A stretch of 64,000 nucleotides of DNA from Candidatus Thiodictyon syntrophicum (lineage in GTDB: Bacteria > Pseudomonadota > Gammaproteobacteria > Chromatiales > Chromatiaceae): contig NZ_CP020370.1 in NCBI RefSeq assembly GCF_002813775.1, positions 3,559,501 to 3,623,500 of the forward strand. The letters run 5' to 3'. Made by a program: the position numbers and the translations under genes. The notes under the pieces were generated by a model. It did no database searches and was not told where the DNA came from. It saw only the letters and a program-made list of their open reading frames with translations. Positions 1-64,000 of this stretch are shown here, piece by piece. Positions within the stretch are counted from its first letter, which is position 1. Each line of letters begins with the position of its first letter.

Positions 1-816
1 AGGCTCCTGATGAACCGCAATGCCTGTGGTAATGTCGGTCGCAGACCGCTTGGGCGTGCGGTCCGCATGGGGCGATCTCGACTCCAGCGTGGAAACGGAA
101 ACCCCATGACCAGCTGGTCGGCTTACAAAGCGATAAATCGCATCCGCCCGGCCATGCACCAATGCCTCGTCATGGGTCACCATGAGTACACTGGTGGCAT
201 AGCTCCGCGCCAGTTCCCGAAAGGCATCCAGCACAATGCGAGCGCTTGCGGAATCGAGGTCCGCGGTAGGCTCGTCGGCGAGTAGAATCCGTGGCTCCTG
301 TACCAGTGCCCGGGCCAGGGCGGCGCGCCGCCGCTGCCCACCGGAGACCTGTCCCGGATGCATGGCGAGCAGGCCCTGGAGGCCCAGGCTGGCCGTCACC
401 TCGTCAATCCGGCGCGGCGACTTGCCGCTCAAACGGGCGGCGAAGCGGATGTTCTCGCCAACGGTGAGAAAGTCCAGGAGACCGCCGGTCTGCAGGACAT
501 AGGCAAAGTAACGCCGCCGGATCAGTGCCCCCTGCTGGCGGGAAACCGCGCACAGATTGAGCGTACGCTCGCCGTCATAGAGGTCGAAGCGGTCCACGCG
601 ATCCGATGACAGGATCAGCGCCAGCATGTCGAACAGGGTGCTCTTGCCGCTGCCGTTGGGACCAAGAACGACCGCCAGGCTGCCGTGCTGGAGACGAAGC
701 TCCGGGACCCGGATCTGGACCTCCTGCCCGAGCCCCTTACGTCGCAGATGCATTTCCTGCACCCACAGCCGCAGACCACCAGTCCCCAATCCATTCGCAA
801 TGCCCTCGGTTGTCAT
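1..816 (-). CDS. ABC transporter ATP-binding protein, LolD/MacB-like (3' end beyond window)
   Basis: This gene runs off the left edge; 272 codons are visible. It encodes an ABC ATPase subunit that would energise a membrane permease from the cytoplasm. All nucleotide-binding motifs are intact and in order: Walker A GPNGSGKST near residue 55, a Q-loop in VLQTGG, the signature SGGQRRR, Walker B ILLADEPTADLD, and a switch histidine in THD. The VSGGQ-RRAALARAL and ADEPTADLD wording resembles the LolD/MacB class, which works with FtsX-like permeases. The ATG overlaps the stop of the vWA gene (ATGA at 813-816), so the two are translationally coupled. The partner permease is presumably the next gene, outside the window. 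The exact substrate cannot be told. Confidence 0.9.
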   Translation of the reverse strand, partial: MTTEGIANGLGTGGLRLWVQEMHLRRKGLGQEVQIRVPELRLQHGSLAVVLGPNGSGKSTLFDMLALILSSDRVDRFDLYDGERTLNLCAVSRQQGALIRRRYFAYVLQTGGLLDFLTVGENIRFAARLSGKSPRRIDEVTASLGLQGLLAMHPGQVSGGQRRRAALARALVQEPRILLADEPTADLDSASARIVLDAFRELARSYATSVLMVTHDEALVHGRADAIYRFVSRPAGHGVSVSTLESRSPHADRTPKRSATDITTGIAVHQEP

Positions 817-3074
817 GGGAGGTGATTGAGTTCAACGCCGACCACGCGCTCCTTGGCGCCAGTGCTCAAGCGCCGCCAGACCTGCGGATCGCCGCGGGCG
901 CGGCGCAAGTCTTCATAGGTGGCGAGCTTGGTCTTCAGTGATGCCACGAAGCCTTGGACCCGGTCCGGGTTCTGGAACTCGTCCCGGGTCATGGACATGA
1001 TGTCACTGTCGTAGGGGAGTTGGTCGATGCCGAGGGGAATGGCAAAGGCATCGCGGAAGTTGACCGCCGTCGGGTCGACCATGGTGATACGGGTGTTGCG
1101 CGCCACCAAGTCGAAAAAGTCCAGGGTCGTGCCACTCTCGCCGCGCAGGGCGATCTCCCCGACGTCCTTTAACTCCCGCACCCGCGCTTCGAGTTCGTCG
1201 AGTTCGGCCTCGGTGAATAGCACCATCGGTGCCAGTGCCTCCTGACCCGGATTCGTGAGCACCTTGTCCGAAACCCAGCCGCGTACTTCGTTACGAGGCA
1301 TGTTCGGACCCGCGAGGGTTAGGGCTGCATGCTGAAAAATCAGTTCAGACAGGGTGCCGGACTGAACGCTCTGGAGGCATTCGGACCCCTGACCACCCGC
1401 GGCGCAACGCCGGGCCTGCGCAATGGCCGTCTCCCCCTCATGTAAGCGATCAAGGACGAGTTGTTTGAATCCCTTGGACTCCGCATCGACGGCGTAGACA
1501 TAGCTGGTCTCGCCGCTCGTCCCAAAGGAGCCCTGGTAGGCCGAGGCGAGTTCGCGGTACTGCCGTTCCGTGACCTGATCTAATCCCTTGGATATTTTTG
1601 AGTTCTTGATGGGGAAGGCAACCAGTTTCACCCGAGCGACATCGGCCTTGCGGCGCAGCGCCTCGATCGTATACAGGGTGTCCTTGCCCGGGGCATCCCC
1701 CACCAGAAATAGCAGCTTCAGGGCCTCGGGGCGCCACTGCTCGCTCTTGATCGCGAGTTGCAGACCCTCGAACACGGACTCAGGGATGTCGTCGCCGCTC
1801 ACCGCGACCGGCTGTGCTCGGATTCCCTTAAGCGTGCGGACGAAGTCCCTCGCCGACTGCATTGCGCTGGTAAACTCGCGCGCCTGATACTCGAAGCGCG
1901 GGTCCAGGTCCCGATAACCGACGAAGCCAAACCGCAGGCTGTCGTCGGGACTGGAGACGGCGAACGCTTCCACTGCCGCCAGGACCTCGCGCAGATAGGG
2001 CCCCATCGACTCGGTCGTATCCATGACGAACAGGATATCGACGGGCGCAACGGTACCCCCGGCCGCCCCATCTGTTCCGGTGCGGGCAGCGACCTCAAGG
2101 ACCCGTGCCGTCTTGCCGTCGATACGCAGGTCGGCATTGCGACCACGGCCGTAGAAGTCCAAGACCGGATACATCACGGCACGATCCTGGTTTGGGTTCA
2201 CCCGCGGCTCGACGGCAATCACGTCGCCGCCACCCGTGCGGCGTTCGACCGCGGCACTCAGGTCCGCGACCCGGTTCCGGCGTTGCGCCGGGTCCAAGTC
2301 CATGAGGGCCAGGAGGGGCTCCGGCTTGGCGAACAAGAGTGACTGTTCGCGCTGTAGCGGATTGGTGAAGCGCATGACCACGGCACGTCGCCACGGGATA
2401 CACTCGTCCTGCGCAATCCAGCCCAGGCCCTTGGGCGACCAGTCCGGCGGCTTGACCTTGGGAACATGGTCCTCGGTGATCTGATACCACAAGCGTCCTT
2501 GGCCGTCTTTGGTGCTATCAACCACGCCGAAGGACTCATATTGTTGGACATTATCCCGGGTGACCGCGCTTAGCGGGTCCGCTCGTTCGTGGATCCGCGC
2601 GCCCTGAAGGGCCAGGACGCGGGCGACTGGGGTCTTGCGCGGATCCGGCGGGCGGCCATCCCACCAAGTGGTCTCATCCTCTGAGAGACGCACCTCGCGC
2701 AGCACCCCCGGGCGATAGCGCTCCACGTAACGCACGGCGCGCTGCCGCCCGATCTCATCCGGCGCGAGATTCAGATCCCGTCCCATCAGCCCGTGCAAAG
2801 CCGTGCGGTTGCGGTTCTCGTCCTCCGCCAATGCGCGTGCCTCGGGTGGGCAGTTGTGATTGATCTCCAAGAGCCCATCCAGGCGCTCACCGAGACAATG
2901 GCGCGGCTGACCCAGTTCGGACTCCAGGCCGGTCTGACGCCCCTGCATGGAGACCAGGATACTCTGATAGTCGTCCGGCCCCGGGGACGGGGCGGCACCG
3001 GCGAGTGAAGACCACAGCAGCAAGCCGACGGCCCCGGCGATGGCAACTGGCAATATCGCGCGAGATCCGATCAT
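813..3074 (-). CDS. Secreted vWA-domain protein of the tubulin-like operon
   Basis: A 753-residue protein with an N-terminal signal peptide (hydrophobic residues 8-26, cleavage near LAGAA). A vWA domain begins around residue 345; its MIDAS motif is DTTESM, followed by a Rossmann-like pattern ending in LFLVGDAPG. The first 340 residues are not recognised. vWA domains bind Mg2+ at the MIDAS and mediate protein-protein contacts, so this is probably the extracytoplasmic adhesion or scaffold part of a complex. It overlaps its neighbours by 4 bases on both sides (ATG with 3071-3074, stop with the ABC gene), which places it firmly in the operon with the tubulin-like GTPase. The vWA call is strong; the biological role is unknown. 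Confidence 0.85.
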   Translation of the reverse strand: MIGSRAILPVAIAGAVGLLLWSSLAGAAPSPGPDDYQSILVSMQGRQTGLESELGQPRHCLGERLDGLLEINHNCPPEARALAEDENRNRTALHGLMGRDLNLAPDEIGRQRAVRYVERYRPGVLREVRLSEDETTWWDGRPPDPRKTPVARVLALQGARIHERADPLSAVTRDNVQQYESFGVVDSTKDGQGRLWYQITEDHVPKVKPPDWSPKGLGWIAQDECIPWRRAVVMRFTNPLQREQSLLFAKPEPLLALMDLDPAQRRNRVADLSAAVERRTGGGDVIAVEPRVNPNQDRAVMYPVLDFYGRGRNADLRIDGKTARVLEVAARTGTDGAAGGTVAPVDILFVMDTTESMGPYLREVLAAVEAFAVSSPDDSLRFGFVGYRDLDPRFEYQAREFTSAMQSARDFVRTLKGIRAQPVAVSGDDIPESVFEGLQLAIKSEQWRPEALKLLFLVGDAPGKDTLYTIEALRRKADVARVKLVAFPIKNSKISKGLDQVTERQYRELASAYQGSFGTSGETSYVYAVDAESKGFKQLVLDRLHEGETAIAQARRCAAGGQGSECLQSVQSGTLSELIFQHAALTLAGPNMPRNEVRGWVSDKVLTNPGQEALAPMVLFTEAELDELEARVRELKDVGEIALRGESGTTLDFFDLVARNTRITMVDPTAVNFRDAFAIPLGIDQLPYDSDIMSMTRDEFQNPDRVQGFVASLKTKLATYEDLRRARGDPQVWRRLSTGAKERVVGVELNHLP

Positions 3075-3715
3075 GGCTTCTTCGACAGGATGGTCGAGGT
3101 GGATTCCAGGCGATCATAGACCCACCAGGGATCGCGGCTCACCATCAGCAGAACCTTCCTGGGGGAGTTTGAATCATTACTGCGTAGTGTCAGGGTCCCC
3201 TCGCCGGGGCTCGCTGGGCCGGCGGCATAGTGGATGGTCACATCAGTTGATTCCCCCGGAGGGATGCGCGAAGTCGGCAGCGGGGCGGTAAAGCTCGCCG
3301 GACTTAGGTCGATCCCCGCGATGTTCAAATCCCCGCTCCCGTCATTGCGGATACGCAGGGTACCAATGGTTTCTTCCGAACCACCCTGGGAGAAAACAAC
3401 GGGCTCGCTGACGATGACCAACCGCGGCTCGTCAGCCGTGAATAGCCAAATCGCCGCGGCCCCCAAGGCGAGGACCCCGAGTGCGGCGCCGCCGAATATA
3501 GCGATCCGCGCCCAGGGCCAGCCCTGCTTCAATGGGAAGGGACCGACCAGCGGTTTGCCGCAGGTGGCCCCGGACAAGGTCTTCCCCGGGCACTTGGGAA
3601 TCCCACCGTCCAATGCTGGTGGGAGATCTTGCTCGGCAATAACTCGGTTGCCCCGCGCAAATTCGCAGGGGTCCGATCCGAACTCGTTCTCGCAACGGTA
3701 GCAGCGCTTGGCCAT
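3071..3715 (-). CDS. Cys-rich, single-pass membrane protein with Ig-like (HYDIN/DUF1573-type) outer domain
   Basis: A 214-residue protein. The N-terminus carries paired cysteines (CYRCENEFGSDPC, later KCPG and TCGK) that could form a zinc ribbon facing the cytoplasm. One transmembrane helix lies at about residues 70-92. It is followed by a beta-rich domain with the pattern GTLRIRNDGSGDLNI...IPPGESTDVTIHY...LTLRSNDSNSP, which matches the choice-of-anchor/ASPM-HYDIN Ig-like fold. This layout would link a cytoplasmic Zn module to a periplasmic beta-sandwich, perhaps bridging the cytoplasmic tubulin-like protein and the secreted vWA protein encoded on either side. It starts 3 bases after the tubulin-like stop and overlaps the vWA gene by 4 bases. 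The family assignment rests on motif reading only. Confidence 0.75.
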   Translation of the reverse strand: MAKRCYRCENEFGSDPCEFARGNRVIAEQDLPPALDGGIPKCPGKTLSGATCGKPLVGPFPLKQGWPWARIAIFGGAALGVLALGAAAIWLFTADEPRLVIVSEPVVFSQGGSEETIGTLRIRNDGSGDLNIAGIDLSPASFTAPLPTSRIPPGESTDVTIHYAAGPASPGEGTLTLRSNDSNSPRKVLLMVSRDPWWVYDRLESTSTILSKKP

Positions 3716-3718
3716 GGC

Positions 3719-6700
3719 TTAGACCGACGACCGATCCGCCAAGCGCCGGGCCAACTCCCCGGCCTCCTTCGCCTTCTGGTCGAAGAACTTGTAGGTCGCG
3801 TCGTCCTCCCGGCGGCCGGAAAGCAAAAAGCACTGTCCGCTCATATCGCCGAAGCGCGCCAGGACCCGGGTCAGGTCGAGCCCGCGGTCTTGTTGGACCT
3901 TGTCGGTAACGAGCTTGGAAACCGCCGCCAGACTGTCTTCGGTGAAACGATCCAGATACAAGAGATAGAGCACAATCACGTCCACCGGGATGGCGTGACC
4001 GAACCGGCTTTCGCTCTCGGCCGCGGTTTCGCGGACGGCGGCGGTCATGACCATGCCGGTCTCGACCTTCTGCTGAACACGCCCAAAGGTATCGACGACC
4101 CCAAACAGGACTTGCTCCCCGTCTTGCTTTGGGACGACCATCAGATCCAGCGCCGTGGCGAGCAGGATGGGCGCAAGGTGCTGTCGGCGTACTTCCCGCA
4201 CGTCCGACTTCATCAGATCCGGCAGGGGCGGTTCGTGACTCTCCGTATGAACCTCGAAACAGGCGCGCCGCGATTCACGATCATCCTTATGGGTCAGCCG
4301 CTTGCGGTATTCTGTCCGCAGCCCGTGGGCGACCCGGGTGGTACGGGCCGAGAAAAAGAAGGCGACCGAGATGACGACGATCTCCCCGGGGTTGCGATCC
4401 TCGGGTACGTCAAGATAGAGGGTTTCCGCCGTCTTACAGCCGCCCCGCGCACCGGTGATGGACTCGATCCTGTTGCGCAATTGCTGGGCGAACTCAGCGG
4501 GGACCGCCTTGCAGCGGGGAACGAAGACACAGCGCCTGAGGACAGGTCCGCTTACGCCCGGCAGGTCCATGGGCTCTTCGTTGGGATCGAAGGAGATCAT
4601 CGGCATGGACTTGTCGATGAGCTCACGAAGCCAGATCTCGAGGTCGCCATCGGCACGCCCGCCATAATCCGTATAGAGCTTGCGAACGATATTGTGCCCC
4701 AGGATGCCCTCGAAATTGGCATCGTCCTCGCCCATCTTTCGGTGGGCCTCCACGGCGTTATGCTCGGCGACCCGGCGCAATTCGTCCAAGAGGCCCCCAC
4801 CCACCCGATCGGTTTCTCCGACCGGCATCCGCTCATTGTAGGCTGAAAATTCGATACGATCACCGCGTAACGGCACCAGTGCGGCGATAGCGGCATTGGC
4901 CTGACGATCTTGAATCGACTTGTCGCTCTCAAAGCGTTTGGCAATGCTCTCGTTCACGTAGCGAGCATCAACCAGGTATAGCGTATCCTCGGCCCCGTCC
5001 TTCGGAGCGACCTCCTGGATGCGGGCGGCGATCTCCTCGTCGAAACTCTTGGCGAGGAGTTTGAGACGGGTATCGAAGAGGCTGACCTCCTGTTGGAGAC
5101 CCTTGAGTTCGGCGATCAGGACGGCACAGAGGTCCTGGCCATATTCCGCCGCCAACTGGATCGTTCGCCAGTAATAGGTCCGGACGCAGGCATCGCGATA
5201 ATTCTGGAAGATCCGGTCCTGTTTGCGCTTCGCCAACCATCCGCATTTCGCATACTCATTGCGCATCTCATCGCGCAGGTGATCCGTCTCTTCGATCTGC
5301 TGCACCGCTTCCGGGGCCTGCCTGCCGAACGCGATCCGATCGTCTTCGATGCGTGCGATGAGAAACTCGACCGCGGCCGGCAGATAGTGCAGCGGGTAGT
5401 CGAGGTTCAATCGTTCAAGGTTCGTCAGCAGATCCCGCTCGACATTGGCACGGATCGCCTTGGCCCGCTGGCGGATCTCCACCGGCTCGCGGCGTATGCG
5501 GAAATAGTCGCTGCCGCCCCCACCCTCGCCGCGGGAGCGAAAACCGCTCTCCCAGTAGCGTGCAACCCGTCGGTCAAGATCCGCCAGCCACTCCTTCCGC
5601 CCGGCGACTTCATCTCCGAGCTGCTGGCGGACGCGATCCGCCTGGCGCCGGACCTCCTCGCGCCAATCAGTCTCGTAATTCGCAAATCCCGGCTGTCCGC
5701 TCGCGTCATCGACGAGGTCCAGGCACAGATGGTCACGGGTGATATGCCACAGGCCCCGGCGGCTATCGACAAAGCCATCACGGGCGAACGACCGCGGGCT
5801 CTCCCGGTAGCGACTGTCCCAGTTATGATAGAGGACCTTCAGAACGAATTGGCGCGCGAAGGAGTAGGATAGCTTCTCCCGGATCTCACGCTCCGGAATC
5901 GCCACCCGCTGCACACCGTAGCCGATGAAGGCAGTCGATCGGCTCCCGCCGTTGACATCAGCAGGATGAGGACGGTCTTCCAGCGTAAGGGCGTCGCGTA
6001 GCGGCTTCGGCACATCGCCCAGCTGCCGCACCGCGAGTTGGAACAGAAACTCAGCGGCATTCTCGACCTGCTGCGACAATGGGACGTCACGCCCGCCCTC
6101 AGTGGTATCCGAAATCAAGGCCACTGATTTAAAGGTTCCCTGCAGGTCTCCGGTGGGTTCCCCGGTGCGCGGTACCGCCAGGCGCCGCGCACCGCCTCCC
6201 GCGGTCGGAGCAATATCCCAGGGGGAGTAAATTGCCAGGCGGAAGGCATTCAGTTCCAACAGTGCCGCGTATTGATTGGCGTAAAAGTTACCGGCATTGA
6301 CACTCCCGACGTCCTTGGCGGTGACGAAGCCGTGAATAAAGAGGTTGAAGGTGCCTGGTTGACTGCGCAAATGGCGCTGGACCTGGCTGACGACATCAAT
6401 GAGTGAACCGCTGCCGGTACCCGCGGCGAGGGTGCATGCCAAGTGGATCTCGGCGCCGACCTGCCCGCCCCGGCTCAGTTCCTGTAGGCGATTGGCCACT
6501 GCCGCGACGACATTGGTGATCCCGTTGCCGTTGGCCAGGGCGAGCCGACCCATACGGCGGATCTGATTGCACCCCTTGGGCTCGGTGCTGCCGCGGGTGA
6601 TGTCAGTGACGAAGTCGAGTTCATGGCGAATCCATGGCTCGATGCCGGGGTAGCGCTCCACGCTGGAGAGGATGCGACCGATCCCGCTGGGATCAAGGAG

Positions 6701-6985
6701 TACCTTTTCCCGATCCCCCAGGCGCAACGTATCGCCAAACACCCGCCAGCCGCGCAGTCTCTCCCCGGCACCCTCCAGGTCATCTCTATTAGAGTCGATG
6801 CTGAGGGTGGCAATCCTGGACTCGATACGCTCCCCGGCCACGGTGTCCATAAAGGGGTAGATTTCGGGATAGGGGCCGCTATTTCCCCGGGAGCGCCACT
6901 CGATATAGAGGCGCTTCTTCAACTCCCGAACGACGGCACAACCAGTGCCGCCCAGCCCAATGAGCAGATAGTTGTGCTGGGACAT
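3719..6985 (-). CDS. Tubulin/FtsZ-like GTPase (Tubulin_2-type), 1088 aa
   Basis: A large cytoplasmic protein with the hallmarks of the tubulin/FtsZ superfamily: an N-terminal nucleotide-binding loop IGLGGTG at residues 8-14 and the tubulin signature loop AAGTGSG near residue 188. FtsZ and tubulin use these loops for GTP binding and polymerisation. The long C-terminal two thirds, with Arg/Glu-rich helical stretches, are not found in classical FtsZ but are usual in the large Tubulin_2 group. I chose the ATG at 6985 over one 17 codons upstream because GGAGGT lies about 10 bases before it and the upstream gene stops at 6987. FtsZ-like proteins have been reported next to vWA proteins and proposed to act in membrane remodelling; the operon here fits that, but polymerisation is unproven. 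Confidence 0.85.
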   Translation of the reverse strand: MSQHNYLLIGLGGTGCAVVRELKKRLYIEWRSRGNSGPYPEIYPFMDTVAGERIESRIATLSIDSNRDDLEGAGERLRGWRVFGDTLRLGDREKVLLDPSGIGRILSSVERYPGIEPWIRHELDFVTDITRGSTEPKGCNQIRRMGRLALANGNGITNVVAAVANRLQELSRGGQVGAEIHLACTLAAGTGSGSLIDVVSQVQRHLRSQPGTFNLFIHGFVTAKDVGSVNAGNFYANQYAALLELNAFRLAIYSPWDIAPTAGGGARRLAVPRTGEPTGDLQGTFKSVALISDTTEGGRDVPLSQQVENAAEFLFQLAVRQLGDVPKPLRDALTLEDRPHPADVNGGSRSTAFIGYGVQRVAIPEREIREKLSYSFARQFVLKVLYHNWDSRYRESPRSFARDGFVDSRRGLWHITRDHLCLDLVDDASGQPGFANYETDWREEVRRQADRVRQQLGDEVAGRKEWLADLDRRVARYWESGFRSRGEGGGGSDYFRIRREPVEIRQRAKAIRANVERDLLTNLERLNLDYPLHYLPAAVEFLIARIEDDRIAFGRQAPEAVQQIEETDHLRDEMRNEYAKCGWLAKRKQDRIFQNYRDACVRTYYWRTIQLAAEYGQDLCAVLIAELKGLQQEVSLFDTRLKLLAKSFDEEIAARIQEVAPKDGAEDTLYLVDARYVNESIAKRFESDKSIQDRQANAAIAALVPLRGDRIEFSAYNERMPVGETDRVGGGLLDELRRVAEHNAVEAHRKMGEDDANFEGILGHNIVRKLYTDYGGRADGDLEIWLRELIDKSMPMISFDPNEEPMDLPGVSGPVLRRCVFVPRCKAVPAEFAQQLRNRIESITGARGGCKTAETLYLDVPEDRNPGEIVVISVAFFFSARTTRVAHGLRTEYRKRLTHKDDRESRRACFEVHTESHEPPLPDLMKSDVREVRRQHLAPILLATALDLMVVPKQDGEQVLFGVVDTFGRVQQKVETGMVMTAAVRETAAESESRFGHAIPVDVIVLYLLYLDRFTEDSLAAVSKLVTDKVQQDRGLDLTRVLARFGDMSGQCFLLSGRREDDATYKFFDQKAKEAGELARRLADRSSV

Positions 6986-6986
6986 G

Positions 6987-7808
6987 TCAGCGACCTCCGC
7001 GGGGTGGTGCCGCCCGCCGGACCTTGATATCGGCAAGCGCGGCGTGGATCAGCAGGAAGAAGGTGATTCCCTGGACAATCAGGAAGGCGATCACCAAGGC
7101 GATGCGGGACAACAGGACGATCCTTGGAACCTGCTGCTCGAGGCCTCGGCGTATCTCCCCGCCGGCCAGGCGAGCCGCATCCTTTGCGTCATAATTCGGA
7201 CTGCCGGCGCCGAAGACGCGATGCATGTCGGCGTAAATCTCATCCTGCGCAATCTTTGGCCGCGCCCACAAGATCTTGCTCAGCACCGGGTGCTGGATGC
7301 GGAAATGGGTGACAGCGGCCTCGGCATAGATATCGGCGGCCTTGAGCTTCGAGGCTTCCTGAGTTGTGGGAATCGAGGTCGGCAGCCCGGTTTTCGGGTC
7401 CGGCCGCTTGGAAAAGTCCTCCAATGGTTTGCCCATTGGAGTGTGCAGCGCGCGGACGCCCTCGTAGGCGCGCTGGAAGGTGTCGTCGGCCCATGGCTGG
7501 TCGACCTGGATGCCGACTTCCCAAGCGGACACCATTACCTTAGCCACGTCTGCGGTATAGTGCAGAGCAAAAAAGACGATGGAAAAAAAGAAGGTAACTG
7601 TCGCAGCTACGCCACAGTAGAAATAGTGCTCGGGGCGAAAGGAAAACTGGCGATTGAAACTGAAGGAGACAAAATACGCGAGCCACCACGAAAAGGCAGC
7701 CAGGATGATGCCGACCGCAGCGGCGGCGAAGAATTCGCCACGACTGTTCAGCCAGAGTTCGGTTATGAGCCCGGCGAGCAGCGATACGAGATCAAGCAAT
7801 GCGTCCAT
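6987..7808 (-). CDS. Membrane protein of the tubulin-like operon, unknown function
   Basis: A 273-residue protein with two N-terminal transmembrane helices (about residues 30-48 and 64-87), a soluble region of roughly 145 residues, and a C-terminal helix near residues 235-258 followed by a short basic tail. No known domain is recognised. The ATG at 7808 is preferred over an in-frame TTG at 7817 because GGCGGG lies about 10 bases before it. The stop is one base upstream of the start of the tubulin-like GTPase, so the two are almost certainly made together. A membrane anchor or receptor for the GTPase is a reasonable guess from position alone. Confidence 0.7.
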   Translation of the reverse strand: MDALLDLVSLLAGLITELWLNSRGEFFAAAAVGIILAAFSWWLAYFVSFSFNRQFSFRPEHYFYCGVAATVTFFFSIVFFALHYTADVAKVMVSAWEVGIQVDQPWADDTFQRAYEGVRALHTPMGKPLEDFSKRPDPKTGLPTSIPTTQEASKLKAADIYAEAAVTHFRIQHPVLSKILWARPKIAQDEIYADMHRVFGAGSPNYDAKDAARLAGGEIRRGLEQQVPRIVLLSRIALVIAFLIVQGITFFLLIHAALADIKVRRAAPPRGGR

Positions 7809-8021
7809 AACAAGCAACCCGCCTGAAGATTTTTTTATTTAGTGCGAGCACAACGTCCGCAGCCCGGTGGAGACCAAATCCAAAGGGGCCAGGAACCCGG
7901 AAAGGCCTAGTCCCAGCGGTTGAGAAAACCGCCACGGCCCTCGCTCAAGGATATTGAACGACAGCGATGTCGGCGGCGACGTTTTGTGCAAAATGGCGAG
8001 CCGGACGGCCTGCCGATCCGC
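7809..8021. other. Intergenic gap inside operon A, no feature seen
   Basis: About 210 bases without a convincing reading frame on either strand. An AT-rich patch at 7828-7840 precedes the membrane-protein gene. I could not pair -35 and -10 boxes with confidence, but this is the largest gap in the minus-strand series and is where an internal promoter would lie. Confidence 0.4.
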
Positions 8022-8444
8022 CTACGTGCGACTGCCGAAGGTCTCCTGCAACTCCATAAACTTGCGGCGAAACTCAATGGGATTCGAGATGCCGGGCACC
8101 GGCGCCTGCGGATTCCCCGCGCCGGCGACAATGACTGAGCCATAGTCGAGCATACGGCCGACAAGGGATTGATTGACCTGAATACTCTCGACCTTCGGCA
8201 GCAGCAATTCAATGGTGTGGCGCGAGATGAATCCGAACTTTGCCACGATTTTCTTATTTGTAATGACCAGCTCGGTGCTGATGTAGCGCAGATAGGCGAC
8301 AACCCAGAAGAGTACGCCGATACCATACAGGGGTAGCAGGACGAGGCCGAGGACGAACAGCGGCAGCATCGCCCAGAGGCTCACGCTGGCAGTGTATTCA
8401 ACCTTTTCATTGGCACTCAGAACACTTTCGACATAGGATGACAT
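8022..8444 (-). CDS. PH-domain (bPH2/YdbT-like) small membrane protein
   Basis: A 140-residue protein. Two closely spaced hydrophobic segments at about residues 22-55 form a hairpin in the membrane. They are followed by the bacterial PH pattern YISTELVITNKKIVAKFGFISRHT..LLLPKVESIQVNQS, then VIVAGAGNP. Bacterial PH_2 proteins of this layout sit in the inner membrane with the PH fold in the cytoplasm and are often one member of a larger envelope system. The C-terminal residues after the PH core (NPIEFRRKFMEL) are typical. The ATG has GGAGA about 10 bases upstream. It is on the same strand as the tubulin-like operon, 200 bases ahead of the membrane-protein gene, so it may be part of the same transcript. 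Confidence 0.75.
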   Translation of the reverse strand: MSSYVESVLSANEKVEYTASVSLWAMLPLFVLGLVLLPLYGIGVLFWVVAYLRYISTELVITNKKIVAKFGFISRHTIELLLPKVESIQVNQSLVGRMLDYGSVIVAGAGNPQAPVPGISNPIEFRRKFMELQETFGSRT

Positions 8445-8525
8445 TCTTATCTATCTCCGATCATCTGTGCTTCGGGAAGGCAATGCCGGCAACTGGCATT
8501 ACCCGACAATCCAGCGGACTTGCGG

Positions 8526-8735
8526 TCAGGTCGGCGCCGTGGCGGCGCTCACAATGGCCCATACCCATACGATGAAAACAATTGGCACCCCGATAATACC
8601 CCCAATGCCGGTCCATGCCAGGATGACCCCGATCGCCCCGAGCACGATCTGAAAAAATGCCTGCCACCACTTCTTAACCAGCAGGGTACCGATGCCGGGA
8701 AAGAAGACGTTGACGATGATTGCGAGTGCCTTCAT
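8526..8735 (-). CDS. Small hydrophobic membrane protein
   Basis: A 69-residue, almost wholly hydrophobic protein with two transmembrane stretches (residues about 2-20 and 26-60) separated by KKWWQAF. The layout resembles small TM2/Pmp3-like membrane proteins, but no family is assigned. The ATG at 8735 is chosen over the one at 8756 because GGAAGAG lies about 9 bases upstream of it. It lies between the PH-domain gene and a small beta-rich protein gene on the same strand. Confidence 0.6.
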   Translation of the reverse strand: MKALAIIVNVFFPGIGTLLVKKWWQAFFQIVLGAIGVILAWTGIGGIIGVPIVFIVWVWAIVSAATAPT

Positions 8736-8800
8736 GTGAGTATTCTTCTCTTCCATTAATTCAAGATGGCCACCGTGGCACGCGATTGATAGTGCAGTTG

Positions 8801-9019
8801 CTATATCGTCACGGACGTCCGTCCCGGTGCGGAAAACGAGCCAACCTCACGGCCGCTCACATAGATTTTCGCTGTGCCTTTTGATGAGTGCGAGATCTCC
8901 GCGCACCCAGAACTGTCGGTAACCGCGTCGGCCATTCCACCACCCGATATTGAGATCGCGACCCGCTTGTGCTGCACGGGTTTCCCATCTCGATTATACA
9001 GGCATACAGTGCTGTTCAT
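8801..9019 (-). CDS. Small beta-rich protein, first gene of operon A
   Basis: A 72-residue protein with alternating hydrophobic/polar strands and the elements GKPVQHKRVAISISGG, AVTDSSGCAEISH and KIYVSGREVGSF. This is the rhythm of a carboxypeptidase-regulatory or SpaA-like beta-sandwich. It has no signal peptide. It is the most upstream gene of the minus-strand series, and the IS66 insertion lies about 100 bases upstream of its start. Its function is unknown. Confidence 0.55.
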   Translation of the reverse strand: MNSTVCLYNRDGKPVQHKRVAISISGGGMADAVTDSSGCAEISHSSKGTAKIYVSGREVGSFSAPGRTSVTI

Positions 9020-9111
9020 TCATTTCACCGTTGAGTTCAATGCAGACAGCGCATGCGGAAAAACCCACGCCGACTGAAAGGCGATAAAGAATATAACTTT
9101 TTTCCTCTGTG

Positions 9112-10824
9112 CTTGAAATGTAGCCGTTCAGAGACCCAGCATTGGAGCCGGCAGCGGAGCGGCGGCGCGACCGGCGCGGCGCTCAGCGATCACGCCGGCC
9201 AGATAGGACCACGGCACATGGCCGCGCTGGCGACAGGTTTCAATCACGCTGGCGAGCAGGGTGAAGGTGCGCGACCCGGCATCACAACGCGTGCCCATCA
9301 TGATCCGCCGCGCGATTACCCAATGGCGCAGCGCCCGCTCGGCGGCGTTGTTGGTGAGCGGCCACTGGGGATTCTCCAGCACCCGAAAGATGGCGTCCCA
9401 GTCGTTCCACAACTCGACGGCCAAGGCGCGCGTCTTGACGTGCCGGTGCCCGAGCAGCTGCACGCAGGCCGCATGCAACTCGGCCAGCAACTTGGCGTGG
9501 ATGTGCGGCAGCTCGGCCGGCGGCCCCGCGCGCGCCGCATGGATGGCGCCAATCAGGGTGTCGAAAGTGGTTTGGACTTGGTGCCCAAAGGCTTGCCCCT
9601 CGCGATCGAAACTCTCGATCAACCCCTGCGCCTTGCGCGTGAGGTGTGCCCAACAGCGCAGCCGTTGCGGCAGGTGGCGATACGCCTGCCAGCCGTCGCT
9701 CATCAGCCAGCCGGCGAAGCCCGGCAGGAGGCGATCAAGCACCTCACGCCCGCGCTTGGCCACCACGAACAAGGTGACGGTGGCACTGGTGAACACCCAC
9801 AGCCACAGCAAGTCGGCGCCTTGCGGCCAGGAGGTTTCATCGGCGTGCAGCAGGTCGCTGGCCACCACCGCCGCGATCAATTCTTGTTCCAGCGGGAGCG
9901 CCGCGGCGGCGGCCTCGCGTAGGGTGCGATCCAGGGTGCCGACGCTCAGGCTCAACCCCAGCCAGTCGTGCAGAAACTCCCGTATCCGTCGGTACGACAT
10001 CCGAAAGCGCAGATGCAGCGCCACGATCAGGGTCGCCAGCCCCGCCCCGACCACCCGCCATTCGCTCAAGGCCACCGGATCTAACGTTGAGTCATCCACC
10101 AGACCTTCGCCGGGACGCGCGCGCGTGTGATGACCGCAGCCGCACAGACTGTCATAAAAACGATGGTCGGTGACCCGCAGGTGCAGGCCCGGTTGCGCGG
10201 GATCACCCCACACCAGATCGACCGACTGGAAGCCGGCGTAGGCGACACTGGGCGCGTCTCCCGCCAGCGCTTGGGCGCAGGCCGCACAGGCGCTGGGACG
10301 GTGGTGGAGCGTCTCCTGCGCCTTGAACACCTGGGTGCGCCCGCAGCCTGGCGCGCCGGGTTGCTTGCCGGCGTTGCGTTTAGGCTTCTCGGTCGCGCGC
10401 CCAGCGCGCGCTGGCGCGGGCGTCTCGGGGGTGCCGGGCGAATCTTCCGGGGGCGTGCTCGCCTCGTCCGGCGACTCGTCGTCCTGCCTCGCCGTGAGCG
10501 CGTCGGCGTCCGCCGCCTCGATCGCCTCCGCGTCCCCCGCCGACGGGCGCTCCCAGGGCGCACGGCTGCTGGGCGGACGAGAACTGTTGGTCGGATTCTG
10601 CCGCAACCGCTCGCGCGCTTCCTTCAGATCCTCCAACAGCCGCAGCGACAGACCACGCAACGCACCCTCGTCCAGGGTCTGGACATAGGCTTCGTCAAGC
10701 TGGTCAAGGCTGTGGTCGCTCAGGTGCATCGGTCAGTGGCGCGGTATCATCGGGCAACGTAGGGGGACATCCTGATCGGGCTGGAGGCAGCGGTCAAGGG
10801 GTCTCTGAACGGCTACCTTGAAAT
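9112..10824. mobile_element. Complete IS66-family insertion sequence with 8-bp target-site duplication
   Basis: The element spans 9120-10816 (1697 bp). Perfect 18-bp terminal inverted repeats lie at 9120-9137 (GTAGCCGTTCAGAGACCC) and 10799-10816. Immediately outside them the 8-mer CTTGAAAT occurs directly repeated at 9112-9119 and 10817-10824. IS66-family elements duplicate 8 bp on insertion, so this is a clean transposition event, with both ends and the target duplication still perfect, which argues for recent insertion. It carries a single transposase gene and no tnpA/tnpB accessory genes. It landed in an AT-rich intergenic region upstream of the tubulin-like operon. Confidence 0.95.
9128..10729 (-). 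CDS. IS66-family transposase (TnpC type), intact
   Basis: A full-length 533-residue transposase. The N-terminus has the coiled leader and the NPTNSSRPPSS motif typical of IS66 TnpC. An acidic/Pro-rich linker follows, then a zinc-binding region (CAACAQAL, LCGCGHH). The DDE catalytic domain shows HADETSWP (first Asp), MSDGWQAY (second Asp) and NNAAERALR (Glu). The stop lies inside the left inverted repeat, as is usual for compact IS66 members. No frameshift or internal stop is seen, so the element may be active. Confidence 0.95.
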   Translation of the reverse strand: MHLSDHSLDQLDEAYVQTLDEGALRGLSLRLLEDLKEARERLRQNPTNSSRPPSSRAPWERPSAGDAEAIEAADADALTARQDDESPDEASTPPEDSPGTPETPAPARAGRATEKPKRNAGKQPGAPGCGRTQVFKAQETLHHRPSACAACAQALAGDAPSVAYAGFQSVDLVWGDPAQPGLHLRVTDHRFYDSLCGCGHHTRARPGEGLVDDSTLDPVALSEWRVVGAGLATLIVALHLRFRMSYRRIREFLHDWLGLSLSVGTLDRTLREAAAAALPLEQELIAAVVASDLLHADETSWPQGADLLWLWVFTSATVTLFVVAKRGREVLDRLLPGFAGWLMSDGWQAYRHLPQRLRCWAHLTRKAQGLIESFDREGQAFGHQVQTTFDTLIGAIHAARAGPPAELPHIHAKLLAELHAACVQLLGHRHVKTRALAVELWNDWDAIFRVLENPQWPLTNNAAERALRHWVIARRIMMGTRCDAGSRTFTLLASVIETCRQRGHVPWSYLAGVIAERRAGRAAAPLPAPMLGL

Positions 10825-11165
10825 TTAGTTTCGCAAAAAAAAAAAAAGATAAATCAAGGACAATTTTCGTTGATTTTGCGAGGATCATCACAACTCTTGT
10901 CGGACGGTTTCCCTATGGAAGGCAGATACTTTGGGCGTCGACCGGACCCGGCCGTTAGGGCGAGGTTGTCGGCCCGCGTTGGAGACCCCGTGATCTTGGG
11001 GCCACGGCGTCGCGGCCGGGGCGTGGCGGGTTACCGCGGCCTCGCAGTGCGGCTGCGAGCCGCTCCTGCGCAGCCGTTCATTGTCCGGGTGACTGACGGT
11101 CCCACCATGGCCGTTAGCCTTGTGCGACCTGCGCCAAGGCTGAAGCCTTGGACTCCAGGAACGAC
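10817..11165. other. Intergenic region between the IS66 element and the vWA operon
   Basis: No gene was found in these 349 bases. They hold an A13 run at 10835-10847, AT-rich sequence to about 10880, a GC-rich REP-like stretch at 11010-11080, and an 8-bp perfect hairpin CCAAGGCT-GA-AGCCTTGG at 11134-11151. The hairpin sits 15 bases past the stop of the minus-strand vWA gene. Confidence 0.6.
10835..10876 (-). terminator. Possible rho-independent terminator for the 11-17 kb vWA operon
   Basis: Read on the minus strand, a 7-bp AT-rich stem (AAATCAA/TTGATTT, at 10870-10876 and 10851-10857) is followed by a run of 13 T. The position would stop transcripts from the vWA operon before they reach the tubulin-like operon. 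The stem has low GC, so it may instead be an A-tract/UP-like element that once served the downstream operon. Confidence 0.35.
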
Positions 11166-13625
11166 TCAGAGATTGCGGAACTCGAAGTACAGGGTCCCGG
11201 CGGCGTTCTTGTAGAGGGTCGAGAAGCGGACCCGGGTTTCCTGCTCGGTGCTCAGCGGCTCCCATTGATTGTCGGCATCCAGATAGAGCACGGTGTTGCC
11301 CGCCAAGGCCTGGATGAAGACCCCGAGCCGGTCGGCGCGCAGCCGGGCCAGGGCGCCGCCGGCGGCGCGGCGTAACTGGAAGTCGCTGGTGATATGGATG
11401 CGGGCGTCGCGGTAGAAGCCGCTGCGTGCGCCCTTTTGGGAGCGGATGTTGAATGGATAGCCCTCGTCCATGTCGGCCTCCGGGGAGAGGATCACGGCCA
11501 GGGGACGCGGGAAGCGGGCCGGTCGCAGGATGCCGTAGAGGATGAATGCGCCCAGCAGTGCCAGCAGGATGGCGACGATGACCGGCCACCAGCAGCGCAG
11601 CCAGTGGTCCGGAATGATCTCCACCCGGATCGGGACCGCGGCCCGCAGCGTCTGGCCGTGACCGTCCAGTGTCTCTACTACCAGGGACCCGGCCTGGTCC
11701 GGGCGGCAGGCCGCCGGACAGGCAGCGACCCGCAGCCGCACCGGATAGCGCTGCTGCCCGCTGCCGTCGAAGCCAAGGACCAGCGGGCGCCCGCCCAGTT
11801 GCTTGTAGCCTTCCCCCAGGTCGATTTCCAGTACGGCGCCGGACTGTGCGAAGTCGCTCGTGAGCTTCAGATCGAAGCGGCCCCGGGCCTGGATGAAACC
11901 CAGATCGAGCGGTGCCTCGCCCTGGGAGCGGCCGGTGAGTCGCCCATAGTCCAGCACCCCGGGCGGTCCAAAGGCGATGGTGCCCTTGACGTCCACCGGC
12001 CCCTGGGCGGTGGCGGAGTCGGTGCCCCCCTCGGCCCGGTACTCGACCATCAGGACCCCGACCTGCCCCGGCGTCCAGTCACGGGCATAGACACCGTCCC
12101 CGGCCGTTCGATCGCCATCGCGGCCGTCGTCGCGCAGCGCCAGGGTGCGGCCGTCGGGGAGTTTTGCACTCACCCGCTCCGGCGTGCGCAGCGCCTGGCG
12201 CGCGCCCAGGGCCTTGAGCCGGACGGCGACGGCGATGGTATCGCCGATGAAGGCCTGGCTCGGGGTCTGTACCTCGAGCACCCAGGCGGCCGGCGCGACC
12301 TGGATCTGTTGGCGCTGCTCGTCCTGGAGATAGCGGCTCGCCAGCCGCACCGGGAAGGTTACGGGCCCGGTCCCCATGAAGCGCACCCGGGCGGTCATGA
12401 GCCCGTCGTCGGCACTCTGGTCGCCCTCCTGGCCGTCATCGCGAAAGGCGATCTCCTTGCCATCCACCAGGGCCGTCACCGCGAGCCCCGGGATCTCCCC
12501 GGGCCGCTCGATGCGTTGCCCGGTCCGGTCGTCGATCAACTGCGCCGTCACCAGGGTGTCCTCCCCTTGCGCCGCCTTGGCGGGTGTGACGACCCGCAGA
12601 CTGATCGAGAAGTCCTGGATCAGGTACCAGCCGGCCTCCCCCGTCAGGCCGGTCACCTCGAAGCGCCAGGTGCCGGCCTGCGGTCGGCGCAGGCGCAGGA
12701 TGCGATAGCCGCGCGTCAGGTCGTCGATACCGCGGGTCTCGCCGGCGCGATAGTCGGGCTCGAGCGCCTCCGCGGCCGGGTTGCCCGCGGCGGGCGCGAT
12801 GCCGCCTACCGGACCCTGCGCCGCGACCAGCAGGAAGGCCTCGTCCACGAAGGGGGCGAGCCTGGTCTCGATCAGGGTGGAGGTCGGCGACAGTTGACCG
12901 GAGTCCGGGGCCTTGGCGCCCAGGAAGCGCTGGTAGATCTCGCCGATGGCGGACAGCAGTTCGGTGGGGTTCTGTGCCGCGGTGTGGATGTCGTATTCGC
13001 TGTGGACCGGCCGCCCCCGATTGCCAAGGCCAACGATCGCGGTATGGACCCCGGCGGCGCGCAACTCGCCCAGGACCCGGTTGCTGTCCCCCCGGCACAG
13101 GTCACGGCCGGCATCGGAGATGACGATCAGCAGCCGCTCCTTCCCCGTGGCGCCGTCCAGCGCCTCCTTGACGGTCAAGAGGGGTACGATGAAATTGGTC
13201 GGTGCGCCATAGAGCGCCCGCTGATCCACCGCCTGTTTGAAGCCGGCGAGATCCCCCGCGTCGCGGTCCAGGCGCCGCCCCGGGTCCGGCTGCAGGACGC
13301 ACTCCGGACTGTCCGGCATCCAGGCCAGCGTCAGGTCATCCGCGGGGCCGAGCAGGTCGGCCAGGATCTTGATGGCCTGGATGGCGAGGCGCGGCTGATC
13401 GTTCTCGGGGGCCCGCATCGAGGTGGAGGTGTCCAGGACTACCGCGACGTGGCGCGGGGGGCGTGCCAGGGGGGCGGACTGGGGCTCGGGCGCGGCTTGA
13501 ATGGGGAGCGACACCAGGATCGCCAGGTAGAGCAACGTCGGCGGCAGGGGATGAAAGGCCTGTGCCAGGGGTGCGAGCGCCTTGACGAATGCGCGGGCGG
13601 CGGTCCGCGCAGCGGCCTCGATCAT
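11166..13625 (-). CDS. Large secreted vWA-domain protein with C-terminal membrane anchor
   Basis: An 819-residue protein from the ATG at 13625. An N-terminal hydrophobic segment (PTLLYLAILVSLPIQAA) acts as signal peptide. The vWA domain follows, with MIDAS motif DTSTSM near residue 63. Beta-rich repeats come next (two RDDGQEGDQSADDG-like loops that look like chelating or Ig-type repeats), then one transmembrane helix around residues 678-702 and a roughly 115-residue cytoplasmic tail. The frame continues in-frame to an ATG at 13826 that overlaps the upstream stop, but the 67 extra codons read straight through an inverted-repeat element (13614-13791), so I favour 13625. That ATG itself lies in the element's end repeat, so the true start is uncertain. 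It has the same architecture as its upstream neighbour. Confidence 0.8.
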   Translation of the reverse strand: MIEAAARTAARAFVKALAPLAQAFHPLPPTLLYLAILVSLPIQAAPEPQSAPLARPPRHVAVVLDTSTSMRAPENDQPRLAIQAIKILADLLGPADDLTLAWMPDSPECVLQPDPGRRLDRDAGDLAGFKQAVDQRALYGAPTNFIVPLLTVKEALDGATGKERLLIVISDAGRDLCRGDSNRVLGELRAAGVHTAIVGLGNRGRPVHSEYDIHTAAQNPTELLSAIGEIYQRFLGAKAPDSGQLSPTSTLIETRLAPFVDEAFLLVAAQGPVGGIAPAAGNPAAEALEPDYRAGETRGIDDLTRGYRILRLRRPQAGTWRFEVTGLTGEAGWYLIQDFSISLRVVTPAKAAQGEDTLVTAQLIDDRTGQRIERPGEIPGLAVTALVDGKEIAFRDDGQEGDQSADDGLMTARVRFMGTGPVTFPVRLASRYLQDEQRQQIQVAPAAWVLEVQTPSQAFIGDTIAVAVRLKALGARQALRTPERVSAKLPDGRTLALRDDGRDGDRTAGDGVYARDWTPGQVGVLMVEYRAEGGTDSATAQGPVDVKGTIAFGPPGVLDYGRLTGRSQGEAPLDLGFIQARGRFDLKLTSDFAQSGAVLEIDLGEGYKQLGGRPLVLGFDGSGQQRYPVRLRVAACPAACRPDQAGSLVVETLDGHGQTLRAAVPIRVEIIPDHWLRCWWPVIVAILLALLGAFILYGILRPARFPRPLAVILSPEADMDEGYPFNIRSQKGARSGFYRDARIHITSDFQLRRAAGGALARLRADRLGVFIQALAGNTVLYLDADNQWEPLSTEQETRVRFSTLYKNAAGTLYFEFRNL

Positions 13626-13791
13626 AATCCCGGCCACTGGGAGCGCCGCACCCCAGTGCGGCGCGATCTCGCGAGCGACCGCGGCGTTGCGTGCTGCGGA
13701 CAGGGCGGGCCGCACTGGGGTGCGGCGCTCCCAGTAGGTCGGCCTGAAGGCCGACCGACACACCGCGATGGCCGGAACGATGATCCAGGCC
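13614..13791. repeat. MITE-like palindromic element with GGCCTnGATCATnnnnCCGGCC ends
   Basis: A 178-bp element. Its ends are 22-bp imperfect inverted repeats at 13614-13635 and 13770-13791 (18 of 22 identical). Inside lie a perfect 27-bp inverted pair, 13636-13662 with 13709-13735, and a hairpin GGTCGGCCT-GA-AGGCCGACC at 13737-13756. The same end sequence bounds a second element at 61393-61528 whose interior is different. The element sits at the 5' end of a vWA gene and reads through in frame. Confidence 0.65.
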
Positions 13792-13822
13792 CGCGCAGCG
13801 GACCCGACGTTCGGGTTGATGT

Positions 13823-16339
13823 TCATAGGAATTGCATCCGCAACCAGAGGTGGTCCTCGCCGCTGCTCAGGCGATAGGGTTTGTGGACTTCGAGCAGCAA
13901 CAAGCCGGCGGCGGTGGGCTCGATCTCGCCCCCGTCACGGTCGCACAGTGTGACACCGCGCGCCAGCCGCAGGGCATAGAGGGTCTCCCCTTGCGGCCGG
14001 ACCCAGCCCAGCAGGGCGCCCTGGTTATCGACCACCTGGCGCTCCGCCCGGCGCGAGAAGAGCCGCCGCAGGGGTGAGGCGGGCGGCAGGGCCCGGGCGG
14101 TGAAGCGATGCGGCTGGGCGCTGCCCGCCACGCCATAGCCCAGGTCGCGCGGCAAGGCGGCGCGGGCGCGCAGCAGCAGCAGCGCCAGGGGCAGCCCCAG
14201 CAGTAACAGGACCAGGGGCAGCAACGACCACCAACGCAGGCCCGGGGCGCGGGCCACCAGCACCTCCGCCTGGAGGGATTTGACCACGTCGAAGTGGTCG
14301 TAGGGCGGGTGATCGAGGATGAACTTCACCCGCAGGGCCGGCGGTGTGAGCGGGTCCCCGTCCGCATAGGGGCCGAGGGTCACGCAGAGTTCATGCCGGC
14401 CGCCGGTCCCGTTGCGCTGCACCAACTCGTCAAGCCGCCGCTGCTTGCCCTTGGACCACTCCGGCCCCGGTTGAGAGGCCGGTTGCGATGGGTCGGACTG
14501 GAAACCGATGCTCTCACCATCCAGGCGGAAGCGGGCGTCGCGCAAAGGTCCGGCGAGCGCCTGACGATCCGCGATCAGGAAGGCCCTGACATTGATGCCC
14601 GCGCCGCCCTGGCTCCCCTGCGCACTCTCCAACCGGGTCCCGAAGTCCTCGGTCAGGGTGAAGGCGGTGCAGGCCTCCTGTCGGCGCCCCAGTGCCCCGC
14701 TGGTGGGATTCATGATCTTGACGGCCGGCGGCTGCGGCGACAGGCCGAGCCGTGGATAGACCAGGGCCACGAATGGATCGTCGGCGCCGCGCACCGCGAC
14801 GGTCCGGTTCTCCAGATCGACCTTCACCGTCACATGCGCCTGATAGGGGGTATCCGCACCATCGGGCAACTGGTTTTTGGTGAACTGCGTTTGCGAGTAA
14901 TAGCGCCGCCCGCCCGCGGCCAGGTCCTCCCAATTGTGCGTATCGGCAATACCGGCGCCATCGGCATCATTGATGTTCCAATAGCCGGCGGCGCCCGGCC
15001 GCGGCTGTTTGATCCAATAGCGCAGCGTCAACTTGGGCGGTATGCCGGCGGTACCGGCGGCCGAGGCCACGAGAAAATCCAGCCGACAGGGCCGATCCGC
15101 CATGGTCACCAGTGATCCCGGGGCGAAACAGGACGGCACCGCGTCCTGCCGCGTACCCCCGCCGGGCGGCTCCTGATGCTCACGCAGGGCGACCGTGAGG
15201 TTGGTCGGGCGCAGGACGAAGACCGACTCGTCGCTCCCCTGGTCGATGCGCAATGAATAGTCGCCGGGCGAGGGTTTCAGTTCCCAGCGCAGCGAAAAGC
15301 TTCCGCCCGGCTCGCGCCCCTCCAGCAGGTGTTGGAGGTTGACACTGCCGCCGGCGGGCGGGGAGAGTGTCAGCTTGGGCGCCGCGGGGGTGGAGCGCCG
15401 CCCCGGGTCCAGCCGCAGGGCCACGATCGCCGCCTCCGTCGGGCCCACGCCCCGGTGCAGATCGAGCCCGAGCGCGCCGGTGCCGACCCGGTCCTTGCGG
15501 TCGTCGGGCAGGTGCAGATACCCGAAGCCCTGCGAGAACAGCCGGATCATGGTGGCGGGCAGTTCCTCGCCGGTACGCACGATGAAGAAATCGGGAAAGA
15601 CGTGCTGCGCATACCTGCCGGCGCGCACATTGGCCGCGTCGGCCGCCTTGATGTCGGCAAAGAAGGCCTCGCCGCGGCTCGTTGCATCCGGACCGAACAG
15701 GATCGCATAGAGGCGCGTCTGTTTGGCCGCGAGCGCGGGCAGGAGTTGCGTCTCGATATAGGCCTGGTCGGCCTGCGGATTGACCGAGAGCCCGTCGGTA
15801 ATGAGGACGATGGTTCTGGTCATCGCCGCGCTGTCCGTGCCCGACAAGGGGGGCAGGTCCGCCAGGGCCTGGATGATGCCCGGTGAATAATAGGTATTCA
15901 TCACATCCAGGGGCAGTTGCGCCGGGCTCAACGCGGTGATGAACTGTGCCCGCGCGGCCATCCCCTTGGCCCGCCGGGGCGTCACCGTGGCGGGCGGCGG
16001 CAGCTCGGCGGTCCATTTCGCGTGGTCGAACGGGATCACCGCGAAGCTGTCCGGATTCTCCGCCTTGTTGGGGTCTGGCTTGAGCAGATCGTGCAGCAGC
16101 AGCGTCGACAGGACCGCCAGTCGGCCCGGATCATTCGGCGGGTCCTGCCAGCCGCAGGCGGCGCCGCACATGGACTTGGAGGTATCCAGGATCACGCGCA
16201 CATGGTCCCCGGTGGAGCCCAGATCCAGCGCGGCCGGGCGGGCGGCGCCGGCCGCGAGCAGGAGGGCGCAGATGAGGGCCCCCCGGGTCCGCAGCGCGTT
16301 CCGACTGAGGAGACGCTCAGGCAAAGACGTAACTGCCAA
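13823..16339 (-). CDS. Large secreted vWA-domain protein with C-terminal membrane anchor
   Basis: An 838-residue protein. A signal peptide covers residues 18-36 (ALICALLLAAGAARPAA). A vWA domain with MIDAS DTSKSM starts near residue 45, with a cysteine pair just after it (CGAAC). The middle is beta-rich and unassigned. A strong transmembrane helix (LLPLVLLLLGLPLALLLL) at about residues 700-723 is followed by a cytoplasmic tail of about 115 residues. The same order (signal, vWA, beta-region, helix, short tail) is seen in the downstream gene, so they are probably ancient tandem paralogues whose products face the periplasm together. It starts 5 bases after the YdjY-like gene. Confidence 0.82.
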   Translation of the reverse strand: MAVTSLPERLLSRNALRTRGALICALLLAAGAARPAALDLGSTGDHVRVILDTSKSMCGAACGWQDPPNDPGRLAVLSTLLLHDLLKPDPNKAENPDSFAVIPFDHAKWTAELPPPATVTPRRAKGMAARAQFITALSPAQLPLDVMNTYYSPGIIQALADLPPLSGTDSAAMTRTIVLITDGLSVNPQADQAYIETQLLPALAAKQTRLYAILFGPDATSRGEAFFADIKAADAANVRAGRYAQHVFPDFFIVRTGEELPATMIRLFSQGFGYLHLPDDRKDRVGTGALGLDLHRGVGPTEAAIVALRLDPGRRSTPAAPKLTLSPPAGGSVNLQHLLEGREPGGSFSLRWELKPSPGDYSLRIDQGSDESVFVLRPTNLTVALREHQEPPGGGTRQDAVPSCFAPGSLVTMADRPCRLDFLVASAAGTAGIPPKLTLRYWIKQPRPGAAGYWNINDADGAGIADTHNWEDLAAGGRRYYSQTQFTKNQLPDGADTPYQAHVTVKVDLENRTVAVRGADDPFVALVYPRLGLSPQPPAVKIMNPTSGALGRRQEACTAFTLTEDFGTRLESAQGSQGGAGINVRAFLIADRQALAGPLRDARFRLDGESIGFQSDPSQPASQPGPEWSKGKQRRLDELVQRNGTGGRHELCVTLGPYADGDPLTPPALRVKFILDHPPYDHFDVVKSLQAEVLVARAPGLRWWSLLPLVLLLLGLPLALLLLRARAALPRDLGYGVAGSAQPHRFTARALPPASPLRRLFSRRAERQVVDNQGALLGWVRPQGETLYALRLARGVTLCDRDGGEIEPTAAGLLLLEVHKPYRLSSGEDHLWLRMQFL

Positions 16340-16344
16340 CTGTC

Positions 16345-17136
16345 TTACCGCTGGACCGGGTCAGGCACCGGCACTGACTCGACCTGCACCGTCAACACCA
16401 CTGGGGTGCCCACCGGCGGACAGACCGCGGGATCTCCCCCAACCGCTCCCCAGTGTCCAAGCCCCAGCCCGGTGCGGTGCTCGATGATGCTCGCCGGGGA
16501 GTGGACGAAGCCGATCAGGGTCCCGTCGAGCGCGGCCAGATAGCGGCGGTCCGGCAAGAAGACCGAACCCGTATAGACCCATTCCGGGGCCTCGACGGGT
16601 TGCCCCTCCAGCCGCAACAGGCGCGAGGCCTCGACCTCCTGGTCCTTGCCGTCGACCTGCCAACGAACCCGCACCCCCACCCGATCGCCCCCGACCGGGG
16701 ATTTCTCCGATTGGAAGGCCGGATGGGTCGCCTGGTTTTGGGTCAGGCCGATGAGGATGCACGCCGTATTGAACTCGACCGCGGTGGCGTCCAACTCGAT
16801 CAGGCTCTCGTAGCCCTTGTCGCCGTTGCGCTTGATGGCCAGGAACTCGAGCGGGGGGTCCAGGCGGATCACCTTACCCGGGACTTCGAGCCGGTGCGCC
16901 CGGCGGTCCACCAGAACCCGGCCGATGCGCGCCTCATGCTCGCTGATCCGCTCGACCGTCGGCGCCGCCTCCGCATACTCACTGTTCCGGACCCCCGCCG
17001 GCGGCGCCGGCTGCGACGGCGGACCCTCGGCGGTGGTGGGCAGGGCGATGAGCGTCAGCAGCAGGGCCAGCCAGACGCCCGGCCCGGTGGGACTGGTCTC
17101 GGTCAACGTTGTCAATTGAACCTCCGAAGGTGTCAT
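16345..17136 (-). CDS. Secreted YdjY-like protein
   Basis: A 263-residue protein with a hydrophobic signal segment at about residues 20-36 (VWLALLLTLIALPTTA). The core has the pattern RIGRVLVDRRAHRLEVPGKV...GYESLIELDATAVEFNTACILIGL, which resembles YdjY-type secreted domains. The segment DRRYLAALDGTLIGFVHSP follows near the C-terminus. It lies at the head of a minus-strand operon with two vWA proteins and probably works with them in the periplasm. The ATG overlaps by 4 bases the stop of a broken upstream gene, evidence that the operon once extended further. The family call is tentative. Confidence 0.65.
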   Translation of the reverse strand: MTPSEVQLTTLTETSPTGPGVWLALLLTLIALPTTAEGPPSQPAPPAGVRNSEYAEAAPTVERISEHEARIGRVLVDRRAHRLEVPGKVIRLDPPLEFLAIKRNGDKGYESLIELDATAVEFNTACILIGLTQNQATHPAFQSEKSPVGGDRVGVRVRWQVDGKDQEVEASRLLRLEGQPVEAPEWVYTGSVFLPDRRYLAALDGTLIGFVHSPASIIEHRTGLGLGHWGAVGGDPAVCPPVGTPVVLTVQVESVPVPDPVQR

Positions 17137-17294
17137 TCACCGCTCTGGTCGGCCAGCCAACGCTCCCCACGCGCTCCCCCGACCTGTGCCAGGGCGCGCG
17201 CATAGGCCGCGAGCTGGTCGGGCGCCTGGGCCTTGGCACAGGCGGCGATGATCTCGTCGGCGGTCCCAGACTGCAAGTCGAGAGGAATCCTGTT
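17133..17294 (-). pseudogene. 3' remnant of a gene that once preceded the YdjY-like gene
   Basis: About 53 codons with normal coding composition (IPLDLQSGTADEIIAACAKA, then ARALAQVGGARGERWLADQ) end in a TGA that overlaps the next ATG (ATGA at 17133-17136), exactly the coupling seen between the other genes of this operon. Upstream of 17294 the frame becomes non-coding in character, and no start codon with a ribosome site is visible. I read it as the surviving tail of a deleted or interrupted gene. It is too short to assign a family. Confidence 0.45.
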
Positions 17295-17444
17295 GATCGT
17301 GTCTATTTTTGAAGCGCACGGCCATGCTCGATATGGTATCAGGATCTGCGATACTAGCCCCCCTAAGGGGTCGGGTCAGACTCCCGCGGTCAGCCTCCCC
17401 GAGGCGGCGCCGCACCCGCGCAATCTTCCGGTTACCCCAGGACA

Positions 17445-17720
17445 ATGAGTATCCAGCGCCGCTTTCTCGCCCCCCTGCTCGTGGTCGTCGCCGCCACCGC
17501 CCTGTGCGCCTGGGCGCTGGGCAATGGCCTCTACTCGGGCATCCTGGAGCAGCGCCTGCAGGCGCAGCTTGGACGCGCCGTGTACTGGCGGCTCCCGGAG
17601 CCGGCCCCGGGACGCCGCGACCGGGCACTGGTCCTGATCGCCGACCTGTCCGACCTGACCGCCGCCTCGCGTCGCGCCGCGGTCTCGCTCGCCAGGGTCG
17701 CGACCCTGGGCAGTCTGTAA
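17445..17720 (+). pseudogene. Truncated membrane protein gene (5' part only)
   Basis: A 91-codon frame. It starts with a basic residue cluster and a transmembrane helix (FLAPLLVVVAATALCAWAL), then a short outer segment and ALVLIADLSDLTAASRRAAV. The frame stops at TAA where base composition changes abruptly to AT-rich (17718-17735). The layout of helix, amphipathic stretch, then a beta strand LVLIAD resembles the start of a CHASE2-type sensor domain, but this is weak. With the remnant at 17133-17294 on the other strand, it marks an eroded junction between operon C and the inositol-phosphate-synthase gene. It could also be a genuine small membrane protein. Confidence 0.4.
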
Positions 17721-17919
17721 ATTATATTAATCTCGTCATCTGTCCCGATCTTAACGCCTTGGCATGACCAGTGCTCTATACTATCCAGCACCGCCCCCTC
17801 CCGGTGCCCCGGGGAGCGCCCCCTCAGCGACTCCCCACGGCGGATCGAGTGCCCGCTTGGCACCGGTCCAGACTCCCGACGCGTCCGCGGTGTGATCCAA
17901 TGGCCGACCCCGATTACCC

Positions 17920-19137
17920 ATGACACCCACTGAGGCCGCGCCCATCGGCGTCTGGATCATCGGCGCCCGCGGCGACATTGCCGCAACCCTGATGGTGGGT
18001 GCACGCGCCCTGACCCGCGCTCTGGTGTCGGACACCGGGCTGATCACGGCGCGCGCGCCGCTCGCGCGCTTGCCGCTGGCGGCCCCCGCCGCGCTGCGCT
18101 TCGGCGGCATCGACACCGGTACCCGCCGCCTGACCGAGGCGGCCCTGTCGCTCTACCGGGTTTCCCGGACGATCAGTCGCGAGACGCTGGACGCCGTCAG
18201 TGCGGACCTCGACGCCATCGACGAGGACATCGCCCTGGGGTCGGATATGGCTTGGGACCCGGGCGAGCCTGATGCCGCCCTACCCCCCCTGGACCTGCTG
18301 GTGGAGCGATTGCGCGGCCATTTGCGAGGCTTTCGCCAACGCCACGACCTGAGTCGCGTCGTGGTGGTGAATCTCATGTCCTGCCTGCCGGGGCCAGCCC
18401 CGTCCCCGTTGCGCGACGACCTGGCCGGCCTGGAGCGGATGATCGCCGACGACCGCAAGGACCTGATGAGCCCCGCCGCCTGCTACGCCTGGGCGGCCAT
18501 CTCAGAGGGCTGCCCCTACATCAATTTCACGCCCAACGCGGGCTGTGATTGGGGCGGGATCGGCGCGCTCGCCGCCGCCCGCCAGGTGCCCTTTTACGGC
18601 GATGACGGCAAGACCGGAGAGACCCTGCTCAAGACGGCACTCGCCCACCTGTTCGCCTACCGCAACCTGCAAGTCCTCAGCTGGGAAGGCGTCAACCTGC
18701 TCGGCAACAATGACGGGCGCGCACTCGCTGACCCGCGCAACCGCGCGGCCAAGCTCGGCAACAAGGAACGGGTGCTCACTGACATCCTGGGCTATGCACC
18801 CCACGCGGGGGTGACCATCAACTATGTCCCCTCGCTCGGGGACTGGAAGACCGCCTGGGACCTGATCCACTTCACGGGCTTTCTGGATGTCCCCATGACC
18901 ATGCAGTTCACCTGGCAGGGCTGTGACTCCATCCTTGCGGCCCCGCTGGTGCTGGACCTGGTGAGGCTTGCCGACCTCGCCCAGCGCCGCGGCGAGAGCG
19001 GGCCCATGACCCACCTTGCGGGTTTCTTCAAGAACCCGCTCGGGGTGCGGGAGATGGATTTCCACCGTCAGTTCGAGGCCTTGCTCGGCTATGCCGAAGC
19101 CTGTCTGACAGACCTGGGGCAGGCCGACGCGCGATGA
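17920..19137 (+). CDS. myo-inositol-1-phosphate synthase family protein
   Basis: A 405-residue cytoplasmic enzyme of the NAD-dependent inositol-3-phosphate synthase family, which cyclises glucose-6-phosphate to inositol phosphate. An N-terminal nucleotide-binding loop reads GVWIIGARGDIAATL. Later family motifs are NFTPNAGCDWGG, FYGDDGKTGETLLK, NLLGNNDGRALADPRNRAAK, NYVPSLGDWKTAWDLIHF and CDSILAAPLVLDLV. The length matches the shorter bacterial/archaeal forms. An AT-rich TATACT box lies at 17777-17782, but no clean -35 pairs with it. In ebo-type gene clusters such a cyclitol synthase can stand in for the sugar-phosphate cyclase EboD; here the ebo genes lie 32 kb downstream on the same strand. 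Confidence 0.85.
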   Translation: MTPTEAAPIGVWIIGARGDIAATLMVGARALTRALVSDTGLITARAPLARLPLAAPAALRFGGIDTGTRRLTEAALSLYRVSRTISRETLDAVSADLDAIDEDIALGSDMAWDPGEPDAALPPLDLLVERLRGHLRGFRQRHDLSRVVVVNLMSCLPGPAPSPLRDDLAGLERMIADDRKDLMSPAACYAWAAISEGCPYINFTPNAGCDWGGIGALAAARQVPFYGDDGKTGETLLKTALAHLFAYRNLQVLSWEGVNLLGNNDGRALADPRNRAAKLGNKERVLTDILGYAPHAGVTINYVPSLGDWKTAWDLIHFTGFLDVPMTMQFTWQGCDSILAAPLVLDLVRLADLAQRRGESGPMTHLAGFFKNPLGVREMDFHRQFEALLGYAEACLTDLGQADAR

Positions 19138-19236
19138 GACGGGGCAGGCAACGATCGGCAGTGGGCCGGGTGAACCGGCACCAGCCCAACCCATCCATCA
19201 TCACCGCTGCCGGCGGCCGCGGCGCGCGCGGGCCTC

Positions 19237-19998
19237 GTGGCTAGTCCGCAAGACCCGCGGGCGCGCCTGGTCCGCCCGCCCGCGCCTTGGCGAGGCCCGG
19301 CCCTGGCGGCGGTCCTGAGCCTGCCGCTGGCCTACCTGATTGCCGGACGCCTCGAATCGCTCGCGAGCCGCGGTCTGGTGCCGCTGACCGATCGCGCGGC
19401 GGCCCTGATCGCCGTCTGCCTGCTGGTGCTGCCGACGGCTCTGGCCGCGGGCCCGCGCCCCTTGCGCGGGGTGGTCCTGGCGACGGCGGCGGCCGGGCTC
19501 GCGGCCCTGGCGCTGCCGGTTCTCCTGGGCCGGCCCGCCCCGATCGCCCAGGGCCTGCTGGCCGGGGCCCTGATGGTGGCGGTCTCGACCTTCGTGATCG
19601 GCGCGTGCGCCGGGCTCCTGATGCGGTTTACCCGGGACCCGTCAAGCGCCCTGGGTTGGGTACTCGCGGTGGTCCTGGTGCTGGCCGCCGCCCCCCTGTG
19701 GCTGGCCGGCCCCCTGGACCGGGGGGCGCCGCTTGCCGGGTGGCTGGTCGCGGTGAACCCGCTGACCGCCCTGGGGCTCGCCGGGGCCGTCGACTATCCG
19801 CGCGACGACTGGCTCTATCGGCAGTCGCCCCTGGGCAGCATCCGCTACACGTACCCCTCACTGGCGGTCCTGTGCCTGGCCTACCTGTCCATCGGCAGCG
19901 CCGCGCTCGCCGCCGCCCACCGGCTGGGTGATCGCGCGCGCCGGGCGGCGACCGGGCCGGATTCATCCCTTGCCAACCAATTGGAGTCCCCCGCATGA
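19237..19998 (+). CDS. Polytopic membrane protein, ABC-2 permease-like
   Basis: A 253-residue protein starting at GTG, with about six hydrophobic helices spread along its length and small connecting loops. The C-terminal part (WLVAVNPLTALGLA..VDYPRDDWLYRQSPLGSIRYTYPS) resembles the end of ABC-2-type permeases found ahead of MoxR/vWA operons. No ATP-binding subunit lies beside it, so transport function is uncertain. It overlaps the next gene by 4 bases (ATGA at 19995-19998), which makes it the first gene of the nine-gene operon ending at 30719. A gap of 99 bases separates it from the inositol-phosphate-synthase gene. Confidence 0.65.
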   Translation: MASPQDPRARLVRPPAPWRGPALAAVLSLPLAYLIAGRLESLASRGLVPLTDRAAALIAVCLLVLPTALAAGPRPLRGVVLATAAAGLAALALPVLLGRPAPIAQGLLAGALMVAVSTFVIGACAGLLMRFTRDPSSALGWVLAVVLVLAAAPLWLAGPLDRGAPLAGWLVAVNPLTALGLAGAVDYPRDDWLYRQSPLGSIRYTYPSLAVLCLAYLSIGSAALAAAHRLGDRARRAATGPDSSLANQLESPA

Positions 19999-21215
19999 GC
20001 CCTGTCTCCGGCCCAGTCCGTCATCGTTCCCGCCGCCTCCTGGTAGTGGCGGCGCTCGCGGCCCTGATGGTCGCAAGCCCTCTGACACGCGGGGCCGATC
20101 AACCGGCCGCCGCGGTCCCGGCTGCGCTACCGACAGCCGACGCCGCGCAGCCCCCCGCGGCGGCGCCGACGGCGCAGACACCGGCCAAGCCCGTCGCCGC
20201 GACCGGGCTCGATCCCGCCCTGGTCGAGCCCGCCAGGCGCGCCGTCGACGAGGGACTCCACTACCTGCGCGGCACCCAGGCACAGGACGGCTCCTGGTCC
20301 AAGTCGGTGGGGATCACCGCGCTGGCCGTGCGCGCCTATCTCGAGAGCTATCGCCACTACACCGAGGCCGACGGGGCCTTCATCACCCGCCCGATCAAGT
20401 TCCTGCTCGATCACGTCAATGCCGATGGATCGATCAGCGAGAGCAACCAAAACCGCGCCTACAACACCGCGGTCGCCATGCAGGCGCTCAAGGCGACCGG
20501 GGAGCCGGCCCACGCCAGGATCATCGCCAACGCCCAACAGTTCCTCAAGGGTCATCAGATCGATGCGGGTGAGGGCTACGACCCCGGCCATCCCTACTAC
20601 GGCGGCATCGGTTACGGCGGGGACGAGCGCCCGGACCTCTCCAACCTCTATATGTCGGTGGAGGCCCTGCACGCCACCGATTTCGACCCCAAGGACCCGC
20701 TGTGGGACAAGGCCCTGACCTTCATCTCGCGCTGCCAGAACAACAGCGAGACCAATGACCAGACCTGGGCGGCCAATGACGGCGGCTTCGCCTACATGCC
20801 CGGGTCCAGTCCCCACGGGGGCGCGGTGTCCTACGGCAGTATGACCAGCGCCGGGCTCCTGAGCCTGCTGTTCTCCGGCGCCGATAAGAACGACCCGCGG
20901 GTCCAGGCTGCCCACGACTGGATCCGTGCCAATTACTCGGTGGAGAAGAACCCCGGGGCCAAGGACAATCAGGGGCTCTTCTATTATTACGACGTCTTCG
21001 CCAAGGCCATGGCGGCCTATGGCGAGCCCACCCTGACCGACACCCAAGGTACCCCCCACAACTGGCGCGACGACCTGACGCGTCAGCTCATCAGCCTGAA
21101 GCGGCCGGACGGCTCCTGGATCAACACCGAGTCCAGCCGCTGGTGGGAGGGCGACCCCAATCTGGTCACCGCCTGGAGCGTCATCGCCCTGGATCGGGTC
21201 CTGCGCAAGGACTGA
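19995..21215 (+). CDS. Secreted squalene-cyclase/prenyltransferase-fold (alpha/alpha toroid) protein
   Basis: A 406-residue protein with a signal peptide (LLVVAALAALMVASPLTRGA) and an Ala/Pro-rich spacer to about residue 70. Repeats of the terpene-cyclase/prenyltransferase toroid follow: a QW-type motif AQDGSW near residue 97 and a second RPDGSW near residue 374, with repeated SALAVRAYL-, TAVAMQAL- and TSAGLLSLL-type helices. No DXDD or DCTAE catalytic motif of true squalene-hopene cyclases is visible, and the protein is exported, so a terpene-cyclising role is unlikely. A binding or scaffold toroid is the better reading. It is embedded in the MoxR/vWA operon with 4-base overlap upstream. Confidence 0.82.
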   Translation: MSPVSGPVRHRSRRLLVVAALAALMVASPLTRGADQPAAAVPAALPTADAAQPPAAAPTAQTPAKPVAATGLDPALVEPARRAVDEGLHYLRGTQAQDGSWSKSVGITALAVRAYLESYRHYTEADGAFITRPIKFLLDHVNADGSISESNQNRAYNTAVAMQALKATGEPAHARIIANAQQFLKGHQIDAGEGYDPGHPYYGGIGYGGDERPDLSNLYMSVEALHATDFDPKDPLWDKALTFISRCQNNSETNDQTWAANDGGFAYMPGSSPHGGAVSYGSMTSAGLLSLLFSGADKNDPRVQAAHDWIRANYSVEKNPGAKDNQGLFYYYDVFAKAMAAYGEPTLTDTQGTPHNWRDDLTRQLISLKRPDGSWINTESSRWWEGDPNLVTAWSVIALDRVLRKD

Positions 21216-21295
21216 CGACAAGCCCCTGACACGTGGTGCGTTTGAGCCGGACCCGGCCCGCGGCGCCGGGAGCAGTGAGCCGGGTGCAGAGTGAA

Positions 21296-22846
21296 ATGAA
21301 AAGGGGGCATCGTCACGGCTTACCCTTCACCCTTCACCCTTCACCCTGGCGATCCCCGGCGCTGTCCGCCCTATGCCTGATGCTGATGTCGGCACTGGGC
21401 TGGCCGGGCGGGGCGGCGGTGGCCGGTCTCCCGGACGCGCCTGCGTTCACCGCCCGGCCACTCTGGGGGGGGCTGTTCGTCCCCGGCGGGACCACCGAGA
21501 TCCGCATCGCGCTGCGCAGCGAGACGGGCGGCGGCGCTCAGGTGAGTATCCACAGCGGGACTTTCAGCCTGACCGCCGAGGTCGAGGTCCCGGCTGAGCG
21601 GACCCGCACCCTCGCCCTGCCCCTGCGCCCCGCCCCCGACGGCCGAGTGACCCTGTCCGCCCGGTGGCCGGACGGCACATCGGTGCGGGCGTCTCTGACA
21701 CTGCGCCCGGTTCCCGCTCGGGCGCCCCTGATGGCATCGTCCCGACCGGACCGGTCAGACCTGGGGCCAACGACAGCGATCTTTGATACTGCAGACCTGC
21801 CGCGGACAACCGACGGTTACGGCCCGATCGGCGCCCTGAGACTCTCGCCGGGGGACTTGGCGAGCCTCGACCCGGCGCAGACCCAGGCCCTGGCCCTGTA
21901 TCTGGGCGAATGCCGCCCACTTCACCTGTTCGAGGCCGTGGAGCGGGACCGCGACCGTATCCGCGCCGCCAGCGGGTGCGGCGGACGAGGCGTAACCGCC
22001 GACCCGGATCAGGTGGGTAGTCCGCGCGACGCACCCTCAGTCGATTGGCCCGATGCTGCACTCCAGATCGGGCGGGTCTGGCCCCTCAGGGACGGCCAAG
22101 ACAGCGAGCGAGGCCGGGCGGGACTGCTCCTGCTGCCTTACGCGATGCTGCTGACTGGCCTGCTCCTGATGCGCCGCCCCGGTTCCTGGGTGCTCGCCGT
22201 TCCCGGCGCCGCCACGGTCCTGGTGTGGCTCACCCTGCCCCAAGTCCTGGGCCCCGCCCGGTCGCTGACCTGGGTGGAATCGGAGTCGGGGGACCCGGTC
22301 GCGCGGTTCGTGACCCTCATCCAGACCCGCGGGCAGGGCCGCACGCCTGAGCCGATCCGGCTGTCGGCAGGCGCTGCCATCCCAACGGCCCTGGATGAGG
22401 GGCCGATGCAATTGCACCTGACCGAGGCCGGGACTACCCTGCCGGGCTCCGGCCCTCTGTTTCAACGCCGGCGTTACCTCCTGCGCGGGGTCGCCCGAGC
22501 ACCGCTGGACCTGGGACTGCGCGTCACCGAGCGCGGCTACGCAATCCGCAAGCCCGGCGACGTGACGCCGACCGGGGTCTGGCTGCTCGACCGCGGCTGT
22601 GCCTGGCCCGTGAGGGGTCTCCCAATCGGCGAGGCCCACTGGGACGCGCCGACCGGGACCCCACCGAACCCCAGGCGGCCAGGCGATCCGGTCCCATTCT
22701 GCCCGGCGCCACCGTCGTTCTCCCCCCCGGCGGGCTCGACCCCCGCCCTGTTGGTCAACCTGACACCCGACCTCTGGCCCGCCCTGGTGGCGAGCGCGCC
22801 GGGTCCAGCCTGGTTGGTGATCCGTCCTGCCGCGAGGGCGCCATGA
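21296..22846 (+). CDS. Secreted/membrane protein of the MoxR-vWA operon, unknown function
   Basis: About 516 residues from the ATG at 21296; an in-frame GTG at 21233 gives 537. The start is uncertain because the 5' end holds three copies of CCCTTCA (about 21323-21345), which look non-coding. A signal-like segment (ALSALCLMLMSALGWPGGAAVA) is followed by a beta-sandwich-like region (FVPGGTTEIRIALRSE..). One or two transmembrane helices (LLLLPYAMLLTGLLLM; WVLAVPGAATVLVWL) lie near the middle, and the rest is Pro-rich. No known family is recognised. The stop overlaps the next start (ATGA, 22843-22846). Similar large membrane proteins of unknown function commonly sit between the cyclase-fold gene and moxR in such operons. 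Confidence 0.7.
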   Translation: MKRGHRHGLPFTLHPSPWRSPALSALCLMLMSALGWPGGAAVAGLPDAPAFTARPLWGGLFVPGGTTEIRIALRSETGGGAQVSIHSGTFSLTAEVEVPAERTRTLALPLRPAPDGRVTLSARWPDGTSVRASLTLRPVPARAPLMASSRPDRSDLGPTTAIFDTADLPRTTDGYGPIGALRLSPGDLASLDPAQTQALALYLGECRPLHLFEAVERDRDRIRAASGCGGRGVTADPDQVGSPRDAPSVDWPDAALQIGRVWPLRDGQDSERGRAGLLLLPYAMLLTGLLLMRRPGSWVLAVPGAATVLVWLTLPQVLGPARSLTWVESESGDPVARFVTLIQTRGQGRTPEPIRLSAGAAIPTALDEGPMQLHLTEAGTTLPGSGPLFQRRRYLLRGVARAPLDLGLRVTERGYAIRKPGDVTPTGVWLLDRGCAWPVRGLPIGEAHWDAPTGTPPNPRRPGDPVPFCPAPPSFSPPAGSTPALLVNLTPDLWPALVASAPGPAWLVIRPAARAP

Positions 22847-23340
22847 CCGGCCCGCGGGTCGGGATCGCCGCCGGATTGCTGTATGGCATCCCGTTCACGT
22901 TCTGGCTGCTCGGACAGGCACAACCCGGCACCCTGGCCCCGGACCTGTCCGCCGTGGTGCCGGTGCTGGCCGGTTGTCAAGCGCTGATCCTCCTGGTCCT
23001 CATGCCCATGGGCGGGTGCGCGGACACCCCTGGGTATCGTCTGAGTCAGGCACTCGCCGCCGCGGCCATGCTGATCATGGTGCCCTGGCCCGTCCCGCTC
23101 CTGGCCCTGGGTACCGGCACCGTCAACTTGACCGAGTTGGGCTGGACGCAGGCGGCAGTCGCCCTGTGGGCGCTGCTGTTGGAGGGGACCGGTCGGCTGA
23201 CCCGGCGCCTCCCCGACTCCCTGAGTCCAAGCGCGGTCGCGACCTTGCGGGGGCTGGCCCTACTGGTCCTGCTCGCCCTGTTCGACCTGTACCGAACCCT
23301 CCCGGGCGACGCGTCCCCACCATTCGCGTCGGGGTCCTGA
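22843..23340 (+). CDS. Polytopic membrane protein
   Basis: A 165-residue protein with about five hydrophobic helices and very short loops. The first (VGIAAGLLYGIPFTFWLLG) could be a signal anchor. No family is recognised. It overlaps the preceding gene by 4 bases, and the next gene begins 2 bases after its stop, so it belongs to the operon. It probably forms part of the membrane platform for the vWA/MoxR proteins. Confidence 0.65.
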   Translation: MTGPRVGIAAGLLYGIPFTFWLLGQAQPGTLAPDLSAVVPVLAGCQALILLVLMPMGGCADTPGYRLSQALAAAAMLIMVPWPVPLLALGTGTVNLTELGWTQAAVALWALLLEGTGRLTRRLPDSLSPSAVATLRGLALLVLLALFDLYRTLPGDASPPFASGS

Positions 23341-23342
23341 CC

Positions 23343-24563
23343 ATGGACGGACCCGTGCGCATCCTGGGACTGGTAGCGCGGGTGCGTGCCCGTCTGTGGC
23401 GCCAGGAGTCGGTGCGCCTGCTGCGGCTTGGGCTCTATGGGTCGGCCGCAGTGCTGTCCGTCGGTGGCGGGCTGCGCCTCTGGCTGGGCAGCCCTGTTGC
23501 CGGCTATGGTCTGGGGGCCATCATGCCCTGGCTGCCGGGGCTGCTCGGCACCGCTGCGGTGCTCGCGGCGGGGGCACTGGCCGCGCGCCGCCGCCCGAGT
23601 GCCGCGATGGCCGCCCGCACCGCGGACGCCTGGGCGCACGCCGCGCAACTCTTGATCACCGCTTGGGAGATCGTCCACCGGGGGGAGCCAGCGACCGCGG
23701 CCGGGCTGATCGTGGTCCGCCAGGCCGAACGGGCGCTGCCGCAATGGGAGGCCCGGGTGCGCGCCCGGCACCCCCAACCGACCCCCGTCGGTCTGCTGCC
23801 GCCCCTGCTGCTCTGCGGGGCGACCATCCTCTGGTGCATCCTGTCTGCGTCCGCGGGACAGGCCCCCCGAGCCGCCAACACCGCGTCGCCCCCGCCCATC
23901 GAAGCCGCGCCGGGAGTCGGGCTGGCCGCGGCCATTGCTGACCTGAGCCCACCGGCCGACTCCGCCACGGCCCCCGTGGCGCCCGTGGCGCCAGGTTCCA
24001 AGTTCCCGCGAGGCGATCAGACCGGGCACGGGCGATTAGAGTCGATCCGGGATGAGGACCGCGACGGGGGACCGACAAGCGCCGCTGACCTGGGACCCGG
24101 GGCCGTCGTCCCCAACCACCCCGCGTCCGTGCAACCAACCGGGAGCGCCCAGGCCGGGGCACCGCAGGGTCGGCCGGTCACGCCGGTGACAGACGCCGGG
24201 ACCAGCCCAAGCACCCAGGCGGGCGGGGCGGCCGGCGCCCAGGGTGCCGGGACCCAGGTCGCCCCCCGCCACGAGGACCATGCGGCAGCGGATCAAGGGG
24301 TAGCCCCGGCGATACCGTCAGTTGCCTTCGGTCGCCAGCCCCTGGATCGGACCGGCGCCCCCAGCGCCGATCCCAGGCGGGCGGGACACCCATTCGACCC
24401 GGTAGCCCCCGGCCTGGCCGCTGCTCCCGCACCAAGCCCGGCACGGACGGCACCGGCCGCCGCACCGGCACCCCGGCTCGACGCGGGTCTGGGGGCCGCC
24501 CAACGCGCCCTGCTCGCCCGCTATCGAACTGAACTCTCTTCGCGCTCAATGACGGGTGAATAG
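23343..24563 (+). CDS. Membrane protein with long Ala/Pro/Gly-rich tail (DUF4175-like)
   Basis: A 406-residue protein from the ATG at 23343, two bases after the previous stop; an earlier in-frame start would overlap the upstream gene by over 350 bases. Two transmembrane helices lie at about residues 28-47 and 58-80, followed by a helical stretch with ARTADAWAHAAQLLITAWEI and a third helix near residue 160. Residues 185-385 are low-complexity Ala/Pro/Gly/Thr sequence, probably disordered and periplasmic. The N-terminal layout recalls DUF4175 membrane proteins that accompany MoxR-DUF58-BatA operons. It overlaps the moxR frame by 8 bases. Confidence 0.65.
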   Translation: MDGPVRILGLVARVRARLWRQESVRLLRLGLYGSAAVLSVGGGLRLWLGSPVAGYGLGAIMPWLPGLLGTAAVLAAGALAARRRPSAAMAARTADAWAHAAQLLITAWEIVHRGEPATAAGLIVVRQAERALPQWEARVRARHPQPTPVGLLPPLLLCGATILWCILSASAGQAPRAANTASPPPIEAAPGVGLAAAIADLSPPADSATAPVAPVAPGSKFPRGDQTGHGRLESIRDEDRDGGPTSAADLGPGAVVPNHPASVQPTGSAQAGAPQGRPVTPVTDAGTSPSTQAGGAAGAQGAGTQVAPRHEDHAAADQGVAPAIPSVAFGRQPLDRTGAPSADPRRAGHPFDPVAPGLAAAPAPSPARTAPAAAPAPRLDAGLGAAQRALLARYRTELSSRSMTGE

Positions 24564-25596
24564 CCATTACACGATGACCACCTTGACATCCCTATCCACT
24601 GAGCAGGCCTTAGCCGACGCCGCCGCCCTGCTCGGCCAACTGGATCGCTCGATTCAGTCGGCCATCGTGGGCCAGCCGACCCTGGTCGGCGAGGTCTTGT
24701 GGGCCCTGCTGGCGGGCGGGCATGTCCTGCTGGAGGGCCTGCCGGGGCTCGGCAAGACCCATCTGGTCAAGGCACTGGCCCGGGTCCTGGGGGTGGACCT
24801 CTCACGCGTACAATGCACACCGGACCTGATGCCGTCGGACATCACCGGCAGCGAGATCCTGCTGCATGAGGACACCGGCGGCGATCACCCCGGTGCCCAG
24901 CGGGGCCGACTGGTCTTCATGCCTGGCCCCGTCTTCGGCAACCTGGTGCTGGTCGACGAGCTCAACCGCGCTACCCCCAAGACCCAGTCGGCCCTGCTCG
25001 AAGCGATGCAGGAGCGCCAGGTGACCCAGGGGGGGCGCACCCACCCCTTGCCACGGCCATTCTGGGTGATCGCTACCCAAAATCCCATCGAGGTGGAGGG
25101 AACTTACCCGCTCCCCGAGGCCCAACTCGACCGGTTCTCAATGAAGCTCCGCGTGGGATTTCCGGACGCGGCCGGGCTGCTCGCCATGGTCGACCTGACC
25201 CTGGACGGCGAGCCGTCCGAGCATTTGCAGCCCCTGCTGGACGCAACCGGGGTCGAGCGGTTGATGCACCTCGCCGGCCAGGTGGTGATCGCCGATCATC
25301 TGAAGCGCGCAGCGGTGGACCTGGTGCTCGCCACCCACCCGGATCATGCTGATCCGCAGACCCGCGGGTTGGTCCGGTACGGCGCCAGCCCGCGAGCCCT
25401 CCAGGCCCTGTTGCGGACCGCCCGGGTCCGTGCCCTGGCCCGGACCCGCGCCCATGTGACGCTGGACGACCTGGCGGCGGTCGCCCCCGGCTGCCTGCGA
25501 CATCGCGTCCTCTTGAGTATGGACGCTGAACTGGCGGGCGAGGACCCGGAGGCATTGATCGGCCGCATCCTGACCGGTTGGCGGAAACGCTGGTGA
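24556..25596 (+). CDS. MoxR-family AAA+ ATPase
   Basis: A 346-residue cytoplasmic AAA+ ATPase. Walker A is GLPGLGKT near residues 62-69, Walker B is LVLVDELNRA, the sensor-1 region is WVIATQNPIEVEGTYPLPEAQLDRF, and a GASPRALQALL segment marks the C-terminal lid, all canonical for MoxR. MoxR ATPases act as chaperone-like factors that assemble or activate vWA-containing complexes, and the following genes encode exactly such proteins. The start may be GTG 24556 or ATG 24574; both are compatible with the overlap to the upstream gene. The stop overlaps the DUF58 start (GTGA). Confidence 0.93.
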   Translation: MNSHYTMTTLTSLSTEQALADAAALLGQLDRSIQSAIVGQPTLVGEVLWALLAGGHVLLEGLPGLGKTHLVKALARVLGVDLSRVQCTPDLMPSDITGSEILLHEDTGGDHPGAQRGRLVFMPGPVFGNLVLVDELNRATPKTQSALLEAMQERQVTQGGRTHPLPRPFWVIATQNPIEVEGTYPLPEAQLDRFSMKLRVGFPDAAGLLAMVDLTLDGEPSEHLQPLLDATGVERLMHLAGQVVIADHLKRAAVDLVLATHPDHADPQTRGLVRYGASPRALQALLRTARVRALARTRAHVTLDDLAAVAPGCLRHRVLLSMDAELAGEDPEALIGRILTGWRKRW

Positions 25597-26546
25597 CGGA
25601 GCGCCACCAGCCTGATCGCTCCACCGGGCCGATTCCGGGCCTCGACCTCGGGCGTCTGGAGCGACTCACGCGGGCGGTAGCTGCCATCCGGGGCGGTAAG
25701 CCGCTGGCCCATGGGGGGGGGCTGCACCATCCGCGGGCGGTGGCCGATGGGCTGGAATTTCAGGAGCACCGCCCCTTGCTGCCGGGGGACGACCCGCGTC
25801 GGGTGGACTGGCGTGCCAGCGCCCGCTCCCGTCACCCGCTGGTGCGGCGCTACCGTGACGAGCGCGCCGGCGAGTGGGTGATTTGCCTGGACCGCAGCGC
25901 TTCCATGGCGCTGGTACCCGACCTGTGGCCGCGGGCGCTCCAACTCGCAGCGGGTCTCGCCTACCTGATCATGCACTTTGAGCATCGGGTGGGGCTCGCC
26001 CTGTTCAGCGCGCGGCTGGACCACCTGGTCCAGCCCGGACGCGGCCAACACGCGTTTCTGGCCTTGGTCCGGGCCCTGGGTCAGGCCCAACCGGAGGGTG
26101 CAGGTGGCGCCTCTGAACCGGAGCGCTGTCGGCCGCTCCTGGACCCTGGGCGGCGGGCCATCCTGATCAGCGATTACCTGCGTCCGGACGGGATGATCCC
26201 CGCCCTGAACCAGTTGAGCGCCACCAGCGGCGGGGTAGAGGTACTGCACCTGGCGCCCGCCCCGCCGACCTTGCCACTGGGGGAGCAGGTCATCGCCGAC
26301 GTGGAGGACGGCGGGCGACGGCCCCTGATCGTCACCGTCGAGTCCAGGGCGGCAGCGCTCGCTCGGTGGCAAGCGCTCAACCGGGACCTGGAGCGCCACT
26401 GCCGGGCTCGCCACATCCCTTATACCCGGTGGAACCTCGGCACGGGGCTCGTTGGGAACCGTGCGAATGGGGCGAATGGGACCGCTGAGGGTTGGGAGCG
26501 GACACTGCTGCGGCACCTGACCGGGCGGGCGGAAGCGCTTGATTGA
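25593..26546 (+). CDS. DUF58 (vWA-like) protein
   Basis: A 317-residue cytoplasmic protein. The DUF58 signature GDDPRRVDWRASARSRHPLVRRY lies near residue 65, followed by a degenerate vWA domain opening with CLDRSASM. DUF58 proteins are usual operon partners of MoxR and are thought to be its substrates or adaptors. I chose GTG 25593, which overlaps the moxR stop by 4 bases, over an earlier in-frame TTG at 25578. The C-terminus (GNRANGANGTAEGWE) is low-complexity. The BatA-like frame overlaps its end by 8 bases. Confidence 0.88.
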   Translation: MTERHQPDRSTGPIPGLDLGRLERLTRAVAAIRGGKPLAHGGGLHHPRAVADGLEFQEHRPLLPGDDPRRVDWRASARSRHPLVRRYRDERAGEWVICLDRSASMALVPDLWPRALQLAAGLAYLIMHFEHRVGLALFSARLDHLVQPGRGQHAFLALVRALGQAQPEGAGGASEPERCRPLLDPGRRAILISDYLRPDGMIPALNQLSATSGGVEVLHLAPAPPTLPLGEQVIADVEDGGRRPLIVTVESRAAALARWQALNRDLERHCRARHIPYTRWNLGTGLVGNRANGANGTAEGWERTLLRHLTGRAEALD

Positions 26547-28152
26547 GATCGTCTCACCCGCCTGGCTCGCGGGGCTGACCCTGGTCCCGCTGATCCGCGT
26601 TCTGCACCAGTGGCGCGGCGCCGGCCCATTGCGGGTCGTACCCGCGGCCTTTCTGTGGCGGGATACACCGATACGCGGTGAGACCGGGGCGCGGTTTGGC
26701 CCGCCGGACCCGGCCTGGCGCCGGCGCGCCCTGGCCGCCGCACTCCTGATCTTGACCCTGGCCGACCCGGGGTGGCGGACGCGCGACCTGAGGCCCGTAG
26801 AGGTCGTGGTGGACAACCGCCCCAGTCTGCTGACCCAGGAGGCTAACGGTCAACGGCGGGTCGACCAGGCGGCACTGGCGCTACACCAGGCATTGGTTCT
26901 CGAGCAAGACCCCCGGATGCGGTTGATCCCAGCCGCCGGGCACGACCCGCCGCCGGACCTGGACGCCAGGGACCTGGCTGGTTTGACCCGCGCATTGGAG
27001 CAATTGGCGGTCGAGGCGCTGGACGCGGGGGCGGCCCTGGCGCCATTGCCGGGGTCCTCCGGCCCCCGACGCTGGTTGGTCAGCGATGGCAGCGCGGATT
27101 CGGCCGGACTTGCGGGTTTGGGTCCATTCGAGCGGGTCTTCCGACTCGGCCGCGTCACCGAAAACCAGGGGATCACGCGGCTCGCGGCGCGCCCGGCCCT
27201 GGATGCGTTGGCGAGTCTGGACACCCTGGTGACGGTCGTCAACCGCGGAGAACAGGCCGCCGAGCGCACCCTCACGCTGATCGCGGGGGGACGCACCCTG
27301 GGACAGGCAGTGCTGCAAGTCCCAGCCGGGGCGACGGTCAGCCGCACCTGGCGAGTCCCGTGGAGCGGACCAGGTACACTGGCGGCGAACCTGACACCGG
27401 CGGATGCCCTGGCTTCCGACGACCGGCTCCTGGTTGACCTGGACCCACTGGTACCGCTCCGGGTCCAGGTCGCGGGGCCGTGCGCGACCACCGTCATGGC
27501 CTTGCTCGTCGCCCACCCGGCACTGCGACCAGACCCCGCCCAAGACCCTCAGGAACCCGCCGCGTTGCGGGCCTGGTGCCGGGCGGAGGAGCCTCCGACA
27601 CCAGGCCCACCAACCCTTTGGTTGCCGCCGGGCCAGTTGATCGAGGCCCCGGCCGGGTCGGTTCGCTGGTCGGTCCCCGGTCCCCATCCCCAACTTCCGG
27701 CGGCGGAGCCTTGGTCCCCGCTGGTCCTGGACCCTGGCCCGGCCGGGACCATCCTGCTCGCCGCGGGCGGATACCCGCTGATCATCGAACAGCCCGCGGC
27801 GCACCGCCTGGTCGGCCTGTTCGACACCCGGCCAGACGCCGTCGGGGCGGGTGGGCTACCCCTGCTACTCGACTGGATGCTGGCGCGGTTGAGTGGGCGC
27901 GACCTCCTTGATCCGGTCGCCAGCGTCGTCCGACCGCCGGCGGCGGTGCGGGTCGCGCCGGGTCCGCTCCCGCCGGCCACCCCGGTGGTCCACCGGGACT
28001 CCAGCCAGGCCCCGCCCAGGCCCCTGTGGCCCTTAGCCCTGATCGCCGCCATCGCCCTGCTGGGGCTCGATGTGCCGCGCCTGGGGTCCCGGCGCCCAGG
28101 GGCCCGGGAACTGGCAGTAGCCCCGCATATGAACGCCAATAGACCAGGATGA
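26539..28152 (+). CDS. BatA-like membrane protein with degenerate vWA domain
   Basis: A 537-residue protein starting at TTG inside the end of the DUF58 gene. The N-terminus is the BatA/aerotolerance-type segment (SPAWLAGLTLVPLIRVLHQW), with a second helix at about residues 58-77 (RRALAAALLILTLADPGW). The vWA-like part opens with VVVDNRPSL instead of DxSxS, so the metal site is lost. A CARDB/Ig-like region follows (VTVVNRGEQAAERTLTL), and a C-terminal helix lies at about 495-512. BatA proteins anchor vWA domains to the inner membrane with the domain in the periplasm. Loss of the MIDAS residues suggests a structural role here. It overlaps the next start by 4 bases. Confidence 0.78.
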   Translation: MIEIVSPAWLAGLTLVPLIRVLHQWRGAGPLRVVPAAFLWRDTPIRGETGARFGPPDPAWRRRALAAALLILTLADPGWRTRDLRPVEVVVDNRPSLLTQEANGQRRVDQAALALHQALVLEQDPRMRLIPAAGHDPPPDLDARDLAGLTRALEQLAVEALDAGAALAPLPGSSGPRRWLVSDGSADSAGLAGLGPFERVFRLGRVTENQGITRLAARPALDALASLDTLVTVVNRGEQAAERTLTLIAGGRTLGQAVLQVPAGATVSRTWRVPWSGPGTLAANLTPADALASDDRLLVDLDPLVPLRVQVAGPCATTVMALLVAHPALRPDPAQDPQEPAALRAWCRAEEPPTPGPPTLWLPPGQLIEAPAGSVRWSVPGPHPQLPAAEPWSPLVLDPGPAGTILLAAGGYPLIIEQPAAHRLVGLFDTRPDAVGAGGLPLLLDWMLARLSGRDLLDPVASVVRPPAAVRVAPGPLPPATPVVHRDSSQAPPRPLWPLALIAAIALLGLDVPRLGSRRPGARELAVAPHMNANRPG

Positions 28153-30719
28153 AGCACTGGTCTGCACCATTGCCGGTCCGGTCCGGGGTCTGGTTTCGGC
28201 TCGCCGCCATCGCGTTGGCCATAGGGGCCTTGATCACCGCCTATCTGCCTGCGATCAGGGGGCCGGTCCACCTGCTGGTACTACTCGACGAGTCGGCGAG
28301 TATGCCGCGTGCCTGGATGGATGAGGCCTGGTCGGACCTCATCCCCAGGCTCGCCGAACTGCCCCCGGACAGCCGCCTGTCGGTCGTCCGCATCGGCTCC
28401 AGGCCGGTGGTGGAGATCCGGGGGCGGGCGCTCGATCGGGTGGGGCCGCTGTCCGGCGATCACACCGAACGGTTGCCGCGCCATCTCCCGCTGAACGACA
28501 CGGGCACGGCCATTGCCGCGGCACTGACCCAGGCCCGGGAACTGCTGGGCCGCGGGGAGTCGGGGTTGGTACTCCTGATCTCCGACGGACGTGAGACCCT
28601 GGGCCATGCCGCGCCGGTCCTGCGCCGGTTTGTGCCAGCGGGGATCCCGGTCTTATGGTGGGACCCCAGCCGCGGCCGGACGCTTACCGACGCCGGCGTC
28701 ACCTCACTGGAGGTCAAATCGGGAACCGACGGGGTCATCGTCGCTACAGTCGGCATCTCGGCTGGCACCCTGCAGGACGCCCAGGTCCTTGTAATGCGCG
28801 ACGGTCGCCCTGCGCTGCAACGCCAGGTCGCGCTGGAGCAGGATCAGATTCGTCTCGTTGAGCTGGGTCTGGGGCACGACCGACTAGCCCCCGGGTTCCA
28901 TCAGGTGACGGCGCAGGTGCGCGCCACCGGGGACCTGCTTGCCGGCAACGACCGCCGTGGCCTGATCTTGAACGTGGCGGGCCCGCCGCGCCTGGGGTTG
29001 GTGGCACGACGCCCCGCGGAGTCCCCCGTCACGCGCTCATTGACGGCCGGCGGCTGGGCGGTCGAGGTGACTGACGCGGCCGGGTTCGACCCCAAGCGCC
29101 TGGACTCGCTCGGCGTCCTGATCCTGGAGGGCATCAGTCCCGCCGAACTGAGCCCCGCGGCCTGGACGAGCATTGAACGGGCGGTCACCCGCGGCGGCAC
29201 CGGCCTGATCCTGCTTGGCGGACCCGGCACCTTCGGCGCCGGCGGTTACCGGCACTCGACCCTGGAGGCGCTGCTCCCGGTCACCGCGCAGGCCCCGGAT
29301 CGGACCCCCGCCGCCGCGGTGATCTACGCGGTCGACACGTCCGGCAGTATGGCCCAGCCGACCCGGCTTGGGACCACCCGTCTGGAGTTGGCACGCGCGG
29401 CCGTGGCTGCCTCCGTTGGCGAGTTGGGGAGCAAGGACCAGAGCGCCGTCCTGGTCTTCGATGTCCAGGCCAGAGTCGTGTTGCCACTCGCCGTCCGCGG
29501 GGCGGGCACGCGGGACGTGGCCGAGGCTTGGCACCCCAGCCCTGGGGGCGGCACCCGGCTCGCCCCGGTGATCGACCGGACCCTGGGCCTGCTCGCCGCG
29601 CCGGTCCCGGATCAACGGCTCCTGGTGCTGGTGAGCGACGGCCAGGTCACCGATCCAGAGCGCGCCGTTGACCTCGGCGGTCGGATCAAGACGGCCGGGG
29701 TCAAACTCAGCGTCCTGGCGGTGGGAGATGCGGCGGCGGGCGCGAACCTGCGCGCACTGGCCCAGGCCGCGGGGGGGCGCTACCAGGAGGTGGCCGATCT
29801 CCTGGAACTGCCGCGCCTCATGGAGGCCGAGGTGGAGCGGCGACGCGACCCGATCGAGTCAGGCCCGATCCGGCCGCAGGCCCTGGAGCCCCTGCCGTTC
29901 GCCGCCGCGCCGGTGGCCCCCTGGCCGGAGCTCGCGGCCTATCCCGTGACCCGCGCGCGGGAGGGGGCGCGGGTCTATCTGGCAGCGCCCAATGGCGACC
30001 CCCTGCTCGCCGCCCATCGCGCCGGGGCTGGCTGGGTCCTGGCCCTACCGGCCGGGCTCGGCGACTGGGCGCCCGATTGGCCAACCTGGTCACATTGGGG
30101 GACCGTCCTGGGCGGTCTGGTCGACTGGGCGGCCGGCGGCGGTGAGCCCATGGCGGCCCGGCTGGACCTGCAACCGGATGGCAGTCGTCGGCTCCAGATC
30201 GACCGGGTTGAACCGGCGGGCACTTGGTCCCCGGCCACACCCCTGGCACTGCGGGTCCAGGACCCGGAAGGACGTGAGATCCAGGTCCAGGCTGAGCCCG
30301 CGGCCCCTGGTCGTTACACCGCCCGGCTGCCCGATGGGCCGGTCGGACACTATCGCATCCTGGCGACCGAGGCCGGGGCTGGGGCCGCGGACCTGTGGTA
30401 TCAGCCAGACCTGGAATTCACCCCCGGTCACGGCCTGGGTGAAGGACCGGGGGGCGCCGTCGCGGCCGGGCTCCTGGTACCCTGGTCGGCCCAGGACGGG
30501 GGCCTTCCCCTGCCCCGCCTGACCGGCCGCCTGCCGCGCGCACTGGTGCTCGCCGCACTCCTGGTGTTCCTCGCTGGGCTGTTCTGCGAGCGATTCCCCT
30601 TCTCCCGTATCGCTGCCACCGATAGGCCGACAGCGCCGACGTGCATCGGTCGGGGACCGGGATGCCGCCGTGAACGACGGTTCCGCCGCGGCTGGGGCAG
30701 CGCCATACCGCTGCGATGA
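28149..30719 (+). CDS. Membrane protein with two vWA domains around a GATase1-like domain
   Basis: An 856-residue protein. An N-terminal helix (LAAIALAIGALITAYL) precedes a first vWA domain with MIDAS DESASM near residue 47. Residues about 280-377 resemble a class-I glutamine-amidotransferase-like fold without a visible catalytic Cys (LGVLILEGISPAELS...GGTGLILLGGPGTFGAGGY). A second vWA domain with DTSGSM starts near residue 396. A Rossmann/Ig-like region and a C-terminal helix (LVLAALLVFLAGLFC) follow near residue 800. This vWA-GATase-vWA layout is seen in MoxR-associated operons. It is the last gene, and its C-terminal Arg-rich tail is unusual. Both MIDAS sites look intact, so this is likely the operon's main metal-dependent binding protein. 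Confidence 0.82.
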   Translation: MKHWSAPLPVRSGVWFRLAAIALAIGALITAYLPAIRGPVHLLVLLDESASMPRAWMDEAWSDLIPRLAELPPDSRLSVVRIGSRPVVEIRGRALDRVGPLSGDHTERLPRHLPLNDTGTAIAAALTQARELLGRGESGLVLLISDGRETLGHAAPVLRRFVPAGIPVLWWDPSRGRTLTDAGVTSLEVKSGTDGVIVATVGISAGTLQDAQVLVMRDGRPALQRQVALEQDQIRLVELGLGHDRLAPGFHQVTAQVRATGDLLAGNDRRGLILNVAGPPRLGLVARRPAESPVTRSLTAGGWAVEVTDAAGFDPKRLDSLGVLILEGISPAELSPAAWTSIERAVTRGGTGLILLGGPGTFGAGGYRHSTLEALLPVTAQAPDRTPAAAVIYAVDTSGSMAQPTRLGTTRLELARAAVAASVGELGSKDQSAVLVFDVQARVVLPLAVRGAGTRDVAEAWHPSPGGGTRLAPVIDRTLGLLAAPVPDQRLLVLVSDGQVTDPERAVDLGGRIKTAGVKLSVLAVGDAAAGANLRALAQAAGGRYQEVADLLELPRLMEAEVERRRDPIESGPIRPQALEPLPFAAAPVAPWPELAAYPVTRAREGARVYLAAPNGDPLLAAHRAGAGWVLALPAGLGDWAPDWPTWSHWGTVLGGLVDWAAGGGEPMAARLDLQPDGSRRLQIDRVEPAGTWSPATPLALRVQDPEGREIQVQAEPAAPGRYTARLPDGPVGHYRILATEAGAGAADLWYQPDLEFTPGHGLGEGPGGAVAAGLLVPWSAQDGGLPLPRLTGRLPRALVLAALLVFLAGLFCERFPFSRIAATDRPTAPTCIGRGPGCRRERRFRRGWGSAIPLR

Positions 30720-31029
30720 ACGTCGGCACGACAGCTGAAATTCGATGGAAAGCTGTCCTGGACATGGGGTTCACTTTATGTCAGGCTAATGCGCGTGAAA
30801 AAAATCAACCTTCGATCCTGTGGGGCTGAGACCGACTAACACCGCGGTGCGTTTTTGATCAGCGGGCAACTGTGCCCGGAAGCTGTCAGCTTTTTTTACA
30901 CTTGCTCTCCGTCATCTATCCGTCGTGTTGTGCAACTATTTGAGAAATAATAGAAATATCTAATCTTCGAGTAAGGGTACGAGATTTGCTTAGCTCCTAG
31001 ATAAAGCGTATAGACCTGGGGTTGACGTG
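30720..31029. other. Intergenic region, AT-rich in its second half
   Basis: No gene is seen. The region holds a double hairpin with a T-run (30863-30897) and an AT-rich stretch at 30930-30975 that is the likely promoter zone for the secreted-protein gene at 31030. I could not define -35/-10 boxes with the right spacing. Confidence 0.5.
30863..30897 (+). terminator. Probable terminator of the MoxR-vWA operon
   Basis: A 6-bp stem CGGGCA-ACTG-TGCCCG (30863-30878) is followed at once by a small hairpin AAGCT-GTC-AGCTT (30880-30892) running into a T-tract at 30891-30897. It lies about 145 bases past the stop of the operon's last gene. The stems are short, so confidence is moderate. Confidence 0.45.
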
Positions 31030-31809
31030 ATGAAGGCGAAGGCTAGATGCGTGGTGGCGGCGATCACCCTGTTGCTCGCGAGCCGATGGGCGACGGCAGC
31101 CACGGTCGATCTGGCCGACTGGGCGCTGAAGAAAGATGCCGATCTCTACGGCATCGGCGGTACCCTCCCCGCCAACGTTATGACCACTGGGTTCGATTTC
31201 GGAACCGGGCTCGGAACCTTGACAACCATCATAACCGGCGCCGGTGACCATTTTGTTGGCTGGTTTCTGGACCACGAGATCGATGAGTTGGCAAATCTTT
31301 GGTACAACGAAACGGGCAGTGCCTCCGGCAGTCCCTCAGTCGGCCAGACCTGGGAGATCGATGAACCGGGCTTCGGCCAAAGTGGCGGCTCCGGACCTTA
31401 CGTTGGCGATATCTACAACCATTTGGAGCTATCGGACCCCCACGATAGCCTACTCGACAACCTTGTATTCACGAGTGGGAACGACACCATCACCGGCCCG
31501 GACGACGTTTCGATGGCCTTGGGCTGGCGTTTCCTCCTCGGCACTGGGGATGAGGCGTCGATCAGCCTGACGGTCAGCGCGGTGCGGCCAGCGGATGGAT
31601 TCTATCTGACCCAAACTGACCCGGACTCGAACGCAAGTATCTTCATGTACGGGATTTTGAGCAGTCGTGGCGTCACGGTGCCCACCCCGGCGCCCCTGCT
31701 GCTGATCGCCCCGGTATTACTTGGTTTCAGCAGGATCGCGCGGCAGACGCAGCGGATGCGCGTTGCTAAAGACGATGCCGATCTGCGGCAGATCTTTGCC
31801 AAAAGATGA
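31030..31809 (+). CDS. Secreted protein with PEP-CTERM-like (VPTPAP) sorting signal
   Basis: About 259 residues; a GTG one codon earlier is also possible. A signal peptide (CVVAAITLLLASRWATA) starts the protein. The central part is a beta-rich extracellular domain without Cys. Near the C-terminus lies VPTPAP followed by a hydrophobic helix LLLIAPVLLGF and basic residues RIARQTQR, the tripartite layout of exosortase-type sorting signals in the VPTPAP variant common in environmental proteobacteria. Unusually, about 17 charged residues follow the basic cluster (KDDADLRQIFAKR end). It precedes the RHS gene by about 260 bases. It is likely an exopolysaccharide-associated surface protein; the precise function is unknown. 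Confidence 0.65.
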   Translation: MKAKARCVVAAITLLLASRWATAATVDLADWALKKDADLYGIGGTLPANVMTTGFDFGTGLGTLTTIITGAGDHFVGWFLDHEIDELANLWYNETGSASGSPSVGQTWEIDEPGFGQSGGSGPYVGDIYNHLELSDPHDSLLDNLVFTSGNDTITGPDDVSMALGWRFLLGTGDEASISLTVSAVRPADGFYLTQTDPDSNASIFMYGILSSRGVTVPTPAPLLLIAPVLLGFSRIARQTQRMRVAKDDADLRQIFAKR

Positions 31810-32069
31810 CTTGACGCGCGGTATGTGGGTGCCTGTGTTTTAGACTCTCGGAAGCGAATATACTTCGGTGGTCTGCCGTGAGCCTTCACGGGTATTTTCG
31901 CAACCGTTCAAGCACGGGTACAGGTTGATAGTCTAGGGTAATAGTCAGGGTGAGAGGCCCGTTGCAATTCCTGGAGGTGGCCGCGTGCAGTTCGGTTCAC
32001 GATGCCGATTTGTGCGCAGCCCCCCGGATGCCGGATCCTCCCACCCACGTCAAGTGGAGGGGGTGGAAC

Positions 32070-35000
32070 GTGGATACGCGACTGAGAAGCTGCTGGCGCC
32101 GTCTTTCCTACCCTGCACTGGCCATCCTGTTTTTGGCTGTCCCTTTATCGGTTGCCGCATTCGAGGACCAAAGCCCGACACGACTCCCCGCTGCCATCGA
32201 CGACAGTTACGTCCTGGCTCAAGGCGATGTCGATCATGACGGCGATGCGGACCTCATCGTCGGCAACGGCGGATCGCCCCTCATGCTGCTTAACGATGCC
32301 GCGAACGGCGGCGACGGCGCCTTTACCGCAAGCGCCGGTCTGCCTGCTTTGGATTCCAGGACCCTGGGCGTCGTGCTGGCCGACCTGGATGGAGACGGGG
32401 ATCTCGACCTCTTCCTTGCGAACGCATCGGGGCAGGACCGCCTCCTTATCAATAATGGCACCGGCGCCTACCTGGACGCCACCGCCTCCCGCCTGCCACC
32501 GGATGCCGATATCGGCACGGCCGCCGTCGCCGCCGACCTCGACGACGATGACGACCTCGATCTTGTCGTCGCCAACCGGGGCACGCGCAACCGCCTCCTG
32601 TTCAATGACGGCAGCGGCCATTTCACCGACCTGAGCGACGGGCGCCTGGCCGCCGATACCGATCCCACCACGTCGGTGGCCGTGGCCGATATCAACGGCG
32701 ACGGCGCGGTCGATCTCTTCTTCGCCAACGACGACGCCCAAAATCGCCTGCATCGTAACAACGGTCTGGGCTTTTTCTCCGACGCGACCGCGGGCAGCCT
32801 GCCGACAGTCATCAGCGAGAGTTTGGGTGCGTTCTTCGCGGACCTGGACGGCGACGGGGATGCGGACCTGGTGCTGGCCAACGGTTCCGCGGGTCCGGCC
32901 GTCCTGCTGAACAACGGCGGCCTGTTCACGAACGAGAGCGCAGCACGGCTCCCGGCCGGTGCGCAATACGCCATCGGCGTCGCCGTCGGCGACATCGATT
33001 TCAATGGTTCTATCGACCTGGTCATCGCCAATGCCGGCCAGGACGACCTGTTGCTGAACAACGGCAGTGGCACCTTCTCTGCCTCCACACTCCCGGCGGA
33101 CCTGAGACGCAGCTTCGCGGCGCTCCTGGTGGACGCCGACCGCGATTTCGACCTGGACCTGGTCCTGGCCACCCCGGCCGGGCAAAACCGGTTTTTAGTC
33201 AACGACCTCGCGTTCCCCCGCATCCGCCTGAGCTGGGCGCCTACCTACGTTGAGGTCACCGACCCGGTGACCTTTGCCGTCGAGGTCTTCGACGAGGACG
33301 GGGTGGCGGCTACCGAGATGAAGATCCGCAAACCGGACACATCTGAAGAAACGCTCAGCCTATCCGGTGGCTCAGCCAGCTTCGTACCCACGTTGGCCGG
33401 TGTCCATCTGGCGACGGTAACGGCACAGGACTCGCTCGGCAATGTCGGGACGCGCAGTGTTCCTTTCACGGTGCTGGTGCAGGACACCACGGCCCCATCG
33501 GTGACGACGACCGTCACCCCCACCGCGATCCTGGTCGGGCAGTCCGTGCAGATCCAGGTTGCGGCGACAGACAATCGCGGCGTCATGGACCGGCGGCTCG
33601 AGGTCGGCGGGGTTCCGGTCCCGCTGGACACGACCGGACGGGCCACCTATGTCGCGGTCGCAACGGGTCTACAGACGGCCATCGGCTATGCTGCCGACGC
33701 CGCCGGCAACGAGGGTACTGCCTCGGCTACGTTCACGGTCTCGCCTGATACGGTGGCGCCGACCGTCGCCCTCTCCCTCTCGGCAGGCACCGTCGATCTC
33801 CTCAACCCAGTCACCATCACCGCCAGTGCGACCGACAACGTGGCCGTTTCCGGCCTCACCCTGACAGTCACCGGCCCGACCGACCCGGGCGGCACCGTCC
33901 TGAGGCTGGACGCCGCCGGTCAGGCGTCCTACACGCCTTATGTGCCCGGCACCCATACCGTCACGGCGCGGGCGACCGACCCCGCCGGCAATCTGACTAC
34001 CCGGACTGCCTCATTCGAGGCGGTCGGCACACCGGATACGACTCCGCCTACGGTGACGCTCACGGTCGCACCCCGCACGGTGGTCATTGGCAATACGGTG
34101 ACCATCACCGTGGCGGCGACGGATGCCGTGGCCGTGGCGACGCGCGGCCTGACCGTCAATGGCACGCCGCTGCCCTTGAACGCGGCCGGCACGGCGACCT
34201 ATCTGCCACCGCTCATCGGCACCTATACAGCCGTGGCCCGGGTCACTGATCCCACCGGGAACGAGACCGTCGAGACCACCAGCTTCCGCGCCATCGACCC
34301 CGCGAGCGACAACACCCCGCCGACGGTGTCGATCACCGCCCCCACGGACAGCGCCGAGGTCTCCGGTACCGTCACCATCACGGGTACGGCAGACGACCCG
34401 ACGCTGGTGCAGTACAGCCTGGCCTTCGCCCCGCTGGAATCCAGCACCTTCACGACCTTCGCAACCGGCGATGCCGCGGTCGTCGGCGCTACTCTGGGTA
34501 CACTCGACACCAGCCTGTTGCAGAACGGCTACTACCAGGTCCGGCTGGCGGCGTCGGATGCCAATGGCCGCACCGCCAGCGTGACCACCCTGATCAACGT
34601 GGTCGGCCAACTCAAACTTGGGGTATTCACGGTGTCCTTCCAGGACAAGACGATCCCCGTCGGCAAGCTGCCGGTCTCGGTGACCCGCACCTATGACAGT
34701 CGCAAGCGCGGTACGGTTGGCGACTTCGGCTATGGTTGGAGCGTTGAACTGAGCCGGGCCGAGTTGGTCGCCAACCGGATCGGCGGCACGGCTTGGGAGC
34801 AAGTCTCCTTAGGCGGCTTCATCCCCAGTTATCAGTTGGTGCCAACTCAACCTCATTTCGTAACCATCCGGCTTGGGGATAACAAAGAGGTCAAGTTCAG
34901 CGCCAGACCGGACCCGCAGACCCGGCAACTCTACCCGTTTACCACCTACGGACCGACTGGCATGCGCTACGAGCCGGTGGGCGACTCCGATGTCGGCACC

Positions 35001-38000
35001 TTGACCCCGAGCGGCAAGGACCCCCTCTGGTTCCTCGGGGACGAGATCCTGGATGAAGACTTCGATGTCTATAACCCGTCTGGCTTTAGCTATCGGGCGC
35101 CCGATGGCTATCAGTACAACTTCACCAGCACCCAGCAGGCGTCGGTGCGCTACAAGCTCACCAGTGTGATCGATCCCTCGGGGCTGCGAATCGATATCAC
35201 CCCCAGCGGCTTCACCCGCTCCGATGGGCTTGGCGTGACCTTCGTCCGCGACGGCCAGAACCGGATCACGTCGATCACCGACGCCGCCGGGCGCACCGTC
35301 ACCTACCAGTATGACTCGGCAGGGAATCTCGCCGCCGTGATCGACGCGGAGAACAACCGCGCCGAGATCGCCTATAACGCCCAGCATTACCTCACCGAGA
35401 TCCGCGATCCGGCAGGGAACCCCGTTCAGCGCAACGAGTACGACGACGACGGTCGTTTGACCGCGATCACCGATGCGGCCGGGAACCGGATTGCGATGGA
35501 GTATGATCTCGACGCCAATACGCAAATTACCCGCGATCGGCGTAACAACCCGACGATCCACCGTTACGACAATGCGGGTAATGTGGTCGCCGAGACCCGT
35601 TTCCCGAGCGTCAACGGCGTGGTGCAGGCCGCGGTGACCCTACGCCAGTTCGATGCCAACCAACAGGTCACGCGCGAGACGCTGCCAGATGGGACCGTCA
35701 ATACGTTCGAGTATGACCGTTTCGGCAATGTCACCCGGGAGGTCAAGGATCTCGGCGGCCTGAATCTGACCACGACCTCGACCTACAATACCAGCGGCAA
35801 ACTGCTGACCCAACAGGATGCCCGCGGGAATACCGCGAGTTTCACCTACGACCTCCAGGGTCACCGCGACTCCGCCACCGATCATGAAGGCAAGATCACG
35901 CTGTATGCCTACAGCGCTGGCCGGCTGGCAAAACAGACCGACCCAACGGGCGATTACACCCTCTTTGAGTACGATGGCGTCGGTAATCTGGTCGCCGAGG
36001 CGCGCTGGAACGGCAACCAGACCGTCAACACGTCGGACGACACCCTGGTGCGGCGCACCGAGTATGACTACGACACGGTCGGCAACAAGCTCGCCGAGAC
36101 GGTCCTGGTCGATGTCGGTGGGGCCTTCGAGGACGCAACCACCAGCTTCACCTATGACAAGAACGCCCGCGTGCTGACCGAGACCGACCCCGTCGGCAAC
36201 GTCAAACGCTTCGTCTACGACCGGGTCGGCCAACGGACGGCCGAGATCGACGCGCTGGGCAATCGTACCGCCTATACGCATGACGCGCTCGGCAACCTGA
36301 TCCGCGTCGATTATCCCGACGGCGGCTTCAAACTCATCGGTTACGATGCGGATGGCAACCGCAACGCGGTTACCGATGAAAACGGACACACGGTCCGCTA
36401 TACCTTCGACGCGCTCAACCGGGCAATCGCCATCCAGTTCCCCGACGCGACACTCCCCGACGGGGGCACCCAGACCAGCAGTCGGGTGAACCTCTATGAC
36501 GCGGTCGGCAACCTGATCGGCGAGATCGACGAGCTCGGCAACCGCACCGACCACCAATATGACCGCGTCGGCCGCCGCATCGCCACGCAGCAGCCAGAGG
36601 TCTTCAATGCGGCCACCGGCGCCATGGTTCGGCCGATGACGGCCTACGGCTACGACGGTAACGGTAACCGGACCACGGTCATGGATGCCAATGGGCATCG
36701 AACCGATTACGTCTTCGACAAGGAAAACCGCCCGGTCCAGACGCAGTTTGCAGACGGCCGGTCAACCAGTCGCGGCTATGATGCACTGGGGCGGGAGACT
36801 TCGCGGACCGATGCCGCCGGTCAGACCACCCGCTTCAGCTACGACGCACTCGGCCGTCAGACCAAGGTCTCGTTACCACCAACCACGGTTGGCAACCCAC
36901 GCCCGGAGACCCTGTTCACCTATAACGAACTGGGCAAGGTGCTGACGCAGACCGATGCCAACGGCCACCAGACCAGTTTCACCTATGATCTGGCGGGTAA
37001 CCGGTTGTCGCACACCTTGCCGGGGCTGGAGACCGAGACCTTCGGGTACGACGCGGCCAACCGCATGGTGAGCCACACCGACTTCAACGGCGTCACCACT
37101 GGATTCGTCTATGACGCCATGGGCCGCCGCGTGCGGGAGAACTATCCCGGCGGCACCCATACCGACACCGCCTGGTTCCCCGGTGGTCAGCGCTTGAGCG
37201 TCACCGATGCCACGGGCACCACCAGCTTCGTCTATGACGAGCGTGATCGGTTGGTCCGCCGCACTGACGCCGACGGGCTTACAATCACTTACGGTTACAC
37301 GGCAACCGGCAAGGTAGGCACGGTGACGACCGCCTCAGGTGCGACCACCTACACCTACGATGCGCTTGACCGGCTGTCCAGTGTGACCGACCCCGATGGC
37401 AATGCCGCGACCCACGGCTACGACCTGGTGGGCAACCTGGCCGATGTGGATCACGCCAACGGCACCCGCACCCACTATAGCTATAACAGCCGCAACCAGT
37501 TGACGGCCGTCGAGCAGTTTGAGATCGGCGGGAACCGGTTTGCCATGCAGGCCTATACGCTCGACGCGAATGGCCTGCGCACCCGGATCGACGAACTGTC
37601 GATGGGCAATGCAGTCAACTTCGTCTATGACGGCAACGCCCGCCTGGTGCGCGAGACGCGCCTGGGGTCCACACCCTATGACATTCAATATGCCTATGAC
37701 CCGGTGGGGAACCGGATTCGGATGGATCGCAATGGTGTCGTCACCACCTATGTCTACGACAGCAACGACCGTCTGAACAGTTCCGGTGCCGGCGTTTACA
37801 GCTACGACGACAATGGGAACCTCACCCGCGTCGCGGCCGGTACCCAAGTGACCACGCTCGCCTACGACGCCAATAACCGCCTGGTGCGTAGTGTCGGGCC
37901 CGCGGGCACCAACAACTACGGCTACGACGCGGACGGCAACCGGATACTCAAGTCCGGGGCGGGCGGTCAAGTCCGCTACTTGCTCGATATCCGCAACAAC

Positions 38001-38978
38001 ACCGGCCTGGTCCAGGTACTGGAGGAACGTGGCGACAGCGGTTTGCTGGCCCGCTATACCTATGGCCTGAGCCGCCTGACGCAGGACCGGGCCGGCGCAC
38101 TCAGTCACTACCACCCCGACGGCCTGGGCAGCATCCGCGCCCTGACCGACGCCTACGGGGCGCTGACCGATACCTATGTCTACGATGGCTACGGTAACGA
38201 GATCGCCAGTACGGGCTCGACCGAGAACCCCTACCGTTTCGCGGGCGAGCCGTTTGATCCGAATCTGGGCTTCTACTACCTGCGTGCGCGCTATTATGAC
38301 CCGGCGACCGGGCGGTTCATCTCGATGGACCCGGCGGCCGGCGATCCACAGAGCCCGCAGAGCCTGCACCGGTATCTGTACGCCAACGACAACCCGATCA
38401 ACTTCGTTGACCCGACCGGGCAGTTCACCCTGATCGAGATCAATATCAGCATTTCCATCCAGAGTACGATCCAGTCCGCCTACACCAGCAACCTGGTGAA
38501 GTTCTTCTTCACCGCGGCCAAGATCGCCTTCTGTACGATTGAACCGGCATACCGGATGCAGGACATCGGGCTGGATATGATGTTCAAGGGGCTGCCCGGC
38601 GGGGAGTTGCTGATCGAGCAATCGCGAGACCAGATTGCCGCGGGATACAAGGCGATCGGCCAGGCAGCGCAACAGGTCTATATCGACACCTTTAACGATG
38701 TCGTCGACTTCAAGATCGAGTTCAAGGGCGTCCTGAAAGATGTCTACGACTGGGCCAGCGGGGACGGCGACATCTCCTCCTTGGTGCCGATTCCCGATGA
38801 GGTCGCTAAGGTAATGGAGTTCTACGATGAACTGTCCGGTTGGTTCGACAAGTTCGAGAATGCCTACCGGAAGGTAAAGGATGGCTACGGTGCAGCAACG
38901 AGCGGCGATCCCTGCCAGCAATTCACCTTCCTGGAGGAGAATGCCGACACCATCCTGGGCCTCATGCCGGACTTCTGA
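32070..38978 (+). CDS. Secreted FG-GAP/RHS-repeat protein, 2302 aa
   Basis: I place the start at GTG 32070: GGAGGGGG lies 7 bases upstream and a signal peptide (YPALAILFLAVPLSVAA) follows. The frame itself is open from 31950. Order of domains: seven FG-GAP/VCBS repeats with Ca-loop motifs such as DLDGDGDLD (residues about 48-375); three to four Ig-like domains (387-740); an RHS entry module with PVSVTRTYDSR (845-900); about 35 YD repeats (1057-2007); the RHS core YYLRARYYDPATGRFISMDP and YLYANDNPINFVDPTG (2068-2117); and a 185-residue C-terminal region of unknown fold. RHS proteins form a hollow shell around a C-terminal effector. Here no immunity gene follows: the next gene begins 15 bases later and encodes a PKD giant. 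Confidence 0.9.
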   Translation: MDTRLRSCWRRLSYPALAILFLAVPLSVAAFEDQSPTRLPAAIDDSYVLAQGDVDHDGDADLIVGNGGSPLMLLNDAANGGDGAFTASAGLPALDSRTLGVVLADLDGDGDLDLFLANASGQDRLLINNGTGAYLDATASRLPPDADIGTAAVAADLDDDDDLDLVVANRGTRNRLLFNDGSGHFTDLSDGRLAADTDPTTSVAVADINGDGAVDLFFANDDAQNRLHRNNGLGFFSDATAGSLPTVISESLGAFFADLDGDGDADLVLANGSAGPAVLLNNGGLFTNESAARLPAGAQYAIGVAVGDIDFNGSIDLVIANAGQDDLLLNNGSGTFSASTLPADLRRSFAALLVDADRDFDLDLVLATPAGQNRFLVNDLAFPRIRLSWAPTYVEVTDPVTFAVEVFDEDGVAATEMKIRKPDTSEETLSLSGGSASFVPTLAGVHLATVTAQDSLGNVGTRSVPFTVLVQDTTAPSVTTTVTPTAILVGQSVQIQVAATDNRGVMDRRLEVGGVPVPLDTTGRATYVAVATGLQTAIGYAADAAGNEGTASATFTVSPDTVAPTVALSLSAGTVDLLNPVTITASATDNVAVSGLTLTVTGPTDPGGTVLRLDAAGQASYTPYVPGTHTVTARATDPAGNLTTRTASFEAVGTPDTTPPTVTLTVAPRTVVIGNTVTITVAATDAVAVATRGLTVNGTPLPLNAAGTATYLPPLIGTYTAVARVTDPTGNETVETTSFRAIDPASDNTPPTVSITAPTDSAEVSGTVTITGTADDPTLVQYSLAFAPLESSTFTTFATGDAAVVGATLGTLDTSLLQNGYYQVRLAASDANGRTASVTTLINVVGQLKLGVFTVSFQDKTIPVGKLPVSVTRTYDSRKRGTVGDFGYGWSVELSRAELVANRIGGTAWEQVSLGGFIPSYQLVPTQPHFVTIRLGDNKEVKFSARPDPQTRQLYPFTTYGPTGMRYEPVGDSDVGTLTPSGKDPLWFLGDEILDEDFDVYNPSGFSYRAPDGYQYNFTSTQQASVRYKLTSVIDPSGLRIDITPSGFTRSDGLGVTFVRDGQNRITSITDAAGRTVTYQYDSAGNLAAVIDAENNRAEIAYNAQHYLTEIRDPAGNPVQRNEYDDDGRLTAITDAAGNRIAMEYDLDANTQITRDRRNNPTIHRYDNAGNVVAETRFPSVNGVVQAAVTLRQFDANQQVTRETLPDGTVNTFEYDRFGNVTREVKDLGGLNLTTTSTYNTSGKLLTQQDARGNTASFTYDLQGHRDSATDHEGKITLYAYSAGRLAKQTDPTGDYTLFEYDGVGNLVAEARWNGNQTVNTSDDTLVRRTEYDYDTVGNKLAETVLVDVGGAFEDATTSFTYDKNARVLTETDPVGNVKRFVYDRVGQRTAEIDALGNRTAYTHDALGNLIRVDYPDGGFKLIGYDADGNRNAVTDENGHTVRYTFDALNRAIAIQFPDATLPDGGTQTSSRVNLYDAVGNLIGEIDELGNRTDHQYDRVGRRIATQQPEVFNAATGAMVRPMTAYGYDGNGNRTTVMDANGHRTDYVFDKENRPVQTQFADGRSTSRGYDALGRETSRTDAAGQTTRFSYDALGRQTKVSLPPTTVGNPRPETLFTYNELGKVLTQTDANGHQTSFTYDLAGNRLSHTLPGLETETFGYDAANRMVSHTDFNGVTTGFVYDAMGRRVRENYPGGTHTDTAWFPGGQRLSVTDATGTTSFVYDERDRLVRRTDADGLTITYGYTATGKVGTVTTASGATTYTYDALDRLSSVTDPDGNAATHGYDLVGNLADVDHANGTRTHYSYNSRNQLTAVEQFEIGGNRFAMQAYTLDANGLRTRIDELSMGNAVNFVYDGNARLVRETRLGSTPYDIQYAYDPVGNRIRMDRNGVVTTYVYDSNDRLNSSGAGVYSYDDNGNLTRVAAGTQVTTLAYDANNRLVRSVGPAGTNNYGYDADGNRILKSGAGGQVRYLLDIRNNTGLVQVLEERGDSGLLARYTYGLSRLTQDRAGALSHYHPDGLGSIRALTDAYGALTDTYVYDGYGNEIASTGSTENPYRFAGEPFDPNLGFYYLRARYYDPATGRFISMDPAAGDPQSPQSLHRYLYANDNPINFVDPTGQFTLIEINISISIQSTIQSAYTSNLVKFFFTAAKIAFCTIEPAYRMQDIGLDMMFKGLPGGELLIEQSRDQIAAGYKAIGQAAQQVYIDTFNDVVDFKIEFKGVLKDVYDWASGDGDISSLVPIPDEVAKVMEFYDELSGWFDKFENAYRKVKDGYGAATSGDPCQQFTFLEENADTILGLMPDF

Positions 38979-38993
38979 TCGGGGTGCGCAGAG

Positions 38994-41900
38994 ATGAACA
39001 TCCGCAGGCACGTAAGCCAACTGATCGCCCCAACAACGGCATCGGACGGTTCTGGCAGGCACGACGGGGGTGGCCAAATGATTCGGCAGACGGAATCGCG
39101 GCAGGCGCGGGGTTTTACTAAACCGGTAGATCCGTCTCCAGCGTCGGACCGGCGCGCACCGGTCTGGCGGGCGCTGGGATTGCTGGCATTCGGCTGGTTG
39201 GGCGCGGTGAGCGGCGGGGGGGCACTGGCAGCCACCTCCACCATCGGTGGCGCCGACGGCAGTTTCGAGACCGGACTGACCGGCACCGTGACTGCCGGTG
39301 TGGTCAGGCTGGTGCCGCGCGTCGGTGTCTTGACCCCGACCCAGGGCGTCCAGGCCTTGCTGATGACCACGGAGCCGGATTCGGGCTCGCAACCCGCGGA
39401 TGCGAATCAGGCCAGCCTGCGGATCGAGAATTTCGCGATCCCGGCCGGCACCGGGAGCCTGCGGCTCGATTACAGCTTTCTCACCGACGAGACAGTCCCC
39501 AGCCGCACGAATGATCGGTTCACCGTCACACTGGTACTGATCAGCGCCGGGGGTCAGGAAACCCTGCTCGCCCAGGACACCTTTGATTCCTTCTACCCTG
39601 CACCCTGGACCGGCTACACGCAGCAGACCGGCTTGCGCAAACTGGTTGCTGACGTCTCGGCCCATGCCGGTACAACGGGCCGCTTCACCCTGGAACTTCG
39701 CGTCAAGGACACCGGTGACGGCCGCGCCGATTCGGCGGTCTTCGTGGACAATCTGCTCTTCGCCAATGCCGGAGAGCCCGTCGCCAAGGTCGCTACGCCC
39801 TATCTGCACGTCCCGCTCGGCCAAGAGGTCGGACTGGATGGATCGGGTTCGAGCGATAACGGCAGCATCACCGAGTACCGGTGGGACCTGGGGAATGGTT
39901 GGTCCGGTATCGGACCGATCATCCCATACACCTACACGGAAGAAGGCGTCCATCGGGCGCGACTGCAAGTCAAGGACGATGCAGGAAACACCAGTACCCA
40001 GGACGTGACCATCATCGTCGGGGACCTGAACCACGGCCCCACCATCGTCACCGCCCCCGTCACCGCCGCCGCCCAGAACGTCGCTTACCGCTATCAGGTC
40101 CGCGCCGATGACCCCGAGTTGGTCTATGGCGATGTGCTGTCCTACGCATTGGTCGCGGGACCGGCCAGTATGACCATCGACCCCGCGTCGGGACTCATCG
40201 CCTGGGTGCCGACCGAGACCGATCCGCGCAAATCCGCTGTCACCGTGCGCGTCACGGACAGCGAGGGGCTGTTCACCACCCAGAATTTCTCCGTAACCAT
40301 CGGTCCGGAGAGCTATGTCATCGCGACCCAGGACAACGGCTGGGTCTACTATTCGCGCAGTTTCGGCGACGGCACCTGGACCCCGCCCAAGCTGATCGAT
40401 GACCTGGGCGAAAATACCCGCGGTGTGGCCATTGCGGACTTCGACGGCGATGGCGACTTCGACTTCGTGTCCGGCCACTACATCTCCAGCACCGTGCTTG
40501 GACTCGATTATTACGAGCGCCAAGGCAATCTGTTCCAGCCCCCGGTCACCATCGGTACCATCGGTGATTCCGCATTCAGCGCGGGTAGTTGGCTGGAAGA
40601 CCTGGCGGCGGAGGACTTCGACAATGACGGTGCCATGGACTTCGCGGTCAATGGCGACAGCGCCCATACCTGGGTCTTCATGAACCGGGGTCGCCTGCAG
40701 TTTGAGGCGACACGGCTGCTCCGGACAGACTTCGAGGACGGCGCTGCTGACGGCTGGGCCTCAGCGGTGGGCGGTACCACCGTGTCCGTTGACGCAGGCA
40801 CATCCAATCCGGTCTCGGGCAGTACCAAATCACTCAGGATTGCCGCGACCGTCAATAACAACCGGCTCTCTGCGCGCTTGAACGCCAGCGGGTGGGACCT
40901 GGCTGCCGGACCGACCCTGCGCTTCGCTTACAAGGTCCCCGCGGGCGTGCCGGTCGGAGTCTATGTCTATGTCAACGGCAAGGGCTGGCTCTACCTTGGC
41001 GGCAGCCCCACGGCTATCCCGGACGCATCGACCCCCAACGACGTCATCGATCTGATCGCCGACGGCACCTGGCGCACGCTGGAACTGGATCTCTACCATG
41101 CGGTGAAAGACATCTGGGCGGATGCGCGCGGACCCATTACCCAAGTCCTGTTCTGGACCAAAGATAATGCCCAGAATGGCCAAGCCTTCTGGATCGACGA
41201 CTTTGAGACCGTGGGGCGTCAGTATATCTCCGGCTTCGAGATGCGCCGGTTGCCCAGCACCGGCGGCAACGGGCGAGGGATGGATGCGGGCGACGTGAAC
41301 GGCGACGGTGACCAGGATTTGGTGCGGGCACGCTACAGCGACGGCTTGATCTATCTCTACACCAACGACGGGAAGGCTAACTTCACCCCGTCGAGCGCCG
41401 GTGTCGCCGACCCGGGGAACGATCCCTACGGTGTACTTATGGCGGACTTCGACAACGACGCTGCGACCGATATCATCGCCAACTACGCCAGCAATGGCGA
41501 CAGCTCTTTCTTTAAGGGCAACCGCAGCGGCAGTTTCCTGTCCGGGATCGCGATCCCCTCGCTGGACACCGGTACCTACGCATCGTTCGGCGCCTACGAC
41601 TTCAATAACGACGGCAACCAGGATGTCGTTGCCGCCAATTATACGTCGCGCCAGATGCTCTACTACCCGGGCAATGGCAACGCCACCTTCGCCTCGCCGG
41701 TCGTCATCGGCAACACGGCAAGCAACGCTCTGGCAATTGCCGCGCCCGCCGGTCGTGTGATCGGCCAGCCCTTCGCGGCTGTGCAGGCCGACACCGAGGC
41801 CATTGCCGTCGACGGAACCGTCAACTTCGATGCCTCGGCATCTTTTGACGATGGTGTGATCGCAGAGTACCGATGGGACTTCGGTGACGGCACCACGGCA

Positions 41901-44900
41901 ACCGGCGTGGCGCCCAGTCACACCTACACCCGGGAAGGCGACTTCACGGTGATCGTCACTGCCGTCGATAACGAGGCCAAGATCGACCGCCGCCCCATCC
42001 ACGTCAAGGTCACCGGTGCCCCCCCGGTCGCGGTAGCGGGCGACTACGCGCTTGAAGAGGGCAGCGCCCTGAACGGCAAGTGGCATGGGTTCCTGAATGG
42101 CGGCGGATCGACCGACGACAGCGTGATCGTGCTCTACGAGTGGGATCTCGACGCATCCGACGGTTTGGACCCGCAGCCAATGGGCCAGACCCCGTCGGTT
42201 TCATACACCGCACCAGGCCACTACACTGTCACCCTAAGGGTCACCGACAGCGTCGGCCAAACAGCAACCGGCACGGGCACGGTGACTGTCAGTGCCGCTG
42301 GCCAGCCCAGGGCCGCCCTGACCGGACCGGGGGCGCTCGACGAGACCGCGGCCAGCCAGGGCGATTGGACCGGATGGTATGACGCGGCCGGCTCCTCCGA
42401 CGATCTGAGCATTGCCGCCTATACCGTTGCCTGGGGCGACGGCACGACCTTCAGCATTGCGCCACTGGCGGACGACTTCGATGACGGTAATTTTACCGGC
42501 TGGACCGTCAATGGCGGCAGTTGGAGTGTCGTCAATGGGGTGGTTCAGCAGTCTGACCTGGGGGAGAATTGGCGCTGGCTGCAAGACCTGACCCGAAGCT
42601 ACCGTGACTTCATGCTGGAAGTGGATTTCCGGGGCATCGAGGGCCCGAGCGACGGCTATGTCGGCATCGCGTTCCGCAATGCCAACGGTGCCGGCAGCAC
42701 CGATAGCTTCCTGCTCTATTCCCGCGCCAGTTGGAATCTTTGGAGCTTCTACGATTGGAGCACCAATACCACGCTCGGCCAAGGTGGTTCGGGGTGGGAC
42801 TTCAATACCTGGTATCACCTGAAGCTCGTCGTCGTCGGCGACCGGGTGCGCCTGTGGGTCACGCCCCAAGGGCAGCCGGAGTCGGTCAATCCGATACTGG
42901 ATATGTCCAACGCCGCGCATCCGCGGGGCGGCATCGGACTGCTCTCCTGGGGCCAGCAAACCTATTTCGATAACGTCAAGGTTACGCCGCTGGACGCAAA
43001 CTGGACCTGGAGCGGCGCCGGACTACACGACCTGGCGCATACCTTTGGCACGGTTGGTGAGTACGGTATCGGCCTGACCACCACCGACCATGCGGGCCAG
43101 CAAGCCCTGTTCACCCTGCCCGTCTCGGTCAGCTCCGGCGCGGCGCCAGTTGCCAGCGCGGGCGGCCCCTATGTGCTCGGCGAGCGCGACGCCTGGGACG
43201 GCCGCTGGGATTTCATCGCCAATTTCACGGCGTCCACGGATGACACCGCCATCGAACGCTTCCGCATCGACTTCGGCGATGGCACCAGCTATACGACGAG
43301 TGCCGCAAGCGGTGCCGCGACCGGCTATTTTATGACCGGCACGGACCTGTACGGCTACGCTGTGCCAAACGCCACATTGCAACGGATCATCGCGACTGAG
43401 GATGGTACCAAGGTCGATCTCGTCAATCTCGCCACCATGCAGATCATCGCGTCCACCACACTCAATCGCCTGCAGAGTTGGAATGGCGTGTCCCCCGGCG
43501 ACGGGGTCTTTTTCAAGGTCAAGGCCAGCAAGCCGGTGGTTGCCTATCTGACCAACCTCGCAAACCATTCCGCCTTCATGCCGTCGCTCGATGGCCAACC
43601 GGTCGGCAAGGAGTTTGTCATCCATCGGGATGTCAACCAGGGATTCTATGTCTTCGCCTATGAAGACGCCCGGGTGAGTTTCTATGCGACCAACGGCACC
43701 TTGGCGGCCGAGCGCTATGTCCATGCCGGAACCTACTGGTCGACCGGCAGCCCGCTCGGCGACACCACCTACCGGGTGCTCTCCACCGGCCGTATCGCCA
43801 TGCAGACCGACGGCGCCAACGGCTACACGACGGTACCGTCGGACAACGGCAGTCCGGTGGGTCGGCTCTTTTATGGCGCGACCTATACCCACTCCACTGC
43901 GGCCTTTGCCGTGTTTGCCTATGACCTCCCCGCCAATGTGCAGGTGTATGACCTGGACAGCGGTGCGCTGCTGTATAACAAGTTGCTCACGGAGGAGATG
44001 TGGTACCAGAACGAGGTCGGCACCCGCCGCATCCGCGTGGTCAGCGACGCCGATATGGAGCTATGGGCGGGCGGCACCGAGTACAGCACCGGCATCGTCG
44101 ATCTGGGCGACGATATCTCGGAGACGACGGGCCGCAATGGTACCGAGTTTGTGCTCCATGAACTGCGCGACGGCATCGTCATCTTCTCGCCGAACGAGGG
44201 GACGACCATCGACATCGATGGCGGACTGTTGAACCGCACGCTGCACCGCGATGGCTACCTGCTGCTCACACCGAGCGACCTGCAGCCGCTCGACGTGCAT
44301 CGCATCACCGCGAGCAAACCGGTCGTGATCCAGACGCTGGGCCGTGCCAATGCATTCAACGACCTGGGCACCTATCTGGGCGGGGTCTCGGCACGCAACT
44401 GGTACAAGGCACCGGGAACCTATACCCTCAGCCTTACCGCGATCGACCGCGCCGGGCAAGAGAGTGCGCCCGCGACCACGACGGTGCAGGTCACCCAGGG
44501 CGATCCGCCGGTGCCCGTCATCGTGGCCCCGCCCGAGGCCGGCGAGGCAGTCGCCCATGGCGGACGCTGGCCCGTCCACTTCGACGCCACCGCGTCGACC
44601 GACGATTCCGAGATCATCCGCTACGAGTGGACCTTTGGCGACGGCGACAGCGCGACCGGTGCGGTGGTGGACCATGACTATGACGCCGTTGGCGAGTATG
44701 AGGTCACGCTGACCACGACCGACCGCGCCGGCCAGCGCACAAGCACGACTTGGACCGTGAATGTCACGCAAGGATCGCCGCCGGTCGCGGATACGGGCGG
44801 ACCCTATACCTTCGGAGAAGAATCGGCCAGCTATGGGGTCTGGACGGCCCCCATCGACGCGACCGGCTCAACCGATGACGCGGCGATCTACGACTATCTC

Positions 44901-47900
44901 TGGACGCTCGATCCGATCACACTTGGTGGTCTCGGGGGCGCCGAGATCGATAGCGCCATCTGGCAATACCAAAACGTCACCGTCAGTGGCGGTGTTGCAA
45001 CCGTGTCACCCACCAGCAGTTGGGGCAGCACCTATCTGGTGACCAATCAGGCCTATCGCCGTGGACCCGGAACCCGCTTTACCGCGGTTATCAGGTCGAA
45101 CAACACCGGCGAGAACCTGATGTGGGGCCTGAAGAACCTTGGCGCCAACGCCTCCTATACCCAATTCCCCTATGCGATCTATTTCGCTGGCGGCACCTTC
45201 CACATCTATGAAAATGGCACGAGCCGCGGCTCCTTCGGTAGCTATAACAGGAACCAGGACTACGAGGTCCGGATCGATCTCAAGCAGCCCGCGGGCGCCA
45301 TCTATTACGTCCGGGTGCTCGGCGCGGCGGACTGGACCAAGTTGTACGAGTCGTCGAACGCCTCCGACCCCTACCTGCGGGTTGGACTGACCGGCTACAG
45401 CGGAATCTTTCAAGCCAGTCGGTTCGTGGTTCAACAGACCGACGAGCGGCCCATCACCAGCCTCTCCTTCAAACAGCCGGGGGTCTATAACCTGACGCTG
45501 CGGGTGCGCGACAACGCGCTGCAAGAGGGTATCGAGACCACCACGCTGACGATCAGCGACGGCGCCGCTCCAGTCGCCAAGGCCGGCGGCAGCTACCAGA
45601 CCGAGGTGGGGTCTATGCTCACCCTCAACGGCAGCGCCTCCACTGACGACGTTGCGATCCAATCCTTTGACTGGGTATTCGGCGACAGCACCGTCGGTCC
45701 AGCCGTCCTGCCCTACACCGGCAAGGGGGCGCGGACACAGCACGTCTACCGTGAGGAAGGGACCTACACCGCAGAGCTCACCGTGACGGACAACACGGGC
45801 AAGCGCGCGACCGATACGGCTGAGGTAACGGTCGTCACCGGCGCTGCTCCGGTCGCCGACGCGGGTGGCCCCTATGTGGGCGGCGTCAACGGACCGCCCG
45901 TCTATTTCGACGGCACGGCATCGACCGATGACTTCGGCATCGTCGAGTACCGTTGGGACCTCGATTCGTCCGTTGACCGGGACGGCGATGGCAATCCGAC
46001 GAACGACATCGACGCGGTGGGACCGCGGCCCATCTACAGCTATCCCTACGCAACTGGCTTGGTCGGTTTGTTGGATGATTTCCAGGCGGCGCAAATCAAT
46101 TCCGGACTGTGGACGGTCGCGCGGGCGGTGCAGCAAAACGGGGTATTGACCGTGTCCGGCACCAACTCTTGGGCCAGCGGCTATGCCTTTGCGGTTCCCA
46201 TCAAACGCGACGGGCAGTCCATTCAGGGCCGCTTCCGGGTGCCCGCCGGGCAGGGCGAGAATGCGATGTGGGGGGTCAAGAATACCAGTACCGACTTCAG
46301 CTACACCCAGATGCCCCATGCGATCTACTTGGCCAACGGGCGCTTCAATGTCTATGAGGGGGGAAGCTACCGCGGGCAATTCCAGACATATTCCGAGGGT
46401 GTCTGGTACGATCTGCGCATCGACCTGAAGGGCACCGGTGCAACCTACTATTACCGGCAAACGGGGGCCGCGGGTTGGACGCAGATGTACGATTCTGCCT
46501 ATTCCTCCGAGGCCGCCTTGCGTATTGGCATGAGCCTCAACTCCGGCTCGGTGGAATTTGACGATGTGACGATCATTGGCGGCTCGGCTGACCCGATTCT
46601 CACGACCTTGACCGTCGAGGATGGCGCTGGCCAGACGGCGACGGCGACGGTACCCGTCTCGGTGGCGGTCAATCTGGCCCCGGACGTGATTACTGTACCC
46701 TGGGTTGCCGGCGACCTGCTGACCCCCCACGAGACCTACAACGGCAAGCAGATCCATCTGAAGGGTATCGTGCGCGACGGCAACCCGACGGAGTTCGAGT
46801 GGGACTTCGGCGACGGGACCAAATCCGGGCGCCTGCCGGTCACGAACCCCTATGACCTGTCGGTCACCCATACCTATCCGGACTCACCGGACAAGACGCC
46901 CTTCACGGCGACCCTGACCGTCTGGGATTCGGCGGGACTGAGCGGACAGGACCTCTACCGTGTCATCGTCAAGCGCAAGAACCTGACCGTCGAGATCAAT
47001 GTCGCCATCGACGAGGGCCTGTGGTTCCTGCACCAGCGCCAGACCCGCACCACCAGCGACGGCTACCCGTCCGGTTGGTGGCAAACCACCACCTATGCCG
47101 GCTACTATGCCAGCCCGACCGCCTCGGCGCTCCAAGCGTTTGAGATTAACGGCCATTTCGAACATGGCGACAACAGTACCAATCCCTACGCGGAAACGGT
47201 GGGCCGAGGTTTGAAATACCTGTTTACGCAAGTCAACAAGAACACGATCACCGCCCAGACCTATGGCGAGCCCGACACGAACGGCAATGGCATCGGTATT
47301 ACGGTAAGCAGCGGTAGACCAATTTACGAGGGCGGACCGGTGATGGATGCGATCGCCTCCAGCCGCACCCCCTTGGCCCGAACACTGACCGGCAGCGACC
47401 AAATCAAGCGCCGTAGCTATTACGACATCCTCACCGATATGGCCGACCAGTATGCCTGGGGTCAGTACGATAACGCATCGGTCGGCGGCGGATGGCGGTA
47501 CAACTGGAACGAGCATCCGGATAACTCGGCCGCCCAATGGGGCGCCATCGGGCTGCAAGCGGCGGAGGAGACCTTCGGCATCCCCTTACCGCCTTGGGTC
47601 AAGGAGCGCAATAACCTCTGGCTCAACTACAGCCACGATGGAACCGGCTTTGGCTATTCCGGCGCGGGCAACGGACCGGCGACGACGCCATCGGGGATGG
47701 TCCAACTCGCCTTCGACGACAAGTTGATGGATGATCCACGCTGGCAGATGGCCGAGGCCTACATCGCTGGCCAGTGGTCACGCACCGACACCGACAGCGT
47801 GATCTACGAGTGGTCTTGCAGCGTACCCAATGCCGGCACCGAAACCTGCCGCGACTACTATTCCATGTACGCACTCACCAAGGCGATGCGCCTGGCGCTG

Positions 47901-50669
47901 CCGAGCCAGGTGGTCACCTTCCAGTCGACCGGTCTGGACTGGTTCGATGATCCGGAGAATGGCATCGCGCGGGTGCTGATCGGCGACCAACTCGCGACCG
48001 GACGCTTCCAGGGAGCCAATTGGACGAGTTGGGATATGCGCTCCGCCTGGGCGGTCATCATGCTCTCGCGCACGCTGTTCGTGGAGCGGCCGGTGGCCGA
48101 CGCGGGCGATGGTGGTGTTTGGGCCGTGAACGTGCCCTACACCTTCGATGGCTCCAACTCCTACCACCCGGACCCGTTCCGCAGCATTGTTCGTTATGAG
48201 TGGGACTTCGACGGTGACGGTGCCTTCGACTACTCCAGCAGCGAACCGACGGCGCAGCACACCTTTGCGGACCCGGTGGACCAACTGCCCAAGACCTATA
48301 CGGCCACCCTGCGCGTGACGGATAACAACATTCCGTCCATGACGGCCACCGATACGGTCCAGTTGACGCTGAGTATCCCGCCGCGCCCGCCCATCGCCGA
48401 TGCCGGCGGACCCTATGTGTGTACTCAAGGGGTCCCCTGTCGGCTGGATGGGTCCCGCTCCCATGACTTGGACGAACCCTTCGACCAGATCACCACCTAC
48501 GGCTGGGAGTTGGATTTCGCGGAGTTCCCGCGCGACTTCAACGATGCCGTCGGGGCGCAACCGACCTATATCTTCTCCGCGCTCGGCTCCTTCGATGTGG
48601 GCCTCACGGTCTGGGACAACGGTTTCCTCAACGATCTCAACGGCGACGGCGTGGCGGACGCGGACGAGCGCAAGACCGGGCAGGACTTTTCCCGGGTGCG
48701 CGTCGTACAGAATGGGCCGCCCGGCGCATCGGTCAACGGCCCCTTCACCATCAACGAGGGCGACCAGGTCACTGTCGATGGCTCCGGCTCGTCGGACCCG
48801 AACGGCGATGGGCTCACCCTCCTGTGGGACCTGAATGGCGATGGCATCTATGACGATGGTACCGGTCCAACCGTCAGTTTCACCGGCGCCGACAACGGGC
48901 TCTATCGCATCAGCCTCAAGGCGACCGACAGTGTGCTGGAAGGAACGGCAGGCACCACGGTCACCGTCAGTAATGTCGCACCGGCGGTCAACGCCGGCGC
49001 CGACCAGGGTGTGGTCGAGGGCGGGACCTTCAGCGGCCTCGGCGGCTTCACCGATCCGGGTGCGGACACCTGGGGCGCGACGGTCGACTACGGGGACGGC
49101 AGCGGCGTGCGGCCCCTGGTTCTCAACGCCGACAAGAGCTTCGCGCTCAGCCACGCCTTCACGGCGAACGGCAGCTATACCGTCAAGGTCACCGTGACCG
49201 ACGACGACGGTGGCGTGGGCCTCGATACCCTGCGGGTTATCGTCACCGACGGCGCGCCCACCGCCCGCCTGAGTGGTGATGCGAGCCGCACCGAGGGCCA
49301 AACCGGGGCCTATGACGCCAGTGCGTCCACCTCCAGCCCCGATGCCATCGCCGGCTACGAATGGGATTGGGGCTACGACGGCAGCTTCGACCCGTCGGGC
49401 GACACCGGTGCCGCCGCAAGCCATACCTGGGTCCAGAACGGCACCGCTACCGTGGCGGTCCGCGTCACCGACAGCGACGGCAGCGCGGCCATCGCCACTC
49501 TCCAGGTGACGGTCGCCAACCTCGCCCCGGTGGTTGCGGCCGGACCCGACCAGAGTGCGGGTACCGGCCAGACCGTCGCCTTGGCCCCCGCGACCTTCAG
49601 CGATGCCGGCATTGCGGACCGCCACAGTGCCGGCATCGACTGGGGCGACGGCAGTCCAGTCCAGACGGGAATAGTCAGTGAGGCCAACGGGAGCGGCAGC
49701 GTGGCCGGCAGTCACGGGTACGCCGTGCCTGGGTCCTACACCGTCACTATCACGGTCACGGACGATGCGGGTGGCAGCGGACAAGACAGCCTCCAGGTCC
49801 AGGTGACCGCGGGCAACCTCGCCCCCATCGCCGACCCTGGCGGGCCCTACAGCGTCGCTGAAGGCACGCCGCTCACGCTGGACGGCAGTGGCTCCCGTGA
49901 CCCGGATAGCGCGCCCTCACCGCTCAGCTACGCCTGGGACCTCGATCAGGATGGCGCGTACGACGATGCCACCGGCGCCACGGTCAATTTCCCGACCGCC
50001 GATGATCGTCAATTGAGTGTCGGGTTGAGGGTCAGCGATGGAGTGCTTGCCAACAGCGCCGCCACGACGGTCACCGTCAGCAATGTCGCGCCCGTAGTCG
50101 AGGCTGGATCCAACCAGACCACCGACCTGGGTCAGAGTGTTGCCCTGACCCCAGCGACCTTCAGCGACGCCGGAACCGGGGATACCCACGGTGCCATTAT
50201 CGACTGGGGCGATGGGACCGTTGCCGCGGGCACCGTCAGTGAGGCCAACGGCAGCGGTAGCGTGGCCGGCAGCCATGCTTACGCCGCCGCCGGCACCTAC
50301 ACCGTCACTGTCACGCTCACCGACGACGATGGCGGGATCGGCAGCGACAGCCTGACCGTGCAGGTCCAGGCAACGGCGCCGGAGCAGACCATCTTCGACC
50401 TCAGTGCTGCCGTCAAGAGCGGCAAGGTGGGGCTGAGCTGGCACTCGGTAGTGGGCGTCAGTAGCTACACGATCTACCGTGCCACCGTCGCAGGAGGCCC
50501 CTACGACCGCCTTGCCACGGGCCATCGCTGCGCCGCCAACCCCTGCGTCTACCTCGACGGGGCAATCACCAATGGCCGAACCTACTATTATGTGGTGACC
50601 TCGGTCAACGGCGGGGTGGAGTCGCTACGCTCTAACGAGGTGCGCTCCACCCCAACCGTGAGGCGCTAG
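38994..50669 (+). CDS. Giant PKD/FG-GAP surface protein with internal squalene-cyclase-like toroid, 3891 aa
   Basis: A 3891-residue secreted protein; a signal segment (WRALGLLAFGWLGAVSGGGALAA) ends near residue 78. ATG 39078 is an alternative start. Order: an N-terminal lectin-like domain; PKD (about 265-342); a cadherin-like domain (359-435); five FG-GAP repeats starting near 480 with DFDGDGDFD; more PKD repeats; an IgGFc-binding-like domain (1442-1802); two related LamG/ConA-like domains (about 1982-2147 and 2359-2532) between PKDs; a squalene-cyclase/prenyltransferase-like helical toroid (about 2662-3029, with DEGLWFLHQRQ and ATTPSGMVQLAF); at least seven PKD domains; and a C-terminal FN3 domain (3800-3887). 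It is almost certainly an extracellular adhesion or matrix protein. It starts 15 bases after the RHS gene and probably shares its transcript. Confidence 0.88.
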   Translation: MNIRRHVSQLIAPTTASDGSGRHDGGGQMIRQTESRQARGFTKPVDPSPASDRRAPVWRALGLLAFGWLGAVSGGGALAATSTIGGADGSFETGLTGTVTAGVVRLVPRVGVLTPTQGVQALLMTTEPDSGSQPADANQASLRIENFAIPAGTGSLRLDYSFLTDETVPSRTNDRFTVTLVLISAGGQETLLAQDTFDSFYPAPWTGYTQQTGLRKLVADVSAHAGTTGRFTLELRVKDTGDGRADSAVFVDNLLFANAGEPVAKVATPYLHVPLGQEVGLDGSGSSDNGSITEYRWDLGNGWSGIGPIIPYTYTEEGVHRARLQVKDDAGNTSTQDVTIIVGDLNHGPTIVTAPVTAAAQNVAYRYQVRADDPELVYGDVLSYALVAGPASMTIDPASGLIAWVPTETDPRKSAVTVRVTDSEGLFTTQNFSVTIGPESYVIATQDNGWVYYSRSFGDGTWTPPKLIDDLGENTRGVAIADFDGDGDFDFVSGHYISSTVLGLDYYERQGNLFQPPVTIGTIGDSAFSAGSWLEDLAAEDFDNDGAMDFAVNGDSAHTWVFMNRGRLQFEATRLLRTDFEDGAADGWASAVGGTTVSVDAGTSNPVSGSTKSLRIAATVNNNRLSARLNASGWDLAAGPTLRFAYKVPAGVPVGVYVYVNGKGWLYLGGSPTAIPDASTPNDVIDLIADGTWRTLELDLYHAVKDIWADARGPITQVLFWTKDNAQNGQAFWIDDFETVGRQYISGFEMRRLPSTGGNGRGMDAGDVNGDGDQDLVRARYSDGLIYLYTNDGKANFTPSSAGVADPGNDPYGVLMADFDNDAATDIIANYASNGDSSFFKGNRSGSFLSGIAIPSLDTGTYASFGAYDFNNDGNQDVVAANYTSRQMLYYPGNGNATFASPVVIGNTASNALAIAAPAGRVIGQPFAAVQADTEAIAVDGTVNFDASASFDDGVIAEYRWDFGDGTTATGVAPSHTYTREGDFTVIVTAVDNEAKIDRRPIHVKVTGAPPVAVAGDYALEEGSALNGKWHGFLNGGGSTDDSVIVLYEWDLDASDGLDPQPMGQTPSVSYTAPGHYTVTLRVTDSVGQTATGTGTVTVSAAGQPRAALTGPGALDETAASQGDWTGWYDAAGSSDDLSIAAYTVAWGDGTTFSIAPLADDFDDGNFTGWTVNGGSWSVVNGVVQQSDLGENWRWLQDLTRSYRDFMLEVDFRGIEGPSDGYVGIAFRNANGAGSTDSFLLYSRASWNLWSFYDWSTNTTLGQGGSGWDFNTWYHLKLVVVGDRVRLWVTPQGQPESVNPILDMSNAAHPRGGIGLLSWGQQTYFDNVKVTPLDANWTWSGAGLHDLAHTFGTVGEYGIGLTTTDHAGQQALFTLPVSVSSGAAPVASAGGPYVLGERDAWDGRWDFIANFTASTDDTAIERFRIDFGDGTSYTTSAASGAATGYFMTGTDLYGYAVPNATLQRIIATEDGTKVDLVNLATMQIIASTTLNRLQSWNGVSPGDGVFFKVKASKPVVAYLTNLANHSAFMPSLDGQPVGKEFVIHRDVNQGFYVFAYEDARVSFYATNGTLAAERYVHAGTYWSTGSPLGDTTYRVLSTGRIAMQTDGANGYTTVPSDNGSPVGRLFYGATYTHSTAAFAVFAYDLPANVQVYDLDSGALLYNKLLTEEMWYQNEVGTRRIRVVSDADMELWAGGTEYSTGIVDLGDDISETTGRNGTEFVLHELRDGIVIFSPNEGTTIDIDGGLLNRTLHRDGYLLLTPSDLQPLDVHRITASKPVVIQTLGRANAFNDLGTYLGGVSARNWYKAPGTYTLSLTAIDRAGQESAPATTTVQVTQGDPPVPVIVAPPEAGEAVAHGGRWPVHFDATASTDDSEIIRYEWTFGDGDSATGAVVDHDYDAVGEYEVTLTTTDRAGQRTSTTWTVNVTQGSPPVADTGGPYTFGEESASYGVWTAPIDATGSTDDAAIYDYLWTLDPITLGGLGGAEIDSAIWQYQNVTVSGGVATVSPTSSWGSTYLVTNQAYRRGPGTRFTAVIRSNNTGENLMWGLKNLGANASYTQFPYAIYFAGGTFHIYENGTSRGSFGSYNRNQDYEVRIDLKQPAGAIYYVRVLGAADWTKLYESSNASDPYLRVGLTGYSGIFQASRFVVQQTDERPITSLSFKQPGVYNLTLRVRDNALQEGIETTTLTISDGAAPVAKAGGSYQTEVGSMLTLNGSASTDDVAIQSFDWVFGDSTVGPAVLPYTGKGARTQHVYREEGTYTAELTVTDNTGKRATDTAEVTVVTGAAPVADAGGPYVGGVNGPPVYFDGTASTDDFGIVEYRWDLDSSVDRDGDGNPTNDIDAVGPRPIYSYPYATGLVGLLDDFQAAQINSGLWTVARAVQQNGVLTVSGTNSWASGYAFAVPIKRDGQSIQGRFRVPAGQGENAMWGVKNTSTDFSYTQMPHAIYLANGRFNVYEGGSYRGQFQTYSEGVWYDLRIDLKGTGATYYYRQTGAAGWTQMYDSAYSSEAALRIGMSLNSGSVEFDDVTIIGGSADPILTTLTVEDGAGQTATATVPVSVAVNLAPDVITVPWVAGDLLTPHETYNGKQIHLKGIVRDGNPTEFEWDFGDGTKSGRLPVTNPYDLSVTHTYPDSPDKTPFTATLTVWDSAGLSGQDLYRVIVKRKNLTVEINVAIDEGLWFLHQRQTRTTSDGYPSGWWQTTTYAGYYASPTASALQAFEINGHFEHGDNSTNPYAETVGRGLKYLFTQVNKNTITAQTYGEPDTNGNGIGITVSSGRPIYEGGPVMDAIASSRTPLARTLTGSDQIKRRSYYDILTDMADQYAWGQYDNASVGGGWRYNWNEHPDNSAAQWGAIGLQAAEETFGIPLPPWVKERNNLWLNYSHDGTGFGYSGAGNGPATTPSGMVQLAFDDKLMDDPRWQMAEAYIAGQWSRTDTDSVIYEWSCSVPNAGTETCRDYYSMYALTKAMRLALPSQVVTFQSTGLDWFDDPENGIARVLIGDQLATGRFQGANWTSWDMRSAWAVIMLSRTLFVERPVADAGDGGVWAVNVPYTFDGSNSYHPDPFRSIVRYEWDFDGDGAFDYSSSEPTAQHTFADPVDQLPKTYTATLRVTDNNIPSMTATDTVQLTLSIPPRPPIADAGGPYVCTQGVPCRLDGSRSHDLDEPFDQITTYGWELDFAEFPRDFNDAVGAQPTYIFSALGSFDVGLTVWDNGFLNDLNGDGVADADERKTGQDFSRVRVVQNGPPGASVNGPFTINEGDQVTVDGSGSSDPNGDGLTLLWDLNGDGIYDDGTGPTVSFTGADNGLYRISLKATDSVLEGTAGTTVTVSNVAPAVNAGADQGVVEGGTFSGLGGFTDPGADTWGATVDYGDGSGVRPLVLNADKSFALSHAFTANGSYTVKVTVTDDDGGVGLDTLRVIVTDGAPTARLSGDASRTEGQTGAYDASASTSSPDAIAGYEWDWGYDGSFDPSGDTGAAASHTWVQNGTATVAVRVTDSDGSAAIATLQVTVANLAPVVAAGPDQSAGTGQTVALAPATFSDAGIADRHSAGIDWGDGSPVQTGIVSEANGSGSVAGSHGYAVPGSYTVTITVTDDAGGSGQDSLQVQVTAGNLAPIADPGGPYSVAEGTPLTLDGSGSRDPDSAPSPLSYAWDLDQDGAYDDATGATVNFPTADDRQLSVGLRVSDGVLANSAATTVTVSNVAPVVEAGSNQTTDLGQSVALTPATFSDAGTGDTHGAIIDWGDGTVAAGTVSEANGSGSVAGSHAYAAAGTYTVTVTLTDDDGGIGSDSLTVQVQATAPEQTIFDLSAAVKSGKVGLSWHSVVGVSSYTIYRATVAGGPYDRLATGHRCAANPCVYLDGAITNGRTYYYVVTSVNGGVESLRSNEVRSTPTVRR
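49522..50376 (+). repeat. Near-duplicate PKD modules near the 3' end of the giant gene
   Basis: The modules at about 49522-49812 and 50089-50376 share long blocks, including TFSDAG, IDWGDG and VSEANGSGSVAGSH, and are close at nucleotide level too (for example CAGTGAGGCCAACGG followed by GGCAGCGTGGCCGGCAG-type sequence). This indicates recent internal duplication or gene conversion within the coding sequence. Confidence 0.6.
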
Positions 50670-51302
50670 ATGGGTCACAGCAACCAGGGGCGATTGGCTT
50701 GTGTCGGCGGGGTGCGATCAGCAGTGATGAGGCTTATTGGGAGCCGACTGATCAGGTGGATGGGCACAGCGAGGGCGATGCCCATCCCCAAGCGTCGCGG
50801 TGGCCGGATGGGCATCACCCCTCGGCCCTGCCAATTCTGCGTACTGCTGGTGACGCTCACCTGCGCCCTGTTCAGCGCCGGTTGTGGGCAGGGATCGCCG
50901 ACTGATCCCAAGGGCCAAGCGGCGGGGGGTCGGGAGCGATCAGCCGGCCCGACCACGGCTGATCAGTTCGCCGGTATCGACGCCGCAAAAGTCCCCGCGA
51001 TCCGCCGGGTCGAGGACCCCGCGATGGCAGGCGCAGCGTCCGGACAAGTGCTCGCGGACGGGGTGGCTCGCGAAGGCGTCCCGGAGCCGCGGACGGCCCC
51101 GCCGGGGGAGGTGTTGGTGGCCGTCCCGGTGCCCGAGCCCTCGACCTTTACCATCGACGCCACCACCCAGCGGGTCTTTCTCCCTGGGCGTGGTTGGAAG
51201 ACGGCAGCGGAGTTCTGGGACCTTTACTATAACCGCCCCCAGGAACTCCCCGGGAATATCGATCATCACGCATTGGCGACGCTCAAGCAGGGGCCGAGGT
51301 AG
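50670..51302 (+). CDS. Small lipoprotein downstream of the PKD giant
   Basis: The frame opens at ATG 50670, directly after the giant's stop, and gives 210 residues. The likely functional start is downstream (50778 or 50808), which places a classic lipoprotein signal at the N-terminus: QFCVLLVTLTCALFSAGC, with lipobox ending in Cys. The mature part is Pro/Ala-rich, with an FTIDATTQRVFLPGRGWKTAAEF segment and no known domain. Being co-directional and abutting the giant gene, it may be an outer-membrane-anchored partner of that protein. The function is unknown. Confidence 0.6.
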   Translation: MGHSNQGRLACVGGVRSAVMRLIGSRLIRWMGTARAMPIPKRRGGRMGITPRPCQFCVLLVTLTCALFSAGCGQGSPTDPKGQAAGGRERSAGPTTADQFAGIDAAKVPAIRRVEDPAMAGAASGQVLADGVAREGVPEPRTAPPGEVLVAVPVPEPSTFTIDATTQRVFLPGRGWKTAAEFWDLYYNRPQELPGNIDHHALATLKQGPR

Positions 51303-51353
51303 CCCCGGTTCGGCACCTGCCGCACGGACCCTGAACGACCAGGTTGCACTGCC

Positions 51354-52202
51354 ATGCCGCTCGCCTACAGCACCAACGCCTATACCCGCCACGGTCTCGC
51401 GGAGGCGATCGAGAGCATCGCCGCACTGGGTTTCGACGGTGTAGAGATCCTCTGCGACCAACCCCACTGGTTCCTGGATCGTGACCTGGGGGAGGAGGCG
51501 CGGCACCTGCGTGCCCGATTGGACCGGCTGGGCCTGGCGGTCAGCAACCTCAACTGCAATACCGCTAACGGCTTTTTCGACCCCCGGCCCCCGGAGAACG
51601 TCTTCGAGCCGTCCCTCGCCAGCGCGAACCCCGATTGGCGGCGCTGGCGCCTGGACTACAGCCGCCGCGCCCTGGACCTGGCCCGCATCCTGGGCGCCGG
51701 CAACATCAGCGTGACCTCCGGGCGCCCCGACACGGGCGGCACCCCGCAACAGAGTCAGGACCTGCTGGTGGACAGCCTGTGCCGCCTGTGCGAGTCGGCG
51801 CAGCGGTATGGGGTGCGGGTGGGGGTGGAGTATGAGCCGGGCCTGCTGGTGGAGCGGGCGGACGAATTGGCGGAGGTCATCACCCGCGTCGGGTCCCCGC
51901 TGCTCGGCGCGAACCTGGACCTCGGGCACTCCTGGCTGGACGGCGAGTCGCCGGAACACGCGGTCTCGCGGCTCGCCGGGCGGATCTGGAACACCCATGT
52001 CGAGGACATCCAGGGGCGCAAGCACTACCATTTGATCCCGGGCGAGGGCGAGTTGCCGTTTCAGCGCTATTTCGACGCCCTGACGGCATCCGGCTACAGC
52101 GGCTTCCACACCGTCGAACTCTATACCTATCCGCACATGGCGCAGGAGGCGGGGCGCCGCTCGCTCACCTACCTGCGTGACCTGATCGGGGGGCCGCGGT
52201 GA
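51354..52202 (+). CDS. Sugar-phosphate isomerase/epimerase-like TIM-barrel protein (ebo cluster)
   Basis: A 282-residue protein of the xylose-isomerase-like TIM-barrel family (AP endonuclease 2 fold). It begins with LAYSTNAYTRHGLAEAIESI and FDGVEILCD. Metal-ligand-type motifs follow: VGVEYEPGLLV (Glu), GANLDLGHSW (Asp/His) and WNTHVEDIQGRKHYHLIPGEGE (His). Such proteins isomerise or epimerise sugars or cyclitols. It leads the ebo-type gene set: its stop overlaps the EboC start by 4 bases (GTGA at 52199-52202). With the inositol-phosphate-synthase homologue at 17920 it could modify a cyclitol. It is distinct from EboE, which has its own gene downstream. Confidence 0.82.
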   Translation: MPLAYSTNAYTRHGLAEAIESIAALGFDGVEILCDQPHWFLDRDLGEEARHLRARLDRLGLAVSNLNCNTANGFFDPRPPENVFEPSLASANPDWRRWRLDYSRRALDLARILGAGNISVTSGRPDTGGTPQQSQDLLVDSLCRLCESAQRYGVRVGVEYEPGLLVERADELAEVITRVGSPLLGANLDLGHSWLDGESPEHAVSRLAGRIWNTHVEDIQGRKHYHLIPGEGELPFQRYFDALTASGYSGFHTVELYTYPHMAQEAGRRSLTYLRDLIGGPR

Positions 52203-53077
52203 GGAGCGCTTCGTGCGTCAGGGACTATCTGCAACTGGTGCGGCTGCCGGCAACCTTCTCGGCCTGGTCCAATATCATCGCCGCCCACCTGATCGCGACC
52301 GGGGCCCAGCCCCAGTGGCGGGTGCTGTGGCTGCAACTCGCCGCGAGCACGGCGCTCTACTGGTCCGGTATGATCCTCAATGACTGCTTCGACCTGGCCC
52401 TGGATCGCCGGGAACGACCGCACCGCCCACTGCCCGCGGGACGGATCCCGGTGCGGCGCGCCTGGGTCTTGGGCGGCGGGCTCATGGTTGCGGGCCTCGG
52501 GCTCGCCGCCCGCATCGGCGCGCCGGCCTTCCTGGTCGCGCTGGCCCTGGCGCTGGCCATCCTGGCCTACGACGGACTGCTCAAGGGCGGCGGCCTCGGA
52601 CCCCTCACCATGGGCACCTGCCGGGCGCTGAACTGGCTGCTGGGGCTGTCCGTGGTGCCGATGGCGGCGGGCAGCGCCGCGTTGGTGCTGCCGGTCTTGC
52701 TCTACACGATGGCGGTGACCGTCCTGTCGGGCAGCGAGGCGCGCGGCGCCGATGCGCGGACCAACGGGATCACAGCCGCGCTGCTGGGGTTGGTGGCCCT
52801 CTCGTTCATCGCGCTGGTGGGCGCCGGGCGCCTGGGCGAGCCGCTGGTTCTGGCCGCACTCGCCCTTGCTGTGGTCCCGCTGGCCGGGCGGCTGCGGCGG
52901 ATGGCCGAGGACGGCAGCCCGGCGGCGGTGCAGCGCATGATGCGGTTCCTGCTGCTCGGTATGATCCCCCTGGACGCCCTGTTGCTGCTGGGCAGCGGGC
53001 ATTGGCCGCTGGCCGCGGCCCTGCTGTTGTTGCTGGTACCCGGGCGCCTGCTGGCGCGCCGACTCTATGTCACCTGA
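52199..53077 (+). CDS. eboC: EboC, UbiA-type prenyltransferase
   Basis: A 292-residue integral membrane protein with about eight helices. The UbiA prenyl-diphosphate-binding motif NDCFDLALDRRERPHRPLPAG lies near residue 61. The second Asp-rich loop is reduced to YDGLLKGGGLGPLTMG. The short SCO3242/EboC-type size and its neighbours identify it as EboC. UbiA enzymes attach polyprenyl chains to acceptors in the membrane. In cyanobacteria the ebo cluster is needed to deliver scytonemin precursors to the periplasm, so a prenylated carrier has been considered. It starts at GTG, overlapping the upstream stop. Confidence 0.85.
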   Translation: MRSASCVRDYLQLVRLPATFSAWSNIIAAHLIATGAQPQWRVLWLQLAASTALYWSGMILNDCFDLALDRRERPHRPLPAGRIPVRRAWVLGGGLMVAGLGLAARIGAPAFLVALALALAILAYDGLLKGGGLGPLTMGTCRALNWLLGLSVVPMAAGSAALVLPVLLYTMAVTVLSGSEARGADARTNGITAALLGLVALSFIALVGAGRLGEPLVLAALALAVVPLAGRLRRMAEDGSPAAVQRMMRFLLLGMIPLDALLLLGSGHWPLAAALLLLLVPGRLLARRLYVT

Positions 53078-53119
53078 GGCCGTCGGCCCGTCATTCTCAC
53101 CCCCGGAGTCCAGGCGACC

Positions 53120-53986
53120 ATGAGCGAACCCTCCACGGCCACCGCGGCACTCCTCGCCCTGGGTGCGCTCCTGCGCATCCGCTGCCCCGGCGCCCCCGTC
53201 GCCTGGCTCGACCAGGCGATCGAGCGCATCCAGACCGCCGCACGGCCCCAGGCGCCGCTGGCGCAGTCCTTCGCCGCCGCCGCCCGCCACCTGGGCATGG
53301 ACCCCCTGGGTGCAGCAGCCGCCCGGTTCGACACCCCCTGCGGACCGCTGGACGCCAGCCGTTGGCAACCGGGCGACGCGGGTCGGGCCCTGCTGTTGGC
53401 GGCGGCGATCCGGCAGGTTGGGGACGCCTGGGTCGACCTGATCGAGGCCCTGTATCGCGACGGCGACGAGGGGGAGCGGGCCTCCCTGGTCCGTGCCCTG
53501 TGTCTGACGCCGCAGCCGTGCCGCCTGCTGGAGCTGGCCCGCGCGGCCGGGCGCATCACCAGCCTGCGCCTCTATGCCGCACTCGCCCTGGACAACCCCT
53601 TTCCCGCCGCCTGTTACCCGGAGCACGACTTCAACGGGATGGTCGTCAAGTGCCTGTTCAACGGCCTGCCAGTCGGGCGGATCAGCGGACTCGCCGGGCG
53701 CGCCAATCCGGACCTCTCGCGGATGTGCGAGGATTATCGTGAGGAGCGTCGGCTGGCCGCACGCGCAATCCCCGCGGATATCTGGCTGCCCCTGGTCCCC
53801 TACGCGAGCCCCGGCGGACTCGTCCTGGCCCTGGAGCAGACCGGCTGCGCCGACCCGGAGCACCGCTACTACGCGGTCCTGGCCCTGTCGGCCCGGCGCT
53901 CCGAGCCGCGGATCGCGCAGGCCCTGGCGGCCCGACGCGGGGTCGAACCCGACCCGCGGGTCGCCGCGCTGCTGCACCCGGCTTAG
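53120..53986 (+). CDS. eboA: EboA-domain protein
   Basis: A 288-residue, all-helical, Ala-rich soluble protein. The diagnostic block is EHDFNGMVVKCLFNGLPVGR followed by NPDLSRMCEDYREERRLAARAIP near residues 167-215, typical of EboA-domain proteins. The rest looks HEAT-like. The biochemical role of EboA is not known; it is required with the other ebo genes for metabolite export in Nostoc. It lies between eboC and the TatD gene on the same strand. Confidence 0.82.
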   Translation: MSEPSTATAALLALGALLRIRCPGAPVAWLDQAIERIQTAARPQAPLAQSFAAAARHLGMDPLGAAAARFDTPCGPLDASRWQPGDAGRALLLAAAIRQVGDAWVDLIEALYRDGDEGERASLVRALCLTPQPCRLLELARAAGRITSLRLYAALALDNPFPAACYPEHDFNGMVVKCLFNGLPVGRISGLAGRANPDLSRMCEDYREERRLAARAIPADIWLPLVPYASPGGLVLALEQTGCADPEHRYYAVLALSARRSEPRIAQALAARRGVEPDPRVAALLHPA

Positions 53987-54078
53987 ACGATGGCGACGAG
54001 TTCCCGGGTCCGCAGGACCTTATGGAACGGTTCACCAATTCTTGATTCGCTACCGAACCCCTTGGAGACCGATTCCCC

Positions 54079-54960
54079 ATGCGCCTCTTCGACTCCCACA
54101 TCCACATGCTGTCGCGTACCACGGACGACTACGAACGCATGGCCGCGGCCGGCATCGTCGGCGTCGTGGAACCCTCCTTCTGGCAGGGACAACCACGTAC
54201 CCAGGTCGGCAGCTTCATCGACTATTTCAATAGTATGATCGGCTGGGAGCGCTTCCGCGCCAGCCAGTTCGGCATCCGTCACTACTGCACCATCGGCCTG
54301 GACCCCAAGGAGGCCAACGACGTACCCATGGCCGAGGAGGTCATGCAACTGCTCCCGCGCTTTCTGGAAAAGGACGGGGTGGTGGCGGTCGGGGAGATGG
54401 GCTACGACGACATCACCCCGGCCGAGGAGCGCTTCTTCGCCGCTCAACTGGAACTCGCCAAGGCGCTGCAACTGCCGGCCCTGGTCCACACCCCCCACCG
54501 GGACAAGCTGTCCGGCACCAAACGCACCTTGGCACTGGTGAAGGAGGTGGGGATCGATGAGGGTCTGGTGGTGGTGGACCACTTGAACGAGCAGACCCTG
54601 CCCCTGGTGATGGAGACCGGCTGCTGGCGCGGCCACTCGATCTATCCCGACACCAAGATGACTGAAGAGCGGATGGTCGCCCTGCTGCGTCAATACGGCA
54701 CCGAGCGCATGATCGTCAACAGTGCGGCGGACTGGGGCCGCAGCGACCCCCTCAAGGTGCCCAAGACCGCGGCGGCAATGCTGGCGGGGGGCTTCTCCGC
54801 GGCCGATGTGGATCTGGTCCTGTTCGTCAACCCGATCACGTACTACGCGCAGAGCGGGCGCATTTCCCTGGACGAGATGACCCGCCCGCGCGTCGACCAG
54901 ACCCGGTTGTGGGAAGACAACTCGGTGCTGCGTGGACAGACCCCCGTCGTCGAGGGCTGA
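54079..54960 (+). CDS. eboB: EboB, TatD-family metal-dependent hydrolase
   Basis: A 293-residue TIM-barrel hydrolase. The N-terminal metal motif is DSHIHM (HxH). VGEMGYD supplies the bridging Glu, LVHTPH and VDHLNE supply the histidines, and NSAADWG supplies the last Asp, so the metal site looks complete. TatD enzymes act as nucleases or hydrolases in other settings; in the ebo cluster the substrate is unknown. The gene overlaps the next by 29 bases. GGAG lies about 12 bases before the ATG. Confidence 0.85.
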   Translation: MRLFDSHIHMLSRTTDDYERMAAAGIVGVVEPSFWQGQPRTQVGSFIDYFNSMIGWERFRASQFGIRHYCTIGLDPKEANDVPMAEEVMQLLPRFLEKDGVVAVGEMGYDDITPAEERFFAAQLELAKALQLPALVHTPHRDKLSGTKRTLALVKEVGIDEGLVVVDHLNEQTLPLVMETGCWRGHSIYPDTKMTEERMVALLRQYGTERMIVNSAADWGRSDPLKVPKTAAAMLAGGFSAADVDLVLFVNPITYYAQSGRISLDEMTRPRVDQTRLWEDNSVLRGQTPVVEG

Positions 54961-56173
54961 CGGGAGCGGGCCGTCCCGCTGGGCGCGCGCCGACCTGGCC
55001 TATTGCAGCAACGTCCACCCCGGCGCCGACCTGGAGTCGGTCCTCGGCCACCTGGCGGGACCAGTACGGGCGGTGCGGGAGCGGCGCGGGATCGACCGGA
55101 TGGGCGCCGGGCTCTGGCTCAGCGCCCAGGCCGCCGCCCGCCTGGACGGGGCCTGCCGACCCTTGGCCGCGGCACTCGCCGCCGCCGGCATCGAACTCTT
55201 CACACTCAACGGCTTCCCCCACGGGGACTTCCACCATGCACGGGTCAAGGAGGGGGTCTACGCCCCCGCCTGGGACGCCCCGGAGCGCCTGCGCTATACG
55301 CTCAGCCTCGCGCGCATCCTCACCGATTGCCTGGCGCCGGGGGCCGCGTGCGGGACCATCTCCACCCTGCCGCTGGGCTTCGCACCCACTTGGAATGCCG
55401 TGCGCCAGGCGCGCGCACTGACCCAATTGTGTTTGCTGGCCGAGGGGTTGGCGCGGCTCGCCGCGCACAGCGGGCGCGCGATCCGCGTCTGTCTCGAGCC
55501 GGAACCCGGGTGCGTGCTGGAGTCCACCACGGACGCCCTGACCCTGTTCGAGCGCGACCTGCCCGCGGCTGCCCGTGCGGCCGGCGTCGCGCGCGAGGCG
55601 ATCGGCAACCACCTGGGTCTGTGCTACGACATCTGTCATCAGGCGGTACAATTCGAGGATTGCGCAGGGTCACTGGCGCGGCTGGCGGACGCGGGGGTGA
55701 AGGTGGGCAAGATCCAGGTCTCCTGCGCCCTCCAGATCGACCACCCGAGTCCGGCGGTCCTGGCCGGGGTCGCGCGTGACTTTTCCGAGCCGCGTTATCT
55801 GCACCAGGTGCGCACGCTGGTCCCGGCCGGGTCCGGACCCGCGGCCCTGACCGGCCGGATGGACCTGCCGGAGGCCCTGGGGGACCCTGGCTTCCCGCGC
55901 ACCCACCCGTGGCGGGTCCATTTCCATGTGCCGATCAACACCCGGGCCCTGGCCCAGCCCGGCCTCTCCACCACCCAGGCCGCCATCGGCGCCGCACTCG
56001 ACTGGTTGGCCGGGACCACTGGACCAGGACCCCACCTGGAGGTGGAGACCTATACCTGGCAGGTCCTGCCCGCGGGGCTGCGCCCGAGCGACCCCGCGGC
56101 CCTGACCGGGGGCCTCGTCGCGGAGCTGCAATGGCTGGAGGCGCAATTGCACCGGCGCGGGATGCTCTCCTGA
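54932..56173 (+). CDS. eboE: EboE, metabolite traffic TIM-barrel protein
   Basis: A 413-residue protein of the xylose-isomerase-like fold, starting at GTG within the end of eboB. Motifs include DLAYCSNVHPG near residue 21, LFTLNGFPHGDFHH near 90, VCLEPEPGCVLES, LCYDICHQAVQFED and HFHVPINTRAL, giving a set of Glu, Asp and His residues suited to bind a metal. These match EboE proteins, which are about this length. It probably acts on the same precursor as EboB and EboF. The C-terminus EVETYTWQVLP is a typical ending. Confidence 0.87.
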   Translation: MDRPPSSRADGSGPSRWARADLAYCSNVHPGADLESVLGHLAGPVRAVRERRGIDRMGAGLWLSAQAAARLDGACRPLAAALAAAGIELFTLNGFPHGDFHHARVKEGVYAPAWDAPERLRYTLSLARILTDCLAPGAACGTISTLPLGFAPTWNAVRQARALTQLCLLAEGLARLAAHSGRAIRVCLEPEPGCVLESTTDALTLFERDLPAAARAAGVAREAIGNHLGLCYDICHQAVQFEDCAGSLARLADAGVKVGKIQVSCALQIDHPSPAVLAGVARDFSEPRYLHQVRTLVPAGSGPAALTGRMDLPEALGDPGFPRTHPWRVHFHVPINTRALAQPGLSTTQAAIGAALDWLAGTTGPGPHLEVETYTWQVLPAGLRPSDPAALTGGLVAELQWLEAQLHRRGMLS

Positions 56174-56231
56174 CACTTGAGGTCGGCCTTCGGGCCGATC
56201 CGACCGGCAACCACTCCAACCAGGACGCCCC

Positions 56232-57626
56232 ATGACTGCAACGCCAACCAGACCCCTGGTGATCATCGACGTGGTGGGCCTGACCCCGGCCCTGCTCGGT
56301 GTCCACACCCCCAACCTCAACCGGCTCGCTGCGGATGGATTCCTGGCCACCATGGACGGCGTCTTTCCGGCGCTCACCACCACCGCCCAGGCCTCCATGC
56401 TCACCGGCACCCAACCGACCCGGCACGGCATCGTCGGCAATGGCTGGTATTTCCGTGACTTCGCCGAGGTCTTTTTCTGGCGCCAGTCCAACCAACTGGT
56501 GCTGGGCGAGAAGGTCTGGGAGGGGTTGCGGCGCGAGCGCCCCGGCTTCACCTGCGCCAAGCTCTTCTGGTGGTACAACATGTACTCCAGCGCGGATTGG
56601 TCGGTCACCCCCAGGCCCATCTATCCCGCCGACGGGCGCAAGATCCCCGCCCTCTACTCCCATCCGCTGGACCTGGACCGCGAACTGGAAGAGACGCTGG
56701 GCAAGTTCCCCTTTTTCAACTTCTGGGGACCCAAGGCGGATCTGCGTTCCTCCGCCTGGATCGGCCGCGCCGCGGCCGAGGTCTTTCGCCGCCGGCGACC
56801 GGACCTGAGCCTGGTCTATCTCCCGCACCTGGATTACAACCTGCAACGGCTGGGACCGGACGCCCCGGCCATCTGGACGGATGTCGCCGCCATCGACCGG
56901 GTGGCGGGCACCCTGATCGATCAGGTACGGGGGGCGGGGGCCGAGGTCCTGGTGGTGTCCGAATATGGCGTTACCCAAGCCCGGCACCCGGTCCATATCA
57001 ACCGGGTCCTGCGCGAGCAGGGGCTGCTCGCGGTCCGCGAAACGCTGGGCTGGGAGCTCCTGGACCCGGGCGCCAGCCGCGCCTTCGCGGTCGCCGACCA
57101 TCAGGTCGCCCATGTCTATGTGGCGGACCCGGCGGACCTGGCCATGGTGGCGCGCCTGTTGGGCAGGACGCAGGGGGTCGGCGAGGTATTGGACCAGGCG
57201 GGCAAGGCCGCCTGGGGGGTCGACCACCCCCGCAGCGGTGACCTGGTGGCCGTGGCCGAGCCCGGCGCCTGGTTCACCTACTATTACTGGTTGGACGAGG
57301 CCCGGGCGCCGGACTTCGCCCGCACCGTCGATATCCACCGCAAGCCTGGCTATGACCCGGTCGAACTCTTTATCGACCCGCGCCTGCGCCTGCCGCAACT
57401 CAAGGTCGCCTGGCGGCTGCTGCAAAAGCATCTGGGCCAGCGGATGCTGATGGACCTGATCCCCTTGCGGCCCGACCTGGTGCGCGGGACCCATGGGCGC
57501 CCCGCAGCCAACCCGGAGCAAGGCCCGCTGGTCATCGGCTCAAACCGGGCGCTCGCCCGTGATCGCCTGGCCATGACCGACCTCGCCGAATTGATCCGGC
57601 GCCACTGCGGTGGCGCGGCGGCTTGA
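56232..57626 (+). CDS. eboF: EboF, alkaline-phosphatase-superfamily (nucleotide pyrophosphatase-like) protein
   Basis: A 464-residue protein of the type I phosphodiesterase/nucleotide pyrophosphatase family. The nucleophile region is FPALTTTAQASMLTGTQPTRHG, and metal ligands are visible in PLVIIDVVGLTP (Asp), LPHLDYNLQRLGPD (Asp/His), VVSEYGVTQARHPVHINR and DHPRSGDLV. No signal peptide is seen, so it is likely cytoplasmic. It would cleave a phosphoester or phosphoanhydride of the pathway intermediate. It closes the ebo cluster and converges on the GH31 gene 28 bases away. Confidence 0.86.
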   Translation: MTATPTRPLVIIDVVGLTPALLGVHTPNLNRLAADGFLATMDGVFPALTTTAQASMLTGTQPTRHGIVGNGWYFRDFAEVFFWRQSNQLVLGEKVWEGLRRERPGFTCAKLFWWYNMYSSADWSVTPRPIYPADGRKIPALYSHPLDLDRELEETLGKFPFFNFWGPKADLRSSAWIGRAAAEVFRRRRPDLSLVYLPHLDYNLQRLGPDAPAIWTDVAAIDRVAGTLIDQVRGAGAEVLVVSEYGVTQARHPVHINRVLREQGLLAVRETLGWELLDPGASRAFAVADHQVAHVYVADPADLAMVARLLGRTQGVGEVLDQAGKAAWGVDHPRSGDLVAVAEPGAWFTYYYWLDEARAPDFARTVDIHRKPGYDPVELFIDPRLRLPQLKVAWRLLQKHLGQRMLMDLIPLRPDLVRGTHGRPAANPEQGPLVIGSNRALARDRLAMTDLAELIRRHCGGAAA

Positions 57627-57654
57627 ATTGCGCAGTCCGGCGAAGGCCGCGCTG

Positions 57655-60600
57655 CTACGGCTGGAAGTTCCCCGAGGTCGTGACCGCGCCGCCGGCGGGG
57701 GTCACCAGGATGTTGTTGTTCCCCGGCTGCCAGACGACCGGCTGGGCCCCGCCCTCCGGACGCTTCAGACACTTCCAGGCGAGTTGCTTGCCCGCGGGCA
57801 GGTTGGCGAGGGTGCCGGTCCAGCGCGGGTAGGTCGTGGGGCTGAGCTTGACCGCCTTGCTCGGGTCCCAGTTGCCGAGGCGGTCGCCGGCGCCCGCGAC
57901 ATAGACCGACTGGCCCCAGGTGGTGGTGCCGTTGTCGCACACGAAGTTGGCCGCTACCGGGCTCGGACCGCCCTTGAAGTCGCCGCTGGTCACCCCGGCA
58001 TCGCCGACCGCCGGGGTCTGGAGCGTATTGTTGTCACCCGGTTGCCAGAGGTCGACCTGGCTGATGTCGCCGGTCTCGGCGCGCTTGATACATTTCCATT
58101 CGACGTTGGTGCCGGGCGGCAGCGTGACCTTACCGCTGGTCCAGACCGGATAGGGGCCGTTGGGGGTGAGCGCCAGGGCCTGGGCGGCATTCCAGTTGCC
58201 CAGGGCCGGGACATTGCCGACCGCATAGACCGACTGGCGCCAGACGGTGGTGCCGTTGCGGCACTGGAAGGCGGCCGTGACCTCCTCCGGCGCGGGCTTG
58301 AGGGCGAAGACGAAGGTCCTGGCCGCCGTGACCGGGCCGGACCCGGACTTGGCGAGGATCAGGTTGCCGCCGGCATTGACCCAACCGCTCGCGGCCGTGT
58401 CCAGCGCGGCGGGTGTAGCCAGGGCCGGCAGCGGGCTGCCGTTGAGGCTGACACCGGTGGCCTGCTGCCCGTGGGTCACCAGTTCCACGACCGCGGCGCG
58501 CGCCTCCGGGGCGCCCTGGTAGTTGCCCTCAGCGGCGGCGATGGTCACCGCGGCGCTGCTGCCGTCGGCGGCGAGCTGCTGCGACAGCCTGGTGGTGCGC
58601 ACCGCCCCGCCGAGATAGGCCTGGGTCTGCCCGTCGTCCTCGTAGAGCGTGAAGCCGCTCGGCAGGGGCGCCGCATAGGCGCGCAGGATCAGCTCGTCAC
58701 GGGTCGAGCCGTCACTGCGTTTGCCGAAGACGTTCATGGTCTTCTCGTCCACGTACATCTTCGGGATCAGGGCCCCGGCGCGGGCGAAGACGGGCAGGCT
58801 GAAGACCCCGTTGTGCATCAGCGGGCGTTTGGTGAAGGTCTCGCCGGTGCTGTGGAGCCACTCGTTGGTCCGGTAGTCGACCCAGTCCCCGGCCGGCAGA
58901 TAGACATCGCGGGTCTGGGGCGCGCTGCGGTCGGCCACCAGCGCGACCAGCAGGTCGCGCCCGAGCATCTTCTCGCTGCCCAGACGCCGCACGTTCGGGT
59001 CCGCCTGGTAGTAGTAGACGAGCGGCGGGACCACCGGCTCACCGGCCAGCCAGGCGCGGTGCGCCAGCGAATACAGGTAGGGGCTCATCGCATAGCGCTG
59101 GCGCAGGTTCGCGAGGTTGCTCGCCCGGTCCCCGACCCGGTCGGGCACCGTCTCATGGCAGTTGCCGGACGGCTGGCCCTGGCCATAGGGGCAAGCGCTG
59201 TTGTTGGCATGGGGCCGGGCCGGGATATCGGTCAGCAGGCCGTCGGCGAACCACTGGGTATAGACCATGCCCAGGTCCTCGCCGTTGAGTGCGCTGCGAT
59301 GAAAGCCGCCGATGTCCGAACCGAAATAGTCGAGCCCCGAGAGCGACATGTGCAGTTGGGCGTTCATGTGGGCGGCGAGGTTCTCCAGATTCGAGCCGAT
59401 GTCGGCGGACCACATGCTGGTGCCGAAGCGCTGGATACCGGAGGCCCCGGAGCGGGCCATCATGAAGGGCCGGCGGACCACATTGTTGCGCTCATAGCCG
59501 CGGGCGATGCTCTGCGCCCACTTGAAGTTATAGAGGTTGTGATACTCGGCATGGGCGTGCTTGCCCGGCACCACCCCGGCGGTCCAATCGGGCTGGCCGA
59601 ACTGAAGGCTATATTGCTCCGGCTCGCCCAAGTCGATCCAGTGGCCGATGACCCCGTCCGCGATCAGGGGTTGACGCTTCTCGTCGTGCCAGTAGTCGCC
59701 GGCCAGGTCCTGGGTCCAGTCGAGCATACCGCCGGTGCCCCACCAGGGGTTCTGGCTCAGGAAGACCGGCGGGCACACCGCCGCCGGGCAGGGCTGGGTC
59801 GCCTCGCAGGCCCCGCCCACGCCGTTCTTGCACTGCTTGACCAGGAACTCGCGCGTCGCCAGGTCCGTGTGCTCCGGCAGGCTCTTGTCGATATAGGACT
59901 CCTCGATCGTCATGACACCGAGGCCCTGGTCCGCATACTGCGCGAGCTTCTTGGCGGGGTCCGGGAACTTGCCCAGGTCCCAGGTCAGGCTCCCCATGCG
60001 GCTGGGGTTGGTGCCGATGGCCGGGACCCCGCCGAACCACTGAAGGTCCAGCACGAAGCCGTCCACCGGAAAGCCGCCGCCGCGCAGGGCCGCGAGTTTG
60101 TCGTCGATCTCCTGCCAGTTGTCGAAGCCGTATTCCGAGACCCAGAGACCGAACATCTTCTTCGGCGGCACCGGCGGGCGGCCGGTCAGTTCCATATAGT
60201 CCTGGCGCAGATTGGGCAGGTCGGCACCGGTCATGAGATAGCCGCGGAGCTGGTCGCCCCAGGTCTCGACCTGCCAGGGGTTGCCGGAGAAGTCCCAGCG
60301 CTGTTTGTAGACCTGGTCCAGGAACAGCGCATAGTTCGCACTCCCGGCCCCCAGGGCATAGAGGATCGGGAACTGGGCATTGCCGGCCGCGCCGCCGTTG
60401 AAGCCGATCATCTGATTGCCGTAGTTGTCCCCCGGCTGGCGGACCTGATGATTGGCCGTGGTCCAATTACCGTCGGGATTGCCGGGGGTGATCAACTGCT
60501 CACCCAGGCCGTAGGCATCCTGCATACTGCCGGGGGCCAGCGTCAGCCCCTTCCAGTCCTGGGCGAGATTGAGCGGGCACAGGGTGGTCAGGGCCAGCCC

Positions 60601-61062
60601 CCGGACCTTGTCGGTCACGGCCAGACAGAGGTTGCCCGGGTCCACGACGACCTTCATCTCGGCCGTGTTGAGGGTCGTGCCGCCGGGCCCCGACTTGGTG
60701 AAGCTCGCGGGACCCGCGTAATTGGTCTTGGCGACCTGGGGCGAGGTCGCGAGCGCCGTCGCGGCGTCGGGTCCCGGTCCCTTGGCCGAGACCTCGAAGT
60801 GGACCAGGTCATCGCGCAGGAACTCCAGGATCAGATACTGGTTCCCGGACTGGAACTTGACCCGCTCGACCGCCGCAAGGGCGCTCGAGGGCAGGCACCA
60901 GGCCAGGGCCAGCAGGGCGGTGCCGGCGGCGGCCTGGGGCAGTTTGAAACGCTCGGGTCGCCGGTTGGTCGGCCGGGTTTGCGTGGCGGATGGTTGCGGG
61001 CGCGGCGCGGGCCGCGGCCGATGGCGCCGGTCGGGCCGGTCGCCGGGGGCAGGAATTTTCAT
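57655..61062 (-). CDS. Secreted GH31 glycoside hydrolase with two CBM20 domains
   Basis: A 1135-residue exported enzyme. I set the start at ATG 61062, where GAGGAG lies about 9 bases upstream; the frame is open to 61524. A long basic N-terminus precedes the signal helix (AAGTALLALAWCLPSSALAA). A galactose-mutarotase-like domain is followed by the GH31 barrel: DGFVLDLQWFGG (near 334), the nucleophile motif GHWIDLGEPE (near 474), the acid/base motif MWSADIGSN (near 549) and DYFGSDIGGF (near 579). Two tandem CBM20 starch-binding domains (about 929-1015 and 1037-1130) each carry GNWN/GNWDP and WKC..R. GH31 enzymes hydrolyse or transfer alpha-glucosyl or alpha-xylosyl units; CBM20 points to starch- or glycogen-like substrates. 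Confidence 0.9.
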   Translation of the reverse strand: MKIPAPGDRPDRRHRPRPAPRPQPSATQTRPTNRRPERFKLPQAAAGTALLALAWCLPSSALAAVERVKFQSGNQYLILEFLRDDLVHFEVSAKGPGPDAATALATSPQVAKTNYAGPASFTKSGPGGTTLNTAEMKVVVDPGNLCLAVTDKVRGLALTTLCPLNLAQDWKGLTLAPGSMQDAYGLGEQLITPGNPDGNWTTANHQVRQPGDNYGNQMIGFNGGAAGNAQFPILYALGAGSANYALFLDQVYKQRWDFSGNPWQVETWGDQLRGYLMTGADLPNLRQDYMELTGRPPVPPKKMFGLWVSEYGFDNWQEIDDKLAALRGGGFPVDGFVLDLQWFGGVPAIGTNPSRMGSLTWDLGKFPDPAKKLAQYADQGLGVMTIEESYIDKSLPEHTDLATREFLVKQCKNGVGGACEATQPCPAAVCPPVFLSQNPWWGTGGMLDWTQDLAGDYWHDEKRQPLIADGVIGHWIDLGEPEQYSLQFGQPDWTAGVVPGKHAHAEYHNLYNFKWAQSIARGYERNNVVRRPFMMARSGASGIQRFGTSMWSADIGSNLENLAAHMNAQLHMSLSGLDYFGSDIGGFHRSALNGEDLGMVYTQWFADGLLTDIPARPHANNSACPYGQGQPSGNCHETVPDRVGDRASNLANLRQRYAMSPYLYSLAHRAWLAGEPVVPPLVYYYQADPNVRRLGSEKMLGRDLLVALVADRSAPQTRDVYLPAGDWVDYRTNEWLHSTGETFTKRPLMHNGVFSLPVFARAGALIPKMYVDEKTMNVFGKRSDGSTRDELILRAYAAPLPSGFTLYEDDGQTQAYLGGAVRTTRLSQQLAADGSSAAVTIAAAEGNYQGAPEARAAVVELVTHGQQATGVSLNGSPLPALATPAALDTAASGWVNAGGNLILAKSGSGPVTAARTFVFALKPAPEEVTAAFQCRNGTTVWRQSVYAVGNVPALGNWNAAQALALTPNGPYPVWTSGKVTLPPGTNVEWKCIKRAETGDISQVDLWQPGDNNTLQTPAVGDAGVTSGDFKGGPSPVAANFVCDNGTTTWGQSVYVAGAGDRLGNWDPSKAVKLSPTTYPRWTGTLANLPAGKQLAWKCLKRPEGGAQPVVWQPGNNNILVTPAGGAVTTSGNFQP

Positions 61063-61392
61063 GTCGTCAGCTCCTCGTCGGGCGCACGGGCGCCCCGTCT
61101 TGGGTCGATGGCAAGACCACGCGGGATGCGTCGTCTGCGGGTTCCGTGCGGCCAGCAACCGCGTCCATGACTGCAATCGCGGCGCCCTCATGGCGGGCGC
61201 CGGTTCTTTGACTTCCCTGGGCGGGGGCGGCGTCCCGGCACCGGATACCGGAGCGGGACGGCGCGCCCTGGGGGTGACTATCGCAGCCTCGGTTGCGCCT
61301 GAAAATACGCTGAGGCACCCGGGCGTCTGTCGGATTTTTCTCAAGCTGTTGCCGGGGGTGCTGATCGTTGTCCACGGGCCAAGGCGGCGCAG

Positions 61393-61528
61393 GGCCTCGA
61401 TCATTATTCCGGCCGCCTCTGAGGGCGATATCCGTCGCGGCCTGGGGGCCGCTCCTACGCCGTAGGAGCGGCCCCCAGGCCGCGACGGGTTGCCGCAAGG
61501 CCGTGTGGCCGGCGTTATGATCAAGGCC
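61393..61528. repeat. MITE-like element with 28-bp perfect central palindrome
   Basis: A 136-bp element bounded by 22-bp imperfect inverted repeats at 61393-61414 and 61507-61528 (GGCCTyGATCATwAykCCGGCC, 18 of 22 identical), the same ends as the element at 13614-13791. Its core is a perfect 28-bp inverted repeat, 61432-61459 with 61461-61488, separated by one base. The core wording (GGCCTGGGGGCCGCTCCTACG) is REP-like and differs from that of the other copy. Confidence 0.7.
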
Positions 61529-61608
61529 GCGGCGCAGTGCAGACGGGCCTATAGGTAGTAGAGCCTTTCGTCTTCTTTTGTGCGATCCCCAAGCCCCGAA
61601 GGGGCGCG

Positions 61609-61764
61609 ACATACCAGCCCAGGGCAACGCCCTGGGATAGCGTTGTTTATTCGGCCTGGCCCTGAAAGGGCGTGACATCAGGAGCCATGCCGTTATGTCA
61701 CGCCCTTTCAGGGCTAAGCTCCGCGGATAACCCATACCCAGGGCGTTGCCCTGGGCTGGTATGT
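61609..61764. repeat. Second inverted-repeat (MITE-like) element
   Basis: A 156-bp palindromic unit. The outer arms are a perfect 28-bp inverted pair (61609-61636 with 61737-61764); the inner arms are a perfect 20-bp pair (61659-61678 with 61695-61714). Arms contain CCCAGGGCAACGCCCTGGG and GCCCTGAAAGGGCGTGACAT, typical of dispersed repeats in high-GC proteobacteria. It abuts, and appears to have replaced, the 5' end of a DUF1640-type gene. Confidence 0.75.
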
Positions 61765-61786
61765 CCGACCCCGTTGGGGTCAGTCG

Positions 61787-61992
61787 CCAAGAAGCTGGAG
61801 GCGGCCGGGCTTCCGACACCCCAGGCCGAGGCCATCGCCGACGCCTTCCGCGAGGCCACCAGTGAGGAAGTGGTGACGCGCGACTACCTCGACGCCCGCC
61901 TGGAGGCCGCCAAGGGGGACCTCATCAAATGGGTGGCCGGGCTACTGATGGCCCAGGCGGTCTTGATTGCGGCCCTGGTCAAGCTGCTCTGA
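61787..61992 (+). pseudogene. DUF1640/CCDC90-like coiled-coil protein, 5' end lost
   Basis: About 68 codons match the usual DUF1640 pattern: KKLEAAGLPTPQAEAIADAF, a short coiled-coil segment with YLDARLEAAKGDLIKW, and a C-terminal membrane helix VAGLLMAQAVLIAALVKLL. Normal family members start a few residues before the GLPTPQAEA block with an initiator and a short leader; here that part is replaced by the repeat element. A frame extends back through the element to a GTG at 61672, so translation from repeat sequence is possible. I regard it as a truncated gene. Confidence 0.6.
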
Positions 61993-62131
61993 GGCTTGAC
62001 TTACAGGCAGGGAGGCGGCGTGTGGGACCGGTGAAAGCCTCGCGCGCCCATGCAGAGGACTCCCGCTACGCGCCCCTTGACCTTCACGCCAAGCGGTCGG
62101 ACCATGCCGGAAAGCGTTATTGGAGCCCACC

Positions 62132-62506
62132 ATGCCGCCGCTCGCCGAACCGATCCCCGCGGGACGCGACTCCCGCACCGCGCGCGTGCCTGCAATTGAA
62201 GCCGCGATGATCCGCGAAGTGACGGGTCGGCTGGTCGCCGCCCTGGCGCCGGAACGGGTGCTGCTGTTTGGCTCCTACGCCTGGGGCTCGCCCGATGCGG
62301 ACAGCGACCTGGACCTGTACCTGATCGTTGCCGACGATGCGGAACCCGCCCACCGGATCGCCCGGCGCGGGCATCTGGCGCTACGCGGCCTGAAGGTACC
62401 GGTTGACCTGATCGTGCGCACGCACTCGGAATCGGCGCGCAACGCACTGGCCGTCTCCAGTCTCGACTACGAGGTGTTGCAGCGCGGAGTTCCGCTCTAT
62501 GGTTGA
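62132..62506 (+). CDS. MNT-type nucleotidyltransferase (antitoxin of MNT/HEPN pair)
   Basis: A 124-residue minimal nucleotidyltransferase. The catalytic motif GSYAWGSPDADSDLDLYLIV supplies the GSxxxG and DxD residues, with a third Asp in VPVDLIV. MNT proteins paired with HEPN partners act as antitoxins, often by modifying the HEPN protein. ATG 62132 is chosen over a TTG 12 bases earlier because GGAG lies 6 bases before it. The end overlaps the HEPN gene by 8 bases, the standard coupling of such pairs. Confidence 0.85.
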   Translation: MPPLAEPIPAGRDSRTARVPAIEAAMIREVTGRLVAALAPERVLLFGSYAWGSPDADSDLDLYLIVADDAEPAHRIARRGHLALRGLKVPVDLIVRTHSESARNALAVSSLDYEVLQRGVPLYG

Positions 62507-62918
62507 CCCGGGGGCAGATCGGGGGGCTGAACCGGCCGCGTTGTTGTCCGTGCAGTGGATGGAGAAGGCGCGGCGCGACCTGGCGTCCGCCATTCGATTG
62601 CTCGACGGTGAGCCCCCTTACCTCGATACCGCCGTTTACCACTGTCAGCAGGCCGCCGAGAAGGCGCTCAAGGGCTACCTGGCCGGGCGGGGCCAGCCGC
62701 TGCGCCGGGTGCATGATTTGATCCTTCTGCTGGACGAATGCACGGGGCTCGATCCGTCGTTCGATCGACTGGCCGATGGGGCGGCCATGCTCACCCCGTA
62801 CGGGACCGCATTTCGGTATCCAGGCAATGTTAAGGAGCCGACCCTGTCCGAGGCGCGAGAGGCGGTGGAGGCGGCGCGATCGATCCTCGATCTGGCTGCG
62901 CTGCGGATGGTCCGGTAG
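62499..62918 (+). CDS. HEPN-domain protein (toxin of MNT/HEPN pair)
   Basis: A 139-residue helical protein with the HEPN pattern WMEKARRDLASAIRLL, YHCQQAAEKALKGYLAGRG and RRVHDLILLLDEC. HEPN toxins of this class are RNases with an R-x4-6-H motif; no clear RX4-6H is evident here (RRVHDL has an R-x-x-H spacing), so activity is uncertain. The pair belongs to the MNT/HEPN toxin-antitoxin group. The gene ends ahead of a strong hairpin at 62959-62987. Confidence 0.82.
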   Translation: MVDPGADRGAEPAALLSVQWMEKARRDLASAIRLLDGEPPYLDTAVYHCQQAAEKALKGYLAGRGQPLRRVHDLILLLDECTGLDPSFDRLADGAAMLTPYGTAFRYPGNVKEPTLSEAREAVEAARSILDLAALRMVR

Positions 62919-62958
62919 ACGACCTAAACCGTCCCGCGGATTGCCGCGGTGTTACCCC

Positions 62959-62987
62959 CTCGTGACACCGTTGTGCGGTGTCACGAG
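62959..62987. terminator. Hairpin between convergent genes, possible bidirectional terminator
   Basis: A perfect 12-bp stem CTCGTGACACCG / CGGTGTCACGAG encloses the 5-base loop TTGTG. It sits between the end of the HEPN gene and the end of the oppositely oriented small membrane protein gene (stop at 63016), where a shared terminator is expected. No T-run follows. Confidence 0.5.
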
Positions 62988-63015
62988 AGGACGAGAGGAA
63001 GGTGGTCGGCGCTCC

Positions 63016-63204
63016 TCAGTGCGCATAGCTGAACACGCGGAACGCCAAGGCGACGGCGAGCCCCGCGTACAGCAGGCCAATCAAGGTATCTCGCGTCTGG
63101 CGGGACAGCACCAGCGCCGGCCACAGGTGCAGCAAGTGCATCAGGGCCAGAAGGGCGTGACAAACGATCTCGTAGGCGATCAGAATAAGGGTTAGCGACA
63201 ACAT
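63016..63204 (-). CDS. Small two-helix membrane protein
   Basis: A 62-residue protein with two hydrophobic helices: residues 2-30 (LTLILIAYEIVCHALLALMH) and 41-57 (LIGLLYAGLAVALAFRV). They are joined by LSRQTRDT. GAGGT lies about 8 bases upstream of the ATG at 63204, which decides this start over longer upstream frames that run through repeat DNA. No family is recognised. Confidence 0.5.
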   Translation of the reverse strand: MLSLTLILIAYEIVCHALLALMHLLHLWPALVLSRQTRDTLIGLLYAGLAVALAFRVFSYAH

Positions 63205-63700
63205 GGTAGACCTCGGCGGTTGGGGTTGGATGCGTCTCCAGTGTGGACGTCTGCGGTCGCTAAGATCACGGCACATATAGAGTTTTCTGGAAGGCCGAAT
63301 AGCTGCGGCCGGGGGCATTTTCGGGGCGTTTTGGCGGCGCCGTGCCGCCGACCGGGCAGTCCGGGGGCAACGGCAGGGCATTGGCCCGACAGTCCCGCTT
63401 TCTGCGGCATTCCGGAATCCGTTCGGTCGCGATGACCGATGCACGACGGCCAACCGCGAGGCCCATTGGTGCCGCGAGTCCGCCAGTCCGCGCAGCGGAC
63501 CCTACGGGCGGCCCGCGCAGGGTCCGGCGTGCGGACCGGGGTCCGGGGGTTGGCCGCGTAGGTCCGCGCAGCGGACCCTACGGGCGGCCTGCACAGGGTC
63601 CGGTGTACGGACCGGGGTCCAGGGGCTGGCCGCGTAGGGTCCGCTGCGCGGACCGGCGTCGGCTCAGGTTCGCGGCTTAGCCGCTCATTAGGGAAGGCAC
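63205..63700. other. Intergenic region with tandem GC-rich repeats
   Basis: No gene is seen in about 500 bases. The second half is made of a tandem repeat (63486-63660). The first half shows no recognisable element. Confidence 0.55.
63486..63660. repeat. Tandem 76-bp repeat, about 2.2 copies
   Basis: Units start at about 63486, 63562 and 63639, each beginning with GTCCGCGCAGCGGACC-type palindromic sequence and continuing CTACGGGCGGCC, then CAGGGTCCGG, GGACCGGGGTCC and TGGCCGCGT. The third copy is partial. The copies differ by scattered single-base changes. Each unit contains its own small inverted repeats. Confidence 0.7.
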
Positions 63701-64000
63701 ATGACCCACGAGGCGCGGTTCAATCTCGACTTGTTCAAGCGCCTGCTGAAGCGTAAGGGCTGGTCTATGGACCAATTCGTCCAAGCGTTCCCTTCTGACG
63801 AAAAGTTCGATCGACGCAATCTCGGCCGCATTTGCAGCGGCAAGCAACGGCCGCACCCGTCCACGTTCGCGCGCATGGTCAAAGTCTTAGCCATTGATGG
63901 GCTCCGGGCCGACGATCTCTGGGAGTTCCCCGACGCCCCGACCGGCGTCCTGGCCCAGCCGGACCCGACGCTCCCATCGACCGGGACCCTAGCCAATCTG
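63701..64000 (+). CDS. HTH (XRE-like) DNA-binding protein, 3' end beyond window
   Basis: The frame is open from ATG 63701 to the window edge (100 codons), with GGGAAGG 4-10 bases upstream. The N-terminal part (LFKRLLKRKGWSMDQFVQAF) and the following NLGRICSGKQRPHPSTFARM fit a helix-turn-helix of the XRE/Cro type, with KVLAIDGLRADDLWEF behind it. A Pro-rich linker (PDAPTGVLAQPDPTLPSTG) suggests a second domain beyond the edge. It is probably a regulator; the target is unknown. Confidence 0.6.
   Translation, partial: MTHEARFNLDLFKRLLKRKGWSMDQFVQAFPSDEKFDRRNLGRICSGKQRPHPSTFARMVKVLAIDGLRADDLWEFPDAPTGVLAQPDPTLPSTGTLANL

Follow-up and report, generated by a model that had tools for sequence, protein, structure and literature searches.

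The window analysed here, a stretch of 64,000 nucleotides from Candidatus Thiodictyon syntrophicum, carries on its minus strand a row of genes centred on a gene for a tubulin-like protein, as seen in the open reading frame list and in Pfam scans (Table 1). The row continues for about 5 kb to the left of window base 1 and forms a nine-gene cluster, in which the vWA gene overlaps by 4 nt with both the adapter gene and the ABC ATPase gene. Eight of these genes are collinear in three further genomes, namely a Solidesulfovibrio MAG, a Ca. Electrothrix MAG and a genome of the same family, in the order membrane protein, tubulin-like protein, adapter, vWA protein, ABC ATPase, FtsX-type permease, FGE-fold protein and Gly-zipper lipoprotein (loci L043, L044 and L078, the last with its continuation L204; L044 has one additional ORF between the permease and FGE genes). 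Because the same eight-gene order recurs in three other genomes, the gene row is beyond chance. The operon consists of two modules, of which module 1 contains the genes for the membrane protein, the tubulin-like protein and the adapter, and module 2 those for the vWA protein, the ABC ATPase, the permease, the FGE-fold protein and the lipoprotein. The clustering of tubulin-like, vWA, Cys-rich/Ig-like, membrane-protein and ABC genes proposed in the initial annotation is thereby confirmed, and the FtsX-like permease that it predicted beyond the left edge was found there. The PH-domain gene, which had been counted as part of the set, falls outside it, with no match to the bPH profile at the other tubulin loci examined.

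Table 1. Genes in and around the operon. Positions refer to the window unless preceded by L006, where window base 1 corresponds to L006:13502.
Feature	Module	Position	Strand	Details
Inner-membrane protein	1	6987..7817	-	276 aa from TTG 7817, 273 aa from ATG 7808
Tubulin_2/FtsZl1 protein	1	3719..6985	-	1088 aa, ATG at 6985; Pfam PF13809
Cys-ribbon single-pass adapter	1	3071..3715	-	Cys-ribbon, one TM, Ig-like domain, DPWWVY tail
vWA protein	2	813..3074	-	Pfam VWA_4, E 2.5e-9
TagT-like ABC ATPase	2	1..816 plus 63 bases left of window; L006:13439-14317	-	292 aa; Pfam E 4.1e-24
TagS-like, FtsX-type permease	2	L006:11606-13423, left of window		
TagR-like FGE/SUMF-fold protein	2	L006:9591-11609, left of window		
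Small lipoprotein-like ORF		L006:9149-9550, left of window		
Gly-zipper lipoprotein (GlyZ)	2	L006:8473-9138, left of window		
bPH_2 protein		8022..8444	-	Pfam E 8.5e-12; outside conserved set
Two small ORFs		8526-9019		upstream of bPH gene

The tubulin-like protein matches the Pfam family Tubulin_2 (PF13809) over positions 1-355 of 356 (E 5.5e-36, 125 bits, cut-off 27), which bears out at the family level its earlier assignment to the tubulin/FtsZ superfamily, and it is 59%, 52% and 61% identical to its homologs in L043, L044 and L078, respectively. It contains a T1-like loop, GLGGTG, and a T4-like loop, which reads AAGTGSG in proteins of the window type as compared to AGGTGSG in most relatives. 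The protein may bind and possibly hydrolyse GTP, although its T4 loop differs from that of most relatives and a T7 loop could not be placed. AlphaFold2 models of the complete chain and of its first 401 residues had pLDDT values too low to confirm a tubulin fold (36.5 and 40.9), and a comparison of the profile with FtsZ in hhalign aligned the T4 loop alone, with a probability of 2-14%. Sequence searches of the PDB with the tubulin and permease profiles gave no match at E 1. Homologs were not found in viral contigs with six peptide patterns, and two weak matches were recovered from plasmids. In total, 39 Tubulin_2 genes were scored, excluding fragments at L112 and L113, which were also left out of the 17 subfamily loci considered below, and further tubulin matches, such as G507:C439, that lie outside this set. 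Tubulin_2 homologs do co-occur with vWA and ABC genes, in that five of the 39 sit in such a set, while module 2 is absent from the visible stretch at 34. In the articles consulted, FtsZl1/Tubulin_2 proteins had no function that had been tested, and passages of two further articles (PMC6952346, PMC9723716) give none either.

The inner-membrane protein has 3-4 hydrophobic segments with a loop of about 150 aa before the last one, and a homolog is located directly upstream of the tubulin gene in L043, L044, L078, L055 and L060. The adapter is composed of an N-terminal Cys-ribbon, a single transmembrane segment (about 71-89), an Ig-like domain of the HYDIN/DUF1573 type that scores under the Pfam cut-offs, and a C-terminal DPWWVY tail. 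The Ig-like domain is dispensable, since it is missing from the Electrothrix adapter, and the Cys-ribbon and the DPWWVY tail are the conserved parts. With a pattern that was defined after members had already been seen, a Cys-ribbon-TM gene was identified within 1.8 kb of the tubulin gene at 15 of 17 subfamily loci, as compared to none of 21 other Tubulin_2 loci, and 669,924 bases distant from any tubulin gene contained just two matches to the pattern. The pattern missed a ribbon at L059 that is visible by eye; none was seen at L084. At L114, a Cys-ribbon is located far from its transmembrane segment. The adapters of some relatives carry OmpA-type domains (L060, L081). In L055, from a genome of the same genus, a second Cys-ribbon is joined to a vWA domain, which corresponds to the layout of PpkA with a different N-terminal domain.

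Among the module-2 proteins, the vWA protein has a hydrophobic N-terminus, from which it is probably secreted, and a MIDAS-like DTTES motif. The ABC ATPase resembles DevA, LolD, FtsE and MacB in general profiles, with every score below the cut-off (FtsE model, 108.6 bits, cut-off 264.85). The permease scores below the Pfam cut-off in the window copy and above it in the homologs in L043 and L056; its profile identified at E 1e-5 the operon locus and two other loci in the same genome, one by a vWA gene and one by an FGE gene. Formylglycine-generating enzymes carry two catalytic cysteines following a GG motif, and the FGE-fold protein, which has CGGNFSVKASDLSAALRTEA at that place, lacks them. Its long C-terminal half is possibly coiled-coil (weak Tropomyosin match, E 0.098). 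No Pkinase or EnvC/M23 domain was found in Pfam scans of the operon, and no kinase motif at the operon or at L043, L044, L078 and L055.

Search profiles for module 2, built from three rows only (the window, L043 and L044), matched a collinear set of genes at L186 (vWA 1e-37, ABC 1e-54, FtsX 6e-41, FGE 4e-28, GlyZ 5e-6). This is a threonine-phosphorylation (TPP) locus of a type VI secretion system (T6SS) with TagQ (NF041250, 504.9 bits, cut-off 300), TssM (1361.7 bits) and TagH (288.8 bits), and its vWA protein has an N-terminal Pkinase domain (E 8.9e-48). Judged by sequence and gene order, module 2 is thus homologous and collinear to PpkA(vWA)-TagT-TagS-TagR-TagQ, with GlyZ as the putative counterpart of TagQ; in other bacteria this relay senses envelope damage and triggers the T6SS. 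The likeness of GlyZ to the TagQ of L186 is confined to the Gly-zipper stretch, and GlyZ gave no match to the NCBIfam TagQ model at E 0.001. The permease is 605 aa long as compared to 412 aa in L186, and those of other tubulin-less module-2 stretches also exceed 600 aa. According to the parts of the literature consulted, TagQ is an outer-membrane lipoprotein, TagR is periplasmic and TagS and TagT form an inner-membrane ABC pair; outer-membrane damage, the experimentally known stimulus, is sensed via TagQRST-PpkA, and TagS and TagT of P. aeruginosa are merely modulatory for one readout (PMC11881912, PMC6657622). PpkA is described as having an extracellular vWA sensor domain and a C-terminal domain that interacts with TagR (PMC3224232). 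The earlier notion of a cytoplasm-to-periplasm machine is partly supported: the gene set is conserved, but its periplasmic half can no longer be called undescribed.

We also examined the 16 module-2 stretches L186-L201, in none of which the tubulin, membrane-protein or adapter profiles gave a match. A kinase motif was identified in three of them (L186-L188) and not found in the other 13, so that a tubulin in place of a kinase is one of several states. No T6SS families were identified among the flanking proteins scanned around the operon. The TssM gene of the host is at C1:2732500, as compared to C1:3559501 for the start of the window, and the five module-2 profiles gave no match within about 8 kb of it; hence, no link to a T6SS is seen. 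The AU test, for a group chosen after the loci had been seen, rejected trees in which L055 was constrained to the window group for the vWA protein (p-AU 0.0015) and for the permease (6.3e-5; tree of module-2 permeases only, with no true FtsX included), and weakly rejected the same constraint for the tubulin-like protein (0.029), in a tree with long branches. Modules 1 and 2 have thus probably been paired twice, once in the window group and once in L055.

We suggest that the operon rather likely encodes a trans-envelope relay built like PpkA-TagQRST, with the tubulin-like protein as its cytoplasmic arm, no Ser/Thr kinase encoded, and signalling from the outside in, a direction borrowed by analogy from PpkA. 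In such a relay, the Gly-zipper and small lipoproteins and the periplasmic FGE-fold protein would sense a disturbance of the outer envelope, and the vWA protein, with its metal site as the gate, would take up the signal, as is thought for the vWA domain of PpkA. The TagTS-like ABC pair might power, reset or tune the complex. From there, the Cys-ribbon adapter and the 3-4-TM protein would pass the change through the inner membrane and either bring the tubulin-like GTPase to this membrane or switch it; the GTPase may then assemble or change state locally. A bolder extension, which we offer tentatively and with some doubt, is a cytoskeletal alarm, in which TagQRST-like proteins read local damage to the outer envelope and cause a tubulin-like filament to nucleate or disassemble at the inner membrane below the damaged site. 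The FtsZl1 subfamily would then be the output arm of receptors with a swappable periplasmic part (vWA, OmpA or solute-binding-like).

An FtsEX-like, inside-out reading was the leading one until the vWA profile led to PpkA, and is now considered unlikely. In this reading, a cell-wall factor in the periplasm would be controlled through the ABC/FtsX-type pair, with the tubulin-like protein as the driver; in cell division, FtsEX, which has been described as a type VII ABC system, works in this way through EnvC. It agrees with this that the row combines a tubulin-superfamily protein with an FtsE-related ATPase and a permease of the FtsX type, as in FtsZ-FtsEX-EnvC of the divisome, and with a periplasmic FGE protein whose C-terminal half is possibly coiled-coil, but the ATPase scores far below the FtsE cut-off, EnvC/M23 domains were not found in the operon, and the module-2 components match PpkA/TagQRST in identical order and occur without a tubulin match in all 16 stretches. 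Similarly improbable is a membrane-remodelling machine, as proposed in 2010 for FtsZl1/vWA operons, with filaments that reshape the inner membrane and envelope proteins that anchor them. Such a role would be in line with the Tubulin_2 membership and vWA association (PMC2875224, in part) and with the OmpA-type domains on the adapters mentioned above; yet no remodelling component was recognised in the operon, where relatives of the partner genes have been characterised, they make up a sensory module, and the available part of that study leaves filament formation by FtsZl1 open and includes a reviewer's doubt about contact with periplasmic proteins.

The sub-cut-off resemblance of the ATPase to exporter ATPases would also fit an ordinary LolCDE/MacB-type exporter beside an unrelated tubulin-like gene by chance. 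This is very improbable in view of the identical gene order in three other genomes, the trees, which support that the modules were paired a second time, the Cys-ribbon/vWA fusion in L055 and the two other loci matched by the permease profile in the host genome, one beside a vWA gene and one beside an FGE gene. An anti-phage defence system found no support, as eight of nine proteins had no match in PADLOC at E 0.001 and the ABC ATPase alone matched (best model mad3, 1.7e-29), which any ATPase would be expected to do.

The single-pass adapter and the Cys-ribbon/vWA fusion show a way in which the tubulin-like protein may be connected with periplasmic components. The periplasmic half, in turn, is part of a relay with a stimulus, outer-membrane damage, that is known from experiments. 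The orphan cytoskeletal family thereby becomes testable as a signalling output, and TagQRST-type modules with exchangeable cytoplasmic partners are suggested.

The operon shares with PpkA-TagQRST the vWA part, ABC ATPase, FtsX-type permease and FGE fold, arranged as they are in L186, and has a Gly-zipper lipoprotein at the place of TagQ. It differs in that it lacks a kinase, lies outside a T6SS cluster, has a separate vWA protein, and adds the tubulin-like protein, the membrane protein and the Cys-ribbon adapter. With the FtsZl1/Tubulin_2 vWA operons (Makarova and Koonin, 2010; PMC2875224) it has the tubulin family and the vWA association in common; the available part of that article names as partners a GTPase, a kinase, OmpA and, through a reviewer, one ABC-transporter periplasmic component, but neither TagQRST nor a set of ABC, FtsX and FGE genes. 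SrfABC-TagQRST neighbourhoods, which were described, in the part of the source consulted, from host-associated Deltaproteobacteria with T6SS machinery genes in one strain only (PMC3608642) and which we also identified at L201, likewise place a TagQRST/vWA-type module beside other partners, but with SrfB and SrfC rather than a tubulin-like protein.

All reading frames named in the initial annotation were recovered on the minus strand of the window, in the order 276-aa membrane protein, tubulin-like protein (tub), Cys-rich protein with one transmembrane segment (the adapter), vWA protein and ABC ATPase. The FtsX-like permease predicted to lie left of base 1 was identified there as a 605-aa protein in L006, the leftward extension of the window, in which L006:13502 corresponds to window base 1. 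The match of this copy to the FtsX C-terminal domain (E 0.0015) is below the Pfam cut-off, and its homologs in a Solidesulfovibrio MAG (L043) and a same-genus genome (L056) score above it. The row ends after the Gly-zipper lipoprotein GlyZ, where an unrelated IF-2B family gene follows. Judged by gene spacing and conservation, the row is a putative operon, and its GC content is 62.5-64.6% as compared to 67.6-68.9% in the stretches on both sides. The bPH_2 gene, previously counted as part of the set, had to be removed from it, as the bPH profile matches the window copy only and none at the other tubulin loci. Elsewhere in the window, three minus-strand genes at 11166-17136 encode proteins of 886 aa (weak VWA_2 match), 838 aa and 263 aa (both without Pfam match), and plus-strand genes at 28149-38978 encode an 856-aa vWA/CoxE-like protein and a 2342-aa RHS-repeat/FG-GAP protein.

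Features of the gene row and its upstream flank
Feature	Location	Strand	Remarks
tub, tubulin-like gene	window, ATG at 6985	-	1088 aa; Pfam Tubulin_2 5.5e-36
FGE/SUMF-fold protein	left of base 1, in L006		2.3e-19
Small ORF with lipobox	left of base 1, in L006		133 aa; lipobox and helical look by our reading
GlyZ, Gly-zipper lipoprotein	left of base 1, in L006		221 aa
bPH_2 protein and two small ORFs (72 aa; short hydrophobic, 8526-8735)	window 8022-9019	-	upstream of operon
IS66-family transposase	window 9128-10729	-	Pfam 1.3e-37; directly upstream of the small genes preceding the operon

The predicted membership of tub in the tubulin superfamily is based on Pfam and on PMC2875224. The T4 loop reads AAGTGSG in all four window-type members and AGGTGSG in most relatives. 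The host genome (7.74 Mb), in which the window spans G000:C1:3559501-3623500, contains five Tubulin_2 genes, and the subfamily tub profile at E 1e-10 has matches in 11 of 210 genomes of the order and 5 of 398 of the phylum, the host included. A second FtsZ copy is located on contig C3 of the host (L116 913-2235); its N-terminal extension, KRRIFLQGLGAGSALCLG, resembles an export signal, which is odd for FtsZ.

A scan of genome contigs with six peptide patterns, which can detect close relatives only, yielded two tub orthologs, in the Solidesulfovibrio MAG (59%) and in a Ca. Electrothrix gigas MAG (52%). In tblastn searches of both MAGs, the membrane protein, tub, adapter, vWA, ABC, FtsX, FGE and GlyZ genes were ordered as in the window, with one additional ORF, related to the FGE end, between FtsX and FGE in Electrothrix. 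The same eight genes in order were found in another genus of the family (L078, continued in L204; tub identity 61%). All four loci have a small ORF between FGE and GlyZ, of which the Electrothrix copy is weakly similar to that of the window (E 7e-5) and the L043 copy has no BLAST similarity to it. In L055, from the same genus, the membrane protein, tub, adapter, Cys-ribbon-vWA, ABC, FtsX and FGE genes are present as divergent versions, and after them come two lipoprotein-like ORFs, neither of which is matched by the GlyZ profile. The proposed co-occurrence of Tubulin_2 homologs with this set stood at 5 of the 39 genes scored for vWA/ABC/FtsX/FGE, the 34 without it including some on short contigs or short stretches. 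The related loci are mostly from genomes of one phylum.

The membrane protein (3-4 transmembrane segments), tub and adapter are here called module 1, and the remaining genes module 2. Within 1.8 kb of tub, a Cys-ribbon preceding a single transmembrane segment was found at 15 of the 17 loci assigned to the subfamily (E <= 1e-40 with the tub profile; fragments excluded; several near copies) versus none of 21 other Tubulin_2 loci, using a pattern drawn up after members had been seen. Its background was 2 matches in 669,924 bases outside tubulin neighbourhoods. Charges flanking the transmembrane segment favour a cytoplasmic ribbon in the window adapter. The distal part is variable, being Ig-like in the window, without Ig-like domain in Electrothrix, OmpA in L081 and solute-binding-like plus OmpA in L060. 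In L055, a stand-alone ribbon gene precedes a Cys-ribbon-TM-vWA fusion, whose moderately hydrophobic segment is lost at a stricter threshold. At another locus, two Cys-ribbon-TM genes and a subfamily tubulin are followed downstream by the gene of a secreted protein (L109 13832-15394) whose HALIIGVGNY segment may be caspase-like.

Module 2 resembles PpkA-TagQRST. The vWA profile (six rows, L055 and L056 among them) at E 1e-10 has matches in 152 of 204 genomes of the order and 35 of 398 of the phylum, of which 15 are full-length or nearly so and 20 cover little beyond the vWA domain; these matches led to T6SS loci. Sixteen stretches were picked manually, 15 on the basis of the vWA profile and one on that of the permease profile; vWA, ABC and FtsX co-occur in 13 of these, 11 of which also have a same-strand FGE gene. 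In three stretches (L186-L188), but not in the other 13, the vWA protein bears a kinase motif. By its genes, L186 is a locus of the threonine-phosphorylation pathway of T6SS, since its vWA protein is confirmed as a kinase (Pkinase 8.9e-48), TssM and TagH are located upstream, and the lipoprotein was identified as TagQ (504.9 bits, cut-off 300). Profiles built from the window, L043 and L044 (Electrothrix) alone match its vWA (1e-37), ABC (1e-54), FtsX (6e-41), FGE (4e-28) and GlyZ (5e-6) genes. ABC and FGE domains are widespread; the case for kinship is carried by gene order and by vWA and permease jointly. None of the 16 stretches is matched by the tubulin, membrane-protein or adapter profiles. 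The FGE protein of the operon is probably a binding domain rather than an enzyme, because it does not contain the Cys pair that we take to mark active FGE. In the host genome, the permease profile (E 1e-5) identified the operon and two more loci, of which one adjoins a vWA gene and the other an FGE gene. The host TssM gene (L202, G000:C1:2732500-2736066; 1227.2 bits) has no module-2 profile match within about 8 kb.

In the vWA and FtsX trees, the window, L043, L044 and L078 form one clade, and L055 groups far from it, in a clade whose permeases are short. The AU tests reject a tree in which the five loci are forced together, a group defined after they had been seen; this holds for vWA (p-AU 0.0015) and for FtsX (6.3e-5), and more weakly for tub (p-AU 0.029; long branches). 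Since the trees split off L055 and the AU tests reject the grouping, pairing of the two modules probably took place twice, which is our strongest argument for their functional coupling. Module 2 adjoins a CsgG/FlgO-domain protein in a same-genus genome (L056, L111), with no tubulin match in the stretch covered. Long-permease versions without a visible tubulin are located beside CsgG/FlgO-domain proteins (L056, L196) and M23 peptidase-domain proteins (L195, L196), possibly representing another output. In L201 (3487-18321), vWA-ABC-FtsX-FGE-GlyZ adjoins SrfB and SrfC-type genes; TagQRST genes adjoining SrfABC have been published (PMC3608642).

Among the matches listed in the mostly non-subscription literature, the supplements of PMC2875224 aside, there is no report of TagQRST/PpkA joined to a tubulin-like protein. 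For FtsZl1/vWA operons, whose partners include GTPases, kinases and OmpA proteins, membrane remodelling has been predicted (PMC2875224). We infer that the vWA/FGE/lipoprotein set would sense the envelope, and that the adapter and membrane protein would pass its state to the tubulin-like protein. In the known system, PpkA has an extracellular vWA sensor, and TagR interacts with the C-terminal domain of PpkA (PMC3224232). In P. aeruginosa, mechanical or chemical damage to the outer membrane acts via TagQRST and PpkA, which is probably activated by dimerisation, and TagS and TagT are not strictly required for one readout (PMC11881912, PMC6657622).
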